Positions 1 through 64,000 of a stretch of 64,000 nt of DNA are shown here, one piece after another. The notes under the pieces were generated by a model, which made no database searches, had not been told where the DNA came from, and saw only the letters and a list, made by a program, of their open reading frames with translations. Source of the DNA: Lasiosphaeria ovina (lineage: Eukaryota; Ascomycota; Sordariomycetes; Sordariales; Lasiosphaeriaceae). The stretch is taken from assembly GCA_033439765.1 (NCBI GenBank), contig JAULSN010000008.1, positions 930,001 through 994,000 of the forward strand. The letters run 5' to 3'. Both the position numbers and the translations under genes were made by a program. Numbering within the stretch: the first letter of the stretch is position 1; the number at the start of each line of letters is the position of its first letter.

Positions 1-1639
1 ACCTGTTCATAGCTGGAAAGGCGAGAAATCGTGCATGCGATTGACTGAGGTTGTGTTGCGAGGTTGTAGGAGGAAAGAGGTTAACTTTTGGCGGGGGAGC
101 CGGTAAGAAAGTCGAAGCTTGAGCACGAACCAACGAACCCCGGGTAAACCTCGGAAGTGGCCGGCTGAACCTCGGGACAGCGATTTACAGCCATTCTACC
201 CCCTCAACACCAAAACAAATTCTCGTGATAGTTGAGTTGTCGATGTTCATGGTCTACTAATTGTTGGATTTCTAGGGGGCAAGCCCCCTAGGACCCCCAG
301 TGCCTGCGGCGCCTTCCTTCTTCTCCCTAGCATATGCACGTTACGTAGGACATCTACCAATTGGGAAATTGCTCCTTCCCCTGACACAACCCCGACACAG
401 CAAAGCGGCATTTAACGGCTTAATAGGTCCGAGGATTGTCCGATCGACCAGTCCCTGTCCTGTATTTTGACACGGACGAAAACTAGCCAATCCCTGTACG
501 AGAAACATTCGGCACCCTCACGGTAGAGTAGAGAAGACAGCCTCTCTACGCCACCTACGCTCGCAAGCTCGCTTCGGTGGCTCCGTTCAGCTGAAAGAGA
601 GCGCCGGTCTTCTGGTAACCCCGAATTGCGCGTTTTCGCAGGCAGCGACGAGTGTTTGAACGCGGCCACGCCCTACCCCTTCTGCCCGCTAACCTCAACT
701 GCCCTCCATCCACACAATATCCTCGACACCAATCCTTACCGACGACTTGGATACATCAAGAGGCTACTTGCTGATGCGGCCGTAATGACCTCTGCTGGCT
801 CGCCGTTAAGGTTTGGGCAGCGTCGACGAAGCAGTACCCACATGGCATCCGCCCATACAATGATGGCAGGGCGGCGAGCGTAAACAGTTCAGAACCAGGG
901 CCACAGCACAAGTTGTGACGAGGATCACATGTCAAACTGCCCCGCATCAGGCTCTTCACCGACGCATCTGCTGCAAACCCGACAGGAGTCTTTTGTCCCG
1001 GTAGTGTCACAGCACAAATCTGTGGCAACACCCTCCATTGTCATTGGTGGCAATCCCAAGCTCTTGGAGTGCGGTGCGCTGTCTCGGATGTCTGCGTGCC
1101 TAGTGTAGAATCTGCTAGAGGTTGGGCGGCGCGGGCTTAGCGGGTCGGGCGGCAGTGGTGGGACAATCCGCAACAAACTTGGGGGCGGCGACCAAGAGTA
1201 TGCCATCTACAACTGCAACGCATCGCCATTCGACATACGTTCCCTTCCTTCTTGCTGGAAGACGCACTCACCACCGGAGATGTCTGCACCCGCTTGCCTG
1301 GGCTGACCCTCCTTGTCATCATCATCCGGGTGTCATACAGCAGTGACAGGTTCTCAGGCAGCAATGCATTGCAGATCTGGGGGCTATGCCCGCTCGCGCG
1401 CACCAATCACCTGCTCGATTTTAAGCTCTCCGCTCTCCGCTCCTGGCATGTTTCCTTTGATCTGACGCGAGCAAGGCCAGCCTAGTGGCCTCTTTGGATC
1501 TTGGATGTCGTGGCACCTTCACGCTGTCTTCAAGCTCCAGCAACCGACCTACTTCGCCAGCCAGAAACCTCGCCAACCCTGGACCATGGCGGGCGGCAGT
1601 GGACCCAGGAGCATCAGATGCACAAAATCTGGCAAAGCT
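1..1639. other. No gene recognised (left edge)
   Basis: Only short open stretches on both strands, none with a recognisable domain. Some of the DNA near 1250-1640 may be the decayed upstream part of the fragment at 1640-2450, but I could not find a continuous reading frame with plausible introns. Confidence 0.4.
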
Positions 1640-2454
1640 CAACCCTCCTCACCATCGACGGCACCTACGACTTGAGCGAACCCATCCCTGTGGAATCAAG
1701 AGTGGCAAGAACAGATACCCCAGCGCCAAAGGTCGAATCGGAAAACTGGACCCAAGAGGAGTACATCGGAGTTGCCTACCCGTAGTGATGAGGACGGAAT
1801 CGAGGAGCCGGGCGACTTGTGGCTTGATGTGGACGAATATCTTGAGGACGACGAGCTGCTGTCCAATGAGGATTGCTTCAGCGAGGGCAGCGACCCAGAG
1901 GAGGAGGACTCCGAGGACGCTTCGGGGGAATCCTCCGAGGGCTCTATCAGCCCTGTAGCCCCCAGGAATGGGCTTGAGCATCAACGAACCCCAGGAGAAG
2001 TGGGAGAGAATAATGCCCCAGCATTCCACTCGGCTTTTCCGAGCCATACCTCGATTGGTCGTTGACTAAACCCGCAACTCTACAGGCATTGGGCGTGCTA
2101 ATTTGTTCTTCCCGGATGGCAACAACGGAAATCCTGTGAAGTGGGAGAGAGTCGCCGAGGCCCCTCGATCTCACTCAGTTCCTATCTACATGCTTTCCGG
2201 CGTTCGAGGGGTATTGACTGGCCAGCTCCTAGCAGGTTCAGTGATGATTGTGTCAGAGCCTAGACAAGACACGCGGAATGCTAACTCCTTTACCACAGGC
2301 GGTATTCTCAAGGGCGAGTGTGGCGCCATAATCATCAATCAAGCGACCTACGATGTTTATGGTCACGTCGTCGGCTCTGGGCCACTGGGTCATGCTTACC
2401 TCGTCCCAACGAGCCATGGTTCTGAGGCAGGTCAGGAGGACCTGCCTCAGAACC
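1640..2454 (+). pseudogene. Broken fungal gene fragment with GECG / YGHVVGS / AYLVP motifs
   Basis: Coding-like peptide runs through two or three frames. One stretch (about 1790-1960) is very acidic. A later one (about 2103-2410) contains SGVRGVLTG, then KGECG, then YDVYGHVVGS and HAYLVP. This combination is reminiscent of a C-terminal region found in many hypothetical proteins of filamentous fungi, sometimes described as protease-like; I do not know its function. The frame changes near 2070-2100, between LDWSL and FFPDGNNG, and the end is cut off by the hairpin at 2418-2454. It is probably a relic. It could instead be a short expressed gene with introns I failed to place. Confidence 0.45.
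2418..2454. repeat. Perfect 16-bp hairpin with 5-nt loop
   Basis: GGTTCTGAGGCAGGTC (2418-2433), then AGGAG, then its exact reverse complement (2439-2454). It lies exactly where the reading frame ending AYLVPTSH stops resembling its family. That is consistent with a break repaired by fold-back copying. Confidence 0.85.
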
Positions 2455-2559
2455 ACCGATTATTCTCTCCGCTGCCAGACCCCACTGTGGCAGTCGTTGT
2501 ATGCCGAGAAGACGAGGGACCCGCGAGCAGCTTCGCGCGTAAACCGCGTGCCTAACAGC

Positions 2560-3418
2560 GGGGATGCCCAACGGCTCGACTCTCGACAGCCGCGCTTTGG
2601 TCACGTTTCAAAGCCTTCCAACAGCGATACGAGCTTCTCGCACGGCGTCTTCACTTCGAACATCTCCGGCTTTGCCGATAGACACCCTCGGCGCGGCGGC
2701 AACATCCCCGGCATCAAACACGCAACAAATGCAGCAGAACCCCGCTCCTTATAGTGCTAACCTGGCCACGCTCGGCACGGCATATGACATGAACTTCACC
2801 CCGCTGCTTCCCTCCCTCTCAGCTGCTCCTCGGAAGCCCATTCGCCCCAGGGAGTAGCCCCGCACTTCCAGAACGTACAGGCTTTCCAGCACGCCCAGCA
2901 TCAGAACCTGCAGCAGGAGCAGAACGGCGCGTCCAGCCCTGTTCAGCAGACCATCTCCCCCCCAGCTTTATCAGTCCATTGCTTCGCCCACTGCCTACGG
3001 TGCGCCGCAGTTCTACTCGCCCCAGTCACCGTCCTCGTCTTACAGTGGCATGCCTGGTCAGATGCATGTCCAGATGCAGACGACATCTCCGGTCTCCATG
3101 GCCCCTGGATTCGTCATCGGCACCCGCCGCACCGTCCACTTGGGCAGCATTCCTCCCGGCACAGCCGCTGAGGAGATCCTGGGCCATGTGCGGAGCGGCC
3201 AGATTGAGTCCGTTCGTCTCCTCCCTGACAAGAACTGCGCCTTAATCTCGTTTTTGGATGCGAGCTCCGCCACACATTTCCACTCTGATGCCATCTTGAA
3301 AAAGCTCTGCATCAAGGGCCAGGACATCAAGATTGGCTGGGGTAAGCCTTCCAAGGTGCCGACCTCTGTCGCGCTCGGCGTTCAGCAGTCTGGCGCTTCG
3401 CGTAACGTCTATAAATAG
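2560..3418 (+). pseudogene. Truncated copy of an Nrd1/Msa-type RRM RNA-binding protein gene
   Basis: The stretch 3050-3418 encodes a full RRM. It has RTVHLGSIPPG (an RNP2-like strand), then IESVRLLPDKNCALISFLD (RNP1 region), then GQDIKIGWGKPSKVPTSVAL. This matches the first RRM and its low-complexity leader (PQFYSPQSPSSSYSG) in fungal Nrd1-type negative regulators of differentiation. The upstream part (DMNFTPLLPS, about 2785) is in another frame. Small indels near 2815 and 2963 break the reading frame, and the copy ends abruptly at RNVYK-stop, where the family would continue with a LGN-type second RRM. The DNA beyond 3420 is unrelated and AT-rich. I read it as a partial duplicate that is no longer functional; the intact parent gene is not in this window. 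Confidence 0.75.
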
Positions 3419-4360
3419 CCAAATACTAAAGGATAGGAGAAAAGGCCCCGAAATGGCCCGTCCTGGCTATGCCTCTCTTAGCGCTTCGACTCTTCTCCGC
3501 CGACTAATTTACTATTTAGGATAGCCGCTCGCCTTTTAAGCTCCTCCAAGCGCTTTTTGAGCTTCTTGCTTGTAGCAAGACATATTTAGTTTATTGCACC
3601 CCTTTTTCCTAGTCCGGGCTAACCTACAATAGTTGCGCTAGGTAATGCGGTTCTGGATCCTCCGCCGCTCAGCGAGGTCCGAGATCGCTATCCAATCCTC
3701 CTTTGGGTTCGCGGGGCTACTATAGTAGGATATAGTGAATACTGTGAAGATATAGCGGAGGCTGGGCCGGGAGATTCGGTATCGTTCGCGCTATTCGATG
3801 TCGATGTCAATGTCGATGTCGATGCCGCCGGGCCACAGCGATCGCAGCCGGTCCCTGCTTTAATAATCGCTATATAGTTTAGGTTTCGTCTTCTATCACC
3901 TGCTCGTTAAAGTAGGGGGGCGGAGGCGTCGGGGGCGGGTAATATTATTGTTGCTGTCGCGATCTAACACTACGGAGTTGCCGGAGGGGGCGGGGGGGGG
4001 GGGGGGGGGGGGGGGGACGATGCATAACGAAAGAACGAAGTTAAGCAAAACGGACGAGAGCCTCGCCGACTCGAGTCTTCCACGGCACAGCCCCCTTCGC
4101 TTATGGTTTAGTTCGACTGGTTTCGGTGCGGGGCAATAGGGCTAAATTTGCGACTTGGCTGCTAGTAATTCCCAAAGCCTCGTCTATAATCTTTCTAACA
4201 ATATCGTCGATTCTGAAACAACAACCTTTCCGACTCTACCGCCCAACGCCATCTTACGGGCATAATATAGCTCCCAATACCAACCGCGCCGAAAGAGCTT
4301 AATTGAATATTTCCTACCATTATTCGACACGTTCGTATGGGCACTTACCCGCTTCCCACC
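3419..4360. other. AT-rich relic DNA with no gene
   Basis: High in TA/TT dinucleotides with stops in every frame, in contrast to the GC-rich RRM copy that ends at 3418. It contains a G homopolymer and nothing else I can name. Confidence 0.5.
3992..4016. repeat. Poly-G tract (25 nt)
   Basis: Uninterrupted G run preceded by a shorter G5 run. Its length may be a sequencing or assembly approximation. Confidence 0.8.
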
Positions 4361-4702
4361 ATGGATCCTATCCTCATCTTCAGCATCCTCCTCAGTATTC
4401 GCGATATAATAGAACGGGTTATTAAACGTATTAACCAGCGGCCCTCTATACACCTCGCCTCCGCCAGTTCCGATATCAAAGGTCTCCAGAGATTACTTGA
4501 ACATTTACAGACGTTACTGGAGGGGGAACCCGTCAAAGAGCAGTGCGTAAAATCGACTATTCAAACTCAGGCAGCTGTCCAATATCCCCTAATACTACCT
4601 CACATAACGGACTCCCTTTCCATAAATAGAATCATGCTCGAAGAGCTTGCCGACCTCCTAGTCTCTCAAGCCGTCGGCGCAAAACGCGAGCCGCACCCAT
4701 AG
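4361..4702 (+). pseudogene. Fragment of a Helo-like / STAND N-terminal domain gene
   Basis: The ATG at 4361 opens with MDPI, then a hydrophobic stretch (LIFSILLSI), then an amphipathic helix (DIIERVIKRIN). After a short gap comes a leucine-rich helix (DIKGLQRLLEHLQTLLEGE). This MDP-start layout is typical of the alpha-helical N-terminal domains of fungal NLR/STAND and ankyrin proteins (Helo-like). The frame stops after about 113 codons, and no NACHT or repeat domain follows, only AT-rich DNA full of stops. I interpret it as the 5' remnant of a larger gene, probably mutated by RIP. The assignment rests on pattern resemblance and is uncertain. Confidence 0.45.
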
Positions 4703-5970
4703 CTCGTCCTCGTCGAGCGAGACATCTAAGGAAGAATCCGAGCCGAGAACGATCGACTGCGCGAATGGTAAGCTAGGCCGTCTTGCGGCAGTTGTAGTAG
4801 TATGGGCGTATTGACATAATAGTTCAAAGTCTTCAAGCGTTCGATTCACGATCCCCCAAAAGCCGCGACGACATCACCCGTTTTGACCCGCCTAACTAGA
4901 AACATACCATTAACACACCCCACCATAGCCCTAGAACAGAAGAGGCCACAAAATCAGAAAAAAGATCAGAGCAAGGGGTAGCGATTTCCAGTCCCAGCAC
5001 CGTTGACTCTTCTCGAAATGCCCGAAGCCTTGCTCCCCTACTCTTCGCAGCTGCCGGGGCCAGCGTCATGGCTATTTGGGTTCCCAACGGGATATGCTCA
5101 ACCAATAGCTCCTATCCTTTGCCGCTAGATATTAAGGTAAATATTTTCATATCAAAATTTACACGCATACCGAAATTTGTTTTCTAATAAAAAGCTTACT
5201 CAAGGTATTTTTCGATGCCCACCCCACACTTAATGCAATCACCAACTCGCCGATCACGCTCATAGCCGCCATAACAATAATTAGCTTCTATTTAACGGCT
5301 TATTATTACCACCTCGCTCGGTAGGGGAGATAGCGAGATTTACTTGCTTTCGGTGTTATCGGGGGCGGGATACTCGTGGCCTTATTATTGGGATTTGACG
5401 GAGTAATAGTCGTCTTGCGCGTAGTACTATAGCTTAGTATCCTAACGTTTCTTCTTTGTAAAGTATCTTCTAATAGTAGGCATTTTAGGAGGTAAGGATC
5501 TTTCCAAAGACAGAATTCGCAGGCAGTTAACGGTAAATTAGGGATGCGTAGGAAAATTAGTAATAGACGGTTAAGGGAAGCTTAACTTAAGAGATTTGAA
5601 ATGTTTTTTTAAACGCGGCTCGATAGTTTAGTTTCGTCCGTACTTTTTGGGTGCTTTTTCCATACGTAGAGGATATTGGTATTATAGGTACTTGCTTGAA
5701 CTTATATCGGCAATTTAAGAAAATATACTTTAAAGAATTGTCGTAAGAATAGGCCTATTTTGCCTAGTCTCCCCTAAGTATTTAAAGCCCTACCCGGTGA
5801 GTTTAAGGGCCGTGGCCGCCCTGCTCCACTAGTAGGGTGCTCCCGTACCCGTATTATAGCTAGAATAACGCATTCTTTTTCCACCTTTTTATTTACTAAA
5901 AGGGAGCTATTTTCGCAGCCTCTTTTAAGGGCTTTATTTTATTATTATAAAAATAAAGAGAAAAATAAAG
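4703..5970. other. AT-rich relic DNA between fragment and transposon
   Basis: No open frame of interest. TA-rich, stop-dense sequence typical of RIP-mutated repeats, running up to the transposon end. Confidence 0.5.
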
Positions 5971-5972
5971 TA

Positions 5973-6033
5973 ACGTGGTACCCGGCCGTGCGACGCACCC
6001 GGCCGTGCGACGCACTTTTCCACGACCACGCGA
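5973..6033. repeat. Left terminal inverted repeat
   Basis: Identical to the reverse complement of 8204-8264. Confidence 0.95.
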
Positions 6034-6620
6034 TATCTTAACTTTACAACCATCTTCCACCACCCAAAAAAATGTTAGCACCATCCAAAGAAGCCAGAAT
6101 CTTCCTCGCAATTGAGGCAATCCAGGGCAATAAGAAAATCAGTTGTCGCAAAGCTGCAAAAACATACGACGTCCCTGAACCTACTCTGCGCGCCAGGATA
6201 AACGGTCGCACTTCACGACGCGACTATCGCAACCCAGCCCATCGATTGACAGCCCTGGAAGAGGAGGCAGTTGTTTAGTATGTATTGAAGCTGGATTCTC
6301 GAGGATTCGCGCCTCACTTAGCTAGTATTGAAGATATAGCCAATTTGCTTCTTGCGGAACGCGGCGAGAAACCTATCGGCAAGAATTAGGCGCAATCCTT
6401 CATCACCCGAGAGCCAGAGTTAAAGACGCGTTTTAATCGCATCTACAACTTCCAAAGAGCCCTCTACGAAGATCCAGAGCTTATTAGCGCGTGGTTCAGG
6501 CTTGTACAGAACATGCGAACGAAGTACAGCATCCAGGATTGCAATTTCTACAACTTTGACGAGATAGGCTTTATAATGGGCATTATCTGCGTATGCATGG
6601 TAGTTACGCGCTCCGATCGA

Positions 6621-6625
6621 CGCGG
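6621..6625. repeat. Target-site duplication, left copy (CGCGG)
   Basis: Direct match to 7054-7058. Together they bracket the LTR and date it as younger than the transposon. Confidence 0.8.
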
Positions 6626-7053
6626 TGTCACGATTCCCGTCTGCGGGACAGGTCACAGTGGAAGCAAGTGCTGAGCTGCCTGATTGGTTGAAGAGACGGA
6701 CCAATCAGAACGGGCCCGGGGCCCGTTGCACTTCCACTCGGGCCGTGGGCCAGGACTCCCCAGTGCCAGAACGGGCCCGAGGAACGAAGGGACAGTTCCC
6801 GGGCCTCGGGCCCGGGGTACGCACTCATTAGATATTTCCTATATAGTCAGTAGGCCAACCCTCCTCCCTTATGGAAGGGTTGGCCAAGTAAGCAATACAC
6901 ATTCATCGCTGCAACTACTGTGCAGGCTTTCCACCATTGTGTACTCAACCCCGTCGCTCAAGAAGCTTACCCCTTCTACGTGATTCAACCCCTGACAACC
7001 CTCGGCGTTCTGCCTTGCAGTTCAGACACCTTACCAGTGTGTGGATTGTAATA
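6626..7053. mobile_element. Solo LTR (428 bp) nested in the transposon
   Basis: Begins TGTCACGATTCC and ends GATTGTAATA, flanked by the 5-bp direct repeat CGCGG (6621-6625 and 7054-7058). The right end is what GATCGTGACA, the expected inverted match of the left end, would become after three C-to-T or G-to-A changes. There is no internal coding region or primer-binding site, so it is a solo LTR left by recombination between the two LTRs of a retroelement. The superfamily cannot be read from the LTR alone; the TGTCACG start is common in gypsy-type elements. Confidence 0.82.
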
Positions 7054-7058
7054 CGCGG
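7054..7058. repeat. Target-site duplication, right copy (CGCGG)
   Basis: After this copy the transposase reading frame resumes with RGKAVQPGN. Confidence 0.8.
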
Positions 7059-8203
7059 ACGAGGCAAAGCAGTTCAGCCGGGTAATTAGGAATAGGCGAC
7101 AGCGATTGAGTGTATTAATAGCAAAGGGTAGTACATCCCTCTATTTCTCATCGTTCAGGGCGCCCACCACCTTACTAGCTGGTATACAGAAGGTAGCCTC
7201 CCATCCGACTAGGTTATTAAACCGACTTCTAATAGGTAGACAAATAATGAGATTGGCCTAGAATAGATTAAGCATTTCGATAAACATATTAGGTCTCGTA
7301 CAAAGGGTGTATATCGGATAGTTGTACTTAATAGGCACGAAAGTCATTAGTCTACTAAATTCAACGACTTTTACGATAAAAATAATATTATTACCATTTA
7401 TTTACCTACTTACTCATCCTATCTTACTCAACTACTTAACGTTAGGTATTTCAGCGTCCTAAAGAGGATATACGGCCGGCAAATTGAGCACTTCGTCAAA
7501 GCGCATATTAACCATATCACTAAGGTTGAGTTCTTTATCGCCTTCAAGGCCGCCTACATTGCTGCCATGACCGAAAGCAATATTAAAGGAGGTTTCCGAG
7601 GTGTAGGTCTAGTACCTTTTAACCCCGAGGTAGTAATATCCAAGCTGGATATTAAGTTACGAACACCAACACCGACTGGTCCCCCCCCCGAAGCCGCCGC
7701 CTGGGTCTCTCAGACACCACAAAACCCAACAGAGGCCCTCTCACAGTCTGTATTTATCAAGGGCCGGATTAGTCGGTATTAAAGAAGCTCCCTAATACCG
7801 ATTTTATCTGCTGTTGACCAGCTTATAAAAGGGACGCAGGCATTAGCGCACTCAGTTACCCTTCTGACTGCCGAGGTCCGCACCCTTTAGAAGGCAAATG
7901 AAGCACTCAGCAAACGTCGGAGGGCCAAAAAAACACGTATACGTCTCGGAGGAGCACTTAGTGTAGAGGATGCAAACGATTTAATAGCTGAGAAAGAAGC
8001 GTAAGAGTAGGTGGACAGTGAGAAGCGGGAAAATCGTAGTCAGCGGACGAGGACAGGACTAAGTACACGGTGCTGTGGCACTTACGGGGAGACTGGGCAT
8101 AATGCGCGCACTTGTCAGGAGAATGTAAAAGTGTCTAATATATCTGATAATAAGTAGTTTCAATTGATTGTCGTCGTTGTTATTGCGTAATTGAAGTGTT
8201 TTG

Positions 8204-8264
8204 TCGCGTGGTCGTGGAAAAGTGCGTCGCACGGCCGGGTGCGTCGCACGGCCGGGTACCACGT
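8204..8264. repeat. Right terminal inverted repeat
   Basis: Partner of 5973-6033, with no mismatch over 61 nt. Confidence 0.95.
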
Positions 8265-8269
8265 TACTT

Positions 8270-10680
8270 ATATTAACTATTAATTTAATTTAAAAACCCA
8301 AATAGTATTTTAATTACCAATATAGAGATGTTCAAACTAATTCCAATTCTTTATTGTTAGCTATAAGTGGAATATAACCCCTGAATGGTGCCCCTGAAAT
8401 AAACAACCTTCCAATTGTGGAATGGTGGTGCCGAGGGTGGAAAGAAAAGTTAAAATATTTACACTTTTCGCACCCGAAGTGTTGAGGAAAGTCATGACGA
8501 AAGATAACTTTATATCAGTCCACAATGAACCGATTCCGATGAATCATAGCCAACAAGGTTGCTAGATAACAAAGGTTGATTATACAAAGCTTAGATACAG
8601 AGATTAGATAAGGCGGATTGAACGGCTATAAAAGAAAGCCTTCGCCCACCTCTTCTCTCCTTAGAATTATCATCAAATCCATCACCTTTCAACCAACCAC
8701 CACAAATGTGATGTCATTGTGATCCACTTTTTCTCCTCTCTCCATTGGTCTAATCCACACCTTCAACCCTGACCCTGAACCACCAAAACAATTCGACAAA
8801 CACACTGCCTTCCCTTTTACTTCTTTCACCCTTTCTTCTTCCACACTCACACACACACGCCATACAACCACAAGTGCTCTATACATCCCTCCAACATTTA
8901 TATATACTATTAGTATACTAGTATAAATATCGGGTTACAGTTTAATTCGAGAGTTTACGGTTTTTTCTTTATATACAAATAATAATTAGAATTAGTTCAA
9001 GTTCCGCCCAATCTTCTCCGTCACTTAGCTCGGCCGAAGTCTCGTGTCCCTAAATTATAATAGTAATCATACCGCCTATCTCATATTCTACAAGAATGAA
9101 CAAAACACCTTATCGCAACCCGCTGCTGCGGGAAGCAAGAGTCTTTCTGTTCCTCTATCGACCCTATCTTACATATTTAAAAATAGAACCCTAAATAGTA
9201 TTTCGGGGACTTTTGGCGGAACGCTTTGGCTTTTAAAGGTTTGGACGTTTTGTTTAAGGTTAGGTCGACGGCTAGGACGTCTGGTTCTATACTAATTATA
9301 TAGACTCGGTCCTCTAGATTCTCCAAGTCGGACAATCGACACACCCAGTGGTAGTCTCGGGCGTAAGATGCCGAGAGTCAATCCATAGAAAAAAGTAGAA
9401 TGAATCAAAATCTCATTTTTTCCCCATAGGCTACTTTGCGTATTTGACGGAAATCAAGCAAGTTTATAAGATAATACTTTTCAGTATAAATTACTTACTC
9501 TTCTAAAGACAAATACAGCGCTAGTTTCCTATTACGTTTTTTTTTTTTTAGTGGACTAGTTTAGATCGTAGCGTACTAGGCAGTGTGAGTCTGACCTTCC
9601 GTAAAACGAGTTTTTGTAAGCTTCTGTTTAAGCTAATAGTTATATATTGGAGAGATATTTGGTACAATGACGGACAAACCCAAAGTGATGGAGTTCACCT
9701 GCCAGATTTATAAGCTGAAGATAATATACATGTACAATAGACCTAAGTATACTAATTATAAATATCCGACGTAGAGCGAGAGAAGATAAGCGACAAGATA
9801 AAATAGAAGAAGAGATAGTAGAGGCGATTAGAAAGAATATAGAAGAAAATATAAGAGAGATAGAGAGGTGGAAGAGACTATTTATAGTACTATTATAGCG
9901 GTAAAGACTACGTAAGCCATTAGACTGGGGTGAGGAGAGGATATATAGGAACTACACCTAGAAGTCCTTCGGTCTCCCTCTAGTACTGCTTAAAAATTCA
10001 CTATCGTCTATTTAGTATTACGGAACTCGAGTTATAACCACTAGATCTCTATCTCTAGCAGCTAATAACGGCTATTTATTAATAGCATCTCACAAATATA
10101 CGGCCCGTACTAATAGCGATAAGTAGAATACAAAAGATTAGAGGCACTCTTATAGGAACGATAGGACAGATCAATTCTATGAAGTTATATATGTTCAGGT
10201 GTCCCAATTCTAAACCCCTGCTCTTACACGGGGGCCGTTTTTTGGGCTCCGGTAAGAGTTGCACTTTTTGGGAAACCGCGCCGGGCTAGTTGAGCAGCTA
10301 TTAGCCGAAGCTGAGCCAGGGCTGATTTGGGCTGAGCAAAAGCGGCGAGGGATCACGTGGTCGAAAAAGCGGAGCTGGCCGGTTTTGGAAGTGGAGTTTG
10401 TCGGTTTTGGGGTGTTGAAACAGCCGATTCAAAGAAGAAGAAAAAGAAGGAAAGAAGAAAAATGTCTCAACAAACCACCTTAATTCAAAAGTAGCGAGAG
10501 CAGAGAATCAAGTTTGGTATTTAAACGAATTTACATCTCTGAGCTGGAAAAGAAGGAAGATTTCAAGAACACATCCCAAGCCGCATCTTATGTGGCTACA
10601 TTCTACTGTTGAATCGAAGGGGCCATCTGTCAAAGCTCCGACGCCAATACAGAGGCAGAGATTTTCAGAAAGAATAAGGA
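8270..10680. other. AT-rich gene-free region
   Basis: Low-complexity AT-rich DNA with no coding signal on either strand, including poly-T near 9538-9549. It resembles mutated repeat DNA continuing from the transposon block. Confidence 0.5.
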
Positions 10681-11155
10681 ATGCCTGAGAGAGAGAGCGA
10701 AGAGAATGTGACTGGGAGTACAGCCAAACTAACTAATTCCCACTACCAGTGCTGTTGCTCGATAAAAAATCAGACACGCGTTACAAAGTCGACCTGCGAT
10801 ACCACAAACCCAAGAAACGAAGCAGAGAACAGGAAGTTCTGCCTTCATTCTTCGGCTCCTCCGAGCATCTTGATCCCTCGTACTCAGGACACGGCTTGGA
10901 ATTCAGAGGACCACGGGAATGGAAGCCGGTATGTGGCAACGGAGAAACTCAAAACAAGTTTGGGGGGGAGGGGGGCGCAAAAGAAAGTTTGACTGTAAAA
11001 CAAAACAACACGCCAATACCCGGCAAAAATACTCCAGCCCATCATGGACTGTTCCAGGGCCCGACTTCAGCCGGCGCATCAGAGGCCGGGCCGCTCCGCA
11101 AACCTGAACTTGCGGTGACGAACTATGGAGAAGCGGTTGCAAGGAAACGACAGAT

Positions 11156-11407
11156 GCACGGAAAGAACGAAAGAGAAAAAGAGAGAAAAAGAGAGAAGGA
11201 AGAGAGAAAGAAGAGGAAGAGAGAAAGAAGAGGAGGAGGAGGAGGAGGAGGAAGAGGAAGAGGAAGAGGAAGAGGAAGAGGAAGAGGAAGAGGAAGAGGA
11301 AGAGGAAGAGGAAGAGGAAGAGGAAGAGGAAGAGGAAGAGGAAGAGGAAGAGGAAGAGGAAGAGGAAGAGGAAGAGGAAGAGGAAGAGGAAGAGGAAGAG
11401 GAAGAGA
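11156..11407. repeat. (GAAGAG)n microsatellite in a purine-only tract
   Basis: About 26 perfect copies of GAAGAG (11251-11406), preceded by imperfect GAGAAA/GAGGAG repeats. Because the unit is a multiple of three, all frames stay open (poly-Arg-Gly, poly-Glu, poly-Ser, Leu-Phe, Leu-Pro). Those frames are by-products and not evidence of a protein. Confidence 0.95.
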
Positions 11408-12921
11408 AAACACGAGCTAGAAAATGCGGCACTTACGAGTTCCAAAACAGGCAAAGGATGTTGGCGTCTGGGGCAGCCCTAGAGGCGAATCAGTAACGCC
11501 GACATGAATCGATTACGGGCCTCGAGGATTATTACTTACGCCTTCGCGGCCGTCGGTAAGGCCAGCCGAGCGACCGGTACAGCTCCTCCTTCGTACATGG
11601 GCCCCGCCCCCAAAGGCCTGGATTCTGGACACAGCGGAAGACTTTATAGGGAAGGAGGCGGCCTTCAATGTTGCCGTTGGGTCCAGCGATGCTTACTTCT
11701 CTTGAGGAGCCCTTCTAGGCTGACTTCGTGAATTCACGGCCGTCGATACGGCCAGCTGAAGACCCGGTTGCTTGCGACTGGGTAGTTGTGGAACATCGCT
11801 AGCGCCTCGGACAAGGAATTTGGCCTCGGGTACAAGAACTAATTATGTAGTAGTCCAGTCGCCGAACTTTTCCACCTCCACGGCGCAGTTTACGATCCTG
11901 CAGTCCGGGAGCTTGCCGTGAAGGTATTAGGGAAAAGGAAGACGAAAACCACCGATATTCGCGAACAACCTGACGCTTTAACAACCAAACACACACAAGC
12001 TTGTCAAAGGATCGGTTTGCGCATTTTTTGAATGCTCCCGAGGCTCGACTGGAGAGAGGAGAGAGCTAACAGTGGGACTGGAACAGGAAGAGCACATCGT
12101 GCCGGTGTGCCTATGGCTGCCAGCGGCGGAAGCATGGCTTACACACGATCATGGCCAACGGAAAGCAAAAAGAAGCCCTACGAAGGTTCCACCCATCCTC
12201 CCCTTGACAAACATCGAACACAACCACCTCCCGAGTCCCGAAACCCCCGAACGCTGCAGATCTCCTTCCAAGCAGCCCGGTAACGACGACGTCGGGTGGA
12301 GGTGTCGGGTTGGGACATCAAGGCGGCTAACTGCATCTCGAACTCGGCTCGGACATGGCCCCGTTGACAGCTGAGTACATAAATAAGGCGGCAGCGTAGT
12401 ATGGCATCGAACGAACCTGGGAAAAGGCAGATGTTGATTATCGCAAGATATCGCCTAGAAGCGCAGTGCGTGATTAATAGCCACAAGGAGGAAAAAAAGC
12501 GATGCTGGCAGACCAAGTGTTTGAAAAACCAGGTCAAAAGGCGGGCTAACCAGCTCATGCTGGCTGTTCAAAGATGGGCGCCTAATAATCAGAAAGACGA
12601 AAGAAAAAAAAGGGGGTGGCGACCTTTCTTTGTTGTTATTGATCCGGTCAGGACAGGAATGCCGTTGCCACGGTTGCTGGTCAGGGGGGCGGGCTGGGGC
12701 GCCCGTGTCTGCATTCCTCCTTGTCACAAAGAGCAAAACAAACAGAACAAAACAAGTATGAGCACATAAGCTTAAGCAGAAGGAATGGATTATCGCATAG
12801 ATTGGCTCGGTTGCTGCACGCTTGTACTGGAACTCATTGCTATTTCGGCTATTTTTTCAACTGTCTTATCGCTAACTCATCACCAGGCTACCCGCACCAA
12901 TATCCAAAGACAACGAATAAT
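11408..12921. other. No gene recognised
   Basis: Mixed-composition intergenic DNA downstream of the aldo-keto reductase. Short open frames only. Confidence 0.45.
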
Positions 12922-14058
12922 CTACTTCTGGCTGTTAGGCCAGGCCATCTGCGCGGTGCGGTGCAGGCGGAAGCTGGTGCCGGTGACGTAGGGGTCCTCG
13001 CCGAGGAAGCCGACGGGGAACCCCAGATCAAACGGCTTGACGTTCTCTAGGTACTTGATCTGCTCGGGGGTGAGCTGGATGCTGAGGGCCTGGATGTTGT
13101 CGTGCAGGTGCTCGACCTTGCGGCCGCCGACGATGGGGAAGACGTTCTGGGCCTTGCTGCGGACGTAGGCGAGGGCGACGGCGGTGACGGACTCGATGCC
13201 GTGCTGTTGGGCGACGGCGTACAAGGCATCGCTGGTCTTGGCCTCGTCGGGCGTCTGCTCGGCGGCCGACGTGAAGGCGCGGAGAGGCTCGCCCGCGGCG
13301 CGCCGCGCCTCGAGCGCCGCCTTGCTCTGGAACTTGCCGCTGCCCAGCACGTCCCACGGCGCCAGGGCCATGCCGAAGGTGCGGGCCATGGGTAGGATCT
13401 CGCGCTCAAAGTCGCGCACCATGACGTTCCACCGGCCCTGGTAGATGCTAAAGGGCGTCTTGCCGTGGTCGACGGCGTACGTGTTGGCGGCGCTGACCAC
13501 CCAGGCCGGGCAGTCCGAGGCGCCGAGGTACAGGACCTTGCCCTGCTCGACGAGGATGTGCAGGGAGTCGACGACCTCCTTGATCGACGTGGTCCAGTCC
13601 CACCAGTGTATGTAGAGGATGTCAATGTAGTCGGTCTGCAGCTTCTTGAGGGACTCGCGGACGCTCATGTGCAGGCTCTTCTTGTGGTTGCCGGCGTAAT
13701 TGGGCCCTTTGCCCTTGCCGACGGCGTGGGAGTGGTAGTCGGAGGTGTACTTTGTGGCCAGCACGATCTGGTCGCGGTTGTCACGCTCGGCTATCCACTC
13801 GCCAATCCACTTCTCCGACTCCTCATTCTGGTAGTTATTGGATGTGTCGACAAAGTTGCCGCCAGCCTCGACGAAGGCGTCGAGCAGCTTGAACGAGTCG
13901 GCCTTGCTCATGGACCCCATGGCCGACGCCCAAGCCTCGCCGATGGACATGCCGCCGAGACATAGCGGCGAGACCCTCACGCCGGCTGTGGGAGCGAGCA
14001 CCCGGTACCGGCCGAGCTCGGTGGGGGGCTCCGGCGCTTCCTCGAAGAAGGATGACAT
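12922..14058 (-). CDS. Aldo-keto reductase, aryl-alcohol dehydrogenase / norsolorinic acid reductase type
   Basis: A 378-residue NADPH-dependent oxidoreductase of the AKR9-like group (aryl-alcohol dehydrogenases and norsolorinic acid reductases), probably cytosolic. The (beta/alpha)8 barrel shows the catalytic tetrad Asp71 and Tyr76 (VDTSNNYQ), Lys103 (LATKYT) and His151 (LYIHWWDW). The later [10 protein letters not shown] and QGRWNVM stretches are typical of the group, and a C-terminal VGGRKVEHL segment fits the cofactor site. I chose the ATG at 14058 ([12 protein letters not shown]) because homologues begin this way; the frame stays open about 35 codons upstream, but that part is lysine-rich and looks like leader. 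No intron is needed. Such enzymes occur both in secondary metabolism and in general aldehyde detoxification. No polyketide synthase or other backbone gene lies nearby, so the substrate cannot be inferred. Confidence 0.92.
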
Positions 14059-15325
14059 TTTGGGCCTTCTTTTTTTCTTCTGGGGTCGGTGCTTCTTGCC
14101 AGCGCTTGCTGCCTTGAAAACGTGTGGTTTATCTGGGGATGGCTCCTGTGAAGCGCTTGCCAAGGAGATGTATTTAAGCCATTTATACCCCGCCAGATCG
14201 GACTTAACCAGCTGGTGATGCAGCGGACTTAACAGGCTTCGGAGTTTTGCGTGCCAGTTGATCGGCCGTGCTATACGCTCTGACTTGGACGGTCAGCGGC
14301 TAGCCAGCTAGGTAATAACCTAACCTAACCTGAGAGTCAGAGATAGGCACTGAGGTCAGATGGGGTTACATGGACAACTCCAGGTCACCGTGAACATTGG
14401 GACGGAGCCGCCAACCGACGTCATGCAGAACGAAGTGCACTGCGCAATCCCCGGCCACTGGGTTGGGTACGGAATATGCATGTCGGGTATCTCCCCTGCT
14501 GGCTGTGCCTGGCAGCGGTAAGGCGATTGGGTCGATCGCGTAGCGAATACGCAGAGAGGCAAACGGAAAAGATTCCATCGGTTGACATGATATCTTGGTC
14601 GGCGGCGGTGCAGAAACAAAACATCAAACTCTGCGTATTCGGTACGGATCATGTTGACTCGGGCTCGAGGTGGCGGATGGGACGGGTCACGGATTGGAGA
14701 TCGAGTGGGTAATTTCTTCGGAAAGATGGGAATGGTCGACTCTCAAAAACTTGATTGAACTGCGAGTGTTGGTCTCCCGCTCCCAGACCTGCAAGGTAAA
14801 GTGGACCCCGGCGGCCTGGCGAGTCTTTCTTCGAAGTACTGCCGTTGCGCCGGTTTTCACTCGTCAAGGCTCAAGAGATGTCGACATTCTCTCGAATGTT
14901 TCTCGAATCTCGAGAGAAGGCGGACGTCTAACCCTAACCCCGACCCAACAATGGAAGGGTTCATGCATGGCCTGATCTTGTCCCGAGCTTGTCCGATTGA
15001 CGGCCCGGGACGACACGACATGACGCTGGAAAAATCTCGGGAGCGGCCATGTCATTTGATGCACTGCCCTGTGCCTGTGCCCTGCTTGTGCTTGCACTCA
15101 ACATTTTTTCCGCGGCAGGGATATGTCAATCTCTGCCTCGGTCTGCGCCAGCTCCGCCAAAATCTTGTCGCGATTGTCGCGCAATGTCATGTTATTACCT
15201 GGTTCTAGCTGAAAAAACATCCATTCTTCGCAGAGGACTATTACCTGTTGCATTGCACGTTTTCTGAGATGCCAGCCAGCGGCGTGTCCAATGCCGCCTG
15301 TTGCTGACGTTGACAACGAACGACA
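14059..15325. promoter_or_regulatory. Divergent intergenic region between AKR and UbiB-type kinase genes
   Basis: About 1.27 kb that must hold the promoters of both genes. I see no convincing third gene, and no individual operator can be named. Confidence 0.4.
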
Positions 15326-17349
15326 ATGAGTGCCTCAACCTCAACCCTTCCCGCCCTGGTCGCCCGGCGCCTGAATAGCGCCCTCGGCCTCGGCTCGGGC
15401 TGGACATGCGCCAGCTGCCGCTACCGGCTCCCTCCTCGACGCCCGACGACGCTGCCTCGACCTCCCTCGTCTTCCTCCCCCTACTCATCCTCCTCCCGGC
15501 CGCATTCCCGGCAGTATTCGAGCGCAAAACCCAAGTCCTCCCCGTTTGCGCTCCCGAAACCACCACGCCCACGCCGCCGGCGCGCCGTGCTCCTCGCAGC
15601 GACAGGAGGGGCTGCTACGGTGGGGCTGCTGGCCGTTGGCGACGATGTCAGGAGTGCATACGAAGCCCTCGAGAGGTCTGGCAGAGTCGCCGGCGCCCTC
15701 ATTGTCTGCATCAACGAGTAATACCCCCTTTCTCGCGCCCCTTTAGCGGTTGGAACACGTACAAGTACTGGTGCTGAGCATGCGGCAGTTACCGGACCAC
15801 CCTGAATCAGCGAGAAAAGCTGGACGACAGGGACGAGAGCGACCTCGTCCTCAAGACCTGCCACAAGCGATGCGCCGTGAGGACGCTGCGGGTGCTCGAG
15901 AAGAATGGCGGCATCTTCATCAAGCTGGGGCAACACCTTGTACGATTACATGCATTCCCCACAGAATACCAACCTTGCTAACCGACTGACTGCCCGCAGA
16001 GCGCCATGAACTACCTCCTGCCCACCGAGTGGACGACCACCTTCATACCCCTGCAGGACCGCTGCCCCGTCTCGTCGCTCGAGTCCATCGAGAACATGTT
16101 CAAGGCCGACACGGGCGAGGATCTGACCGACTACTTTTCAGAATTCTCCAGCGAGCCCATAGGCGCTGCCTCGCTTGCCCAGGTGCACCTGGCCACCATC
16201 AAGGAGACGGGCCAGAAGGTGGCCGTCAAGGTGCAGCACCCCAATCTCCAGAAATGGGCGCCGCTGGACATGGCCCTCACCAAGTTCACCTTCTCCACCC
16301 TCAAGCGCTTTTTCCCCGAGTACGACCTCGAGTGGCTGTCGTCCGAGATCGAGTCGTCGCTCCCGCAGGAGCTCGACTTCCAGTGCGAGGCCGAGAACGC
16401 CCTGCGCACAAAGGCCCATTTCGCCCGCATCCCTGAGCTGCCGCTCGTCGTGCCCGACGTCATCTGGGCCAAGAAGCGCCTGCTCGTCATGGCCTGCGAG
16501 ACGGGCCACCGCCTCGACGACCTGGCCTACATGGACGCCGCCGGCATCGACCGCGATGAGGTGTCGGCCACGCTGGCCCGCATCTTTAACGAGATGATCT
16601 TTGGCGAGGGCGCGCCCCTGCACTGCGACCCCCACGGCGGCAACATCGCCATCCGCAAGAAGACGACGGCGCCGTCGCGCGGGGCCGCCAACTTCGACAT
16701 CGTGCTCTACGACCACGGGCTGTACCGCGACATCCCCGAGGACCTGCGGCGGTCGTACGCCAAGATGTGGCTGGCCATCATCGACGGTGACGTGCCGCGC
16801 ATGAAGAAGTACGTGCACGAGGTGGCGGGCATCGACGACGACAAGTTCCCGCTCTTCGCGTCGGCCATCACGGGCCGCGACTTCAGCGTCGTGAGCTCGC
16901 CGACGGCCGGCAGCATCACGCGGCCTCGCGACGCCGACGAGCAGAAGACGATGAGCGCCGCGCTGCAGGACGGCCTGATCGCCGACCTGGTCCAGATGCT
17001 CGGCCAGGTGCCGCGCATCATCCTGCTCATCCTCAAGACCAACGACCTCACCCGCAGCCTCGACGAGAACCTGCACACGCGCCAGGGCCCCGTGCGCCAG
17101 TTTCTTATTCTCGCCCGCTACTGCTCGCGCACCGTCTTCCGCGAGCAGCTCGACGCCATCCGCCGCCGCGCCGGCTCCCTGTGCTGGCCCCCCAACGCCC
17201 TGCGCCTGCTGGCCGCCTGGCTCGGCTTTGTGAGGGTCGAGCTCAAGCTCGAGGCCTTTGAGACGTGGCTGGCCGTGAAGCGCGTCTTTGGGCCCCGGAA
17301 ACCCTCATTGGAATTTGGGGGAAGCGAAAAGCATGCCATTGCATCATAG
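15326..17349 (+). CDS. UbiB/ABC1 (ADCK1-like) atypical kinase, mitochondrial; MCP2/CQD2-type
   Basis: Three exons: 15326-15717, 15789-15939 and 16000-17349 (introns GTAATA..GCAG and GTACGA..GCAG), giving 630 residues. The Ser/Arg-rich N-terminus looks like a mitochondrial targeting sequence and is followed by a short hydrophobic segment (AVLLAATGGAATVGLLAV). The UbiB domain shows the extension motif KLGQ (Lys176), the family-specific alanine-rich loop AAS (237-239) in place of a glycine-rich loop, VAVKVQHP (Lys258), HCDPHGGN (389-396) and DHG (419-421) as the metal-binding motif. Family members affect coenzyme Q and lipid homeostasis. GGIFIKLGQHLSAMNYLLP suggests the ADCK1/Mcp2 branch and not Coq8. 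Family assignment is firm; the branch is from memory of sequence style. Confidence 0.9.
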
Positions 17350-18243
17350 ACGTAAAGATAGAAATAGAAATAGAAGGGGGGGAAGGGTCAAATAATACTA
17401 TTTATCTGTCTTGTGTACATAGACAACAGCGTCTCTGTTCCGTTCAAGCATGCATGCATCTGCGTCAACGTAGCACACAGCTTGGATTGCTGGGACTTGT
17501 TCATACCGATTTCGAAGTGCTCTCCTTTCTGCATTGTCTTGGACTCGCGCTCGTGAATTGTGTCGGTCACATCAATACATCTGTCCTGGTAGAGAAGTCC
17601 CCGGTTGGCTACCCAGCCCTTGGACCTGGGTGTGTCATGTCTGCCAAACGAAAACGCCGTTGGAATAAATAGTGACAGCCTGTGAGCCCGTTTCGGGGGA
17701 TATGGTTATCGTGTGTCTAGGTACTTTTCCCCTTTCCCTCCCCCTTTCCCTCATTCCTATTCATTCTTCTTCATTTCTACTTTTATTTCCCCTTTATGGC
17801 CCCCCTGGAAGTCGGCTCCTAGTTTGCCAGGAACCCGGTGGCTCATCAGAAACGCCTGGCGCTGGTTTGGGATAGGCCCTTTTATAGTGATGAGGTGGAA
17901 GCTCCGACTTCCACTAAACCGACTAAAAACAACATAAAGGCGAACCGAAAGCGAGCCGTAGGGAGGCAAAATAACGACAGTAAGGCACATGACCCAGGAG
18001 AGCTCACCTGGGGCAACCTAGTTCGTGGGGGACAACAAAACATGGTGAAAAATAACAAATGACCTCTATGTACTAGTTAGGAAAACGAATGGAAGAAGCA
18101 CCCCTCCCCTATAATCAGAGGGATAGGCCGCGTTCCTTATATATAAGGGAAGGTGTGTGTTATATAGACTACCCTCCCTAACAACTATAATACAACACAT
18201 ACGAGCCCCTGTGCTATTTCCTCGCGCCCACTTCCTGCGCTGG
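17350..18243. other. 3' intergenic region between convergent genes
   Basis: Convergent ends of the UbiB-type gene (+) and the FAD monooxygenase gene (-). Only terminator and UTR sequence is expected here, and no gene was seen. Confidence 0.5.
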
Positions 18244-19566
18244 TCACATCTCCTCTGCCTCGGCCGTCCCCAGCTCCGGATACTCGGGGAGCTCCCAGCC
18301 AATGCCGCCGCCTATAGCCAGGCGCGCTAGAATCCTGTCAAGCCGCAGGGTGCGCACCCAGCTGACAACGAGCTCGATGGCCGAGATGGCGAGCCGCGAG
18401 CTGGGCAGAAAGTTGCCGCTAGTATTCGACGCGTTCTGGATCTTGGTGACGAACGGCCGCAGCGCCGTCTCGTACGCCAGCAGCGCGGCCGCGATGCCCT
18501 CGCGCCGCGGCTCATCCCCGACCCGACCTAGCCCGCAGTGCCGCGCCATCTCCCCCGCCAGCACGTACGCGCCGGCGAGCGCGGCCGACGTGCCCCAGCC
18601 GGCGGGCGACGGGCACCACGCCGCGTCGCCCAGCAGCACGACGCGCCCCCGCGACCAGGCGTCCATCTTGACCAGGCCCATCTCGCAGGCGTGCCAGTCG
18701 TCGGCCAGCGGCGACGCGACGATGTCGCGGGCGAAGCGCGCCGAGTGCCACCCGGCGTCGCGGAAGTAGTCGGCCCACGCCCGCCGCTGGGCCGCTGGGC
18801 TGCCGCCGCGCAGCGTCGCGCGCAAGGGGTGGTCGGCGGGCAAGCCGGCGATGGACGCTACGAAGTAGGCGCGCAGGCAGTCGGGGCGGTCCATGCGCGA
18901 GCCGAGGACGCGGCGGCCCGGCGCGAGGCACCAGGTGAAGTGGTTGGTGTCGGCGGGCTCGGCGGGGACTGTGGCCCAGGCGATGGCGGCGCCCGAGCCG
19001 TGGAAGGCGTCGGGCGCGTCGGGGCCGAGCAGCAGCTTCCGCGTCGCCGAGTGCATGCCGTCGCAGCCCACCACCAAGTCGAACGTGTCCTGGACGCCGT
19101 CGGAGAAGACAACGTGTACGCCGCCGCCGCTCTCGTCGTTGCCGGGCTGCGGCTGCTGCTGCTGCTCCAACGACTTAACGGTGACGCCGTGCCTGTAGAT
19201 CGTCGTGTCCTTGGTGGCGTCGTACATGATGCGCGAGAGATCGCCGCGCATAATCTCAAACTCGGATGTGATGCTCTGGTCCCCCGTGCCCGTGGCCAGG
19301 ACGGGGAAGAAGGCGCGCCGGCGGCCGGTGGTGTCGACGAGCAGCGTGCCCTGCTCCGAGACGAGGCACGCCCGGACGGCGGCCTCGATGCCCATTCTGC
19401 GCATGGCTGTCACGCCCACGCCTCTGATGTCGATCTGCTGTCCGCTGTGGCGATGCTCGGTGGCCTTTTCGATGACTGTGACTCTGCACCCGATCCGAGT
19501 AAGCCAGAAGGCCGTCGCCGGGCCGGCAATGCCGCTGCCGCAGATGAGGATCTTGAGTGGTGCCAT
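18244..19566 (-). CDS. FAD-dependent monooxygenase (PHBH-fold, salicylate hydroxylase-like)
   Basis: A single-exon gene of 440 residues. The N-terminus has the Rossmann FAD motif (KILICGSGIAGPATA, residues 5-19) ending in an acidic residue (VIEKA). The middle has the DG motif (VVGCDGMHSATRK), which contacts FAD and NAD(P)H, and the later GD motif (VVLLGDAAWCPSPAGWG) binds the FAD ribityl chain. These three motifs in order define the group A flavin monooxygenases. They hydroxylate aromatic or polyketide substrates, and here the substrate is unknown. The ATG at 19566 is the first in frame; MAPLK puts the FAD motif at the usual distance. A TATATATA stretch about 90 bp upstream (near 19650) could be the TATA box. 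The gene stands alone, with no biosynthetic partner recognised beside it. Confidence 0.9.
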   Translation of the reverse strand: MAPLKILICGSGIAGPATAFWLTRIGCRVTVIEKATEHRHSGQQIDIRGVGVTAMRRMGIEAAVRACLVSEQGTLLVDTTGRRRAFFPVLATGTGDQSITSEFEIMRGDLSRIMYDATKDTTIYRHGVTVKSLEQQQQPQPGNDESGGGVHVVFSDGVQDTFDLVVGCDGMHSATRKLLLGPDAPDAFHGSGAAIAWATVPAEPADTNHFTWCLAPGRRVLGSRMDRPDCLRAYFVASIAGLPADHPLRATLRGGSPAAQRRAWADYFRDAGWHSARFARDIVASPLADDWHACEMGLVKMDAWSRGRVVLLGDAAWCPSPAGWGTSAALAGAYVLAGEMARHCGLGRVGDEPRREGIAAALLAYETALRPFVTKIQNASNTSGNFLPSSRLAISAIELVVSWVRTLRLDRILARLAIGGGIGWELPEYPELGTAEAEEM

Positions 19567-20780
19567 GGGGCTAGTCAAGACGGAATGGAGTCTCCTTGTA
19601 TCAAAGATACAAGAAGAAAGTTACATATTGGCGTGCTTCATGGACATCTATATATACATGAGAGCTATACCCCGATCACAGGGAGGATGACGCGTAACAC
19701 GCGCGGCACCGGCCAGGGAGCATACGACGCTACTGTCCCGAACAGACAAAAGCTTCGGGAGAGGCCAAGTGGGGAGAAATTCGAGGCCAAGCGGGCGGTA
19801 GCCCGTTGTCGGTGAATTCGCGCCCCCCCCGGGACGAGGCCGGCAAATTCACACAAATCGCCGAGCCGGACATTACAAACCCCGAACCGGACACAAAACC
19901 CCGAGCCGGACGCAACAGACATGCCACCCACGTTATGCTCAGCCGGGATGTAATCTCTCGACTAGATTTATCAGGAACGACACAGACGGAAGAATACCGA
20001 AGCTCGTGTTTGCCAGGGGCTTGGGATGCCGCTCGTCAGGGGTAGGGTAGGGGAGACGCTCTGAGTGATTCCGCGCCAAGGTCTGGCCACCAAAATCACC
20101 GCAGGAATTGAGCAAGCTAGAATCTGTTTTTGTACCGTGACAGTGACTCTGGTCTGCGTCGTGCCTGGTGCCCGCCTAATAACCCGAAGTCGCGATGAGC
20201 GTCGGCTTTCTCTTACAGCACACCCTAACCAGGACAGAGCTTCCTTACCTTCCACCTTCCTCGCCTTCCCCAACTTCCAACTATTGCTCGTCTCAGGCCT
20301 CCAATCCATGGTCCATTAGTCGGTTGATGACGGGCATCGATTCTTTCAAGCATTTGGTCTTAGACTCCTGTTTAGGCCAAGAGGCCACGATTGTTCATAG
20401 CCGTAGGGGCTTTGTTACTCAGCTGAAGTACAGTTGTTGGAGTATTTCTGAGCGCGATTTGCTTGATATACCGGACTCTTCAGTGCCTCTGCTCATGTCT
20501 CGAAGCCGCGAGCTCTTAGGACCTGCGTTTCATCACTTGACAGGTCAAATAGTCGCGCACATATTCAGCTTGAGGGAATCCAACTTCAACACCCTCCTTG
20601 TCTCTTGCCATGGCTCCCAGGCGGGGGAGGCGGGGGAGGCTAGAGCGTTTATGACATTACATAAAACGTTCCTGTCTGGCGGTGATCTGGATGAAGCGCA
20701 TATGCTAGGTTCCAGAGCGGTTGACTCCAGGGACCGATAATTTCTGGTCAAACTGGCAATACCAGCCCAGAAGGTGTGTC
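19567..20780. other. Intergenic region between FMO and transcription factor
   Basis: Holds the promoter of the FMO gene and the 3' end of the regulator gene. Open frames at 20195-20740 have no recognisable domain. Confidence 0.45.
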
Positions 20781-23773
20781 CTAGCCGGTATTCGGGGCTC
20801 CCGCTAAAAAAAAGTCTAGCTCACTCCCTAGGCCCATTGATGACTCGTTCTCGGCCAGTTGTTCAAGAAGGCTGAGGAAAGGATCCTTCTCCTCTCCTGG
20901 TCCGTTGCTCCTAGGACTTGATACTGAATCTGGTGGCCTGACACTTCCATCATCATTGCCATGCCAGGGGGTTGGGCTCGAGAAGGCGTTTGTCGGCACG
21001 TCTCCGAACATGGGGTCATAGCCTTGCGAGCCGCTTGGGCCTGGTGTTGAGGACCGAAGCTGTGCGAAGTTGAATGCCGGGCTCAATGGTGCACTAGGTA
21101 AGTTGCTTGAGATACCTTGACCTGAGCCATCCAAGTGAGCATGTGGCTTGGCTGCGATAGGCGGACCCGCGGTGGTAGCCCCTGTCGCGCTTGTTGGCCG
21201 GGTCGCTCCCGGCCGTTGCCGCTGTTGGTGTGTGTCGTGGTGAGATGTGAGGGATGCCGGTGTGTGCAGTATTGAAGAAGACGATTGGGATGACATCGAG
21301 AAAGAGTGGCGGTGGCTATGTGAAGGTGTTGGAGGAGCTGGGTTGGACATCGTGTTCAAGCTGGTTCCCGAGAATGAGAGACCCTTGAAATCAGGCCTCT
21401 TCCGCCCGGTAGGAGCCGTGCTCTTTCGTTTAAGGCCTGGCCGGCTATTGCTAGAGTTAGTGCCACTGAGGCGGGGAGCATAAAGGTCGTGACCAGTGTA
21501 TGCATCTGTGGCGAAGTCGACAACGACATCAGAAAGGCTCAGGTTTGCGGCGTCAAAGCTAAAAGTTTGCCCCCCAGGGTCACCGATATTGGAATAACGG
21601 TCGAAGAAATCGTCCAGGTGAAAAACTGGCGAATATCGAATCGAATCATTTGCCAGGCTCTTGACAAGCTCCGAGTGGGCTTGATAAATCCCCTGAAGTG
21701 TTTCCCTCTGGTGCTGAACACTTGCCCAGGCGTATCGTAACTCGCTGAGCTGTTGCATCTCCCTCGACAAGAAGTCAGTGGACAAACTGAAGACGTTCAT
21801 TTCAGCCGTGCTTCCATTTCTCGTGTAATGAGCGCCATGAATGTGGACCGTCCCAGCTGTGCAGATACAGTAACCCACAAATGCAGGCCACTCGATAGAT
21901 GCTGCTTGCTTCCCAAGTTCCACGAGCTCGGCGATGGCATTGGCGTGTAAGAAACACATATTTGTCGCTTCGATTTGCCACGACTGATGTTGCCCCGATC
22001 CGGAAAGTTCCGAGAGGTCGATGGGAAGAAACGGCCGGTATATAAGGCAATGGATTAGGTGGTAGATTAGCTTGCTTAGCACAAGCACCGTGGAATCTGC
22101 CTGGCCAAACAAGGTTTCCAAACTCGAAAAGACATCATCCGTCCCTGAAGCCCAAACGTCGAGTTCGTGGCGTATCTTGGAGAGGTTCGATAGCGAATGC
22201 CACGGAAAGTGGGAGTCGCCCTTCACACCCCCAGCTGCTAGGTACCGGTTCGTCGTGCCCAGTATGCGGCTTATATCGGTAAGCATCCCGCTGCTCCCCT
22301 GGGATTTCTTTCCGCTTCCCTGAAGGTACTGTAGGTTTGAGCTGCTCTGGAAAAAGTCCCCCTCCACAAGCATTGAGGTCGGATGGGGCGACCAGCACGG
22401 CAGTCGCAAGATAATTGTCTTGTCTCCGATGAGAGAAGGCCGTTTCGAGCCGCAGGCCATGAACCGGTCAAGCAAGTAGCATGTCCAGAAAAGTCTCCGC
22501 CGCATCTCTCGCTCAACGGGCGGGACCCGCGCACTGATATCCATTTCTCGATGAAGTTCTAAAGCCATAGCCATGCCGACAGCATTTGCTGGAATGTGAT
22601 ATTAGTTCTTTTTGTCCAGGTCAAGATTTGTATAGATCTATCATACCTAGCAGCATGTACGCCTTTTTCCCCTTCCCAGCAGCTGTATAAGCCGTCACCA
22701 AGAGCACCAAAGCCTGGAGGGCATCGACGGATGGCTCGTCTGTGTCGATTTCGCATCGTGATTGCGCTGTGTATTCCTCGCCGAGTCTCACCGCAGACTG
22801 GTAGCCGCCGGGGTGCGGTGTGTACCTGACCGACCAGTAAGCCAAAGGATCTGGGGTTGGTAGGGTTCTCAACCCACCTTGAGGCCACGGCATAAATGGC
22901 GTGAATGAGGTAGTTGGGAACCTGTTTCAGTTGCAGGCGTTGTCGTAAGGTAGATTCGTCCAAGATATGGAATGGTTTGGCGTTGAAGCGGGTGAAATAC
23001 GTGTCAAGCAGGGCATCGGGTTCTACCCCAGATGGCGGCTCACTGCATTAAATCGGCCTATTAGGTCTTTACGTTGTATGGTGGTCGAAACTCTAGAAAT
23101 AGACAGGAAAGCTCCATCCACTCACTTTGGAACCGTGGGAGAGTAGAGAGCAGATTCTCCTCCGTCTTGAGCACCTGTAGTGTCTATCGGCGAGAAGTTT
23201 GGCGGGTTGTCACCCAGGCCTGCGTTGGATGTTGATATCGCAGAAGACGGTTCGTCATTGGCATTGGCAGGAGCATTCTCAGATGTGGGTGTCTCGGGCT
23301 CAGACTTTTTGTCTTTTAGTCGAGCCTCCAGACCATCGACTCTTTTGAGTAATGCCTCTAAAACATCGGTCTTTGGTCCTCTCTTCTTGGGAACAGCATC
23401 TACATATTTAAGTTAGCAAGGCATGGACTGTTGCAGGCTCCCCTAAAAGGCTGGGGTGCACCCCCACCGACTTGAATGGTGTAAAGGGGCAATTGTCTTT
23501 CAGCCGCAATCACCTACCGTATATACATGGACATTGAAAGACCTGACATGCTTCACAAGCAGGGCGAATACGGTTACATTTAATCTAACACGCCATTCAA
23601 GCATTAGTTGACTGATACCGGAGAAACACAAGGGACCTCTGTTCGAACGACTTAACATCGTAAGTCTAACGCACCTTGCGTTTCCGACATGACTTGCAGT
23701 TCATCGACTCCCGAGGCTCGTTGCTCAAACGGCGAGTGGGCAACCTCTCGATGCTAACCTGTGGGCGGGACAT
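20781..23773 (-). CDS. Zn2Cys6 fungal transcription factor with middle homology region
   Basis: Six exons read 5' to 3' on the minus strand: 23773-23675, 23584-23518, 23399-23126, 23042-22878, 22825-22647 and 22588-20781, giving 863 residues with the frame kept across every junction. The first intron splits the zinc cluster. Residues 26-53 read C-x2-C-x6-C-x6-C-x2-C-x6-C ([11 protein letters not shown], then [11 protein letters not shown], then VFQCPC), the DNA-binding binuclear zinc motif. A basic linker (PKKRGPK) and a predicted coiled-coil dimerisation helix ([21 protein letters not shown]) follow. The large fungal regulatory domain includes [31 protein letters not shown]. The C-terminus is Ser/Pro/Gly-rich and probably activating. 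It is a nuclear regulator; the target genes are unknown. The start ATG ([12 protein letters not shown]) is inferred from frame continuity. Confidence 0.9.
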
Positions 23774-26700
23774 GATTGATGGATAAATCCCAGATAGTGC
23801 CGCCGTGGTTCCGGGGTCGTAGGCCTGGACCATCATGCTCGGAACAGCTGGTGAGCGATAAACGGCGAAGAAGACGACGGCGAGCGTATCTGCGCCGGCT
23901 TGTCTAGAAAGCCCCTAATTTTGCATCAATTTGGCGGTGGAGCATGGCCTTTCGTTGACGTGACGTTTGGTGGAAATAGGTGCTGCCAGAGAGGAGGGGG
24001 CAGTTGTCTCGAGATGCTAAGCGGAAGCAATGGCGAAGCATTTGATTTGATCCAAGCTGAAGGCATCTGTCTACGTCTCGAGGGCGATTTTGGGGGATAG
24101 CGGCGACTGAGAGACTGGTCTAGAAGACTGCTCAAATTGAAGTCTGGCCCGTCATGGATGCACCCTTGACGAAGGTAATCGTGTCAAGTGTCCCAGTGAG
24201 CCAACTTGGATAGGTAGGTAGGTATTAAGATGAGCAGGCCCGACGTTCTCGTCGTTAGGATCATCCGCGGCCTGTGAGAGAGTTTGGGTGACGATAAAGT
24301 ACTATACTACTGAGGAAATCGGGGCCGAGCCAGTGAGCGGCGGATGACGTTGAGCATGGGACATATATCGAGACCGGCTGGCCAAGCCAAGCTGGGACGC
24401 GTCAAGTCGAACCGACTCCCAGGATAGCCCTGCGGAACTTGAGAACCGAGGCGGCGGGCTGGGGATAGGCAAGTGCAGAGTAATTGGCCAGGGGACGCTT
24501 GTAAAGCAGAGCACGAACAAGAATGGGGATGATGGGGACGATGGAGTTGGCTCAAGCTCGCCGAGCAGTACCAGGACAGTCGAGGTGACAGACCAAGGTA
24601 TGGAAGTCAAGGTAGGTTAGGCACCTTAGTTTCGAGGCGGAACGGCAGGTAGGTGGGTATGGAAACAGCCAGGCCTAAATTGGCCACAACTGCGGCTTCC
24701 GAGATACGGTTGATGAGATGTCGAGTTGTCCTTGGATTTAAACGCGAAACTCCCATATTCATCCCCAACCCGGGTTCGGTCATGGGGCACCGTCCACCTT
24801 ACTGGTTGGCGGATCTCAACGGCTTCCAAAAACCCCACTGCCCATCCCTTAGCCTTAGCCAAATAGATAGGTAGGCAGCTGGCTGAGGTGCTTGTGCGTC
24901 CTGAGAAATGCCTCTGGGACTTGAGATGGATTCTTTGTAGGGCTCCGGCCGGTGTTTCTTTGGCCAACTGTAGCTCACAGCTGGGAATAAACTTGAACAA
25001 GTCGAGGACGAAAAGAGCCTGCAAGAGTGCTACTGGGCATGCACGAACAAAGATGGAAGTCTTGACAGGTAACCTCACCGAGCCAGGACATCCTTCCTAA
25101 GAGGGCAAAGTCGAATCTGGACTTCGCATCTTGGGGGCAGGTAACGATACAGCTAAGCTCAACGACAGTGAAGATGGCAAGAGAACGGACCAAGCTGTAT
25201 CTTGGTGGAGCGTAGGTACGATGGACACCCACCCCGGACATGTCAACCTCCTCCTACCTATAGCTTGGAGCGGAGCTAGGATCCTCTCGACTACGTGGTT
25301 GGATGCGGGGAGAAGAGGGGGACGCAGGTCGAGTGGGGACGACCAGCATTGAGAGAGAGCTCCGAAGTTGCACATTTGAGGGGGGCGGGTGCGAGAGGAG
25401 CCCAGATGCGCATGCAGTCCATCAGGTGTTGCATGCAATTGCCTCAAGCGAGAATTCGTCACCCAACCGAACGTGCGGAATACAGCCAGTAGAGCGAACC
25501 GAGGCTCTCCACTTGGTCTATTCGTACATCTTTCGCGACCGATACCGTGGGATCTGTGAGGTTCCCGGCCTCCCGCTGCCGCTCATGGGACGACTTTGAC
25601 GGACTGTGTCTGAAGTAGAGGGCGCTGGGTGTTGCATCAGCTAGGGCTTCCGCACTATTTGCAAGGTTTGCGCTCTACAGAACCTGAGATTATACTTTCA
25701 GAGGAGACGGGTGTGGGGTTGGCGGGCTCTAGGCCCGTCATCTCACCAGGACATCTTTTAGTTAGATCTGTCTCCCGTTGGGTTGTGGAGGTCCAGAACC
25801 ATTCCGTGCAGCCCTTCTTATCTCCAACAACCGTTATGTGACGTCTGCCCGGCCCCGGGGGTTGATTCTGAGTACATGCCAGTTGAAGGTAAGATAGTCC
25901 ACAACTCCTTCCTCAAACAAGGAAGTTGTGTAAATATTGAACTTCCAATCGATGAATCCCCACTTTACAGTACGGTACAGTACCTCACCTTATTTACCGA
26001 AATAAGGGGTCTGGTCCTTCCCTCCTGGCTTTACAGGCGCCAAGTCACCGTGAGACCGCTATTTCGTTTGGTGAATTTTGTCAGCTCGCTCCTTCCTTCA
26101 GTTCATGACTTTGGCCAGCTCCCCAGTTCGAAATTAGGTAAGTAGGTATCCTTTTCCAGCACGCAAATAAGTCATGGACGCAGACGCAGATCATGGCTCG
26201 AAGTGGGGCGTAGTTGCTCAAAGAATAGGACGATGTTCTGCCAGTTTGGTGCTTTGGCTTTAGGAAATTCCCGACGATGCAAAGAGTGCTTCAGCATCAG
26301 ACGCGAACCAGAAAATCAGACAAAAAAGTTTCGCAACAGACCGCTCTGCGTTACAACACACATCATGCTTTGTGGTAATTTAGCCATCATCTCCCCCTCA
26401 CCCACAAACCACAAAGGGCATGCTGGCTGGGCATGCAACTGGTTCAATAGAATACACACCGCTGTACGGATAGCTCCCTCTCCCGTCTGGGACCAAGGTC
26501 CTGCCTGGGCTATACGGCTTATATCGGATTTCTTCTCGGCGGCCTTATTCAGGGTGCACATTTCAGTCTGTGCCATCGGTAGACTAGATTCCAATGAGCC
26601 GCGTTGAGCCGGCGACCATTGTCTCTACTTCTAGTGGACATGTCCCTGTCGCCTTCAGATACCACTGCTGGGTTGGCCCACAGCCGCTGTCTCTCGGGCC

Positions 26701-29700
26701 ACTTCGCGGAATACGGCCCCAAGGCCCGTGAGTATGCCCGAGCATCTCGAAGCTCAATAAGCTTCTGTTTGCCGCGCCAATGGGGTGCCATCAATCTGGC
26801 CTGTCGATATACCGTGCTGCCTTTCCCGGCTGGGCGCCGCCTGCCTCCCCGACCAGCCAAGGCAACGCCTCCTGGCAGTTTTCATCTAGGTAGGTTGGTC
26901 GTTCTGTCATGTAGAAAGGACCCGACATCCGGCTTTTGCAGCATACCTAAGGTACCCTAATTCTTTCTTACATCGACTACCTGCCAGTCGACATCTTACA
27001 GCAATTGGATAAGTCCGTCCAAGGTTTCGGGCCCGCAACTGTTGCTGGGCACTCTACCTCTCGACTAAAGTATCCGTACTCGTTTTGTACTGTACATACT
27101 TGTCTAGGAACTACGGATACCACGAGCTGAACTGCCTTAGGCTGGAAGCAAGTTGCATCCTAGTCACCTACGGCTATGAACCTTCCGAGATTTTGCACTT
27201 GCCTCTCGTCTACGAAGTAGCTTCCCCTCATTCGAGATCAGCGCAGCACCAAGAACCGCCGAGGCCGCCTTGGATCTGGAAATCGGTTCTTGGCTCTGAG
27301 ACTACAGTGGCACGGGCACCTGAGCCACTCGCTAAATCAAGCGGTTCTGGGGGATCCCAGTTCCCCCGCAATTTCGAGCCCTATACCCGGGCGCCTTTCC
27401 AGGATATAGCTGCAGAATGGGATGAACCGTCACCAAGTCCACAAAGGGAAAGAGTGAAATGCTTTAAACGGGGAACCAGGAGCCGGAAGGGCGCCAAGCA
27501 ACAAATCTCACATGGTATCGGCTGCCCCGATGATTTTCGCAATGGTTTCCGGCCGACTTGCTCCCTCCCCTCTGCGATCCAAATGCTTGGAAGAAACCGA
27601 GCTGATGGCTCTCACGGTTCTGTTCACCAATCTAAATATTCTCTGGCAGGCGGGTCGATCCCAGCAAGAATCCAGAATTGCACACAGGTTTTCCTGGTTG
27701 ATTCGACCAGTAGATTTAGTTGATGGACACGCCATGGCCTTCCGGTGTCAGTTCTCAACATGGCCCTTCTCAACACCCAAACAAGCTGGAAATCAAGCGC
27801 TTTACCTCCTTGTGTTTCATGAGAAGCATCGATGTCTCATAAAAGTCCCCAGTCGCCATGTGGCCTACAAGCAAATGACCTCACGAAGCGTGTCCATCCA
27901 GTCTGCTGTCATATCGACTTCCGGGAACTCGGAGCCGAGGGATGTGACTGCGCACAGCCCACAATTCTAACGGCAAAACTAAGTAGATCTTCCAGACTTC
28001 ACTTATACAAAGGAAGACAAGGATTCATGCAGGCACAAACGCACTAGATGCGGGAAGTGGACGGACGCTGAATTCTTAGCCCTCTTAGTGAGCTTGAGCT
28101 CCAAGCCACCCAACTGTAGGCAAATGCTTTCCATCTACTGCCCTAACTGCGCATCTTAGGAGCACGCGGAAACATCTCGGCTGCATATCCTCGCCAGCAA
28201 TGCCCGCATCAACATAGGCCCGATTCTACATTGCTATGGCCGCAGGCTCAGTTATATAACAACTCGGTATGAATGAGCTCTGCCTAGGCTTTGTGGCTAC
28301 CCCGTCATTTCGTCAGCCCCCCCTTTCGCTTCCCCACGTCCATTAGCTCCGGTAGTTGGCCCAGAGCCACTCGCTACTGTTGAACGGCACGTCGTCCCGT
28401 GGGGACTTCCAGGTGGAGATCAGGTGCCGGGTCGAGGCTCATCTCGGTTGTGGCTAACCTGACTGAGCTCCCCATTTGCCAGGCTGCCACACTGCGCGGT
28501 TTGTGGCCCAGAGACAGGAAGCCTCCCGCTAGTACCGCCACGGGAAGGCCCTGGTTCCGCCTCATACCGAGAGCTACACTACTCGATGGCATCTGCGGTG
28601 TCCGCCTCTGCTCGTATCTATCGTCTACTACCAGCAAAAGATATCCTCGTCTTCTCGAGGCTCGTCGTCAATGTATAGCCCCGCTCTCCTCGCCGCTGAG
28701 ATAATGTCCCAGTTTATACATATTCTTAGACATTCATGTTTTGGACGTCAAATGCGAGCCTGGATTATCTGATCAATAGTATTCTGTACGTAGCCGTAGA
28801 AACAAGCAAACCTATGAACGAGCCTTCAAAATTAGGAGTTGACATCATCACTGTGTATATCATATGACGACAAGAGCCATCTCCGGATGTCACCTGATCA
28901 CCTCGTGGCCACAAATGAGCCAAAACACCTGACCAACCACGGTTTGCATACATACTTAACATACACTGCCGATTCGGTGCGCTGCTTACGTCTTACTTCC
29001 CACTTCCCCCTATCCTATCCTTTCTTTCTTTATTTACAATTCTTCCTAGCATGCTACCCCTTTTTGACCCCCGCTTTACTCCTTTACTTTCACACTTGTT
29101 TAGGAATCTATTCGTTCATTGTGACACAAAAAATACCCCCTCTCCCGGTGCTATGGCGAGCTTACCTACCAGGGCCCTCTAGGGTCTGGTAGAACTCCCA
29201 CTGCTCCTTTTATATATAGAAAACAACGCCCTGTCAACCACTTCTACAGCCCCCCTACCGGAGATTTATATCGTCTCACATTTATTTATCAAAATATTCA
29301 TATGAGTGTTGATCTCCATGGAGCGAGCTAGTAGTATCAACATACCCAGCGCTTTAGACCTACTGGCCCCATAATGGCGAGACAGGATATTCCAAGACAC
29401 CGGTAAGTAAACATGGACGTCAAACTTATAGTTAAGGTATGTCTTGGGGATTTGGCCCATATAAACACAAAATGATCTCATTTTAAGTCTTTGATGGTAT
29501 GGAACCCCAGCTAAATCCAAGCCGGGGATAATGTCTCCTCTTGTTGCTCCCTTTCCCTGCCCCCTTACACCTATATGCCGTTCAGTTCCTGCCATGTACA
29601 TAGGGGTGTTATCTAGCGAACAATGGCATCTTATGCCCCCAGACCCATATCATGCTTTAGAATCTATGCCGCCAACCCCCACACCCATCATGTCGTAATA

Positions 29701-30027
29701 CGTCAATGTCGTTATAAAGGCCGATGGCTGTCAAATCTATACAAGATCTGGTCCAACACCAGCTGCTCTCGGGGCATTCTCGTAGAATTTGATGTAGTCT
29801 ACAAGGGATCATATCAGCTCCCGTAGATATTCGATAGGGCTCGAGCTGAACTTCAACCAATGTCAGCTCGAACTTGTAGGGGCGGTTGAATAGCGCCCAA
29901 CCCCCGTCACAGCTAATTAGGTACGCACCAAATGGTCTAACTATGCAATTGGCGATAGCAAGTTGGTTGCCGGCTCAGCTATCCTGGCCGTGGGGCCCTC
30001 TTTATTGCTTCCAAAGCTCGAGCCACA
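23774..30027. other. 6.2-kb gene-poor region
   Basis: Contains the long 5' region of the transcription factor gene and then mixed-composition DNA. Open frames exist (for example 27512-27970 +, and 27508-27735 -) but none has a domain, a supported start or plausible splicing that I can defend. I saw no transposon ends, tRNA or long repeats. Confidence 0.4.
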
Positions 30028-32307
30028 TCAGAATAATGCCCTTCCGCTCGCGAGCCGGACAAAACTGTATGGTACATTCTGGCCGACTAGGAGCCGGAGA
30101 GTCTCGACCGTAGTGAACGCCGTGACATCTGCGGAACCGTACGCAGCAAAGCCGCTCTGCTGCGCAATTAGACCGGGGTCTCCCTTGCGAGGGACCGAGC
30201 CGTCTGCGAGGTCGAGGAAAACTTTGCGAGAGTTTCCAGATCCTCGGGATCCAAAAACCCGAACCAGCATGCTGACTAGAGTGCTCTTTTCTGGCCCAAG
30301 GGCGCTTACAACCACAAATGGCGAGCCTGCTCCCGAACCTGCACCATTTGAGCTGACCATACGCGCCCTCTGAAGGCTCTCGAGGCTATTAAATGGCTCA
30401 ATGAGAAGATCTCTCGCAAGTGCTGGCGGGACTTTGAAGCCAACTGTGTACACTTTCCCAACCTTGAGAGCTTTGAGGGCAAAGATGGCGCTGGCCGCGT
30501 CATCGCCCGACGATGCTAGAACGACGGCAGCACGCCCAAAATAGGCGGAGGGGGCAAGGTCTCTGGTTAATGTGCTTAGAATTCCCTTCCACGACGCGTT
30601 TTCAAATACGAGAGACGTGTTCGGTGGAATGCCGGTTTGCACCGAGGCAAGAGGACCAAACGAGTCTCCATTCTCGTGACGAGAAGGGCTTGACGGCATC
30701 GATGCCGGCGCCGAAGACGAGGATCCAGTAGAGCTCGGCCGCAATATGATCGTATCAACCATACCAATCAGCTGGGCCGCTTCGCTGAGAACCGGCCCCG
30801 CGCCAGAGTTGGGAGCCGTCAAAAGACTGCTGCTTGCCATGAGGCTCGCGAACGAGACGGCCGGGTTGAGATAAGCACCGCCAAAATCCTTCTGGTTGCA
30901 CCACATCTCTATGAAGCTTGGCCCCTTAAGCTGCCGCTCAACCACAGAGAAGTGATGTGGCAAGCCTAACTCGTTGAAACATTTCTCGTAGAATGGCGCC
31001 TGAGGCGTAGCGCTTCGGGTTGAAGGGCTGCCGATGCCGTAAATATTCTTCTTGGGCAGCTGCCCCAGCAACGCCAACGCCTGGTTAATCTCGGATGCGC
31101 TCATCTGGCCCGGTGCTGCAATGATAGGTAAGAGTGGATGTGTGATTGGTGTAAAGACTCGGTTGAGGGTCCGGGAGAACTGCCCCGTCTCGCCCATGTT
31201 CACAGCCGATAGCGGAGGCGAGTCGGGATATTGAGCCCTCATGCTGGACCGAAAGTACTCCAACTCGAAATTCTCGTTGTGGTCTTTGATTATCGCAATC
31301 ATCTTCACAATGTCTGCGTAGCGCCTGGATTCCAGAAAAACGGACTCGGCCTGTTTTGACGGCCACTTGAAGTTGCCAGAGAAGTCGTGAAAAGCAGACA
31401 TGATCCGGCTGTTGCCTCGCTGCTCATAAAGCTTCCGCCTAATCGTCTCGGGGAGCCAAAGCTCAACGTCGATGTACTCAACACCCCACTGGATGGCGCG
31501 ATAGAGATACTCGTAGTACAAATCCTGGTTGTCCATGGGAAATCGGCCGTTCTCCTTGGTACACCTTGTCGTGAAAATGATGGGCAACTCGGTTCTCTGG
31601 CGGAGTAGCATCACCTGCTCACCGACGTAGCTGAGGCTGGGGATTGCAGAGAATGTTCCGTCGCTAAGCGGCTCCTTGAGAAGATCAACCCTGAGTTCGA
31701 CGGCATCTGACCCCACAGTCAAGATGTCTATGTTTGGAAGCGCGGCGTGGACATCTGGGAATGTCGTTGATATGAAGTAGGTCCTCGGTTTTGCCATCAG
31801 AGTCTCGTGGTGATTCAACTGTCCGAGCGTGTGTGAGATGAATCGGGATAAATCCCGCCGAAAAAAGGGCGCATCTGTATAGAGAAACTCGTAGTCGCAG
31901 TGTTCCGAGAGGTAGACGTCAGGGGGCATGCCGAGGTTGACGCAGTGCGCGTTGATGGCAACAACGGATGCCGTGTTTCGTATCGCGATGTCAGCCTTTG
32001 CTCCTGTTGCAAAGACACCGACAACCAGACCCTGGTCCTCTCGACTCGCCTCTGTGAAGCTGTTGTTTAGGCGGTAGGGTTTTCCCAAGACTTCGGAAAA
32101 TACCGCCACAATCTTGTCTTGCCCCTGGCCGTACATGATAACCACAGTTCTCGTATCTCCTCTTTGGGGTCCTCTTCCAAAGGTGAGATCGCCTGGGACG
32201 AGCGATGCCATTCCTCCAACGTCAACGTCCAAGGTTCGCGTGGGGCCGTTGATGCTCTGCGACCTTGCCGGCGTGGCCATTGGCTCCAAATGCTGGACCG
32301 CCGCCAT
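30028..32307 (-). CDS. QutR / qa-1S-like quinate pathway repressor homologue
   Basis: A single exon of 759 residues. Three domains match the C-terminal half of the pentafunctional AROM protein. A shikimate-kinase-like domain (about 50-170) has a degenerate P-loop: at the GxGK(S/T) position it reads GQGQDK. A type I dehydroquinase-like domain (about 175-400) has ELRVD, FTTRC, VELW, His307 (SAFHDFSG), Lys335 (ADIVKM) and PGQ. A shikimate-dehydrogenase-like domain (about 415-759) lacks the usual catalytic Lys (GGAYLNPAV). In the known QutR/qa-1S repressors this AROM-derived protein binds the activator and keeps quinate-use genes off. No quinate catabolic genes or activator lie in the window. An in-frame TAG two codons upstream supports the ATG, unless TCTAG is a splice acceptor for an upstream exon. 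Confidence 0.85.
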
Positions 32308-35300
32308 CGTCTAGATGTTCTGGTCCTCGATAGGGTGACAAGAAGCCGTAAACTGCCGTTGCGACCCCCTCCCCAGAGACTCAAGGTAGCACCTAGAAGT
32401 TCAGTTTCCGCCTTAGCCTCGTGTTCCCAGGGTGCCAGCCAGTAATAAGCAGGATCTCGTCTAAGAGTCCGCTGTGCATGGCCCCGGCCCCTGGAACAAC
32501 GAGAGATGGTCTGAAGATCCCGGAAAAGACTTCTCGTCGACTATTTCGACGACGAGAAGAGACACCTCTGCGGCGACGGGTGTCTTGACGAAAGCTTAGT
32601 TTATGGAAAGGAGTATCCAGGAGAAAGCTCGAGGGCGGGCGATTGGGGAGGTACCGTAGCTATGTCCAGGATACCGGATGGCCCTTATCGCGGTTAGGTG
32701 TACTGTACGGCCCTTGGTATCTTGCGAGTCAGAGCGAGTGGTTCTGTAGCCCTTGATGCCCAAGGCGGAAGCAGCGGTTCAGAGAAGACGGCGGCGATTT
32801 TGGGGCGCCTCTCCAGCCAACCGACGTGGTGCAACCAGAGAAGGCTGTGAATGGTTCGATCGAGGGGGGTTGATGGTACGAGCAGACAGAATGCTACGCT
32901 CCCACAACGCCAGAGATCCAGCAATGCGCACCAGAGCCTCACAGATTAGCCGCGAAGTCCGCAAGCAAATCAGGGGCACGAAGCAAAGCAGGTCAAGGCT
33001 CAAGGCAAGGGGCGTTGAAGCCGGTGGTAGCAGCAGATGTATTGCCACAGGGGCGGACTGGGCGTCATGGCACCCGGCAGCAGTCTTGAATATCTAGAGC
33101 ATGGAAGGGCAAGAGCAGCGCGGCGCAGCGCGAGGACGGCAACTAGGCGATAGATAGGGTATATTGGGCTCTGTGGCCGCGGAGAGCGCCAAGCCGTGCT
33201 GGATTTCCCCGATGTTTGTTTTACCGTCAGTCAGGCAGGCGGCTGGAACTGAGAGGGCCGACCTAGACGATGCAATAAGCCGCGAGGGCTATCGGCATGG
33301 CATGCCACTTCTGCGGGCCAGGGTACTGTGCTGGGCTCCACTGCTGGGGGCGGGAAGCAGCCCGAGGTAGGACTGGCTGGCCGCCAATAGCTGCGTCCTA
33401 TAGGTGCTTGAGAGCCTGAGCCAGAGCCTGAGCCTGAGCCTATCGACAGTTCCTGTTCCTCCTCATCGCATCGCATCGATACGCAAGGCAGGCAAGGTAG
33501 GGACAGCTGCTCCCGACAGCTGCAGTGACACTTGCACACGCCTCGACTGCTTATCGGATGCACTCTGCTGCTGCCCCGACTCGTCTCGCATGAAGCTGGC
33601 AGATGGGACGGTTCCGGACAGACCCGAACGATTCCGAGTCTTTGAGAGCCCGGCCAGGATGGGCGTAACCCCTAGACCTAGAGGTGGAGGCTACCGAGGC
33701 GGAAAGCAACCTCAAAAGAGACGGGATACCTTATGACCAAGGTCCTCGGCTTGTCTACCGACGGGCAAGACCCGAAGCTAAGGCACGAAGTAATCAGGTG
33801 TCAAACGGAATCCGCTAGAGACTAATGCAGCAAATTTGGCCGTCGACCTCGAGTTGAAGCTACCCGAAAGCCTCCGAATCGTGCCTGGCAAAATATGTGG
33901 TAGGGTGAGGTGAGGTGGTATGCTCCTGCCAGCTCTAGGCTACCAGAATCCGGGCTACAGAGGCACTTCCCACCAGTAACTGCCCTGGAGCTTCGACTGG
34001 GGGCCACCATTCGGGGAAAGTTGGAAGGAACGCCCACAGACAGCGGGCAGCAGCAGGGGTGCCCCCGCAGCACCTCCACATTTTCTCCATCTCTGGAGAA
34101 TCTCTTGCAGAATTCCGCCAATGGCAGATCTCTTGATGCCTTTGTCGACCGATCCCATGCAATGGCTTGACTTCCATGCTAAGGAGCTGGGCAAGCATAT
34201 CCAACCGCCTCTTTAACATGGACAGAACACTCTTTAGAACAGAAAACCGAGGCTCCCAGCAGGCCTGGTCCTTAGTATACTCGAGGACCCCTTGGAGGTG
34301 GTCAACCCGCCTTTCCCCCACCGTGGCATACGCGTCTCTTCCAAGCCTTGGCGCCATCCCGAGAATAGCACCCTCGGATTCCTGCCGTTTGGCATGCCGC
34401 GTTCAGGCTGAATGCAAAGAACAAGGGAAGGCGATCGCTCGAAGCCAGAGTAAGGGCTGGGAAAGATCTACCCGGATATCCCCATATTGCCTTGCAGCGC
34501 TGGGTGCGGGTAATTCTCCGAAATGGGCGATTCTACAGGCCAGTCGCTACGTGCAGCTTGGCTTCATTGGCTTCGCTTGGGCGAAGAGACCACTGATGCC
34601 CCTCTCTCTGTATGTCATCGCTTACGCATTTGCCATTGCCATTGCCAGTCTGGCGAGGGCACGTTACTGCCGGAAAAATGTCGAGCGAAGTCTTTCTGCG
34701 GCCAGACAGAAACAAGCCCTGGAGATACCGGTAGGGTAGGGGGATCCCGTTCAACGCTTTGTGGAACAAGGTGGGTGTAACTGTCTTCCTAAAGCTCATA
34801 GGGCAGTCTAGAAGTGTTCACATACGTCAACCATGACTACGATGTGCCTGTTTCATCTGCATTTTGCCTCGGTCAGTGTGGAAGTTATGGCAAGTGTTTA
34901 GCTGTTCGCCACACCGACCCCGTAAACAAACGAGGTTATCTACCCTCTACAAGCCATACTCAACCTCGCCAGCTGAACACAACGCGCATAACACGTACGA
35001 TTATAGCTGACCGTGTAATAAACTGGCAACAATAACCGGCGGACAAGACATTTGCGGAAAACGCAATTCTCGGTTCCAAGTTTGCAAGGATGTGATATAT
35101 GTACGTATGTATCGTATAATTAGACTTGAAGATAAGAGGCGAAACGAAACGAATAGTAGCGAACACCATGTGAGACGGACGGACCACAGTCGCACGGACG
35201 GAACAACCAGACGACGACACTGCTCGCTGGCACCCTACAGTTACAAACACAAACAAGCCCGATGACACGGAGAAATGCAAAGCCACCTACCCGGGTCGGA

Positions 35301-35555
35301 CGGATCGGACGAGCGCAAGGCGACCTCGCCAAACCCGTTCTCACATGCTTTGCCCCTTTTTCAGGTATCCTCTTCCCAACAGCCAATGTAGGCATGTAAG
35401 CGGGTAGATAGGCAGGTAGGTAGGTAGCCAGCCAGCCAACCAAACAGCCAGCCCCCTGAGCCCCGAGTAAAGTAAACAGGGAGGAACGACTCCGTCCCCA
35501 TCTTCCCCCAGAAGTTCAGAACCAAGCCCAAACCCGAAAATGACACACGCCTCTC
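32308..35555. other. Intergenic region upstream of the repressor homologue
   Basis: Promoter side of the quinate-repressor homologue (to about 33 kb), then mixed DNA and the 3' side of the dihydroorotate dehydrogenase gene. One possible coding relic (33955-34357) is listed separately. Confidence 0.4.
33955..34357 (-). pseudogene. Possible coding relic of unknown family
   Basis: Two minus-strand frames overlap and each reads like protein. One has DHLQGVLEYTKDQACWEP and SVLSMLKRRLDMLAQLL; the other, downstream, has AIGGILQEILQRWRKCGG. The helical, Leu/Lys-patterned segments suggest a real gene broken by a frameshift or split by a missed intron. I do not recognise the family. Confidence 0.25.
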
Positions 35556-36632
35556 TCACCACAGCCCCCCAAGCCCAGCCTCGATCTCCCCAAAGACACT
35601 TACGCCCCTGAGTCCCAGGCCCGTGCCGACGCCCACAACAGCAGCACCAACACTGCGCATGCGGCGGTAGCCGTCAGCATCGAGCACGCCACCAACGCCC
35701 ACGACCTGCATGTGAGCAAGCGCGGGGTCCGCGTCCAGCATCCGCCGCAGCGTGGCCACGTTGCCGAGGGCGAGCGGGTGCAGCGGCGCACCGCCAAGAC
35801 CGCCGACGCCCGGCGCCGGGAGCACAGGATCAAGACCAGTAGCGGACAGCACGAGGCACGAGCCGAGCGTGTTGGTCGCGGTGAGGAAGCTGACGGGCGA
35901 CATGCCGCTGGCATCGGTGCCCGTGGCGGCCAGCGCGTCCATCAGCGCGCGGAACTGCGCGGCGTGCGTGTACGGGGGCGTTTTGAGGCCGAAGGGGATG
36001 CGCGGGAGGTCTGCTGCTGGTCCGTTGTTGGTGCTAGCGGCGGCGGCAGCGGCAGAGAGCGCGGCGAGGTACTCGGCCAGGGCGTCGCGCGAGTAGGCAG
36101 GCGGCGGCTTGTCGGGGATGTTGGGGCAGCTGAGGTTGACCTCGACGGCGAGCGGGAGCGCGACGTGGCGCTGCGCGGCGGCCACGAGCCGGTAGCTGGC
36201 GGCCACCTCGGCCGGCGTGCCGGTGACCGAGACGATGAAGCCCTTTGTCGGCCTGGCTGTCTTTTGCTGGCCCTCTTGTTGTTGCTGCTCGTCTGATATC
36301 GTCTTGATGAAGCCTAGATACGTTTCCAAAGTGTGCGGGCTGTAGCCGAGGCAGTTGAGGCTTGCGTTTTTGGCGCTGTCGTAGCTCTCGGCGAGCTGGG
36401 CCGCCGTGACGTCTGGGCTGGACGCCGCGTGCGTGGCGGCGTCGAAGAGCACGTACTGGTGCTTGCTGGGATCGTGCTCGAAGCCGCCGATGAGCGAGGT
36501 CCGAGTGGTGACGGCACCTGTCGATGTACAAGAGTAAAGGCTCCGGAGGTCATCCAGCGTGGTTGCCCAGGGGTTTGCAGAGTTGACAAGGGGCGGATCA
36601 ATGTCCAACACCGGGGGTTCGTTGTTCACCAT
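35556..36632 (-). CDS. URA1: Dihydroorotate dehydrogenase, class 1A (URA1-like, cytosolic)
   Basis: An FMN-dependent (beta/alpha)8-barrel enzyme of 358 residues that oxidises dihydroorotate to orotate in pyrimidine synthesis. Class 1A features are the motif NLSCPNIP with the catalytic Cys (about residue 169), no N-terminal mitochondrial or membrane extension, and a phosphate-binding loop near the end (VVGVGGVLDADGYRRM). Class 1A enzymes use soluble acceptors such as fumarate, whereas most fungi rely on the mitochondrial class 2 enzyme; class 1A copies in filamentous fungi may have other substrates. The ATG at 36632 (MVNNEPPVLDIDPP) is the first in frame. An insert rich in Ala and Ser (about 195-210) is unusual. 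Dihydroorotase, the preceding step, is encoded 7.6 kb away. The gene symbol reflects the family, not proven orthology. Confidence 0.85.
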   Translation of the reverse strand: MVNNEPPVLDIDPPLVNSANPWATTLDDLRSLYSCTSTGAVTTRTSLIGGFEHDPSKHQYVLFDAATHAASSPDVTAAQLAESYDSAKNASLNCLGYSPHTLETYLGFIKTISDEQQQQEGQQKTARPTKGFIVSVTGTPAEVAASYRLVAAAQRHVALPLAVEVNLSCPNIPDKPPPAYSRDALAEYLAALSAAAAAASTNNGPAADLPRIPFGLKTPPYTHAAQFRALMDALAATGTDASGMSPVSFLTATNTLGSCLVLSATGLDPVLPAPGVGGLGGAPLHPLALGNVATLRRMLDADPALAHMQVVGVGGVLDADGYRRMRSVGAAVVGVGTGLGLRGVSVFGEIEAGLGGLW

Positions 36633-37026
36633 GGCGGCTTTTGTCACACGTCACGCGCTCCCTCCTTTTATTTCTTCTGACTGCCTGAAGGTTCCAATCG
36701 CTCGGATACCAAATATTACACTTTGTCTATGTGGAGGATGTAGAACCCCCTTTTCGCGAGAATGAGATGCTCTACTCTGCTTTACCGTTCCCTCTCAACT
36801 AGAGCGGGGTTCTTGGGCCGTTGATGGGCCGTTGATAAGATAACAAATAGATCTATGTAGCTGGAGACCCCGCTTGAGGGGCTGCGGAGAGAAGAGAGTA
36901 AGAGGGAGGAAGCAACCGACATGATAGACAGAGACGGCGAGAACAGGGAAGCTACCCAAGAGACTTATACCTTGTTGGCTGTCAGTACTGTACTGTCAGC
37001 GTCGCCTCCATTCTGACCGTCCTCGA
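36633..37026. promoter_or_regulatory. Spacer between SFM1 3' end and DHODH start
   Basis: 394 bp. Must contain the DHODH promoter and the SFM1 terminator; both genes are on the minus strand. Confidence 0.45.
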
Positions 37027-37940
37027 CTAGAAAAGATCGTCAATGGCCTTGTCGGCATCTTTCCCGATCAACTCCACCATCCCCTGGGAAGCAGTCAGCA
37101 AGAGGTCCGGGGCAGTCCCGGGCATGGCAGCACGCTCTCACCTTGGGCATGATGGGCTTGCCGTCGTCGCCCTTGACATAGCGGAAGGGCATTTCGGTGC
37201 ACTCGTGCTCGTTGAACCGAATCTCTGGGAAGTCCAGGTACGGCACCTCCGCGACAGGAACTGAGAGACAGATTCGGGGCATGTTAGACAAGACGCAAAC
37301 CAGTCAACTGGTCGAGGTGATGGCTGGAAGAGACAAACTTTTGCCCTCGACGACCATGCGCGTGACACGCACTGCTGTGTCGGTGGTCATTTGCACCGGC
37401 CCCAGTCGGCGGCCCTCGAAGCCCTTTTTCCTCAGCTCGGACGTCCTGTCTGCGTGCGCGCGTGCGGTCTGTCAGACTCAGGCCAGCCAGGCGCGGGTTT
37501 CCAGAGCGGATTTACCTCTAGGGGGGTCGTCTCCTGCGGACACGCGTCAATGGGGTCGCTCGCCTCGCGCGAAATCGACATGGACTTGGACTGGTTGATC
37601 GTCTGCTCGTTTACATACCCAGGATGCCTCCAAACAGGAAGACGTCAAATGTGTCCCCGTCTTCGGGCGACAGGTCCCTGGCCGCGGCGGGATCAAGCAG
37701 GCACACCCGTGCCTTGTTGTCTGCGTATATCTCCTCGACGCTGCGCGGCTCGGGGGTGAAGGAGGGGACGGCCCTCAGGGCGCCGGGGACCTTGAAGGCC
37801 GCGGCCAGCGACGAGAGGCAGAACTTTGCGCCGGCATCGTGCGACTCCTGCGCGATGGCGATGTATTCCAGCTCCGACCACGGCCCCAGCTCCTCGTCCA
37901 AATGCTCGACGATGTATATCTTGCCGCCGGCTGAAGCCAT
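37027..37940 (-). CDS. SFM1: SPOUT-class protein arginine methyltransferase SFM1
   Basis: Five exons (5' to 3'): 37940-37619, 37533-37516, 37449-37339, 37260-37142 and 37083-37027, giving 208 residues, close to the roughly 213 of yeast Sfm1. The second exon is only 18 nt and encodes GDDPPR; it restores the conserved FGGILGD-x-PPRDRT stretch. Other matches are YIVEHLDEELGPWSELEY at the N-terminus, VCLLDPAA, the knot segment GRRLGPVQMTTDTAVRVT and PYLDFPEIRFNEHECTEMPFRYV near the C-terminus. Yeast Sfm1 is a trefoil-knot methyltransferase that methylates an arginine of ribosomal protein Rps3 in the cytoplasm. The start is the ATG at 37940 (MASAGGKIYIVEH). Confidence 0.93.
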
Positions 37941-39076
37941 CGCGTCAAGATCCCTTAGCAAGGTTGCTTATTATTATTCCGTGTAACTGGGACTCGAGAC
38001 TCAAATATCTTGAAACACGCAGCTTGTGCAAAAAGAAGGCTTAAACTCTGCCAGGCCTAAGGGATCGGCACTGGTCCCCAAGTACGGATACCGCCTAGAT
38101 AAAAAGTTTAGCGGGGATGAGCCAGATCCACTCTCGACGTTGCCATTTCTGGGGTGCGTCGTCTCGAGCCGTTGAGTCTCTTGCATGAAAACTTTCATGG
38201 TCATTGATGAGCCTCCCAGAGAGAGCACAGAACAGAGACATCAACCACAACCGACTGAGGCAAGTACCTGTATGAACTCCGTATGTATAGCGGTACGTAG
38301 TACATGATTTTTGCTTGCGACTCTTTGTAATACGGACGGGCCGCTCTATTCAAGACTCGATCCGGCAACACGGCACGGGTTGAGGGTTCCGCAGCTTTGT
38401 GCTGGAGGCGTTACTCAGCAATTCCTGGGCTGCTTGGGGTTGGCCTGAAGAGTGGAGGGTCCCCGCGACTACGCCAGCCTCGTGAAACAAGCTCGAGGCA
38501 GAGGAACGGTCCAAATGCCCGAAATCAAATTCCCAAGTGCGAACTTGGAATACCAACACAATGGGATGGAAGCCACCCCAAGAATGGAATGCAAGGAATA
38601 CAGAGATTCTTTCGAGCCGACTCAGCCCTAAGGGTCCAGGCTTCTGCTCCAAACGTTGGGCTGCTCTAGCGCCCGTCTCGCCAGTGTCTAGCGGTTGCTG
38701 TTCCTGAATGGGCCCTGTAGAACCAAGCTAAACCACGGAGGTCGCACTGTCCTCGACTGCCCTGTAGCTGGCGGGCCGAGCCCCAGTGAATCGTCAGCCG
38801 CCTCCTGCGCCCTCAACCGCCCGTCCACCCACCACCATCGTGTCGTACGTATTCGTACTCAAGGACAGATCTGTCGGTTGCAACCCTTGTTTCGTGTCGT
38901 CTTGAATTTCATCTTCCTTTCCCATTTGGTTACGATCTCTCCCTTTCACTCCCAATGACTGGTTTTGGTGCTATTCGGTAGCAAGAAATCGCCGCTCACC
39001 CTTTTTGGGCTTCTGTCTCTTTTCCACTGTCGGGGCCGCTGTATTGACTCCGGCGCGAACCGGGGGAGGAATCGCA
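37941..39076. promoter_or_regulatory. Divergent intergenic region SFM1 / KEX1
   Basis: 1.1 kb holding both promoters. A pyrimidine-rich stretch (about 38910-38945) lies 130-170 nt before the KEX1 start, a common feature of fungal transcription starts. Confidence 0.4.
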
Positions 39077-41167
39077 ATGGCTGCCGGCCACTTCTTGCCA
39101 AGCTGGAGGCGGCTCCCAGCTATCGCCGCCGCCCTCGCGCTCACATGGTCGGCCGCCCCGGCTGTTGCCGACAAGACTGCCGGCGACTACTTTGTCCACT
39201 CGCTGCCGGGCGCCCCTCCAGGACCCCTGGTGAAGATGCATGCCGGGTAAGTGTCTCAACCGTCGTTCCCTGGGACGTCAAACTTGCGCTGACGCGGCTC
39301 TCGCTCCTGCGCAGACACATCGAGGTCAACCCCGAACATAACGGCAACCTATTCTTCTGGCATTTCCAGAACAAGCACATCGCGAACAAGCAAAGGACCA
39401 TCATCTGGCTGAACGGCGGCCCCGGGTGCAGCTCCGAGGATGGCGCGTTGATGGAGATTGGCCCGTACCGCCTCAAGGACGACCACACCCTCGTGTACAA
39501 CAACGGCTCGTGGAACGAATTCGCAAACGTCATGTTTGTTGACAACCCCGTCGGCACCGGGTACAGCTATGTCAACACCGACAGCTATGTGCACGAGCTG
39601 GACGAGATGGCCGACCAGTTCATCATCTTCTTGGAGAAGTGGTTCGCCTTGTTCCCCGAGTACGAAAACGATGATGTGAGTTGATCTGCGGTTCCCCATT
39701 GGCAGTATTCGTGCTGTTACATGCGATCTAACCTATGCCTTTCTCCAGATTTACATTGCCGGAGAGTCTTACGCCGGTCAACACATCCCTTACATCGCAA
39801 AGCACCTTCTGGCCAGGAACAAGCAGCCGCAAATTCAGCACAAGTGGAATTTGATGGGCCTATTGATCGGCAACGGATGGATCTCGCCGCGAGAACAGTA
39901 CGAAGCATACCTCCAATTCGCATACGAAAAGGGCTTGGTCGAGAAGGGAAGCGAGATTGGCAGCAAGCTCGAGGCTCAGAACCGCATTTGCCAGAAGGAA
40001 TTGGCCGTCAGCCCTGGAGCTATCGACAACGGCGACTGCGAAGCCGTGCTTCAAAATCTCCTCCAACTAACGGCGAAGCCGAAAGGTGACGGCAAGCAAG
40101 AGTGCTACAACATGTACGACGTGCGCCTTCGCGACGACTTCCCCTCGTGCGGCATGGCCTGGCCGCCTGACCTGGACTCCGTGACGCCGTATCTGCGCCG
40201 CAAGGACGTGGTGGATGCCCTGCACATCAACGCCAACAAGAACACGGGCTGGACTGAGTGCAACGGCATGGTCGGCCAGCAGTTCAAGCCCAGCAAGTCG
40301 AGGCCCTCGGGCGAGTTCCTGCCGGACCTCCTGAGCGAGGTGCCCATCGTCCTGTTCTCGGGCGCCGAGGACCTGATCTGCAACCACCTGGGCACCGAGG
40401 CGCTGATCGGCAACATGGCCTGGAACGGCGGGCGCGGCTTCGAGCTGTCCCCGGGGACCTGGGCGCCGCGGCGCGACTGGACCTTTGAGGGCCAGCCCGC
40501 GGGCTTCTGGCAGGAGGCGCGCAACCTGACGTACGTGCTCTTCTACAACAGCAGCCACATGGTCCCCTTCGACTACGCGCGGCGCACCCGCGACATGCTG
40601 GACCGCTTCATGGACGTCGACATCAGCAGCATCGGCGGCCAGCCCACCGACAGCCGGCTCGACGGCGAGAAGCTCGGCCCCGAGACCACGGTCGGCGGCG
40701 CCGCCGGCAACGGCACCACCGAGCAGGAGGCCGCCAAGGCCAAGCTCGACGCCGCCAAATGGGAGGCCTACCGCAAGTCGGGCGAGCTCGTGCTGGTCAT
40801 CGTCGCCATCGCCGCCGCCGCCTGGGGCTACTACGTCTGGCGCGACCGCCGCCGCCGCCGCGGCTACCTCGGCCTGGCTGCCGCTGCCCCCGGCGGCAGC
40901 ACTGCCCCGTCGGGGGGCAGGCGCCGCGGCGGCGCCGCTACCTCGGGCCTCGAGAACTTCCGTAATAAGCGCACCAACACCGACGTCGAGACAGGCGACT
41001 TTGACGAGGGCGAGCTCGACGACCTCCACGTCGCCACGCCGACGGACCTCGCCCACGACGACCGGTACAGCGTGGGCGGCGCGAGCGACGACGAGGCGGA
41101 CGTCGCGGTCGAAAAGGGGGCTGCTCGCGGTGGCGGACACCGGAATGGCACGACAAGCCGGAGTTAA
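39077..41167 (+). CDS. KEX1: KEX1 pheromone-processing serine carboxypeptidase (S10)
   Basis: Three exons: 39077-39246, 39315-39675 and 39749-41167 (introns GTAAGT..GCAG and GTGAGT..CCAG), giving 649 residues. A signal peptide comes first ([17 protein letters not shown]). The S10 catalytic domain has NGGPGCSS, the nucleophile Ser184 in GESYAG, Asp385 in [10 protein letters not shown] and His447 in SSHMVPFD. A Ser/Gly/Thr-rich linker, one transmembrane helix (about 524-541, [18 protein letters not shown]), a basic stop-transfer patch (RDRRRRR) and an acidic cytosolic tail (ending NGTTSRS) follow. This is the layout of Kex1, a type I membrane enzyme of the trans-Golgi that removes C-terminal Lys/Arg after Kex2 cleavage of pheromone and other secreted precursors. 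The stop is at 41165-41167. Confidence 0.95.
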
Positions 41168-42197
41168 AAAACCTGATTTGGCCCGTCTCTTTTTTTTTAA
41201 TCAGGTGAAGGGGGGAGGGGTGTGATTCGCATGGCATTGCATGGCATTCTCGCGAAAACAAAAAAGAAACACATTAAAAATATCTATACCAAGGGGAAAT
41301 GTTCAAAAAACTAATAAAACAAAACAAAACACATCTAATAGCATGCGCATCTCCTTGTGGTGAGAGTGAGAGCATGGGCCACGCGTGTTTCCATTCCGTG
41401 CAAGGATATTTCTGTCTTGTCATGCAAAGCAAAGCATGGTATGGTATGCTATGGTATCTGAGGTATGGTAGGGGGGAGGACGGGGTGCGGTTTCAAAGGG
41501 CAAGATGCGTGTGTAGCATGGCGTTTATAGGGGGGGACAGATATTTTAGAAGGAAGGGTATGTTTCTTTGCTGTCTTTTCATGCAAACAAGCGAGTAAGT
41601 AAGCAAGCAAGCATGTCGAGACATAATATTTTGTATATAGAGATAAATGAAAATACAAATACAATATTATATATAATAGAACGTCTGCTTTGATTGGTTT
41701 TTAAATAATAAGTGAAATGGTAGGAGTAGGTTGCTGCCTTATATAAGGTGTTTAGATAGGGAGCATGTCACCACTGCAGTAGATTACAGTCTGGTCCTTT
41801 GATGAAAAGGGGGTCATGTCTCATTTTTTGACTGCCTGCCTGCCTGCCTGCCTGCCTGTTTGCCTACCCGTTTACCCGACTACGTAGCTCTCTGGTCGTC
41901 GTCTGTCTATTGCTTACTGTTGTTGTCTAATAATTTCCCAAGGCACGCAGCGCGCACACTAACTGCTCGCTCAACAGGCTTTGGCAGCTCTTCCTCTGGT
42001 GTGGCCATGCATGGGGGATGCATGAATACCTGTTTCCTGTCCACCTTGCCCGGTGGACTACTACCAATATTCTTGGAATCGCATTTCCGCTCTACCCGCG
42101 AAGAACGCGCAGCGTGTCATCCACAGCTGGAGCGGCAGATCAGCGGCTTGTGGTTTCGAGTCTCTGTGTGTTTCCATCCCGCGAATGCGGGCCCTCC
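41168..42197. other. Convergent 3' region KEX1 / DRE2
   Basis: UTRs and terminators of the two convergent genes. It is AT-rich near 41640-41720, contains short simple repeats (GCAA, TGCC), and holds no gene. Confidence 0.5.
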
Positions 42198-43395
42198 TCA
42201 GAGCTGCGCGACATTGTTGAGAATCATGATTTCTTCGCCTGGCTTGAACGGGGGCAAGCCGACGTACGGGCACTTTTAGAGAATCAATGTCAGCGCTGTT
42301 GGTCTGGCAAGGAGATGGAATAGGCTTGTGTGGAAGGGGTAGGGTTTGAAAGGGGGCGGCAACTCACCCCATCGCATCGGAAGGCGTCGCCCAGTGCGCA
42401 GTTCCCGCAGGAGCCCGTCTTGCCTGGCACGGTGAGATCGAGCTCCAGCTCGTTCAGGTCCGCCACATTCAGCTTTAGCGCGTTCAGGTCCTTGTCCGCC
42501 TTGGCTCTCCGCGCCTTGTCCTCGGCCTCAAGCCGCTCTGCCAAGCCGCAGGTACAGTCTGTCACCGCAATGTTAGTTTGCGGCTCTAGAATGAGACTCA
42601 GCTGCGCAGTAACCCACCCTTGCACGCCCGTCGCTTCTTGCCCGGCTTGGGCTGGCACTCGGGCGCAAGCGGCACCGGACGCCGCAGGTCCTCCTCGGTC
42701 AGCAGCGTATCCTCGTCTATGAGCGCGTCATCGTCGAGCTCGTCGTCGTCTTCAGCATCCAGGTCGAGGTCGTCGCTGAAGCGAACGAATCCAACTCCTG
42801 TCGGCACCACTGCCGGGGCTGCGGCGGGAGCGGGGGCCGTCGTCGCACTCCCGTTCGCGCCCTTCCTCTTCAGCCCAAACCGCAGCGGCACGGCCTCCTC
42901 CTCGGCGTACTCGGGCTTAGTGAAGCTGCCGCTGTCGGCTACCAGGCCCGCCAGCACGGCCTCGCGGGCCGCCACCGCCACTTCTGTCCCCGCCATGGTG
43001 TTGCTGGGGGACGACCCTAGACTTCCGTCCTCGCTGCGCAGCGCGCCGCCGGCCTTGAGCGCAGGCACTAGGCGCGCCCACACGTCGCGCCCGCCCAGCA
43101 GACCCGCAGCCTCGGCGCGGCGGCTACCGTCGGGGTCGGTCAGCACCAAGACCAGGTCGTAGGTGGCGGCGGGCAGCGTCACGAGTCCGGCGGCGAGGCG
43201 GTCCAGCATCTGCAAGTCTGTAGTGGCGCGGCTGAAGGTGGTGAAGAGGGAGCTGATGCGCTCCTCGCGCGTGGCGATCGAGGGCGGCGCCAGCAGGAGG
43301 GTCCGCGGGCCATTGTTGGTGCTGGACGAAGACGGGGGGGTGAAGATGGTGGGGTCGTCGAAGTCGGACGTGAAATCGATCGAAATGGGCGCCAT
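42198..43395 (-). CDS. DRE2: DRE2 / CIAPIN1 (anamorsin) Fe-S cluster assembly protein
   Basis: Three exons (5' to 3'): 43395-42618, 42558-42368 and 42272-42198, giving 347 residues. The N-terminal half resembles a methyltransferase fold without clear cofactor motifs, as in other Dre2 proteins. An acidic linker follows ([23 protein letters not shown]). The C-terminal CIAPIN1 domain has motif A (Cys247, 258, 261, 263: [15 protein letters not shown] then DCTC) and the twin CX2C motif B (Cys310, 313, 321, 324: [12 protein letters not shown] then DGCPY), both binding iron-sulfur clusters. It ends in the conserved FKPGEE...NNVAQL. With Tah18 it passes electrons to the cytosolic Fe-S assembly machinery. 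The last exon has only 25 codons including the stop. The gene is divergent from URA4. Confidence 0.96.
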
Positions 43396-44201
43396 CGTGA
43401 CGGAGGCCGGTGGGCGGCGGTTATCCGGTCGCTTCTCTCTTCTTGGATGGCGGGGTACTGAGATAGAGTGAGCAATTGATGCAGGATGTTCTTCCTTCTT
43501 GGACTCTCAAGGTTGGGCGGTTTGCGGGCTTGTGGGAGGAAATGTCAAAAGTCTTCCCCAGACTCTGATTTGAAATACAAAGCCTCGCCACCGAAATCGC
43601 AGGCGTGCAGTTTTGAGGCTTCGCACTGTGCCATGGGCTAGTTTGCTGTTGTATGCACAGTGTCAACTGCCTTGGCGTAGCGTGTTGGTCACTGGCGCTC
43701 GAAATACCTTTTCACCCCTCCATCGTCCATCTCCGCGGCTGGGAATACCCCGCAACCACAAAAGCGCGACTGGGTTTATCGCGATGTCAAGATGCGTCGT
43801 TTTGGTCTTGACAGCCCTCAATTTATCAGCGACTATGTGAAACAGATTCAAGCCGATGGCCTTATTAGTCTCGAGTTTCTTCAAATTTTAAACCGCTATT
43901 TCTGCAGCCGATTGCGTCCGTGATGTTGAACCGTGGCAGTGTGGGTTGTGGTGGGCAACCTATCAGCGACTCTGCATTTGCACATTCCTGGAAGGCATCC
44001 ATTCGAATCCACATTTGACAGGACATCCTCCCTAAAACACTTACACCAGACATTGTATCTCCAGACATCACTTGGCGTCTTCAACGTCCTGAGTACGTAT
44101 CGATTCAACGCGATACTTTCAGGGCAAACAAGAGCAAAGCAACTCAGTTCTGTCTGGTCTGGTCTGGTCTGGGCTGGGCAGTTTCAACAGAAGAGATAAA
44201 A
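43396..44201. promoter_or_regulatory. Divergent promoter region DRE2 / URA4
   Basis: 806 bp between two start codons. A TCTGG-type direct repeat (TCTGGTC x3, 44151-44168) lies 33-50 nt before the URA4 ATG. Confidence 0.5.
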
Positions 44202-45496
44202 ATGCCCCTCAAAGACTCGTACCTGCTGCCGGCGGCGGCCGACATGCATGTGCATCTCAGGAACGCGCCGGGGCCCATATCGCAGCTAGTGACGCCGACG
44301 ATCCGGCAGGCGGGCGTCGACTGCGTCTTCGTCATGCCCAACCTGGCGCCGCGGCCCATTGTCACGGTCGACGAGGCGCTCGAGTACCAGCGCCACCTAC
44401 AGGCCCTCGACCCCAGCGTCACGTACCTCATGTCGCTGTACCTGCACGAGAGCCTCACGCCCGACGAGATCCGCAAGGCCAGGAAGGCCGGCATCGCGGG
44501 CGTCAAGGCCTATCCCCGGGGCGCGACCACCAACTCGCAGTGGGGCGTCGTCTCGTTCGAGCCCTTCCACGACGTGCTAACCGCCATGGAGCAGGAGAGC
44601 GTCGTGCTCAACCTCCACGGCGAGGTCCCCAGCAGCGCCGCCGACGGCGTCACCGTCATGAACGCCGAGGCCAAGTTCCTCCCCGTCCTCGGCGAGCTCG
44701 TCGCAAAGTACCCCCGCCTGCACATTGTCCTCGAGCACTGCACCACCGCTGCCGCTGTCGATGCCGTCAGGTCCTTTGGCGAGATTGTCGTCGGCACCAT
44801 CGTATGTGGCCTTCCGTGCGTGGGTGGTCGACACTGGATGCTTACCTAGGGCCACAGACAGCTCATCATCTTTCTCTGCTCGTCGACGACTGGTCGGCCA
44901 ATGTGGTAGGTCTATTTGCTTCACTCCATGAATAGATCACGCTGACATGGCTAGAACAACTACTGCAAACCATCGGCCAAGAGCCCCGAGGACAGGCGGG
45001 CTCTGCTTGACGCCGTGGTTCGCAGCAACGGAAAGTTTTTCCTCGGCACAGACAGCGCACGTATGTGAATCCGTTTCTTTTCTTTCCCGGTGCAGTCTAA
45101 TACTCACTCATGGCGCCGTTCCAGCACACGACATCAGCGCAAAGAAAGGCAAAGGCAACACGGCCGCAGGCGTCTTCACTCAGCCGTACGCGCTGGGATA
45201 CGTAAGTGGCTTCCTTCCGGTTTCACGCAACAGGATGACTGATAGCAAGGTAGGTCCTCATGGCCCTCGAGGAGGCCATCCAGAGAGGCGACATTGGCGA
45301 AGACGACGTCACAGAGGACTCGCTGGTCGGCTTCTTTGGCACGTACGGGCGGCGGTTCTACGGCGCCGAGGCGGCGGACCGCAAGATCCTCCTGACCCGC
45401 GGCGGCCAGGTCATTGCCCAGTCTCTCAAGGGCGACGGCGCCGAGATTGTGCCGTTCCGCGCCGGCGAGACCACCTGGGGCGTAGAGTGGCAATAG
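44202..45496 (+). CDS. URA4: Dihydroorotase (URA4 / PyrC type)
   Basis: Five exons: 44202-44801, 44858-44905, 44955-45060, 45125-45201 and 45254-45496, giving 357 residues (yeast Ura4 has 364). It catalyses ring closure of carbamoyl aspartate to dihydroorotate in the cytosol, the third step of pyrimidine synthesis. Binuclear-zinc ligands are visible: His16 and His18 (DMHVHLR), the carbamylated Lys102 (GVKAYPRG), His139 (LNLHGE), His179 (VLEHCTT) and Asp249 (LGTDSAPH). The second exon is just 48 nt. The last intron ends at GGTAG just before GTCCTCATGG, restoring ALGYVLMALEE. In most fungi dihydroorotase is separate from the Ura2 complex, as here. Confidence 0.95.
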
Positions 45497-47213
45497 CGCT
45501 GTCTAAGATGTAAAACGGGGGCTAAATGTGAATATATATACGTTTTGACGTTTGTCACTCAAAAACGACTGGAAATAAACGGAAAACGGGTGCAACCGGG
45601 AATGGGTCGGAAATTCCCACGATCAGTCCTTTTTTTTCTTTTTCTTTTCTTTTTCTTTTTTACAGAAATTGGGCCATGGTATGCCACATGCCACATACCG
45701 TTCCACGCAATCATGGTGCAAAGTCTCCAAGGGCTGGCCGTGAAGCTGTCAAGGCTTGGTAGTAGCTTGCCGGCGTTGCCAAACAGGCCGCGTGTTTGAG
45801 CATGTCGAGGTCGCGCCCCCCACTCCCTTGCCGATGTCGGGCATCTGGTCGCCGCAGATTGCCCGGGAAGGAATCTGGGGGGCGCATGATCTAGTGCGGC
45901 CCCCAATGGGAAACATTTCCTCGGACTCGGGTAGGTAAGGTAGATTGACTGGTCGACCTCCCCGCCCGCCGGCCAGCCCGGCCAGCCCGGTCGGCCCGGC
46001 CCCACCCGGTCCGGCCCAGTTCGCCTGCCTGCCTGCCGAGCTTGCACGGACTCAGAAGAGCTGTGCGTGCCTGTCGCACAGGGCATGTCGCCCTCGCTGG
46101 AGTTGCGGAGGGATCTAAACCGAAGGACGGCAGAGCAGAGCAGAGCCTGTGATTGCCAACATGAATGGGTAGGGGGCACCAAAAACATGAGCTTCACTAT
46201 AACACGCAACACAGGGACAGATTGTCGTCTTGCAAACAAAAAATTGCAATCCCCCACCCCCGCCATTTCAAGCTTCTCACGTCATTCCAGCCTTGAGATC
46301 CCCCCTGTTCCAACAAATGTCACATCCATGCAGTAATAAGGGCAGAAAATGGAAAGTGGCTGGAAACCGAACAGAAAAAAGGGGGAAAGGGGGTGTTTAT
46401 CAACCAACAACCTCTCCTTCGCGGGGTTGACTTGCAGGCTTGACTTCACTGTTATTCTGAACGGGCGCTTCCTTAGTTGTTTTTGTTTGTGGTGTCTGTT
46501 TGTGTGTGGCGTCGTCCAACTAGTTCTAGGTGGGAAAAGTAGGTGTGTAGGTAAGCTTATTGTTCTGGTACTTGGGTTAAGGCGTGGCTGTGAAAAGGGG
46601 CCCAAGTGAGATCAGTGGGACGACTACACTACTCTTATGCCCAGAAATATGAGACGTAGTTGATCACATAGACATGCACAAGACGTGTCGGGCCGCTTGG
46701 CACAGGGTGTCTACAAAAAGCACGACAACTCTTTGTATATGGAAAATAAGGGAAGCAACACCCAGCTGTTCCTCATGTCAGACTCACGCGCCAGAAACAG
46801 GCAACCATGTAAACCCAAAGCAAGGCACCGTCGTCTGAGTTGCCTAACCGCTTTCACTGCTACCTAGTAACTAATTAAAACGCCGAATAACAAAAACATG
46901 TTCGTCTTGCAAACAAGTGCAGAGCCAACTGGTCCTTTACCTCCTCTATCTCACTTTCCTCCAGCCTGGAACTCGCTCCCCTTTGCAAAAAGGAGAAAAA
47001 GGAAAGAAAGTAGAGGGCAAAGGCAAAATCCACCAGATCCACACGAAACAAGAGTAAAAAATAATAAACCACAATAACACCGCCGTGATAGTTCGCCACC
47101 TCGTCGGATGCCCCGTCCCGCCCATCACACCTCTCTCCCTTGCACCCGAGCGGGTGGGTGAGATAGCCACCTGAGGTAGGCATCTTCGCCCACCTCACCT
47201 CTGATTTTCCAGA
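45497..47213. other. URA4 3' region and array border
   Basis: Contains the URA4 3' UTR, a pyrimidine tract (45628-45661) and a GC-rich GGCC-repeat stretch (45960-46020). I see no gene. It separates the conserved block from the small-gene array. Confidence 0.45.
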
Positions 47214-47390
47214 CTACTCCTTCCTCCTCCTCCTCCAGCACCGGTACAGAAAGAAGATGGCTACGCCGAGGAACACCGAGAAGACGAAAATGACCAGGAG
47301 AACGCCCAAGATTCCCGTGACTTGGGTCTTGCCCTTGCGCTTTTTCCGCGCCTCGAGGACGCCGCGCGCGATGAGCCGGGTCAACTCCAT
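47214..47390 (-). CDS. Small single-pass membrane protein, array unit 1
   Basis: 58 residues: a basic N-terminal half (ARKKRKGKTQ), one hydrophobic helix (about 25-49, GILGVLLVIFVFSVFLGVAI then FFLY), then the basic tail RCWRRRRKE. It is the most downstream member of the minus-strand array. I recognise no family. The start is the ATG at 47390, the first after a long leader that carries a (TG)n tract. A TATATAAC sequence lies near 47740 on the minus strand. Unlike its neighbours, it has strong positive charge on both sides of the membrane segment, so its orientation is uncertain. Confidence 0.6.
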   Translation of the reverse strand: MELTRLIARGVLEARKKRKGKTQVTGILGVLLVIFVFSVFLGVAIFFLYRCWRRRRKE

Positions 47391-47525
47391 TTTTCTTTTC
47401 TCTTTGGGTTTCTGTTTGGTGCTATATGGAAGCCGTTGTTGGTCTGCGCACAGACGTGTGTGTGTGTTGATCTGTGAGTTTGGCTTTGTTTACCTTACTC
47501 AACGAGTGACTTCCGCAGTTGTTAT

Positions 47526-47550
47526 TGTGTGTGTGTGTGTGTGTGTGTGT
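47526..47550. repeat. (TG)n microsatellite in the leader of array unit 1
   Basis: About 12 TG copies, 136 nt upstream of the ATG, with further TG-rich sequence around it. Confidence 0.9.
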
Positions 47551-47871
47551 ATACTTATGTGAGAGTGTGTGTGGTGACGTCTCCTTAGTAGGTAGTTCCC
47601 AAGTAGCTAAGGAACGTGTGTATGTGTATTTGAGTGAGTGGCGTCTTGTAGGTGGTGGCCAGGTGGGCAAGGGAGATGTCCGTGAGATGTGGATTAGTGT
47701 AAGCAAAAGGGGGCGAACGGCCGAGTAAGTAGCTGGGTACGGTGTTATATAGGATGGGTATGTGACAACCAGCGGATTGTTCCTAGGTAAGCAAGATCCT
47801 TCTTTATTTTGTTCTACTTGTTTACTTGTTTCGTAACCAGGGGCCTGAAATGTTTTATAGTTGCGGACGCT

Positions 47872-48030
47872 TGGCCGGCGAGCTGGCCGCCCACTGCCGT
47901 GATACGTGAATGGACACCGGCCGTGAAACCGGCCGCCGGTCTGCACGTCCATGTCGGCACGTGGTCGGTAGGGCTGCTGACTGTGCGCGGGAAAACTCCG
48001 TTCCCCGTCTGATAAAACGCCGAACCCATA
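47872..48030. repeat. Array spacer repeat, type I copy 1
   Basis: Contains ACCGGCCGTGAAACCGGCC, then CTGCACGTCCATGTC and GGTAGGGCTG. Two related copies lie at 48611-48770 and 49322-49480, each between neighbouring array genes. The core is an imperfect palindrome of CCGG/GGCC steps. Confidence 0.75.
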
Positions 48031-48152
48031 GGTTCAAGATCCAAAGGAGCCTCCCCATATAGCGCCACTGCTGCCGGTCCGCAAGTTCCTCGCTCTCTCG
48101 ACCACAGGACAGGTGTTCGATCGACAGCCTCCTAGCCGTTAGAATGCCCTCA

Positions 48153-48314
48153 TCAAGATCGAGCCGTGCTCCTCCGTGAATGGAAAAATGACAAACAGAT
48201 CATGGCGACCACGAGAAAGATTACTGCAGGAACTCCAATCTTGGCAGCCATTTTGGCATTTTCTTTCATCTGCTGAGCATCTGGCCAAACCACAGCCCGG
48301 GGCTCAATCACCAT
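48153..48314 (-). CDS. Small single-pass membrane protein, array unit 2
   Basis: 53 residues. Starts MVIEPRAVVWPDAQQMKENA, has one transmembrane helix (about 24-44, KIGVPAVIFLVVAMICLSFF) and ends HSRRSTARS. The N-terminal EPR motif recurs in units 3 and 4. The leader sequence just before the ATG (ACAACAACAATGG) and the promoter 170-200 nt upstream (TATAAG at 48511-48516) also resemble those of the next two units. Function unknown; by the positive-inside rule the tail should be cytosolic. Confidence 0.65.
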   Translation of the reverse strand: MVIEPRAVVWPDAQQMKENAKMAAKIGVPAVIFLVVAMICLSFFHSRRSTARS

Positions 48315-48480
48315 TGTTGTTGTCTCTGTAATGAACGGTGGGCTGTTCTTCGTATGAGCGTGTAAATATATATGTGTGTGTGTGTTCGTGTGTCTGTGTG
48401 TAATTGTGGCGTTTCCTCATTAGGGGCCAGAGCAGAGGCGTGCGATTTTCGTTTGTGGTGTAAAAGGGGGCTGACTGACG

Positions 48481-48517
48481 CGCGGATAGAGATGGGATGC
48501 CAGGGCCGTTCTTATAC
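48481..48517 (-). promoter_or_regulatory. Core promoter of array unit 2
   Basis: Minus strand: GTATAAGAACGGCCCTGG, then CATCCCATCTCTATCCGCG. The second block recurs almost unchanged at the same spacing in units 3 and 4. It may be the transcription start region. Confidence 0.6.
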
Positions 48518-48610
48518 ATAAGCACGGGTGATGGTGGCTGGGCCGTCGGTGTTTCTCGATTTGTCGTGATGCCGACTTATCAAGGTGCAAAGCGGTTCAG
48601 GAAACAAGAA

Positions 48611-48770
48611 GGCCGGCTAACGGGTCATCCCCCGGCCACTTTGACGCCTGAACGGATACCGGCCCCGAAACCGGCCGCCGCACTGCACGTCCATGTCAGT
48701 ACGCTGTCAGTAGGGCTGGCTGCTTGCTGTACGCGGGAAACTCCCGTGCGACTCAAAACGCCAACCCCAT
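48611..48770. repeat. Array spacer repeat, type I copy 2
   Basis: Shares ATACCGGCCCCGAAACCGGC, CTGCACGTCCATGTCAGTAC and CGCGGGAAACTCC with copy 1. Confidence 0.75.
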
Positions 48771-48821
48771 ACAGAATATAAATAAACCCCTCCCCCCAAT
48801 AGAGCCGGCGTTGCTGGTTCA

Positions 48822-49028
48822 CTAGTTCCTCCCTCTCTCGACCATAGGCGCAGGTGAAGTCCTCTTCCTCCGCCGTGAACGTCAAATCATCACACCGCCA
48901 ATACTGAAGGCAATAGCCACTGCCATAAGAATTCCAATCATGGCACCCGTCTTAATCTGGTTAATTATCACCGGACTCCCTGGTTGAATGCTTTGACGTC
49001 AGGGCTGAACCAGTAGCCTTGGCTCCAT
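48822..49028 (-). pseudogene. Array unit 3, decayed single-pass membrane protein
   Basis: Starts MEPRLLVQP, then an in-frame TGA (codon 10), continues RQSIQPGSPVIINQIKTG and a hydrophobic helix (AMIGILMAVAIAFSIGGVMI). A second TGA follows, then a basic tail (RSRRRKRTSP). Both TGA codons would be CGA (Arg) before a single C-to-T change. Reading through them gives the same layout as the neighbours. Its TATA sequence also reads TATGAAA in place of TATAAGA. I interpret it as a recently inactivated paralogue. Confidence 0.7.
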
Positions 49029-49194
49029 TGCCGTTATCTTTGCAGTAAGCGGGGGTTGTTCCTCAGGTGAGCAAGTATGTATATATGTGTGTGGATTTGC
49101 TTGTGACTATGGCGTCTCCTCATCAGGTAGGTGGCCAGAGCGGAGGCGTGCGAATTTGTGTTGTCGTGCGGGCGTAAAAGGGGGCTGAGTGATA

Positions 49195-49233
49195 CGCGGA
49201 TAGAGATGGGATGACAAGGCTGTTCTTTCATAC
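49195..49233 (-). promoter_or_regulatory. Core promoter of array unit 3 (degenerate TATA)
   Basis: Carries the same 19-nt CATCCCATCTCTATCCGCG block (49195-49213). The upstream box reads GGTATGAAAGAAC. Confidence 0.6.
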
Positions 49234-49321
49234 CTAAGCACGAGACGAGCACTGGTGGGTAGGTCGTGGATGTTTCTCGCCTTGTTGTGGTATGTTAGGT
49301 GCGAAGAGGTTCAGGAAACAA

Positions 49322-49480
49322 GGCCGGCTAAGGGGGCCCCCCTTCACGGCCGTGACACGCGAATGGATACCGGCCGCGGACCGGCCGCCGGGCTGCCCCG
49401 TCCGTGTCGGTGGCATTCGGAATTCACGCGGCGCTGGCTGCTCACCTGGTACCAGAAAACCCGTTTGCCATTCTCTATCC
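49322..49480. repeat. Array spacer repeat, type I copy 3
   Basis: Carries GAATGGATACCGGCCGCGG and CGGCCGCCGGGCTGC; the right half is more diverged than in copies 1 and 2. Confidence 0.65.
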
Positions 49481-49630
49481 TCTAAAAAACGCCAAAAACT
49501 CCGTACAAAAGATAATCAACCCACCATGCCAGTGCTGCTAGCTCGCCGTTTCACTTCTCTCACCTCTCGCTCGCTCGCTCGCTTGCAGGTCATCGACCAC
49601 CGCCGAGCCGTAAGCATACCCTCAATATTG

Positions 49631-49801
49631 TTAACGCCTCCTAATGCACTTAATAAGCAAAATAATTCCGCCAACAAGGAACAAGAAACTAAATGCACCG
49701 CCAAGCACAATCATGGAATTTCTCAGCCACGGCATCTCACCCCCGCCTCCAAACCCGGTCACCTCGCGGGGCTCAATCAGGAGCCTTGTGTCCATTTTCA
49801 T
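49631..49801 (-). CDS. Small single-pass membrane protein, array unit 4
   Basis: 56 residues. N-terminus MKMDTRLLIEPREVTGFGGG contains the EPR motif. One transmembrane helix (about 29-51, SMIVLGGAFSFLFLVGGIIL then LI) is followed by the tail KCIRRR. Met3 is an alternative start. The promoter (49985-50016) has TATAAGAAC and CATCCCATCTCT. The ATG context (GCAGAAACAATGAAAATGG) is like that of unit 2. Intact reading frame; function unknown. Confidence 0.65.
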   Translation of the reverse strand: MKMDTRLLIEPREVTGFGGGGEMPWLRNSMIVLGGAFSFLFLVGGIILLIKCIRRR

Positions 49802-49984
49802 TGTTTCTGCACCGGATAGGGGTCGTTGCTTGGGTGTAAATGTGTCTCTGTATATTTTCCTAGTCAGGCAGCAAAAGCAGAGGCGTGTGGCTTTGTTTCT
49901 GCCAGCTGTGTGTGGTGTGGGCTGGTCGGCTGTGAAAAGGGGTCGAGTGATACGCGGGATTGGCGGGATTCCGTGGATTCCGGG

Positions 49985-50016
49985 GAGAGATGGGATGACA
50001 AGGCCGTTCTTATACC
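49985..50016 (-). promoter_or_regulatory. Core promoter of array unit 4
   Basis: GTATAAGAACGGCCTTG followed by TCATCCCATCTCT. Differs from unit 2 only at the distal end. Confidence 0.6.
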
Positions 50017-50422
50017 TAGGTACGTGGGCGCTAGGGCCTGGACCGCGCATGTTTACGGGCCGGTTGTCTGCTCTGCGCCAAGGAGCCAAGTCTTCCTTTA
50101 GGTTTCAGATACGCGGCCGCCAGCCGGGCCCCCCACTGATGCGACGCCGGCCGCCATCCCCGCTACCGGCCGGCCGGGCCGCCCCGCTACCGGCCGGCCC
50201 GTCTAATCTCTCCTCCACCTACCAGCTTGAACCAGCCGTGTTTTCTCTCTCCGAGTGCAGCCGGAAAGACACGGCAGTTTCTTCTCCCAAGACAAAAACC
50301 CCGCTAGTTTTCCCGATTCGCCCCTGTCAACAAACAAACAAACGGCCCCCTCGGCCCTCTCCCTCTGTTTCACGCGCCTGGGACGTGTTACAAATCAGCA
50401 GCTGGCCCAATAGCATAGTATC

Positions 50423-50650
50423 TCAGATAGCAGACCTATTATTGTTGATGGACTGAACACGGGAGGGCCCTGTAGAGTTTTCTCTGCGTTGGTCCTTCAG
50501 CGAGGTCCCCTTGCCAAGGAACTTGGAGCACAGAGCGATAAGAATTCCCACGGCAATAGCAATACCAATACCGCCCACTACCCACCCCCAGTCGACCCCT
50601 CCTTTAGGCGAAGTTCCCGACGATAGAGTCGATGGTGCTCGGTGGAATAT
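50423..50650 (-). pseudogene. Array unit 5, membrane miniprotein lacking an ATG
   Basis: An open frame of 75 codons reads IFHRAPSTLSSGTSPKGG, then a transmembrane helix (WGWVVGGIGIAIAVGILIAL), then a longer hydrophilic tail. Where units 2-4 have ATG after an AAC(A/G)GC(A/C)-like context, this one has ACGGCCATATTCC, with ATA at the start position. No in-frame ATG lies between here and the TATA box (TATAAGAAC near 50855). Either the start codon was lost (G to A), or an unrecognised upstream exon supplies it. Confidence 0.5.
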
Positions 50651-51925
50651 GGCCGTTGTCACTGTGCGTGTATTTGCGTTGCGTTGCCTATCGTCTCGTG
50701 GAGAGCGATGGGTATATTGGCAGACAGGCAGGCTTTGGTAGGAGGCGTGCGAGGCGTTCGAGTTGAAATCTCGGCTGGGTGTCTTAATGAGGATGTCTGT
50801 TGAGTGAGGCGCGGATGGAGATTCGGGTGGGACAGATGGGACGACGAGAGTGTTCTTATACCCAGAAAGGCGATGAAGTGAATCGCAAACTTGTCTCGAT
50901 TGTTTACCCATTGCGGTTCCATTGTTTACCTCTTGCAGAATCTTGGGAATATCTGCTGGTTGAGAGCCCCCCGGCCTTGATGTGATGTAATGATGGGCTG
51001 TGGAGATGGCCACCTGCCCGGCTCGCGAGGGGGGGAGAAGGGGCGCGATGTGCCAGACCATGGGGAGGCCTTGAGTGCGGCCACCCTCCCATTCAGCACC
51101 CTCGCCAAACAAAATGTCCGCCCTGCCTGAGGGAAGAGAAAGAGCAAAAAGAAAAAAGACAGCTTTGCGCAAAGCATTCTCGCAAGTAAATGAGCAAAAC
51201 TGGAGCCCCTAATTGGAGATTATAAGATTCCCGAGTGTGATCATGGTGTGGAGTTGCGATGTTTGTAGACAACATTAGACAGTGGTGTCTTACGCCCGGC
51301 AATTGTTTACTTTCTTGCTGTGGGGCTCTGTAATTCCTTTTGGCAGTTTTAGAAAAAAAATGTTTTCGTTCAACGCCCCTTACCGCTGGACCAAGCTCCG
51401 TGGACTTGGCTGCCCGGTTGCCCCTGCCGGAGACTAAAAGGGGGTTTATTTTGGAGTACGAACGGCGTTTGGAGCGTCATCATTCGTGTGCATCTCTTTC
51501 CTCTTGAGACAAAATAGCAGTCTCCGCCGTTGCTAGTTTTAATAACGCTGTCTTTGCCAGTTCCTTAATCATAAAAATGTACAGGTTCTAATCCGAATTC
51601 AGGGGCTCCCATCGTTGGAGCTAAGCTGATAAACAAAACCCCGCATGGATTGTAAACAAGAACAGGGCTGACAACACGTAACCCAGTTTTTTGAGCGAGA
51701 TTCCCGGAGCGCTTCCAAATACTGCACTCTGTACCATCTGTTTCCAGCTTATCTTACACGCGCGGGTTGGACGATAAAAACGAACGACCAGGTGCCTGAG
51801 CAACTCCCAACCCGGTCCTCCTGCCGGTGCTGGATTGCAACAACACAAACGAATGACCCGCGTCCGAGCTGAACACAGCAACACAGTATTTAACGTGATA
51901 TACCTGAGAACGAAGTTTGGCCCTG
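50651..51925. other. Spacer between array units 5 and 6
   Basis: Contains the unit 5 promoter. A hydrophobic peptide near 51621-51700 (minus strand) might be another decayed member, but no start or basic tail can be shown. Confidence 0.35.
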
Positions 51926-52219
51926 TTACTTCTTCCCACTCTTCTCCCTCCGCCGCTGAATCAAGACGAAGATCACTCCCAGGACAACCAAGCCCGCAGC
52001 TCCGGCGGCTACAATAATCAGTATGAGTGAACCTCCCGATGGCGCACCCTCATTGGCCCTCCGCCCTAGAACCGTTTCGGACCCTATCACTTGCTGCTGA
52101 GCGAGAGGAATGTTGTCTTGAGGGGGGAAGGCGTACATGCCGGGCGTTGGTAAATAGCGGCAGCCTGTGATGATGCAGGCAGGTTGAGTCCTTTGCGGAG
52201 GGCGGAAGGCTTTCTCCAT
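51926..52219 (-). CDS. Small single-pass membrane protein, array unit 6
   Basis: 97 residues with a longer N-terminal segment (MEKAFRPPQRTQPACIITGC onward), one helix (about 64-88, SLILIIVAAGAAGLVVLGVI then FVLI) and the tail QRRREKSGKK. A TATATAAC box (minus strand, about 52303-52310) is about 90 nt upstream of the ATG at 52219. A downstream ATG at 52138 would give 70 residues. Same architecture as the other units, with little sequence similarity outside it. Confidence 0.6.
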   Translation of the reverse strand: MEKAFRPPQRTQPACIITGCRYLPTPGMYAFPPQDNIPLAQQQVIGSETVLGRRANEGAPSGGSLILIIVAAGAAGLVVLGVIFVLIQRRREKSGKK

Positions 52220-52588
52220 ATACTTTGGAGAGCGTATTTGACTGCGGTGCACAGATGACAATGCGCTGGTTTGTGCTGGGATGCATTGTGGAAACGCCCT
52301 CGTTATATAGCAAGGAGAACTCCATGTCTTGTCACTTGACCAGGTATCTGTTCATCCGATTTCCTTCAAAAGCACAACCCGTAAAAGGTTTGAAGATAGA
52401 CGGCTTCATTCGCGATGACACCGGCCGCGAGTCGGCTGCCGGGCTGCCTAGTTATACGCGAATGTGTGGAATACGCACCAAGATTCGGAATACGCAATAA
52501 TGGCGGATACGCCGACATGCGAGATGGACGGCACGGCCGGCCGGCCTGTTGCCAAGGGCAAAGAAGGCTAACGGTGAAGGAATTTTGG

Positions 52589-52616
52589 TTTTTTTTTTTT
52601 AAAAAAAAAAAAAAAA
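52589..52616. repeat. T12-A16 homopolymer palindrome
   Basis: T run joined directly to an A run; a possible fold-back or an assembly artefact. Confidence 0.8.
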
Positions 52617-53247
52617 CTCCGTCGACGATCAAGGCGCCATGGCTGTCTAGGTGATGGTATGTGTGTTTTGTCTGTTATGCTCTCATTGCTCAGAAGGTGA
52701 CTAAATACGCTAAAGTACATACATACCTTGGGAAATGTACGTATGTGACGACAGTGACGACGCCCCCTATTATTAATGACGATGATCATTTGCTCACTCC
52801 TGTTAGTCGGGAAATAAACTTGCAATATGTGTGATTCCACTATTTTCCGGGCCCCCGTTTCTGAACAACGGATACAAAAGGGGTAGGTCCACTGGCTACG
52901 AGGCGGTGGGCGTGTCAAAGCCTTCCTGGTTGGTTTTGCTGAAGAGCGAGGTCCCAGGGAAGGGGAAGTAAGAAGTGCAGGGCCGAGTCGAGGCAAGAAT
53001 GATCAAACAAAAAAACAAACAGACCCCGGATTGGGGTATAAATGGATTGAGACGAAAGTTTCAATAAACTCCTGATTTGGATGCCCATGCATGTTAAAGA
53101 ACTCCCCACCAAAGAAACACAAGAATGAAGACGACGCCGGCTGTACGCTGCCCGCCGGGCTGACCCCGTCTCTATACAAGGGGCGAGGACGACTAAATGT
53201 TCGAGGGCGAGTTGAACAACGTCTTCTCTCTCCCAGCTAAGTAGCCC
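52617..53247. other. Spacer between array units 6 and 7
   Basis: A TTTATACCCC box sits near 53035 on the minus strand as if for another unit, but no membrane miniprotein frame follows. It may be an orphan promoter or a lost gene. Confidence 0.35.
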
Positions 53248-53598
53248 TCAATAAGGAAGCCGCGCTTGCGTAGCCCTCTGCGCCCTGAGCTTCTGGATCG
53301 CCCTGCCGCGGCGGAAGATGGCAATGCCGAACAGGAGGCCCAGGAGAAGGGGTCCGCCGGAGAGGCTGGCCATCATGATGGCGTCTGCATCCATTGCCGC
53401 CTGCCTGGGGCTGACTTTCTTGAGGCGGACGTCGAACGGGTCGGCGGTGATCGGCAGTGGTGGTCGGGGGTGGTAGCTAGAGGTGCCGCCGCCGGCAGCA
53501 GGGGTCCTCGTCTTTTCTAGTTCCATTTCCTCTGCAGCGGGCTGTGTTGATGCTGTTGACGAGTCGGTTGCGCTCTGGATGAAGAAGCGGCGGAACAT
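53248..53598 (-). CDS. Small single-pass membrane protein, array unit 7
   Basis: The largest member at 116 residues. Starts MFRRFFIQSATDSSTASTQP, then a Pro/Ser-rich stretch and a helix near the C-terminus (about 72-95, IMMASLSGGPLLLGLLFGIA), followed by FRRGRAIQKLRAQRATQARL. The start at 53598 lies below a (GAT)n tract and a TATAAAA box (53733-53740, minus strand). An internal ATG (MELEKTRTP) is an alternative start. Confidence 0.6.
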   Translation of the reverse strand: MFRRFFIQSATDSSTASTQPAAEEMELEKTRTPAAGGGTSSYHPRPPLPITADPFDVRLKKVSPRQAAMDADAIMMASLSGGPLLLGLLFGIAIFRRGRAIQKLRAQRATQARLPY

Positions 53599-53623
53599 GG
53601 ATGGGGACACACAAAGATTGGAC

Positions 53624-53629
53624 GATGAA

Positions 53630-53684
<55 letters not shown>
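53624..53684. repeat. (GAT)n microsatellite in the leader of array unit 7
   Basis: About 20 trinucleotide copies, 26-86 nt upstream of the ATG and between it and the TATA box. Confidence 0.9.
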
Positions 53685-53685
<1 letters not shown>

Positions 53686-53881
53686 CGGCGAAAAGAAAAT
53701 AAGAAAGTTGGGACGGCGGGGCCATGGCATTGTTTTATAATTCACTAACCGCGGATACACAATCCTTCTTTTTCCACCTTCTTCCTTTCTTTTTGGGGAC
53801 CTTTTCTTTCCGTGCTTGGCTCGATTCACTGGCTTCGTGTACCACAGTCACAGCCGCACAGTTTCGCTATTGCGGGGTCTT

Positions 53882-53913
53882 GGTTTCGTAACCACGGCCG
53901 CTGAACACCCGGC
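53882..53913. repeat. Array upstream box, copy 1
   Basis: GGTTTCGTAACCACGGCCGC then TGAACACCCGGCC. This TTTCG..AAACACGGCCG..CCGGCC pattern recurs once per array unit, always on the promoter side of a minus-strand gene. Eight copies were found by eye (53.9, 55.0, 57.1, 58.1, 58.9, 60.2, 60.9 and 62.0 kb). It is a candidate shared activator site. Confidence 0.6.
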
Positions 53914-53947
53914 CTCACCGTCACGTTGGCCGGTTTGAGGGCCGCCG

Positions 53948-53973
53948 CCCCTCGACGGCGCCGGCCGGGCCAC
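53948..53973. repeat. GC-rich spacer box, copy 1
   Basis: CCCCTCGACGGCGCCGGCCG then GGCC. Further copies at 55112, 56051 and 57158; a variant lies at 58188. Confidence 0.7.
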
Positions 53974-54572
53974 CGGGACCTCTCCGGCCGCCCTAGCCGC
54001 GGTTTACCCAACGTACCTACTTGCGCGGCGATAATATAGACTTGGATATTCGGCATGGTGCGATTGACGGTATTGTGGTAAACTGTGGAAGGGTTTGGTG
54101 GATTTTGCGATAGCCTCGGTTGCAAGTTGAACCTGCACTGTCTTGTGTCTTCTGTTATCTAATATAATCAAGAGCGGCTTCCGCAGCTGGATCTATGACC
54201 AAAGTGAATTGTAACCGGCAATGTAGTTACGGTGTGTTGTCAAAGTCTCCAACTTGGCTGGTTTCTGGAGAGCAAAGTCGCAGGGCAGTACACAAGATAA
54301 GACGCGGAGACGCAGAGTTGGGCGAGGCAGGCAAGAAATATAACGCAAACAAGACGAGTCAGGCACGGGCAGAAAATATAGGACGAGAAGAGCCTTCCCT
54401 TTGTTAATACAAATCCAGATTAGGTACATTCTCCCCCTTCCCACTCCTACTCATCAGAGCAGGACGACAAATTGGTTCCGGGCGAGGCCAACACACATCT
54501 TCCATGTTCTTTTCTCGACCACCGTGGGAGTGCAGTGCCCAAGGTCGGCTGCCTTGGGTAGAAGCCCAGGAA

Positions 54573-54720
54573 TTAATTCCCTGCCCGCGCCATTGACTGA
54601 TTTGCAACCCCATTCTTATCCTTCTTCTTCTTCTGACGTACCCAACAATTGCGCCAGGACCGGTGGTTGACGAGCCGGTACTGTGGTGATTGTAGGTGAT
54701 CCCACCGGCGCGCGGCGCCA
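54573..54720 (-). pseudogene. Array unit 8, tail-only remnant
   Basis: One frame ends QKKKDKNGVANQSMARAGN-stop. It resembles the tail of unit 11 (AEKAAAEQQMAQTGN) and keeps the basic run, but the hydrophobic helix is missing and no ATG precedes it in frame. The sequence above it (CGGAAACTCATCGCC, near 54760) is shared with unit 10. It looks like a deletion derivative. Confidence 0.5.
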
Positions 54721-55039
54721 ATTTTTTGTGTCACTGGAGGGGGGGGGGGGTCTGCCCGTCACCGGCGATGAGTTTCCGCGTCCACGTATTGGTATTTTTA
54801 TTGTTTACTTGAAAAGGGGGTGGCCGAGACCGAGTAAGACGCCAGAGATGAGATAAGATGGGTTTATTGGTAAAAGTAATGATACGAAATAGACGGGACG
54901 GACACCAGCATTGATTCTATAGCCTACGAATTATCTAGTAAAGTTTATTTTCCATTTTGCTTCCATTATTTCTCTTCTCTCGGTTAGATCTAGCGGCTTG
55001 CTGTACAACGATAACACAGTTTTGTTATCGAGGGTTTGT

Positions 55040-55080
55040 GGTTTCGCAAACACGGCGGCTGGCTGAAAAGCCGGCCGGCC
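55040..55080. repeat. Array upstream box, copy 2
   Basis: GGTTTCGCAAACACGGCGGC, then a diverged right half with CCGGCCGGCC. Confidence 0.55.
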
Positions 55081-55111
55081 CTTATTGTGATGCTGGCTGG
55101 TAAGAGGGTCG

Positions 55112-55140
55112 CCTCCCCTCGACGACGCCGGCCGGGCCGC
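55112..55140. repeat. GC-rich spacer box, copy 2
   Basis: CCTCCCCTCGACGACGCCGG then CCGGGCCGC. Confidence 0.7.
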
Positions 55141-55612
55141 CAGAACCTGCCCGGCCCCATATTTCAGGTTCGGCTTGCAACTCTCAGGCTATCGCCAAAT
55201 CCACCGGGGTTTCTCAGAAAGACGTAGGTAGCTAATTAGAGGCGCGGGTGTATTACAAAGTCTTCCACTTTGGCTGGTTTCTAGAGAGCAAAGTCTCACC
55301 AGAAAGATCAAAGAGAGACAAGAGAGGCAGGCATGGGCAGTAAAGACGGAACAGGAAGGGCTGTTTTTTTTTGAATATATATATATATAATTCCCGATTT
55401 AGGTACTGTAACATATTTCCCAACCGCGCTCCTTCCCTTGTTTTGCTGATCAGAGGAAAACGACAAATAATTGGTTCAGGGCGAGGTCAACGACATCTTC
55501 CCATAGGTAGGTATGCATCTTCTTCTCTCTCGGCCACCACGGAGTACCTTAGGTAGGCAGGCACGGCAGATTAGGAATATCCCTTGGAGTTCGCTGCCTG
55601 CGCCGCCCCCCC

Positions 55613-55804
55613 TTATCGCTTTGCCCTCCGCTTCTCACCCATTATCCTGTACATCCTAAAACAGAGAAAAATGGCAAAAGCAAGCACCATCAATCCGACT
55701 ATTCCTACGACGATGTACACCGCAATCATGAGACCCGGCGAACGAAGATTGTTAAAGGTGGCTGGCGAGCCGTCAGTGTGGGGGACCGACACACTGCTGG
55801 GCAT
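55613..55804 (-). CDS. Small single-pass membrane protein, array unit 9
   Basis: 63 residues: MPSSVSVPHTDGSPATFNNL, one helix (about 25-49, LMIAVYIVVGIVGLMVLAFA then IFLCF), then RMYRIMGEKRRAKR. The leader ends CACACAAAAAAATG, as in unit 10, and the first residues (SVSVPH) match unit 10 as well, so the two are close paralogues. Here the frame is intact. The region upstream (about 55870-55930) shares a CTTCAAGG(A/C)TCTCGACG-like block with units 10 and 11. Confidence 0.65.
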   Translation of the reverse strand: MPSSVSVPHTDGSPATFNNLRSPGLMIAVYIVVGIVGLMVLAFAIFLCFRMYRIMGEKRRAKR

Positions 55805-56050
55805 TTTTTTGTGTGACCGGGGGGGGGGGGTGGGGGGGGAGGGGATCTGTTACCCTTGTTCTATGTTGGTAGCGTCGAGAGCCTTGAAGGAGTACCCGGC
55901 ACCGGTGGTAGGCTCGCTCCCGCGTGCCTGTGGTGTGTTGATCGTTCTGTTTTGCTGCTGCGGCGGTGGGGCCGGATCGACGACCTGTTTGCTTCTTCTC
56001 GAAAAGGGGTAGGCGGCCCTCAATGTGTTGCTAGCTGGTTTGAGGGTCAC

Positions 56051-56078
56051 CGCCCCTCGACGACGCCGGCCGGGCCGC
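56051..56078. repeat. GC-rich spacer box, copy 3
   Basis: CGCCCCTCGACGACGCCGGC then CGGGCCGC. It is followed by ACATTGCAGGTTCAACTTAC, a stretch also found after copy 4. Confidence 0.75.
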
Positions 56079-56526
56079 ACATTGCAGGTTCAACTTACAA
56101 TGAAGGTTATCGCCAAATCCACCAAGGCTTCTTCTGAGCAAGAGCTAGGTAGATGTGGCTAATACGGCTTACGAGGCGCGGGCGAGCCGTCAACGTCTTC
56201 TTGGCTGGTTTCCCGAGAGGAAAAGTCGAAGGGTAGTAAACAAGACGCGGAGACACAGAAGTAGACGAGGCAGGAAAGATCAGACAAAGATGATGTAGGT
56301 ACGGGCACCAAATACAAAACGGTTTTTTTCTAATGAAAATATATAATTCCTGAAGAAGTACTGTACATTTTCCCTACCCAAGGCGGAAGATCACCAATGG
56401 CCATATGTTGCCCGCCAGGCTGCCCCTACTCGGACAAGTCAAAGACGGCAAATTTACTCAGGGTGATGTCAACCACATCTTCCATCTTCTTTCTCGACCA
56501 CAACAGAGAACCCAAGGTAGGAATAC

Positions 56527-56747
56527 CTAGACCCTGGAAAGCCCTACATATGCCGCCTGCGGGTTTATACCGTCCTTCTTATCACGCCTCTTCTTCGAGC
56601 ATTTCTCAACACTACGGTAAATAGTAGCACCAACCAATAACGATCCGACTACCGTTCCGGCGATGACCCCAAAAAGAGCGCCATTTGACAAGCCAGACGT
56701 GGCGGGTGGGAAACTGCCACTGTGGGGGACCGACACACTGACGGCAT
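56527..56747 (-). pseudogene. Array unit 10, frameshifted close paralogue of unit 9
   Basis: The membrane-protein frame reads VSVPHSGSFPPATSGLSNGA, then a helix (LFGVIAGTVVGSLLVGATIY), then SVEKCSKKRRDKKDG. The ATG at 56747 sits where unit 9 has its start, but there are 11 nt from ATG to the shared GTGTCGGTC, against 12 in unit 9. The ATG is therefore out of frame by one deleted base. The membrane frame stays open far upstream but contains no ATG. It is either a frameshift mutant or a gene initiated or spliced in a way I cannot see. Confidence 0.55.
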
Positions 56748-57089
56748 TTTGTGTGTGACTAGGGGGGTTAACGTCGAGAGTCTTGAAGGGTGTGTGCCCG
56801 TCAGCGGCGATGAGTTTCCGCGTCTGAGTGTTGATATTTTCTGGTTTGTGGCGGGCCGGATCGACGACCTACTTGGTTCTCCTCATAAAATAGAGTGGCC
56901 GAGAGCGAGTAAGATGCTAGAGATGGGATGGCTGGCAAAACATGACAAGAGAAACACAAGGCGGAGGCTCGCATTGTTATATATCAATCCGCAAATCATC
57001 CAGCGAAGTTTCTTTCCCTTTCTTCTTTCCCTTCCCTGATTCACAGGCTTGCTGTACAACAGTTGCACAGTTTCGTTATCGATGGTGGT

Positions 57090-57120
57090 GGTTTCGTTGA
57101 CATGGCCGCTGAAGACTGGC
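57090..57120. repeat. Array upstream box, copy 3
   Basis: GTTTCGTTGACATGGCCGCT then GAAGACTGGC. Preceded, as in copies 1 and 4, by CACAGTTTCG. Confidence 0.6.
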
Positions 57121-57157
57121 CGAATTCGCTGTTATATGGTCTGTGCCTGAGGGTCGC

Positions 57158-57184
57158 TGCCCCTCGACGACGCCGGCCGGGCCG
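57158..57184. repeat. GC-rich spacer box, copy 4
   Basis: TGCCCCTCGACGACGCCGGC then CGGGCCG, followed by ACATTGCAGGTTCAACTTGC. Confidence 0.75.
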
Positions 57185-57453
57185 CACGCACATTGCAGGT
57201 TCAACTTGCAGCGGGAAGAGTGTTTTCTTATAGAACTTCCTGATTATACCGCGTCGTGCGCGTAAGGGCGCGTGTGGTTTCGCAGAGGAAGACTGGTGAA
57301 GACCCCCAACCGAAGAAAAAGAAACAGAAAAACACCAGTCATAGGTTGCCAGCCAGGCTGCCTCTCTGGCTCATTAGCGAAAGATTACAGATTGATTCAG
57401 GGTGAGGTCACGACATCTTCCATCTTCGCGCTCAACCACTACCTACGGAGTAC

Positions 57454-57684
57454 CTAGGAATAACCCCGGGAATTCCCTGTCTGCGCCATTTGCTGCTCTG
57501 CAGCCGCCTTCTCAGCCTTCTTCCTCTTGTATTTCTGAACACCAAGCCCGATGAAAAGAGCAGCCGCAGCCGCTCTGACTATTCCGACGACGACGAAAAT
57601 ACCAATGGTGAACCCCGACATGCCAGAGCCATTATTGGCCGCCGTCCCACTGCTCTTCCGTGGCAGCAGTAGTAGACTAGGCAT
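57454..57684 (-). CDS. Small single-pass membrane protein, array unit 11
   Basis: 76 residues: MPSLLLLPRKSSGTAANNGS, one helix (about 22-49, GFTIGIFVVVGIVRAAAAAL then FIGL), then a long charged tail (QKYKRKKAEKAAAEQQMAQT then GNSRGYS). The Arg inside the helix is unusual. The upstream segment (57725-57760) is shared with units 9 and 10. A TTATAAAG box lies at about 57955-57962 (minus strand), with a CCCTTT microsatellite just beyond it. Confidence 0.62.
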   Translation of the reverse strand: MPSLLLLPRKSSGTAANNGSGMSGFTIGIFVVVGIVRAAAAALFIGLGVQKYKRKKAEKAAAEQQMAQTGNSRGYS

Positions 57685-57998
57685 TTCTGCGGCTGGGGGC
57701 GTTCTGTTGCCCTTGTTTACACAGTAAACGTCGAGAGTCTTAAAGGGTGCCCGGCACCGGCGACAAGTTACCGTGTCCGTAAGGGAGACGGGACAAGGCT
57801 GTGTCAATCCTTTCTGTGTTGCGGCGGGCCCGAGCGACGACCTCTTTCGTTGCTCGAAAAGGGGGTGGGCCGAGAACGAGAAAGACGCCAGAGATGGGAT
57901 GGGACGGCGGCACAAGTGGTGACACAAAAAAAACATGGGACGGAGGCTAGCAAGGCTTTATAATCTATCTGCGTATCATCCAGCCAAGTTTTCCTTTT

Positions 57999-58058
57999 CC
58001 CCTTTCCCTTTCCCTTTCCCTTTCCCTTTCCCTTTCCCTTTCCCTTTCCCTTTCCCTT
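57999..58058. repeat. (CCCTTT)n microsatellite upstream of array unit 11
   Basis: About 10 hexanucleotide copies between the TATA box of unit 11 and its upstream box. Confidence 0.9.
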
Positions 58059-58129
58059 CCTTCTTTCTTTTGGCTCGATCCAACCCGCGTCCTGCACAAC
58101 AGCCACACAGTTTCGGTGTCGAGGGTCTT

Positions 58130-58160
58130 GGTTTCATAAGCATGGCCTCTGAGGACCGGC
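58130..58160. repeat. Array upstream box, copy 4
   Basis: GGTTTCATAAGCATGGCCTC then TGAGGACCGGC. Confidence 0.6.
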
Positions 58161-58187
58161 CTCAGCACAATATCGGTTGTTTCAAGG

Positions 58188-58230
58188 GCCGCCGCCCCAC
58201 CGATGACGCTGGCCGGATGGCCCGGCCGCC
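58188..58230. repeat. GC-rich spacer box, diverged variant
   Basis: GGCCGCCGCCCCACCGATGA, then GCTGGCCGGATGGCCCGGCC. Confidence 0.55.
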
Positions 58231-58391
58231 GGGCCGCGCCCCCCTCTGGAGGTACGCGAGCCAAGACGGGAGCAGACACACCGGGCGGATCATCACATGC
58301 CCCAAGAGCAAGAGCAGAAACGGGAGGAATAACCGATGAACGTGAATGGCTGGGTATATACCTTAGGTAAAAATATAGTACAATGTCTCCT

Positions 58392-58610
58392 TCATCGGCT
58401 GCCAGGGTTCTTGTTGTTCTTCTTCTTGTCCTTGCAACATAACCTCTTGCCAATGAACCCCATGCATTGATCCCAACCCTCCGCTCCACGAGCAACAATG
58501 GTGACAAATATCCCCAAAGCCAGAATGCCCAGGACGGCGCCAGCAATTACGCCCGGGGTCCAACCGCTGGCCGAGTTGGAATCTGCACGAAGCTGGAGTG
58601 GATTGGGCAT
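58392..58610 (-). CDS. Small single-pass membrane protein, array unit 12
   Basis: 72 residues: MPNPLQLRADSNSASGWTPG, one helix (about 19-40, VIAGAVLGILALGIFVTIVA), then a tail with three Cys and a Lys-rich end (CMGFIGKRLCCKDKKKNNKN then PGSR). The paired Cys could be palmitoylated. A TTATAAGA box lies near 58806 (minus strand). The start is the first ATG in frame. Confidence 0.62.
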   Translation of the reverse strand: MPNPLQLRADSNSASGWTPGVIAGAVLGILALGIFVTIVARGAEGWDQCMGFIGKRLCCKDKKKNNKNPGSR

Positions 58611-58879
58611 TGCTGCTTGACCGGTGCCTGTCTTGCACACGGCGAGAGTCCAAAGTCTTGTTGTGTATGATCGATCCCAAGCAGTAAGTGAAGGTGGGCG
58701 AGGTTATTCTGGTCTTGTCGTTCTTCTTTTTCGGCTTGCTTGCCTGTTTGTTTGCTTGTAGCGGGCCCCGGTTGAAGATCAGAGCTGATGAGACGACCGC
58801 GCTGTCTTATAATCCACGGATGAGCAACGCGGTCTTTTATTAGGCATGTTCATTGGCTCCATCTGCGACTATCGCGTGC

Positions 58880-58910
58880 TTTCGTGAAACACGGCCGTCC
58901 AAGACCGCCC
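58880..58910. repeat. Array upstream box, copy 5
   Basis: TTTCGTGAAACACGGCCGTC then CAAGACCGCCC; the version closest to the visual consensus. Confidence 0.6.
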
Positions 58911-59565
58911 AGGGGTGATACAGGCGGCCGAGGCCTTCCCCGCGGGGGTGCCGGCCGGGGCTAGTCCGGTGGGGTTCTGTCCATTCAAGAGTCAAGGCGA
59001 GGATGCGGCGAGATAGACGAGGCCACAGGTCTGTTTCCTAAAAAGAGAGTTAACCGAGACGCGACTACAAGCCCTGGAGTGAGGCTAAGCTGAAACTGCA
59101 CTATGGCGGGAGTTGCGTGTCATTTTGGACAGTGTGAACAACCAAACAAATTGGAAACCCGGCCACATTGCATCTTGGAACGAGTTTTCGGCAATATCCA
59201 GGTATTTGAGTATCGTGGTTGTTGGGAAAGGGGGGTCTCGCGAGCCGGGCGACATGCCTCGGTCGGCGCTGTTTACATTCTCCAACATGCGCCGTACGTC
59301 AATACATGACGCTCCAGCCATCTTCTAGCGGTTTTGGCACACGGCGCTGGAAGTAAGCCATGCATTTATTGCCATCTAAAGCTTAGGACACCGCTTTTCA
59401 GGGGCGAGTAATAAGTACATAAAGAAAATGAAGTAAACAAACCCCCCAAAAACCAAACACCAAAGGTATATCCTTCCAAACCCAAGAATTAGTCTACACT
59501 ACATACATTCACACTCACAACGACCTTCTCCTCTGCCTGCTACGAGTTCGTAGTCTAGGGCAAGA
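58911..59565. other. Spacer between array units 12 and 13
   Basis: No gene; AT-rich after 59390, probably the 3' region of unit 13. Confidence 0.45.
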
Positions 59566-59724
59566 TCACCTCCTTCTTCTGCGGCATTTGCCGACACATA
59601 TGTAAAGAAAGAATATAATCAGGAGAAAGATGGCGACCGCGAAAGCGCCAATTAGAATCTTATACACGTTTCGCTCCCCTTCGGGGAACTGCTGGAGGAA
59701 CTCAAAGTCGAAGAGGTCCGCCAT
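59566..59724 (-). CDS. Small single-pass membrane protein, array unit 13
   Basis: 52 residues: an acidic N-terminus (MADLFDFEFLQQFPEGERNV), one helix (about 23-45, ILIGAFAVAIFLLIIFFLYI) and KCRRRRR. The strong charge contrast predicts the N-terminus outside or luminal and the tail cytosolic. A TTATA sequence is present near 59797 and 59809 (minus strand). Confidence 0.65.
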   Translation of the reverse strand: MADLFDFEFLQQFPEGERNVYKILIGAFAVAIFLLIIFFLYICVGKCRRRRR

Positions 59725-59857
59725 GTCTTGTTTTGTTTTGTTTTTAGGGTTGGGTTAGGTTGGGCTGGGTTGGAACGGTTTCTGTACTGCACGAGGTATA
59801 AGTTGGCTATCTATAAGACGGCACCCCCGCAGGAGGCAAGACAATAAACTAAGTACC

Positions 59858-59890
59858 TTTTTTTTTCTCTTTTTTTTTCTCTTTTTTTTA
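59858..59890. repeat. T-rich tract upstream of array unit 13
   Basis: Three T8-9 runs separated by CTC. Confidence 0.85.
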
Positions 59891-60207
59891 GTGGCGGGAT
59901 TTGTCAGAGACTGTTTTTACTTCCGCTGTTTACGAATAGAGGCTGGCGCCAAGGTAAGCGAGGTAGGTAGGTAGGGTTTGTGGGTTGAGCGTCGTGGACG
60001 GCGGGACCAAGGCGAGAGAAGGATGGACCACGGCGAGAGAAGGACAGACCAAGTGTGAATTGATGGACCAAATGGGAAAAGGATTGACCAAGAGGGAAAA
60101 GGGTAGGATGGGATAGACAGCGGCACGGTATATGTAATAGGTAGATACAGTGCCTGAGGCGGCCGGCGTTGTTTTCCGAGCAAGATACGAGGGTTTCGTG
60201 CTGACCG

Positions 60208-60238
60208 TTTCATAAACTTGGCCGTCGAAGGCCGGCCC
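60208..60238. repeat. Array upstream box, copy 6
   Basis: TTTCATAAACTTGGCCGTCG then AAGGCCGGCCC. Confidence 0.6.
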
Positions 60239-60506
60239 CACCCCCGTTCCGGCCCCGAGGGTGGCCGGAGGGCGGCCGCCTGCCGGAAACGCCCATCACC
60301 CGCACAGGCTTAATATTATTGCGTAGTAATCTGTCGATCAAAGTAGTGGATATATTGTCTCGCAAAAACAAATTCTGAACTAACAGAGAACCAACTGCCT
60401 AGAAGCAAACCAAATTTCTCTTCAACAACTGCCCTGGGTAGTTTCCAGGGCCGGGTTCTCGGTCCACGAGCGCCTCTCTTCCCAGCCAAGCAGGGTAACC
60501 AAACAA

Positions 60507-60626
60507 CTACCTCCTTCGGCGTCTTACCACGACACATACAATTACAGATGCCACAAACAAAAGCGCTAAAAAAGCACCGATCGACGCCTCCTGCCTTGGG
60601 GAAAGCCCGTCCACGTAATGATTCAT
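60507..60626 (-). CDS. Small single-pass membrane protein, array unit 14
   Basis: The smallest, 39 residues: MNHYVDGLSPRQEASIGAFL, a helix (about 15-34, reaching LALLFVASVIVCVVV), then RRRRR. The ATG at 60626 is the first in frame after an upstream open stretch that starts only with GTG. Repeats the pattern of unit 13 in minimal form. Confidence 0.58.
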   Translation of the reverse strand: MNHYVDGLSPRQEASIGAFLALLFVASVIVCVVVRRRRR

Positions 60627-60928
60627 GGTGCAGCAGCACTCTGTTGTTGCCGGACTGGGACCGTTGTGATGTGAGGGAAGCGACAAAGGTTCGAGGCAAG
60701 GCACTGGCTACCTGTTTTGATGGCGGGCTTTGAAATGTGTTCTGCCGAAGACTGTTTTCGAGTCGGGTTTCTTTGTAAGTCGAAGGAGACTGACGGCAGT
60801 AAACAAGGTGGAGATTTTGCGGGTGAGTGCTAGACTGTATATATACTGCGTGGATACAGTACCTGAGGCTGGTGACGTCGTTTGGACTTTCCCGTCGGGT
60901 TGAGAAATATCAGAGTCTAATTCGGGTT

Positions 60929-60959
60929 GTTTCGAAACATGGCTGTGGAGGTCGGCCCC
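60929..60959. repeat. Array upstream box, copy 7
   Basis: GTTTCGAAACATGGCTGTGG then AGGTCGGCCCC. Confidence 0.6.
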
Positions 60960-61097
60960 CCATCGCTCGGCTCGTGCTGACGCAGGACGTGGCCAGGCCG
61001 CCGGGCTGACCGGTGGTTACTCAAATTCCAAGGCGCAAATCAGAGGAAATACATGTGACGGTGAAGCTGAAGAGTAAACAAAGTGCGGTTCACCTAT

Positions 61098-61343
61098 TTA
61101 GTGGCCGGTGGATGATGTTTTAGTAACCATTGCATCTCCTCCAACTTCATCAGCAAAAAAATTGAAGACAAAATATATATTATTATTATACAGACAGACT
61201 CTAATTGTCGAGACTAACAGAGAAACAATGGTGCCCAATTCTTCCAACAGGTCAAGGCCTAGGACAAGAAATGCTACACCAACAACAATAATGATGAAAA
61301 TAAATGCAACTCAGACATAACCCCTAACACCGCCACTCCGCAT
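61098..61343 (-). pseudogene. Array unit 15, decayed
   Basis: MRSGGVRGYV, an in-frame TGA (codon 11), then a hydrophobic run (VAFIFIIIVVGVAFLVLGLD) and a hydrophilic remainder. No basic tail follows the helix directly. The TGA is one C-to-T change from CGA. It could also be chance hydrophobic sequence. Confidence 0.4.
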
Positions 61344-61584
61344 GCTCTCGTGGTTGGAGATCAATTATATCTTGTCCAAGACCACGAGACCGTGGCTGAT
61401 CTCTATATGGTGCGTGTAGTCTCGTTCTGTCCGTTGAACCGATTCTGCCCCGGGTATCGAAGCAGACGTCGGCAGTCGTGACAGCCATTAATCTCTGGTC
61501 GAAGATGCCTCGGCGGGCCCCAAGTCGACTCTGTGTAACGTGTGTAACGACGGGTCCCCCGGCCGTTCCGCAAGCCGAACTGTA

Positions 61585-61791
61585 TCAGCCTTCTTCTTCC
61601 TGGTTTCTCTGCTTCCAGATGACAACGATGATAATTATTATGATGAGGGTTGCGAAAACGGCAAACAAAGGCCACTGGTGTTTGTAATACCACTTCTGGA
61701 GTGTGCAGGTGAAGAGGATACAGCTTCCGTGGGGCTGGTTGCCATATGTGCCCGTGGCGCCATACTGGCGTCGTTGAAGGGCGACCCCCAT
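61585..61791 (-). CDS. Small single-pass membrane protein, array unit 16
   Basis: 68 residues: MGVALQRRQYGATGTYGNQP, then HGSCILFTCTLQKWYYKHQW, a C-terminal helix (about 40-59, PLFAVFATLIIIIIIVVIWK) and QRNQEEEG. The acidic end differs from the other units. An upstream box (copy 8) and a CTATAAGA sequence (near 61960, minus strand) precede it, linking it to the array. Confidence 0.55.
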   Translation of the reverse strand: MGVALQRRQYGATGTYGNQPHGSCILFTCTLQKWYYKHQWPLFAVFATLIIIIIIVVIWKQRNQEEEG

Positions 61792-62012
61792 TATTTTGAC
61801 GCTAGTCTTGTACCGTCGAGGATGTTCGCTGCTGAGTGTGTGACGAGGCAAGATTGGATCTCCGGGGTTCCTCGGATTTCGAGCCTTGGCTTGTTGCGGA
61901 GAGGGTTGTGCAATGTGACGGCCACGGCGCTAAGACGAGAAATATGGGACGACTCCTCTTATAGATTCAAGTGCGACCATACTCGCGGATCCGGGGGGCC
62001 CAGCCTTGCGCG

Positions 62013-62043
62013 TTTTCGGAAACACGGCCGTTTGAGGGCCGGC
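62013..62043. repeat. Array upstream box, copy 8
   Basis: TTTTCGGAAACACGGCCGTT then TGAGGGCCGGC. It is the most upstream copy and marks the array border. Confidence 0.6.
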
Positions 62044-63540
62044 GAGGGACCGGCGACGGTGCTTCCAATGCGGCCGCGAGCCGGCTGCCGGGCCATCCTG
62101 ATGCGCGCAACGCCTCAAAGTGACATGTGACATCGGACGGCCGCCAATAAAGACGCGGGGAAAGGGAAACGGACATTCAAGCCGGCCTATACAAGGAGAC
62201 AACCCAGAAGAAAAGACAAACAAAGGCGAGGTCAAATGTGAGGGCGAGGCCAAAACGACAGAGTTGCAAAGTTGTTGAAACGAATGTGATGGCAGGATCT
62301 AGAAATGTCAAACAGTGTATAATTGATGCCCCTTTGGAAGCTGCACATGTGTATTCGCAACTCCAATCACCTGCACCATATCCATGATTTACTGCCGGCT
62401 TGTTCCTCTGCCTCTGACCTCACCTCACGGCTTGGGTCGCGGCCCTTCGTCAACACACGCACACACGGCAAAAGCACGCATGACTCACCCCGTAATGTAT
62501 TGTGCGCACATCGTCGAGTGGGCCTGGAGGGCTCATCGGGCTTCTGGACCCTTCGGTGCCGCGATCGACTTTGTCCATGTTTGAGTCATTGAGAAATGTG
62601 CGCACGCGGTTGCGTGATGTGCTCCCGAATTGGCGAGCGTAAGAGGCGGAGGCCGGATGGAGCCTTCCTTGCCGGGGAAGGGGTAGTAGACCCGATTGCA
62701 TCGGAAGCTTGCGGGCGCCATCCATCCCCTGGCGGCAAGCTTTCGCTCACCACCCGCCCCCTCGCGATGCAGACGAGGAAAGGACAGTTCCAGAGAAAGG
62801 TTCAAGCTGCTTCCGCTGCAACAGAAGCTTCCAGCTCTGTGCACAGACTTTCAGCCCCCCAACCAAGAATGGAAGCTAAGAGCTACCCCAGAAAGGCGCT
62901 GACTAGCGCTAACCGGTAAGAGCATGGTTTTGGGCCTGTACTCCATACCCCGCAAAATGCCAGTTGCACTAGGGGACCTGGAGTCCCTGAGACTTGCAGC
63001 AAGCGGGCCTTCTGATGTCACACGCTGCTCTCCGAACCCGGGGACAGCTGCGGTCGTGGGGAGCCAACGTCAGTCATCGTGGGAGGAAAGGAGCTCACAA
63101 GAGGCAATCCCGCCACACGAGACGGCAGAGTACGTGTCAATTGGCACGGAAGAGATGCGCAAATCCCAATATGGGTAAATTGGACGTCTGGGACGGCCGC
63201 TGCGAGCTCGGTGATTGATTCCATGTGAAGCTATCGACAGAATCGCGTAGACTGTATTCCGTAGGGGTGCAGGGGCCAGAGGTGAGCTTCGGCGAGAATT
63301 GGAGGTGTCGGCCCCAGTCTCATGCCTTCTGCATCAAAGTCACGCGACTGCCAATCCGACGCCTCCGCGCCCCTCCAACTCCATCCCCGTCCCGGCGTCC
63401 TCCACAGCGTGCCACAGCCCCCTTGCTCTTTCCTCTTGGGGCTGATCGCCTGATCAATTCGAGTGTTGACTGGCTGGCTCATAGCTAATTGAGTGACTTG
63501 CAGCTTGTATCCGTGAGGTAGCTGCCCTTAAAAGCCAGGA
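62044..63540. other. No gene recognised
   Basis: Mixed-composition DNA beyond the array with only short open frames. Confidence 0.45.
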
Positions 63541-64000
63541 GCTCCCAACCCTTCCTTTGCTTTCTTCGGCCACTCATACACTACATCCCGTCTGCATCAA
63601 TCAACCGCCAGACTTGACTTCCACCATCTCTTCCATCCCAATCCATCAAACAAACCATCAGTCTTCCAGACTACAGCTATCCCACATCACCTCGTGCTCC
63701 CGAAGTGCAACTCTCGGTGAACCCCAACTGGTTTGGAGACATAGCAGTTCCCGCACGGACATAGAAAACAAGGTACGTCACTCGACCAACGTTGGGCCTC
63801 TCCCTCCACTCCTTCCGCTCCCGACCCCGCATCATGACCTCTGTGACGCTGACCTTTGTCAAACGGGATCAGCTTTACTACCTTATTTCTGAGCCTCGCT
63901 CGTCTTGACGCTCAACTCTCACCCATACCCACACACAAATCCATCAACAGTAAGCAACTATGCATGCAACTCGACGGTCCTCGCCGTGACATCATCACAC
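63541..64000 (+). promoter_or_regulatory. Probable 5' leader of a gene beyond the window
   Basis: Pyrimidine- and CCA-rich sequence with CACACACAAATCCATCAACA near the edge resembles fungal 5' UTR. GTACGT at 63772 could open a leader intron. The ATG at 63961 gives only a few codons before a stop, so the true start is probably outside. Confidence 0.3.

Follow-up and report, generated by a model that had tools for sequence, protein, structure and literature searches.

Lasiosphaeria ovina carries, on one strand of the 64,000 nucleotides analysed here (the window), a run of small repeated frames that raises the question of whether they are genes and, if so, what their products might do. The first-pass annotation had described about 16 tiny single-pass membrane protein genes between 47.2 and 61.8 kb.

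Extent and build of the array

The array is real and comprises 15 recognisable tandem units, all on the minus strand. Units were recognised at 15 of the 16 stops listed earlier; around the remaining stop, near 61.1 kb, none of the listed frames starting with ATG has a hydrophobic 19-mer that reaches 1.7. Eleven of the 15 units are intact ATG frames of 39-116 codons, as the size range given earlier had it, with a single hydrophobic stretch each (Kyte-Doolittle). The remaining four (56.7, 54.6, 50.6 and 49.0) were judged by eye to be broken, and single copies are therefore dispensable.

61585..61791, minus strand: unit 61.8, intact, 68 aa; helix; tail net charge -1, not basic
60507..60626, minus strand: unit 60.6, intact, 39 aa, the shortest unit; helix and RRRRR tail
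59566..59724, minus strand: unit 59.7, intact, 52 aa; helix and RRRRR tail; lacks the [LIV]xxR motif
58392..58610, minus strand: unit 58.6, intact, 72 aa; helix and basic tail
57454..57684, minus strand: unit 57.7, intact, 76 aa from the chosen ATG; the open frame extends further upstream
56528..56747, minus strand: unit 56.7, broken by a frameshift near the start; no listed ORF
55613..55804, minus strand: unit 55.8, intact, 63 aa; basic tail; lacks the [LIV]xxR[QAEK] motif
54570..54730, minus strand: unit 54.6, broken, with neither start codon nor helix; ends approximate
53248..53598, minus strand: unit 53.3, intact, 116 aa; weaker helix (19-mer 1.91); start chosen because of the start in its L. 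miniovina relative
51926..52138, minus strand: unit 52.1, intact, 70 aa from the chosen ATG; another in-frame ATG upstream at 52219
50423..50650, minus strand: unit 50.6, broken, with no in-frame ATG from TATA box to helix; start approximate
49631..49801, minus strand: unit 49.8, intact, 56 aa from the chosen ATG; the open frame extends further upstream
48824..49027, minus strand: unit 49.0, broken by in-frame stops; 3' end approximate
48315..48677, minus strand: cassette upstream of unit 48.3, given as an example; GC direct repeat (-363), TATAAGA (-202), TCCCATCTCT (-183) and CCCCCTTTT (-156), all without mismatches
48153..48314, minus strand: unit 48.3, intact, 53 aa
47214..47390, minus strand: unit 47.4, intact, 58 aa; third-codon-position GC 0.88

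The intact proteins are very divergent, with a mean column identity of 21% among the 11. The basic tail that had been noticed in most units is present in 10 of the 11, with a net charge between +3 and +7. Near the N-terminus an [LIV]-x-x-R pattern, written as [LIV].[PRLA]R[QAEK], occurs in 9 of the 11, and none of 5000 shuffles reached this count; the motif is post hoc, formulated with the sequences in view. An unsupervised motif search on the units returned no motif exceeding shuffles, and helix-packing motifs are not enriched (12 occurrences for 11.6 expected).

Upstream, in those units for which a TATA box was placed, the leader that follows it spans about 150-300 bases. The flanking boxes, said to be kept, are common to several units and not to all. 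Four promoter patterns were searched in the genome. The first was found at 11 places, two exact and both in the array, nine elsewhere with one mismatch (reversed control: 3); the second at seven places, three in the array and four elsewhere (control: 0); the third and fourth at two and one places, all within the array.

Coding signals, relatives and divergence

Under a strict rule (ATG ORF of at least 30 aa, best Kyte-Doolittle 19-mer of at least 2.4, tail net charge of at least +2) the 47.0-62.2 kb segment contains nine frames on the minus strand and none on the plus strand. Each of 200 dinucleotide shuffles, the yardstick proposed with the first description, gave 0 frames, so the single-strand array of one-helix frames stands well above chance. 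One frame, both strands together, was obtained from positions 1-47,000 of the window and one from six 10-kb stretches of the same genome, one of which overlaps the window by 1 kb. Summed, the controls give 2 frames in 214 kb of strand-bases. A looser rule (ORF of at least 25 aa, 19-mer of at least 1.7, tail condition dropped) gives 18 minus-strand and five plus-strand frames in 46.0-62.6 kb. The strict frames include eight of the 11 intact units; the ninth is a long frame across unit 50.6, starting from an ATG that precedes the TATA box. The intact units left out are 61.8 through its tail, 58.6, whose basic residues lie further out, and 53.3 through its weaker helix.

A purine stands at -3 in 10 of the 11 intact frames, and GC by codon position is 0.54/0.45/0.64 in the units, in array DNA of 51-54% GC. 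In a neutral simulation that scored retention of the frame with a 19-mer of at least 2.5 against divergence, the two together survived in 4.2% of runs when divergence was 30% and in 1.0% when it was 40%; they are present in 10 of the 11 intact units.

One frame is retained in a second species. Unit 53.3 is 92% identical to B0T26DRAFT_868435, a 111-aa hypothetical protein of L. miniovina, the only other species with a relative among annotated proteins, where frames so small often go unannotated. A single annotated relative fits the expectation that gene callers would miss most units. The claim that no named family has this organisation holds for Pfam, where none of the 11 intact units matches a family above its cut-off, and for PADLOC with 10 of the 11. 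For unit 48.3, Psg1 comes up below threshold in Pfam (E 0.0064, 16.7 bits for a cut-off of 30.1), probably a generic helix match. PMP1_2 (PF08114) is absent from the Pfam matches of all 11 at E up to 10. In the whole genome its profile finds a single place outside the array (C31:2318686, 18.8 bits for a cut-off of 22.3), and sub-cut-off matches also occur in 2 of 14 control genomes. A structure library searched with a unit profile returned generic receptor-type helices only (best E 0.0017).

DNA, protein and promoter-pattern searches of the genome gave no convincing further copy. Three array DNA stretches matched the array alone, plus 40 bases at C12:2663654, which was set aside because that match covers the CA-rich leader. 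At the protein level three of the 11 units were searched. Unit 53.3 matched itself only; unit 57.7 matched itself, unit 55.8 (E 0.0012) and C27:4478576 (E 0.0028); and unit 47.4 matched itself and C9:259249 (E 0.13). The C27 place sits in a 367-codon Ser/Thr-rich frame with a helix and basic tail, and was taken as a generic resemblance. The neighbouring frames include no gene recognised as a partner, antidote or defence gene, and the plus-strand ORFs 49292-49819 and 49644-50456 have no match in Pfam. Rfam at gathering thresholds, a method blind to new antisense RNA, gave no antisense RNA family in 46-63 kb. No description of such an array was found in a literature whose coverage lacks most subscription journals.

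Neighbouring units have promoter, leader and 3' DNA in common, the longest shared piece measuring 412 bases. These shared flanks and the broken copies bear out the repeated duplication proposed earlier, and the low protein identity its strong divergence, but the coding parts do not prove to change faster than the flanks. Identities were compared in six close pairs, to which two more and all 55 intact pairs were then added, and the additions weakened the case. The coding part is the worst aligned in most close pairs, lying below both flanks in five of the eight examined; coding acceleration is nevertheless unsupported, because nearly all of these pairs include a broken unit. Over the 55 intact pairs the mean DNA identity is 0.43 in every part, about the floor, and the coding sequence scores lower than the leader in 25 of them and lower than the 3' flank in 24. 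Of two intact pairs chosen beforehand, the coding sequence is lower than the leader in 49.8-48.3 (not significantly) and not lower in 57.7-55.8. RIP was rejected as the engine of divergence, since none of eight 2-kb windows in 46-62 kb passes both criteria, although 46-48 kb comes close. Transitions in RIP context number 20/130, 15/161 and 19/149 in three pairs, as raw counts.

Explanations for the array

The array looks like an overlooked gene family. That chance alone opened these frames in a non-coding tandem repeat is very improbable: flanks are better aligned than frames in most close pairs, as such a repeat would have it, but the frame counts far exceed shuffles, the opposite strand and control DNA, and start context, codon-position composition and the frame kept in L. 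miniovina all speak for coding. Hardly more credible is the view that the frames represent the final exons of larger, spliced type I proteins, with signal-peptide exons upstream and [LIV]xxR as a propeptide cleavage site. The motif does resemble the kexin-type ends of propeptides in secreted proteins of fungi, and leaders of about 150-300 bases after the TATA box would suit it; a local ATG preceded by a purine at -3 in 10 of 11 frames and the local start of the L. miniovina gene model argue against it. An unlikely but weightier alternative, that of TM-first proto-genes, holds that helix-prone non-coding DNA was duplicated together with an active promoter, and that the frames are young and mostly dispensable. 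The four broken units, coding DNA no better conserved than its flanks and the apparent restriction to one lineage agree with it, and PMC7005711 proposes that transmembrane polypeptides emerge from thymine-rich non-genic DNA. On the other hand, this array is not strikingly thymine-rich, helix, basic tail and N-terminal pattern recur jointly in very divergent units, the helix is soon lost in the neutral simulation, and one frame persists in a second species.

Equally unlikely are small proteins that regulate a membrane pump or transporter in the manner of yeast Pmp1 and Pmp2: the helix would contact the pump and the basic tail anionic lipid, and copies would serve different partners or conditions without any conflict. 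Unit 60.6 (39 aa, helix, RRRRR) has the size class and build of Pmp1, and unit 48.3 has its probably generic match to Psg1, a Pma1-stabilising protein. In S. cerevisiae, deletion of Pmp1 and Pmp2 halves the Pma1 ATPase-specific activity, whereas a C. albicans pmp1 deletion is without phenotype, both according to PMC6521590. The PMP1_2 searches and the unexpectedness of 15 very divergent copies weigh against such regulators. A selfish system of meiotic drive or similar poisoning, in which some units are membrane-active killer peptides and others suppressors, is improbable. Fast copy turnover and broken copies recall wtf drivers (PMC7032740) and the charged single helix recalls bacterial type I toxins (PMC8309996), but no antidote form or dual transcript was seen, each unit has a single helix, and Rfam yielded no antisense RNA family.

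The preferred reading, tentatively put at about 0.4 as a whole, is a lineage-restricted tandem birth-and-death family of N-out/C-in one-helix microproteins with a possible role in recognition or conflict. Within it, a microprotein gene family as such is very probable, while the recognition or conflict role is possible and rather doubtful. Each unit would be its own transcription unit, and the predicted product would insert with a short outer part, usually carrying the [LIV]-x-x-R site, followed by the helix and a cytosolic basic tail that could hold anionic lipid. The helices may pair laterally with membrane partners, which would place tight constraint on the build only, and recognition or conflict, between strains or inside the genome, could favour copy variety. 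The best reading is that layout rather than sequence is kept. A more specific version is fairly unlikely: an unnamed fungal family of hypervariable microproteins for recognition or intragenomic conflict, in which similar promoter/leader cassettes carry very divergent membrane peptides that have stayed too short and too diverged for RIP to act on them and have been passed over by gene callers.

Provided that the units are translated, about 15 genes of one tandem family have almost wholly escaped annotation owing to the very small size of each. It would offer a natural series of one-helix membrane microproteins of constant build and variable sequence, and would make a microprotein role in recognition, conflict or transporter control testable in filamentous fungi. 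The host lineage shows RIP, and lasting tandem duplicates are unexpected there.

Comparison with known systems

The yeast Pmp1 and Pmp2 proteolipids (PF08114) are one-helix proteins of about 40 residues with a basic tail, a build that the array units share. Yeast has few, near-identical genes of this kind, whereas the array holds 15 divergent tandem units without sequence match to them. The wtf proteins are larger and multi-helix and occur in poison and antidote forms, unlike units with one hydrophobic stretch each (Kyte-Doolittle). What these fission yeast meiotic drivers have in common with the array is a large, divergent, fast-turning family with broken members (PMC7032740). Bacterial type I toxins are likewise small and hydrophobic, each peptide having one predicted helix (PMC8309996), but they are paired with antisense RNA antitoxins, in contrast to an array with eukaryotic TATA-type promoters and no Rfam match at gathering thresholds. 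The emerging de novo transmembrane ORFs of budding yeast are lineage-restricted short frames with a helix, which the array units resemble as far as annotated proteins show; PMC7005711 describes them from thymine-rich non-genic DNA, while the array units belong to one tandem family, have promoters in common and carry a recurring motif. The NLR clusters of Sordariales consist of large receptor genes, two to five per cluster, whose proteins are unrelated to the array units; yet they too are clustered, diversifying genes of the same fungal order, discussed together with RIP and unequal crossing-over in PMC12258605.

Setting and anatomy of the array

Fifteen small units, named by their kb positions, occupy 47.2-61.8 kb, all on the minus strand, and 11 have an intact ATG frame. 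The other four were judged by eye to be broken: unit 56.7 has a frameshift, unit 49.0 in-frame stops, unit 54.6 neither start nor helix and unit 50.6 no in-frame ATG between its TATA box and its helix. The window spans positions 930,001-994,000 of a 2,979,109-base contig (genome 51.7 Mb in 32 contigs), with the array lying in the interior of that contig.

Genes around the array
42.6-43.4 kb: DRE2 exon
44.2-45.5 kb, plus strand: amidohydrolase-type gene, left of the array (Pfam match slightly below cut-off)
beyond the window: formyltransferase, right of the array

The amidohydrolase-type gene is taken here, as in the first-pass annotation, to be 'URA4', a putative dihydroorotase. Farther off, an (AGGAAG)n tandem repeat of 35 copies (11197-11406) accounts for the pronounced A and G skew of the 10-12 kb region.

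The best Kyte-Doolittle 19-mer scores 2.52-3.15 in 10 of the 11 intact units (1.91 in the 116-residue unit 53.3), and the tail carries a net charge of +3 to +7 in 10 (-1 in unit 61.8). By the positive-inside rule a basic tail is expected on the cytosolic side. Visual inspection revealed no signal-peptide-like stretch before the helix in most units. In units 57.7, 52.1 and 49.8 the open frame continues upstream of the ATG taken, which was chosen by likeness to the neighbours and by leader position. The leader of unit 53.3 holds a (GAT)n run immediately upstream of the start (53624-53685). On the minus strand at 48250-48430 and 49000-49140, the leaders of units 48.3 and 49.0 share by eye a similar ATGAGG... 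frame, a possible upstream ORF.

Under a strict rule (ATG ORF of at least 30 residues, 19-mer of at least 2.4, tail net charge of at least +2), 47.0-62.2 kb contains nine frames on the minus strand versus none on the plus strand, and none in each of 200 dinucleotide shuffles. Both strands together yielded one such frame in positions 1-47,000 and one in six 10-kb stretches elsewhere in the genome. The array described in the first-pass annotation is sound and far above chance, also against shuffled sequence, the comparison named there as able to refute it. In neutral simulations (ATG fixed, no indels), a frame of 30 codons with a 19-mer of 2.5 was retained in 4.2% of runs at 30% divergence and 1.0% at 40%; 10 of the 11 intact units reach this 19-mer threshold. 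A purine occupies base -3 in 10/11 (binomial 0.006). The three codon positions have a GC of 0.54, 0.45 and 0.64, the same order as in three comparison genes chosen from the window, the low second position being partly due to hydrophobic codons. Antisense to units 49.8 and 50.6 runs a 270-codon plus-strand ORF (49644-50456), which has no Pfam match and is probably a product of chance.

The pattern [LIV].[PRLA]R[QAEK], which resembles kexin-type propeptide ends, lies N-terminal to the helix in 9/11 intact units (shuffle mean 0.29; nine never attained in 5000). As it was composed after inspection of the sequences, and as an unsupervised search, which recovered it at width 6, scored it within the shuffle range (93.3 versus 88.7 in 20 shuffles, sd 3.4, maximum 97.3), the motif is suggestive.

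Shared flanks, duplication and divergence

Several units share a cassette which, towards the ATG, comprises a GC-rich element, a GTTTC-type box, TATAAGA, TCCCATCTCT and CCCCCTTTT. Each of the last three occurs without mismatch in five of the 15 units: TATAAGA, at -172 to -213, in 61.8, 58.6, 50.6, 49.8 and 48.3; TCCCATCTCT in 57.7, 56.7, 49.8, 49.0 and 48.3; and CCCCCTTTT in 57.7, 54.6, 49.0, 48.3 and 47.4. Of the flanking boxes earlier described as kept, these three are each exact in a third of the units; the remaining units match poorly, so that the boxes amount to a family resemblance and a strict consensus is not claimed. The genome has the GC direct repeat CGGCCGGTNNCNNGGCCGGT at two places, which both lie within the array. 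A promoter-like stretch at 46500-46650, with CCACTGATCTC and CCCCTTTT boxes, resembles the cassettes and is perhaps a sixteenth, lost unit; a listing of ORFs with a hydrophobic 19-mer gave no helix frame downstream of it on the minus strand.

Between units 49.0 and 48.3, BLASTN gave two matches: one of 412 bases (71%) that runs up to the start codon, and another starting about 170 bases past the end of the first.

Identity between units (leader, coding sequence, 3' flank); shuffled floors for the first six pairs 0.39-0.48
49.0-48.3: 0.80, 0.58, 0.73
57.7-56.7: 0.71, 0.53, 0.61
57.7-55.8: 0.57, 0.59, 0.63
56.7-55.8: 0.63, 0.54, 0.69
49.8-49.0: 0.67, 0.56, 0.59
49.8-48.3: 0.58, 0.48, 0.57
48.3-47.4: 0.42, 0.48, 0.38 (at floor)
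56.7-54.6: 0.77, 0.50, 0.59 (Fisher 8e-7)

In the first six pairs, coding identity is below leader identity in five (Fisher below 0.05 in four) and below 3' flank identity in all six (below 0.05 in two), all significant pairs of the eight listed including a broken unit and pairs having units in common. The 55 intact-unit pairs average 0.43, 0.43 and 0.42, the coding value falling short of the leader in 25 pairs and of the 3' flank in 24; most pairs lie at the alignment floor and are therefore uninformative on relative divergence. The coding part is no better kept than its flanks, unlike what is expected of ordinary genes. Repeated duplication, as first proposed, is supported by the shared flanking DNA. 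Of the accompanying fast divergence, the coding identity below that of the leader in five of six close pairs stands, but accelerated coding change was not borne out by the intact pairs; diversifying selection and a defence role stay candidate readings. A 47-base piece present in opposite orientations (54095-54141 and 56079-56125, 85% complementary) indicates that the array was also rearranged by inversion.

The lineage shows RIP, since both RIP criteria hold in all three 2-kb windows that cover 4-10 kb; GC drops to 39-48% at 4001-10000, probably a RIP-mutated repeat. Both hold in 0/8 such windows between 46 and 62 kb. The units share homologous pieces of at most 412 bases, mostly 68-90% identical, perhaps below what RIP recognises. 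According to PMC12258605, tandem gene duplications are prevented by RIP, and clusters in Sordariales may still arise by unequal crossing-over.

Relatives and possible role

A profile of the 11 intact units, run against 5.8 billion proteins, left two of 1262 candidates as matches with E no higher than 10: a Lasiosphaeria miniovina protein (E 3.8e-10) and a 68-residue protein identical to unit 61.8, apparently encoded by the window itself. The L. miniovina hypothetical protein matches unit 53.3 at 92% identity over 95% and was the sole match, among 18 candidates, when that unit served as a single query. The database includes many Sordariales, and no annotated relative was found outside Lasiosphaeria, frames this small often being unannotated. 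In Pfam (E up to 10) none of the 11 intact units has a match over cut-off, nor in PADLOC any of the 10 scanned, which are all but unit 48.3. At C31:2318686-2318763, a 52-codon open frame has a sub-threshold PMP1_2 match (18.8 bits, cut-off 22.3) and, judged from sequence, is perhaps the ordinary PMP1 gene of this fungus.

The array is a family of tandem units in which a helix and a basic tail recur; its members have flanking DNA in common, some are broken, and one frame is also kept in another species. Each unit would be transcribed and translated, its product N-out/C-in in the membrane, where the helix may pair with membrane partners and the tail hold anionic lipid. Constraint would act on build and not on sequence, and recognition or conflict would favour variety among copies. 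Such a role is the likeliest reading but less probable than not, and the full reading, a hypervariable one-helix microprotein family used for recognition or intragenomic conflict, is less probable still, at about 0.22. The identity check on the 55 pairs and the last two pairs listed lowered the latter from 0.30, made the role slightly less probable than before, and raised the proposal that the units are TM-first proto-genes, which is nearly as likely as the recognition or conflict role. Nearly as likely, too, is a function after a known system, in which the units would control a pump in the manner of PMP1.
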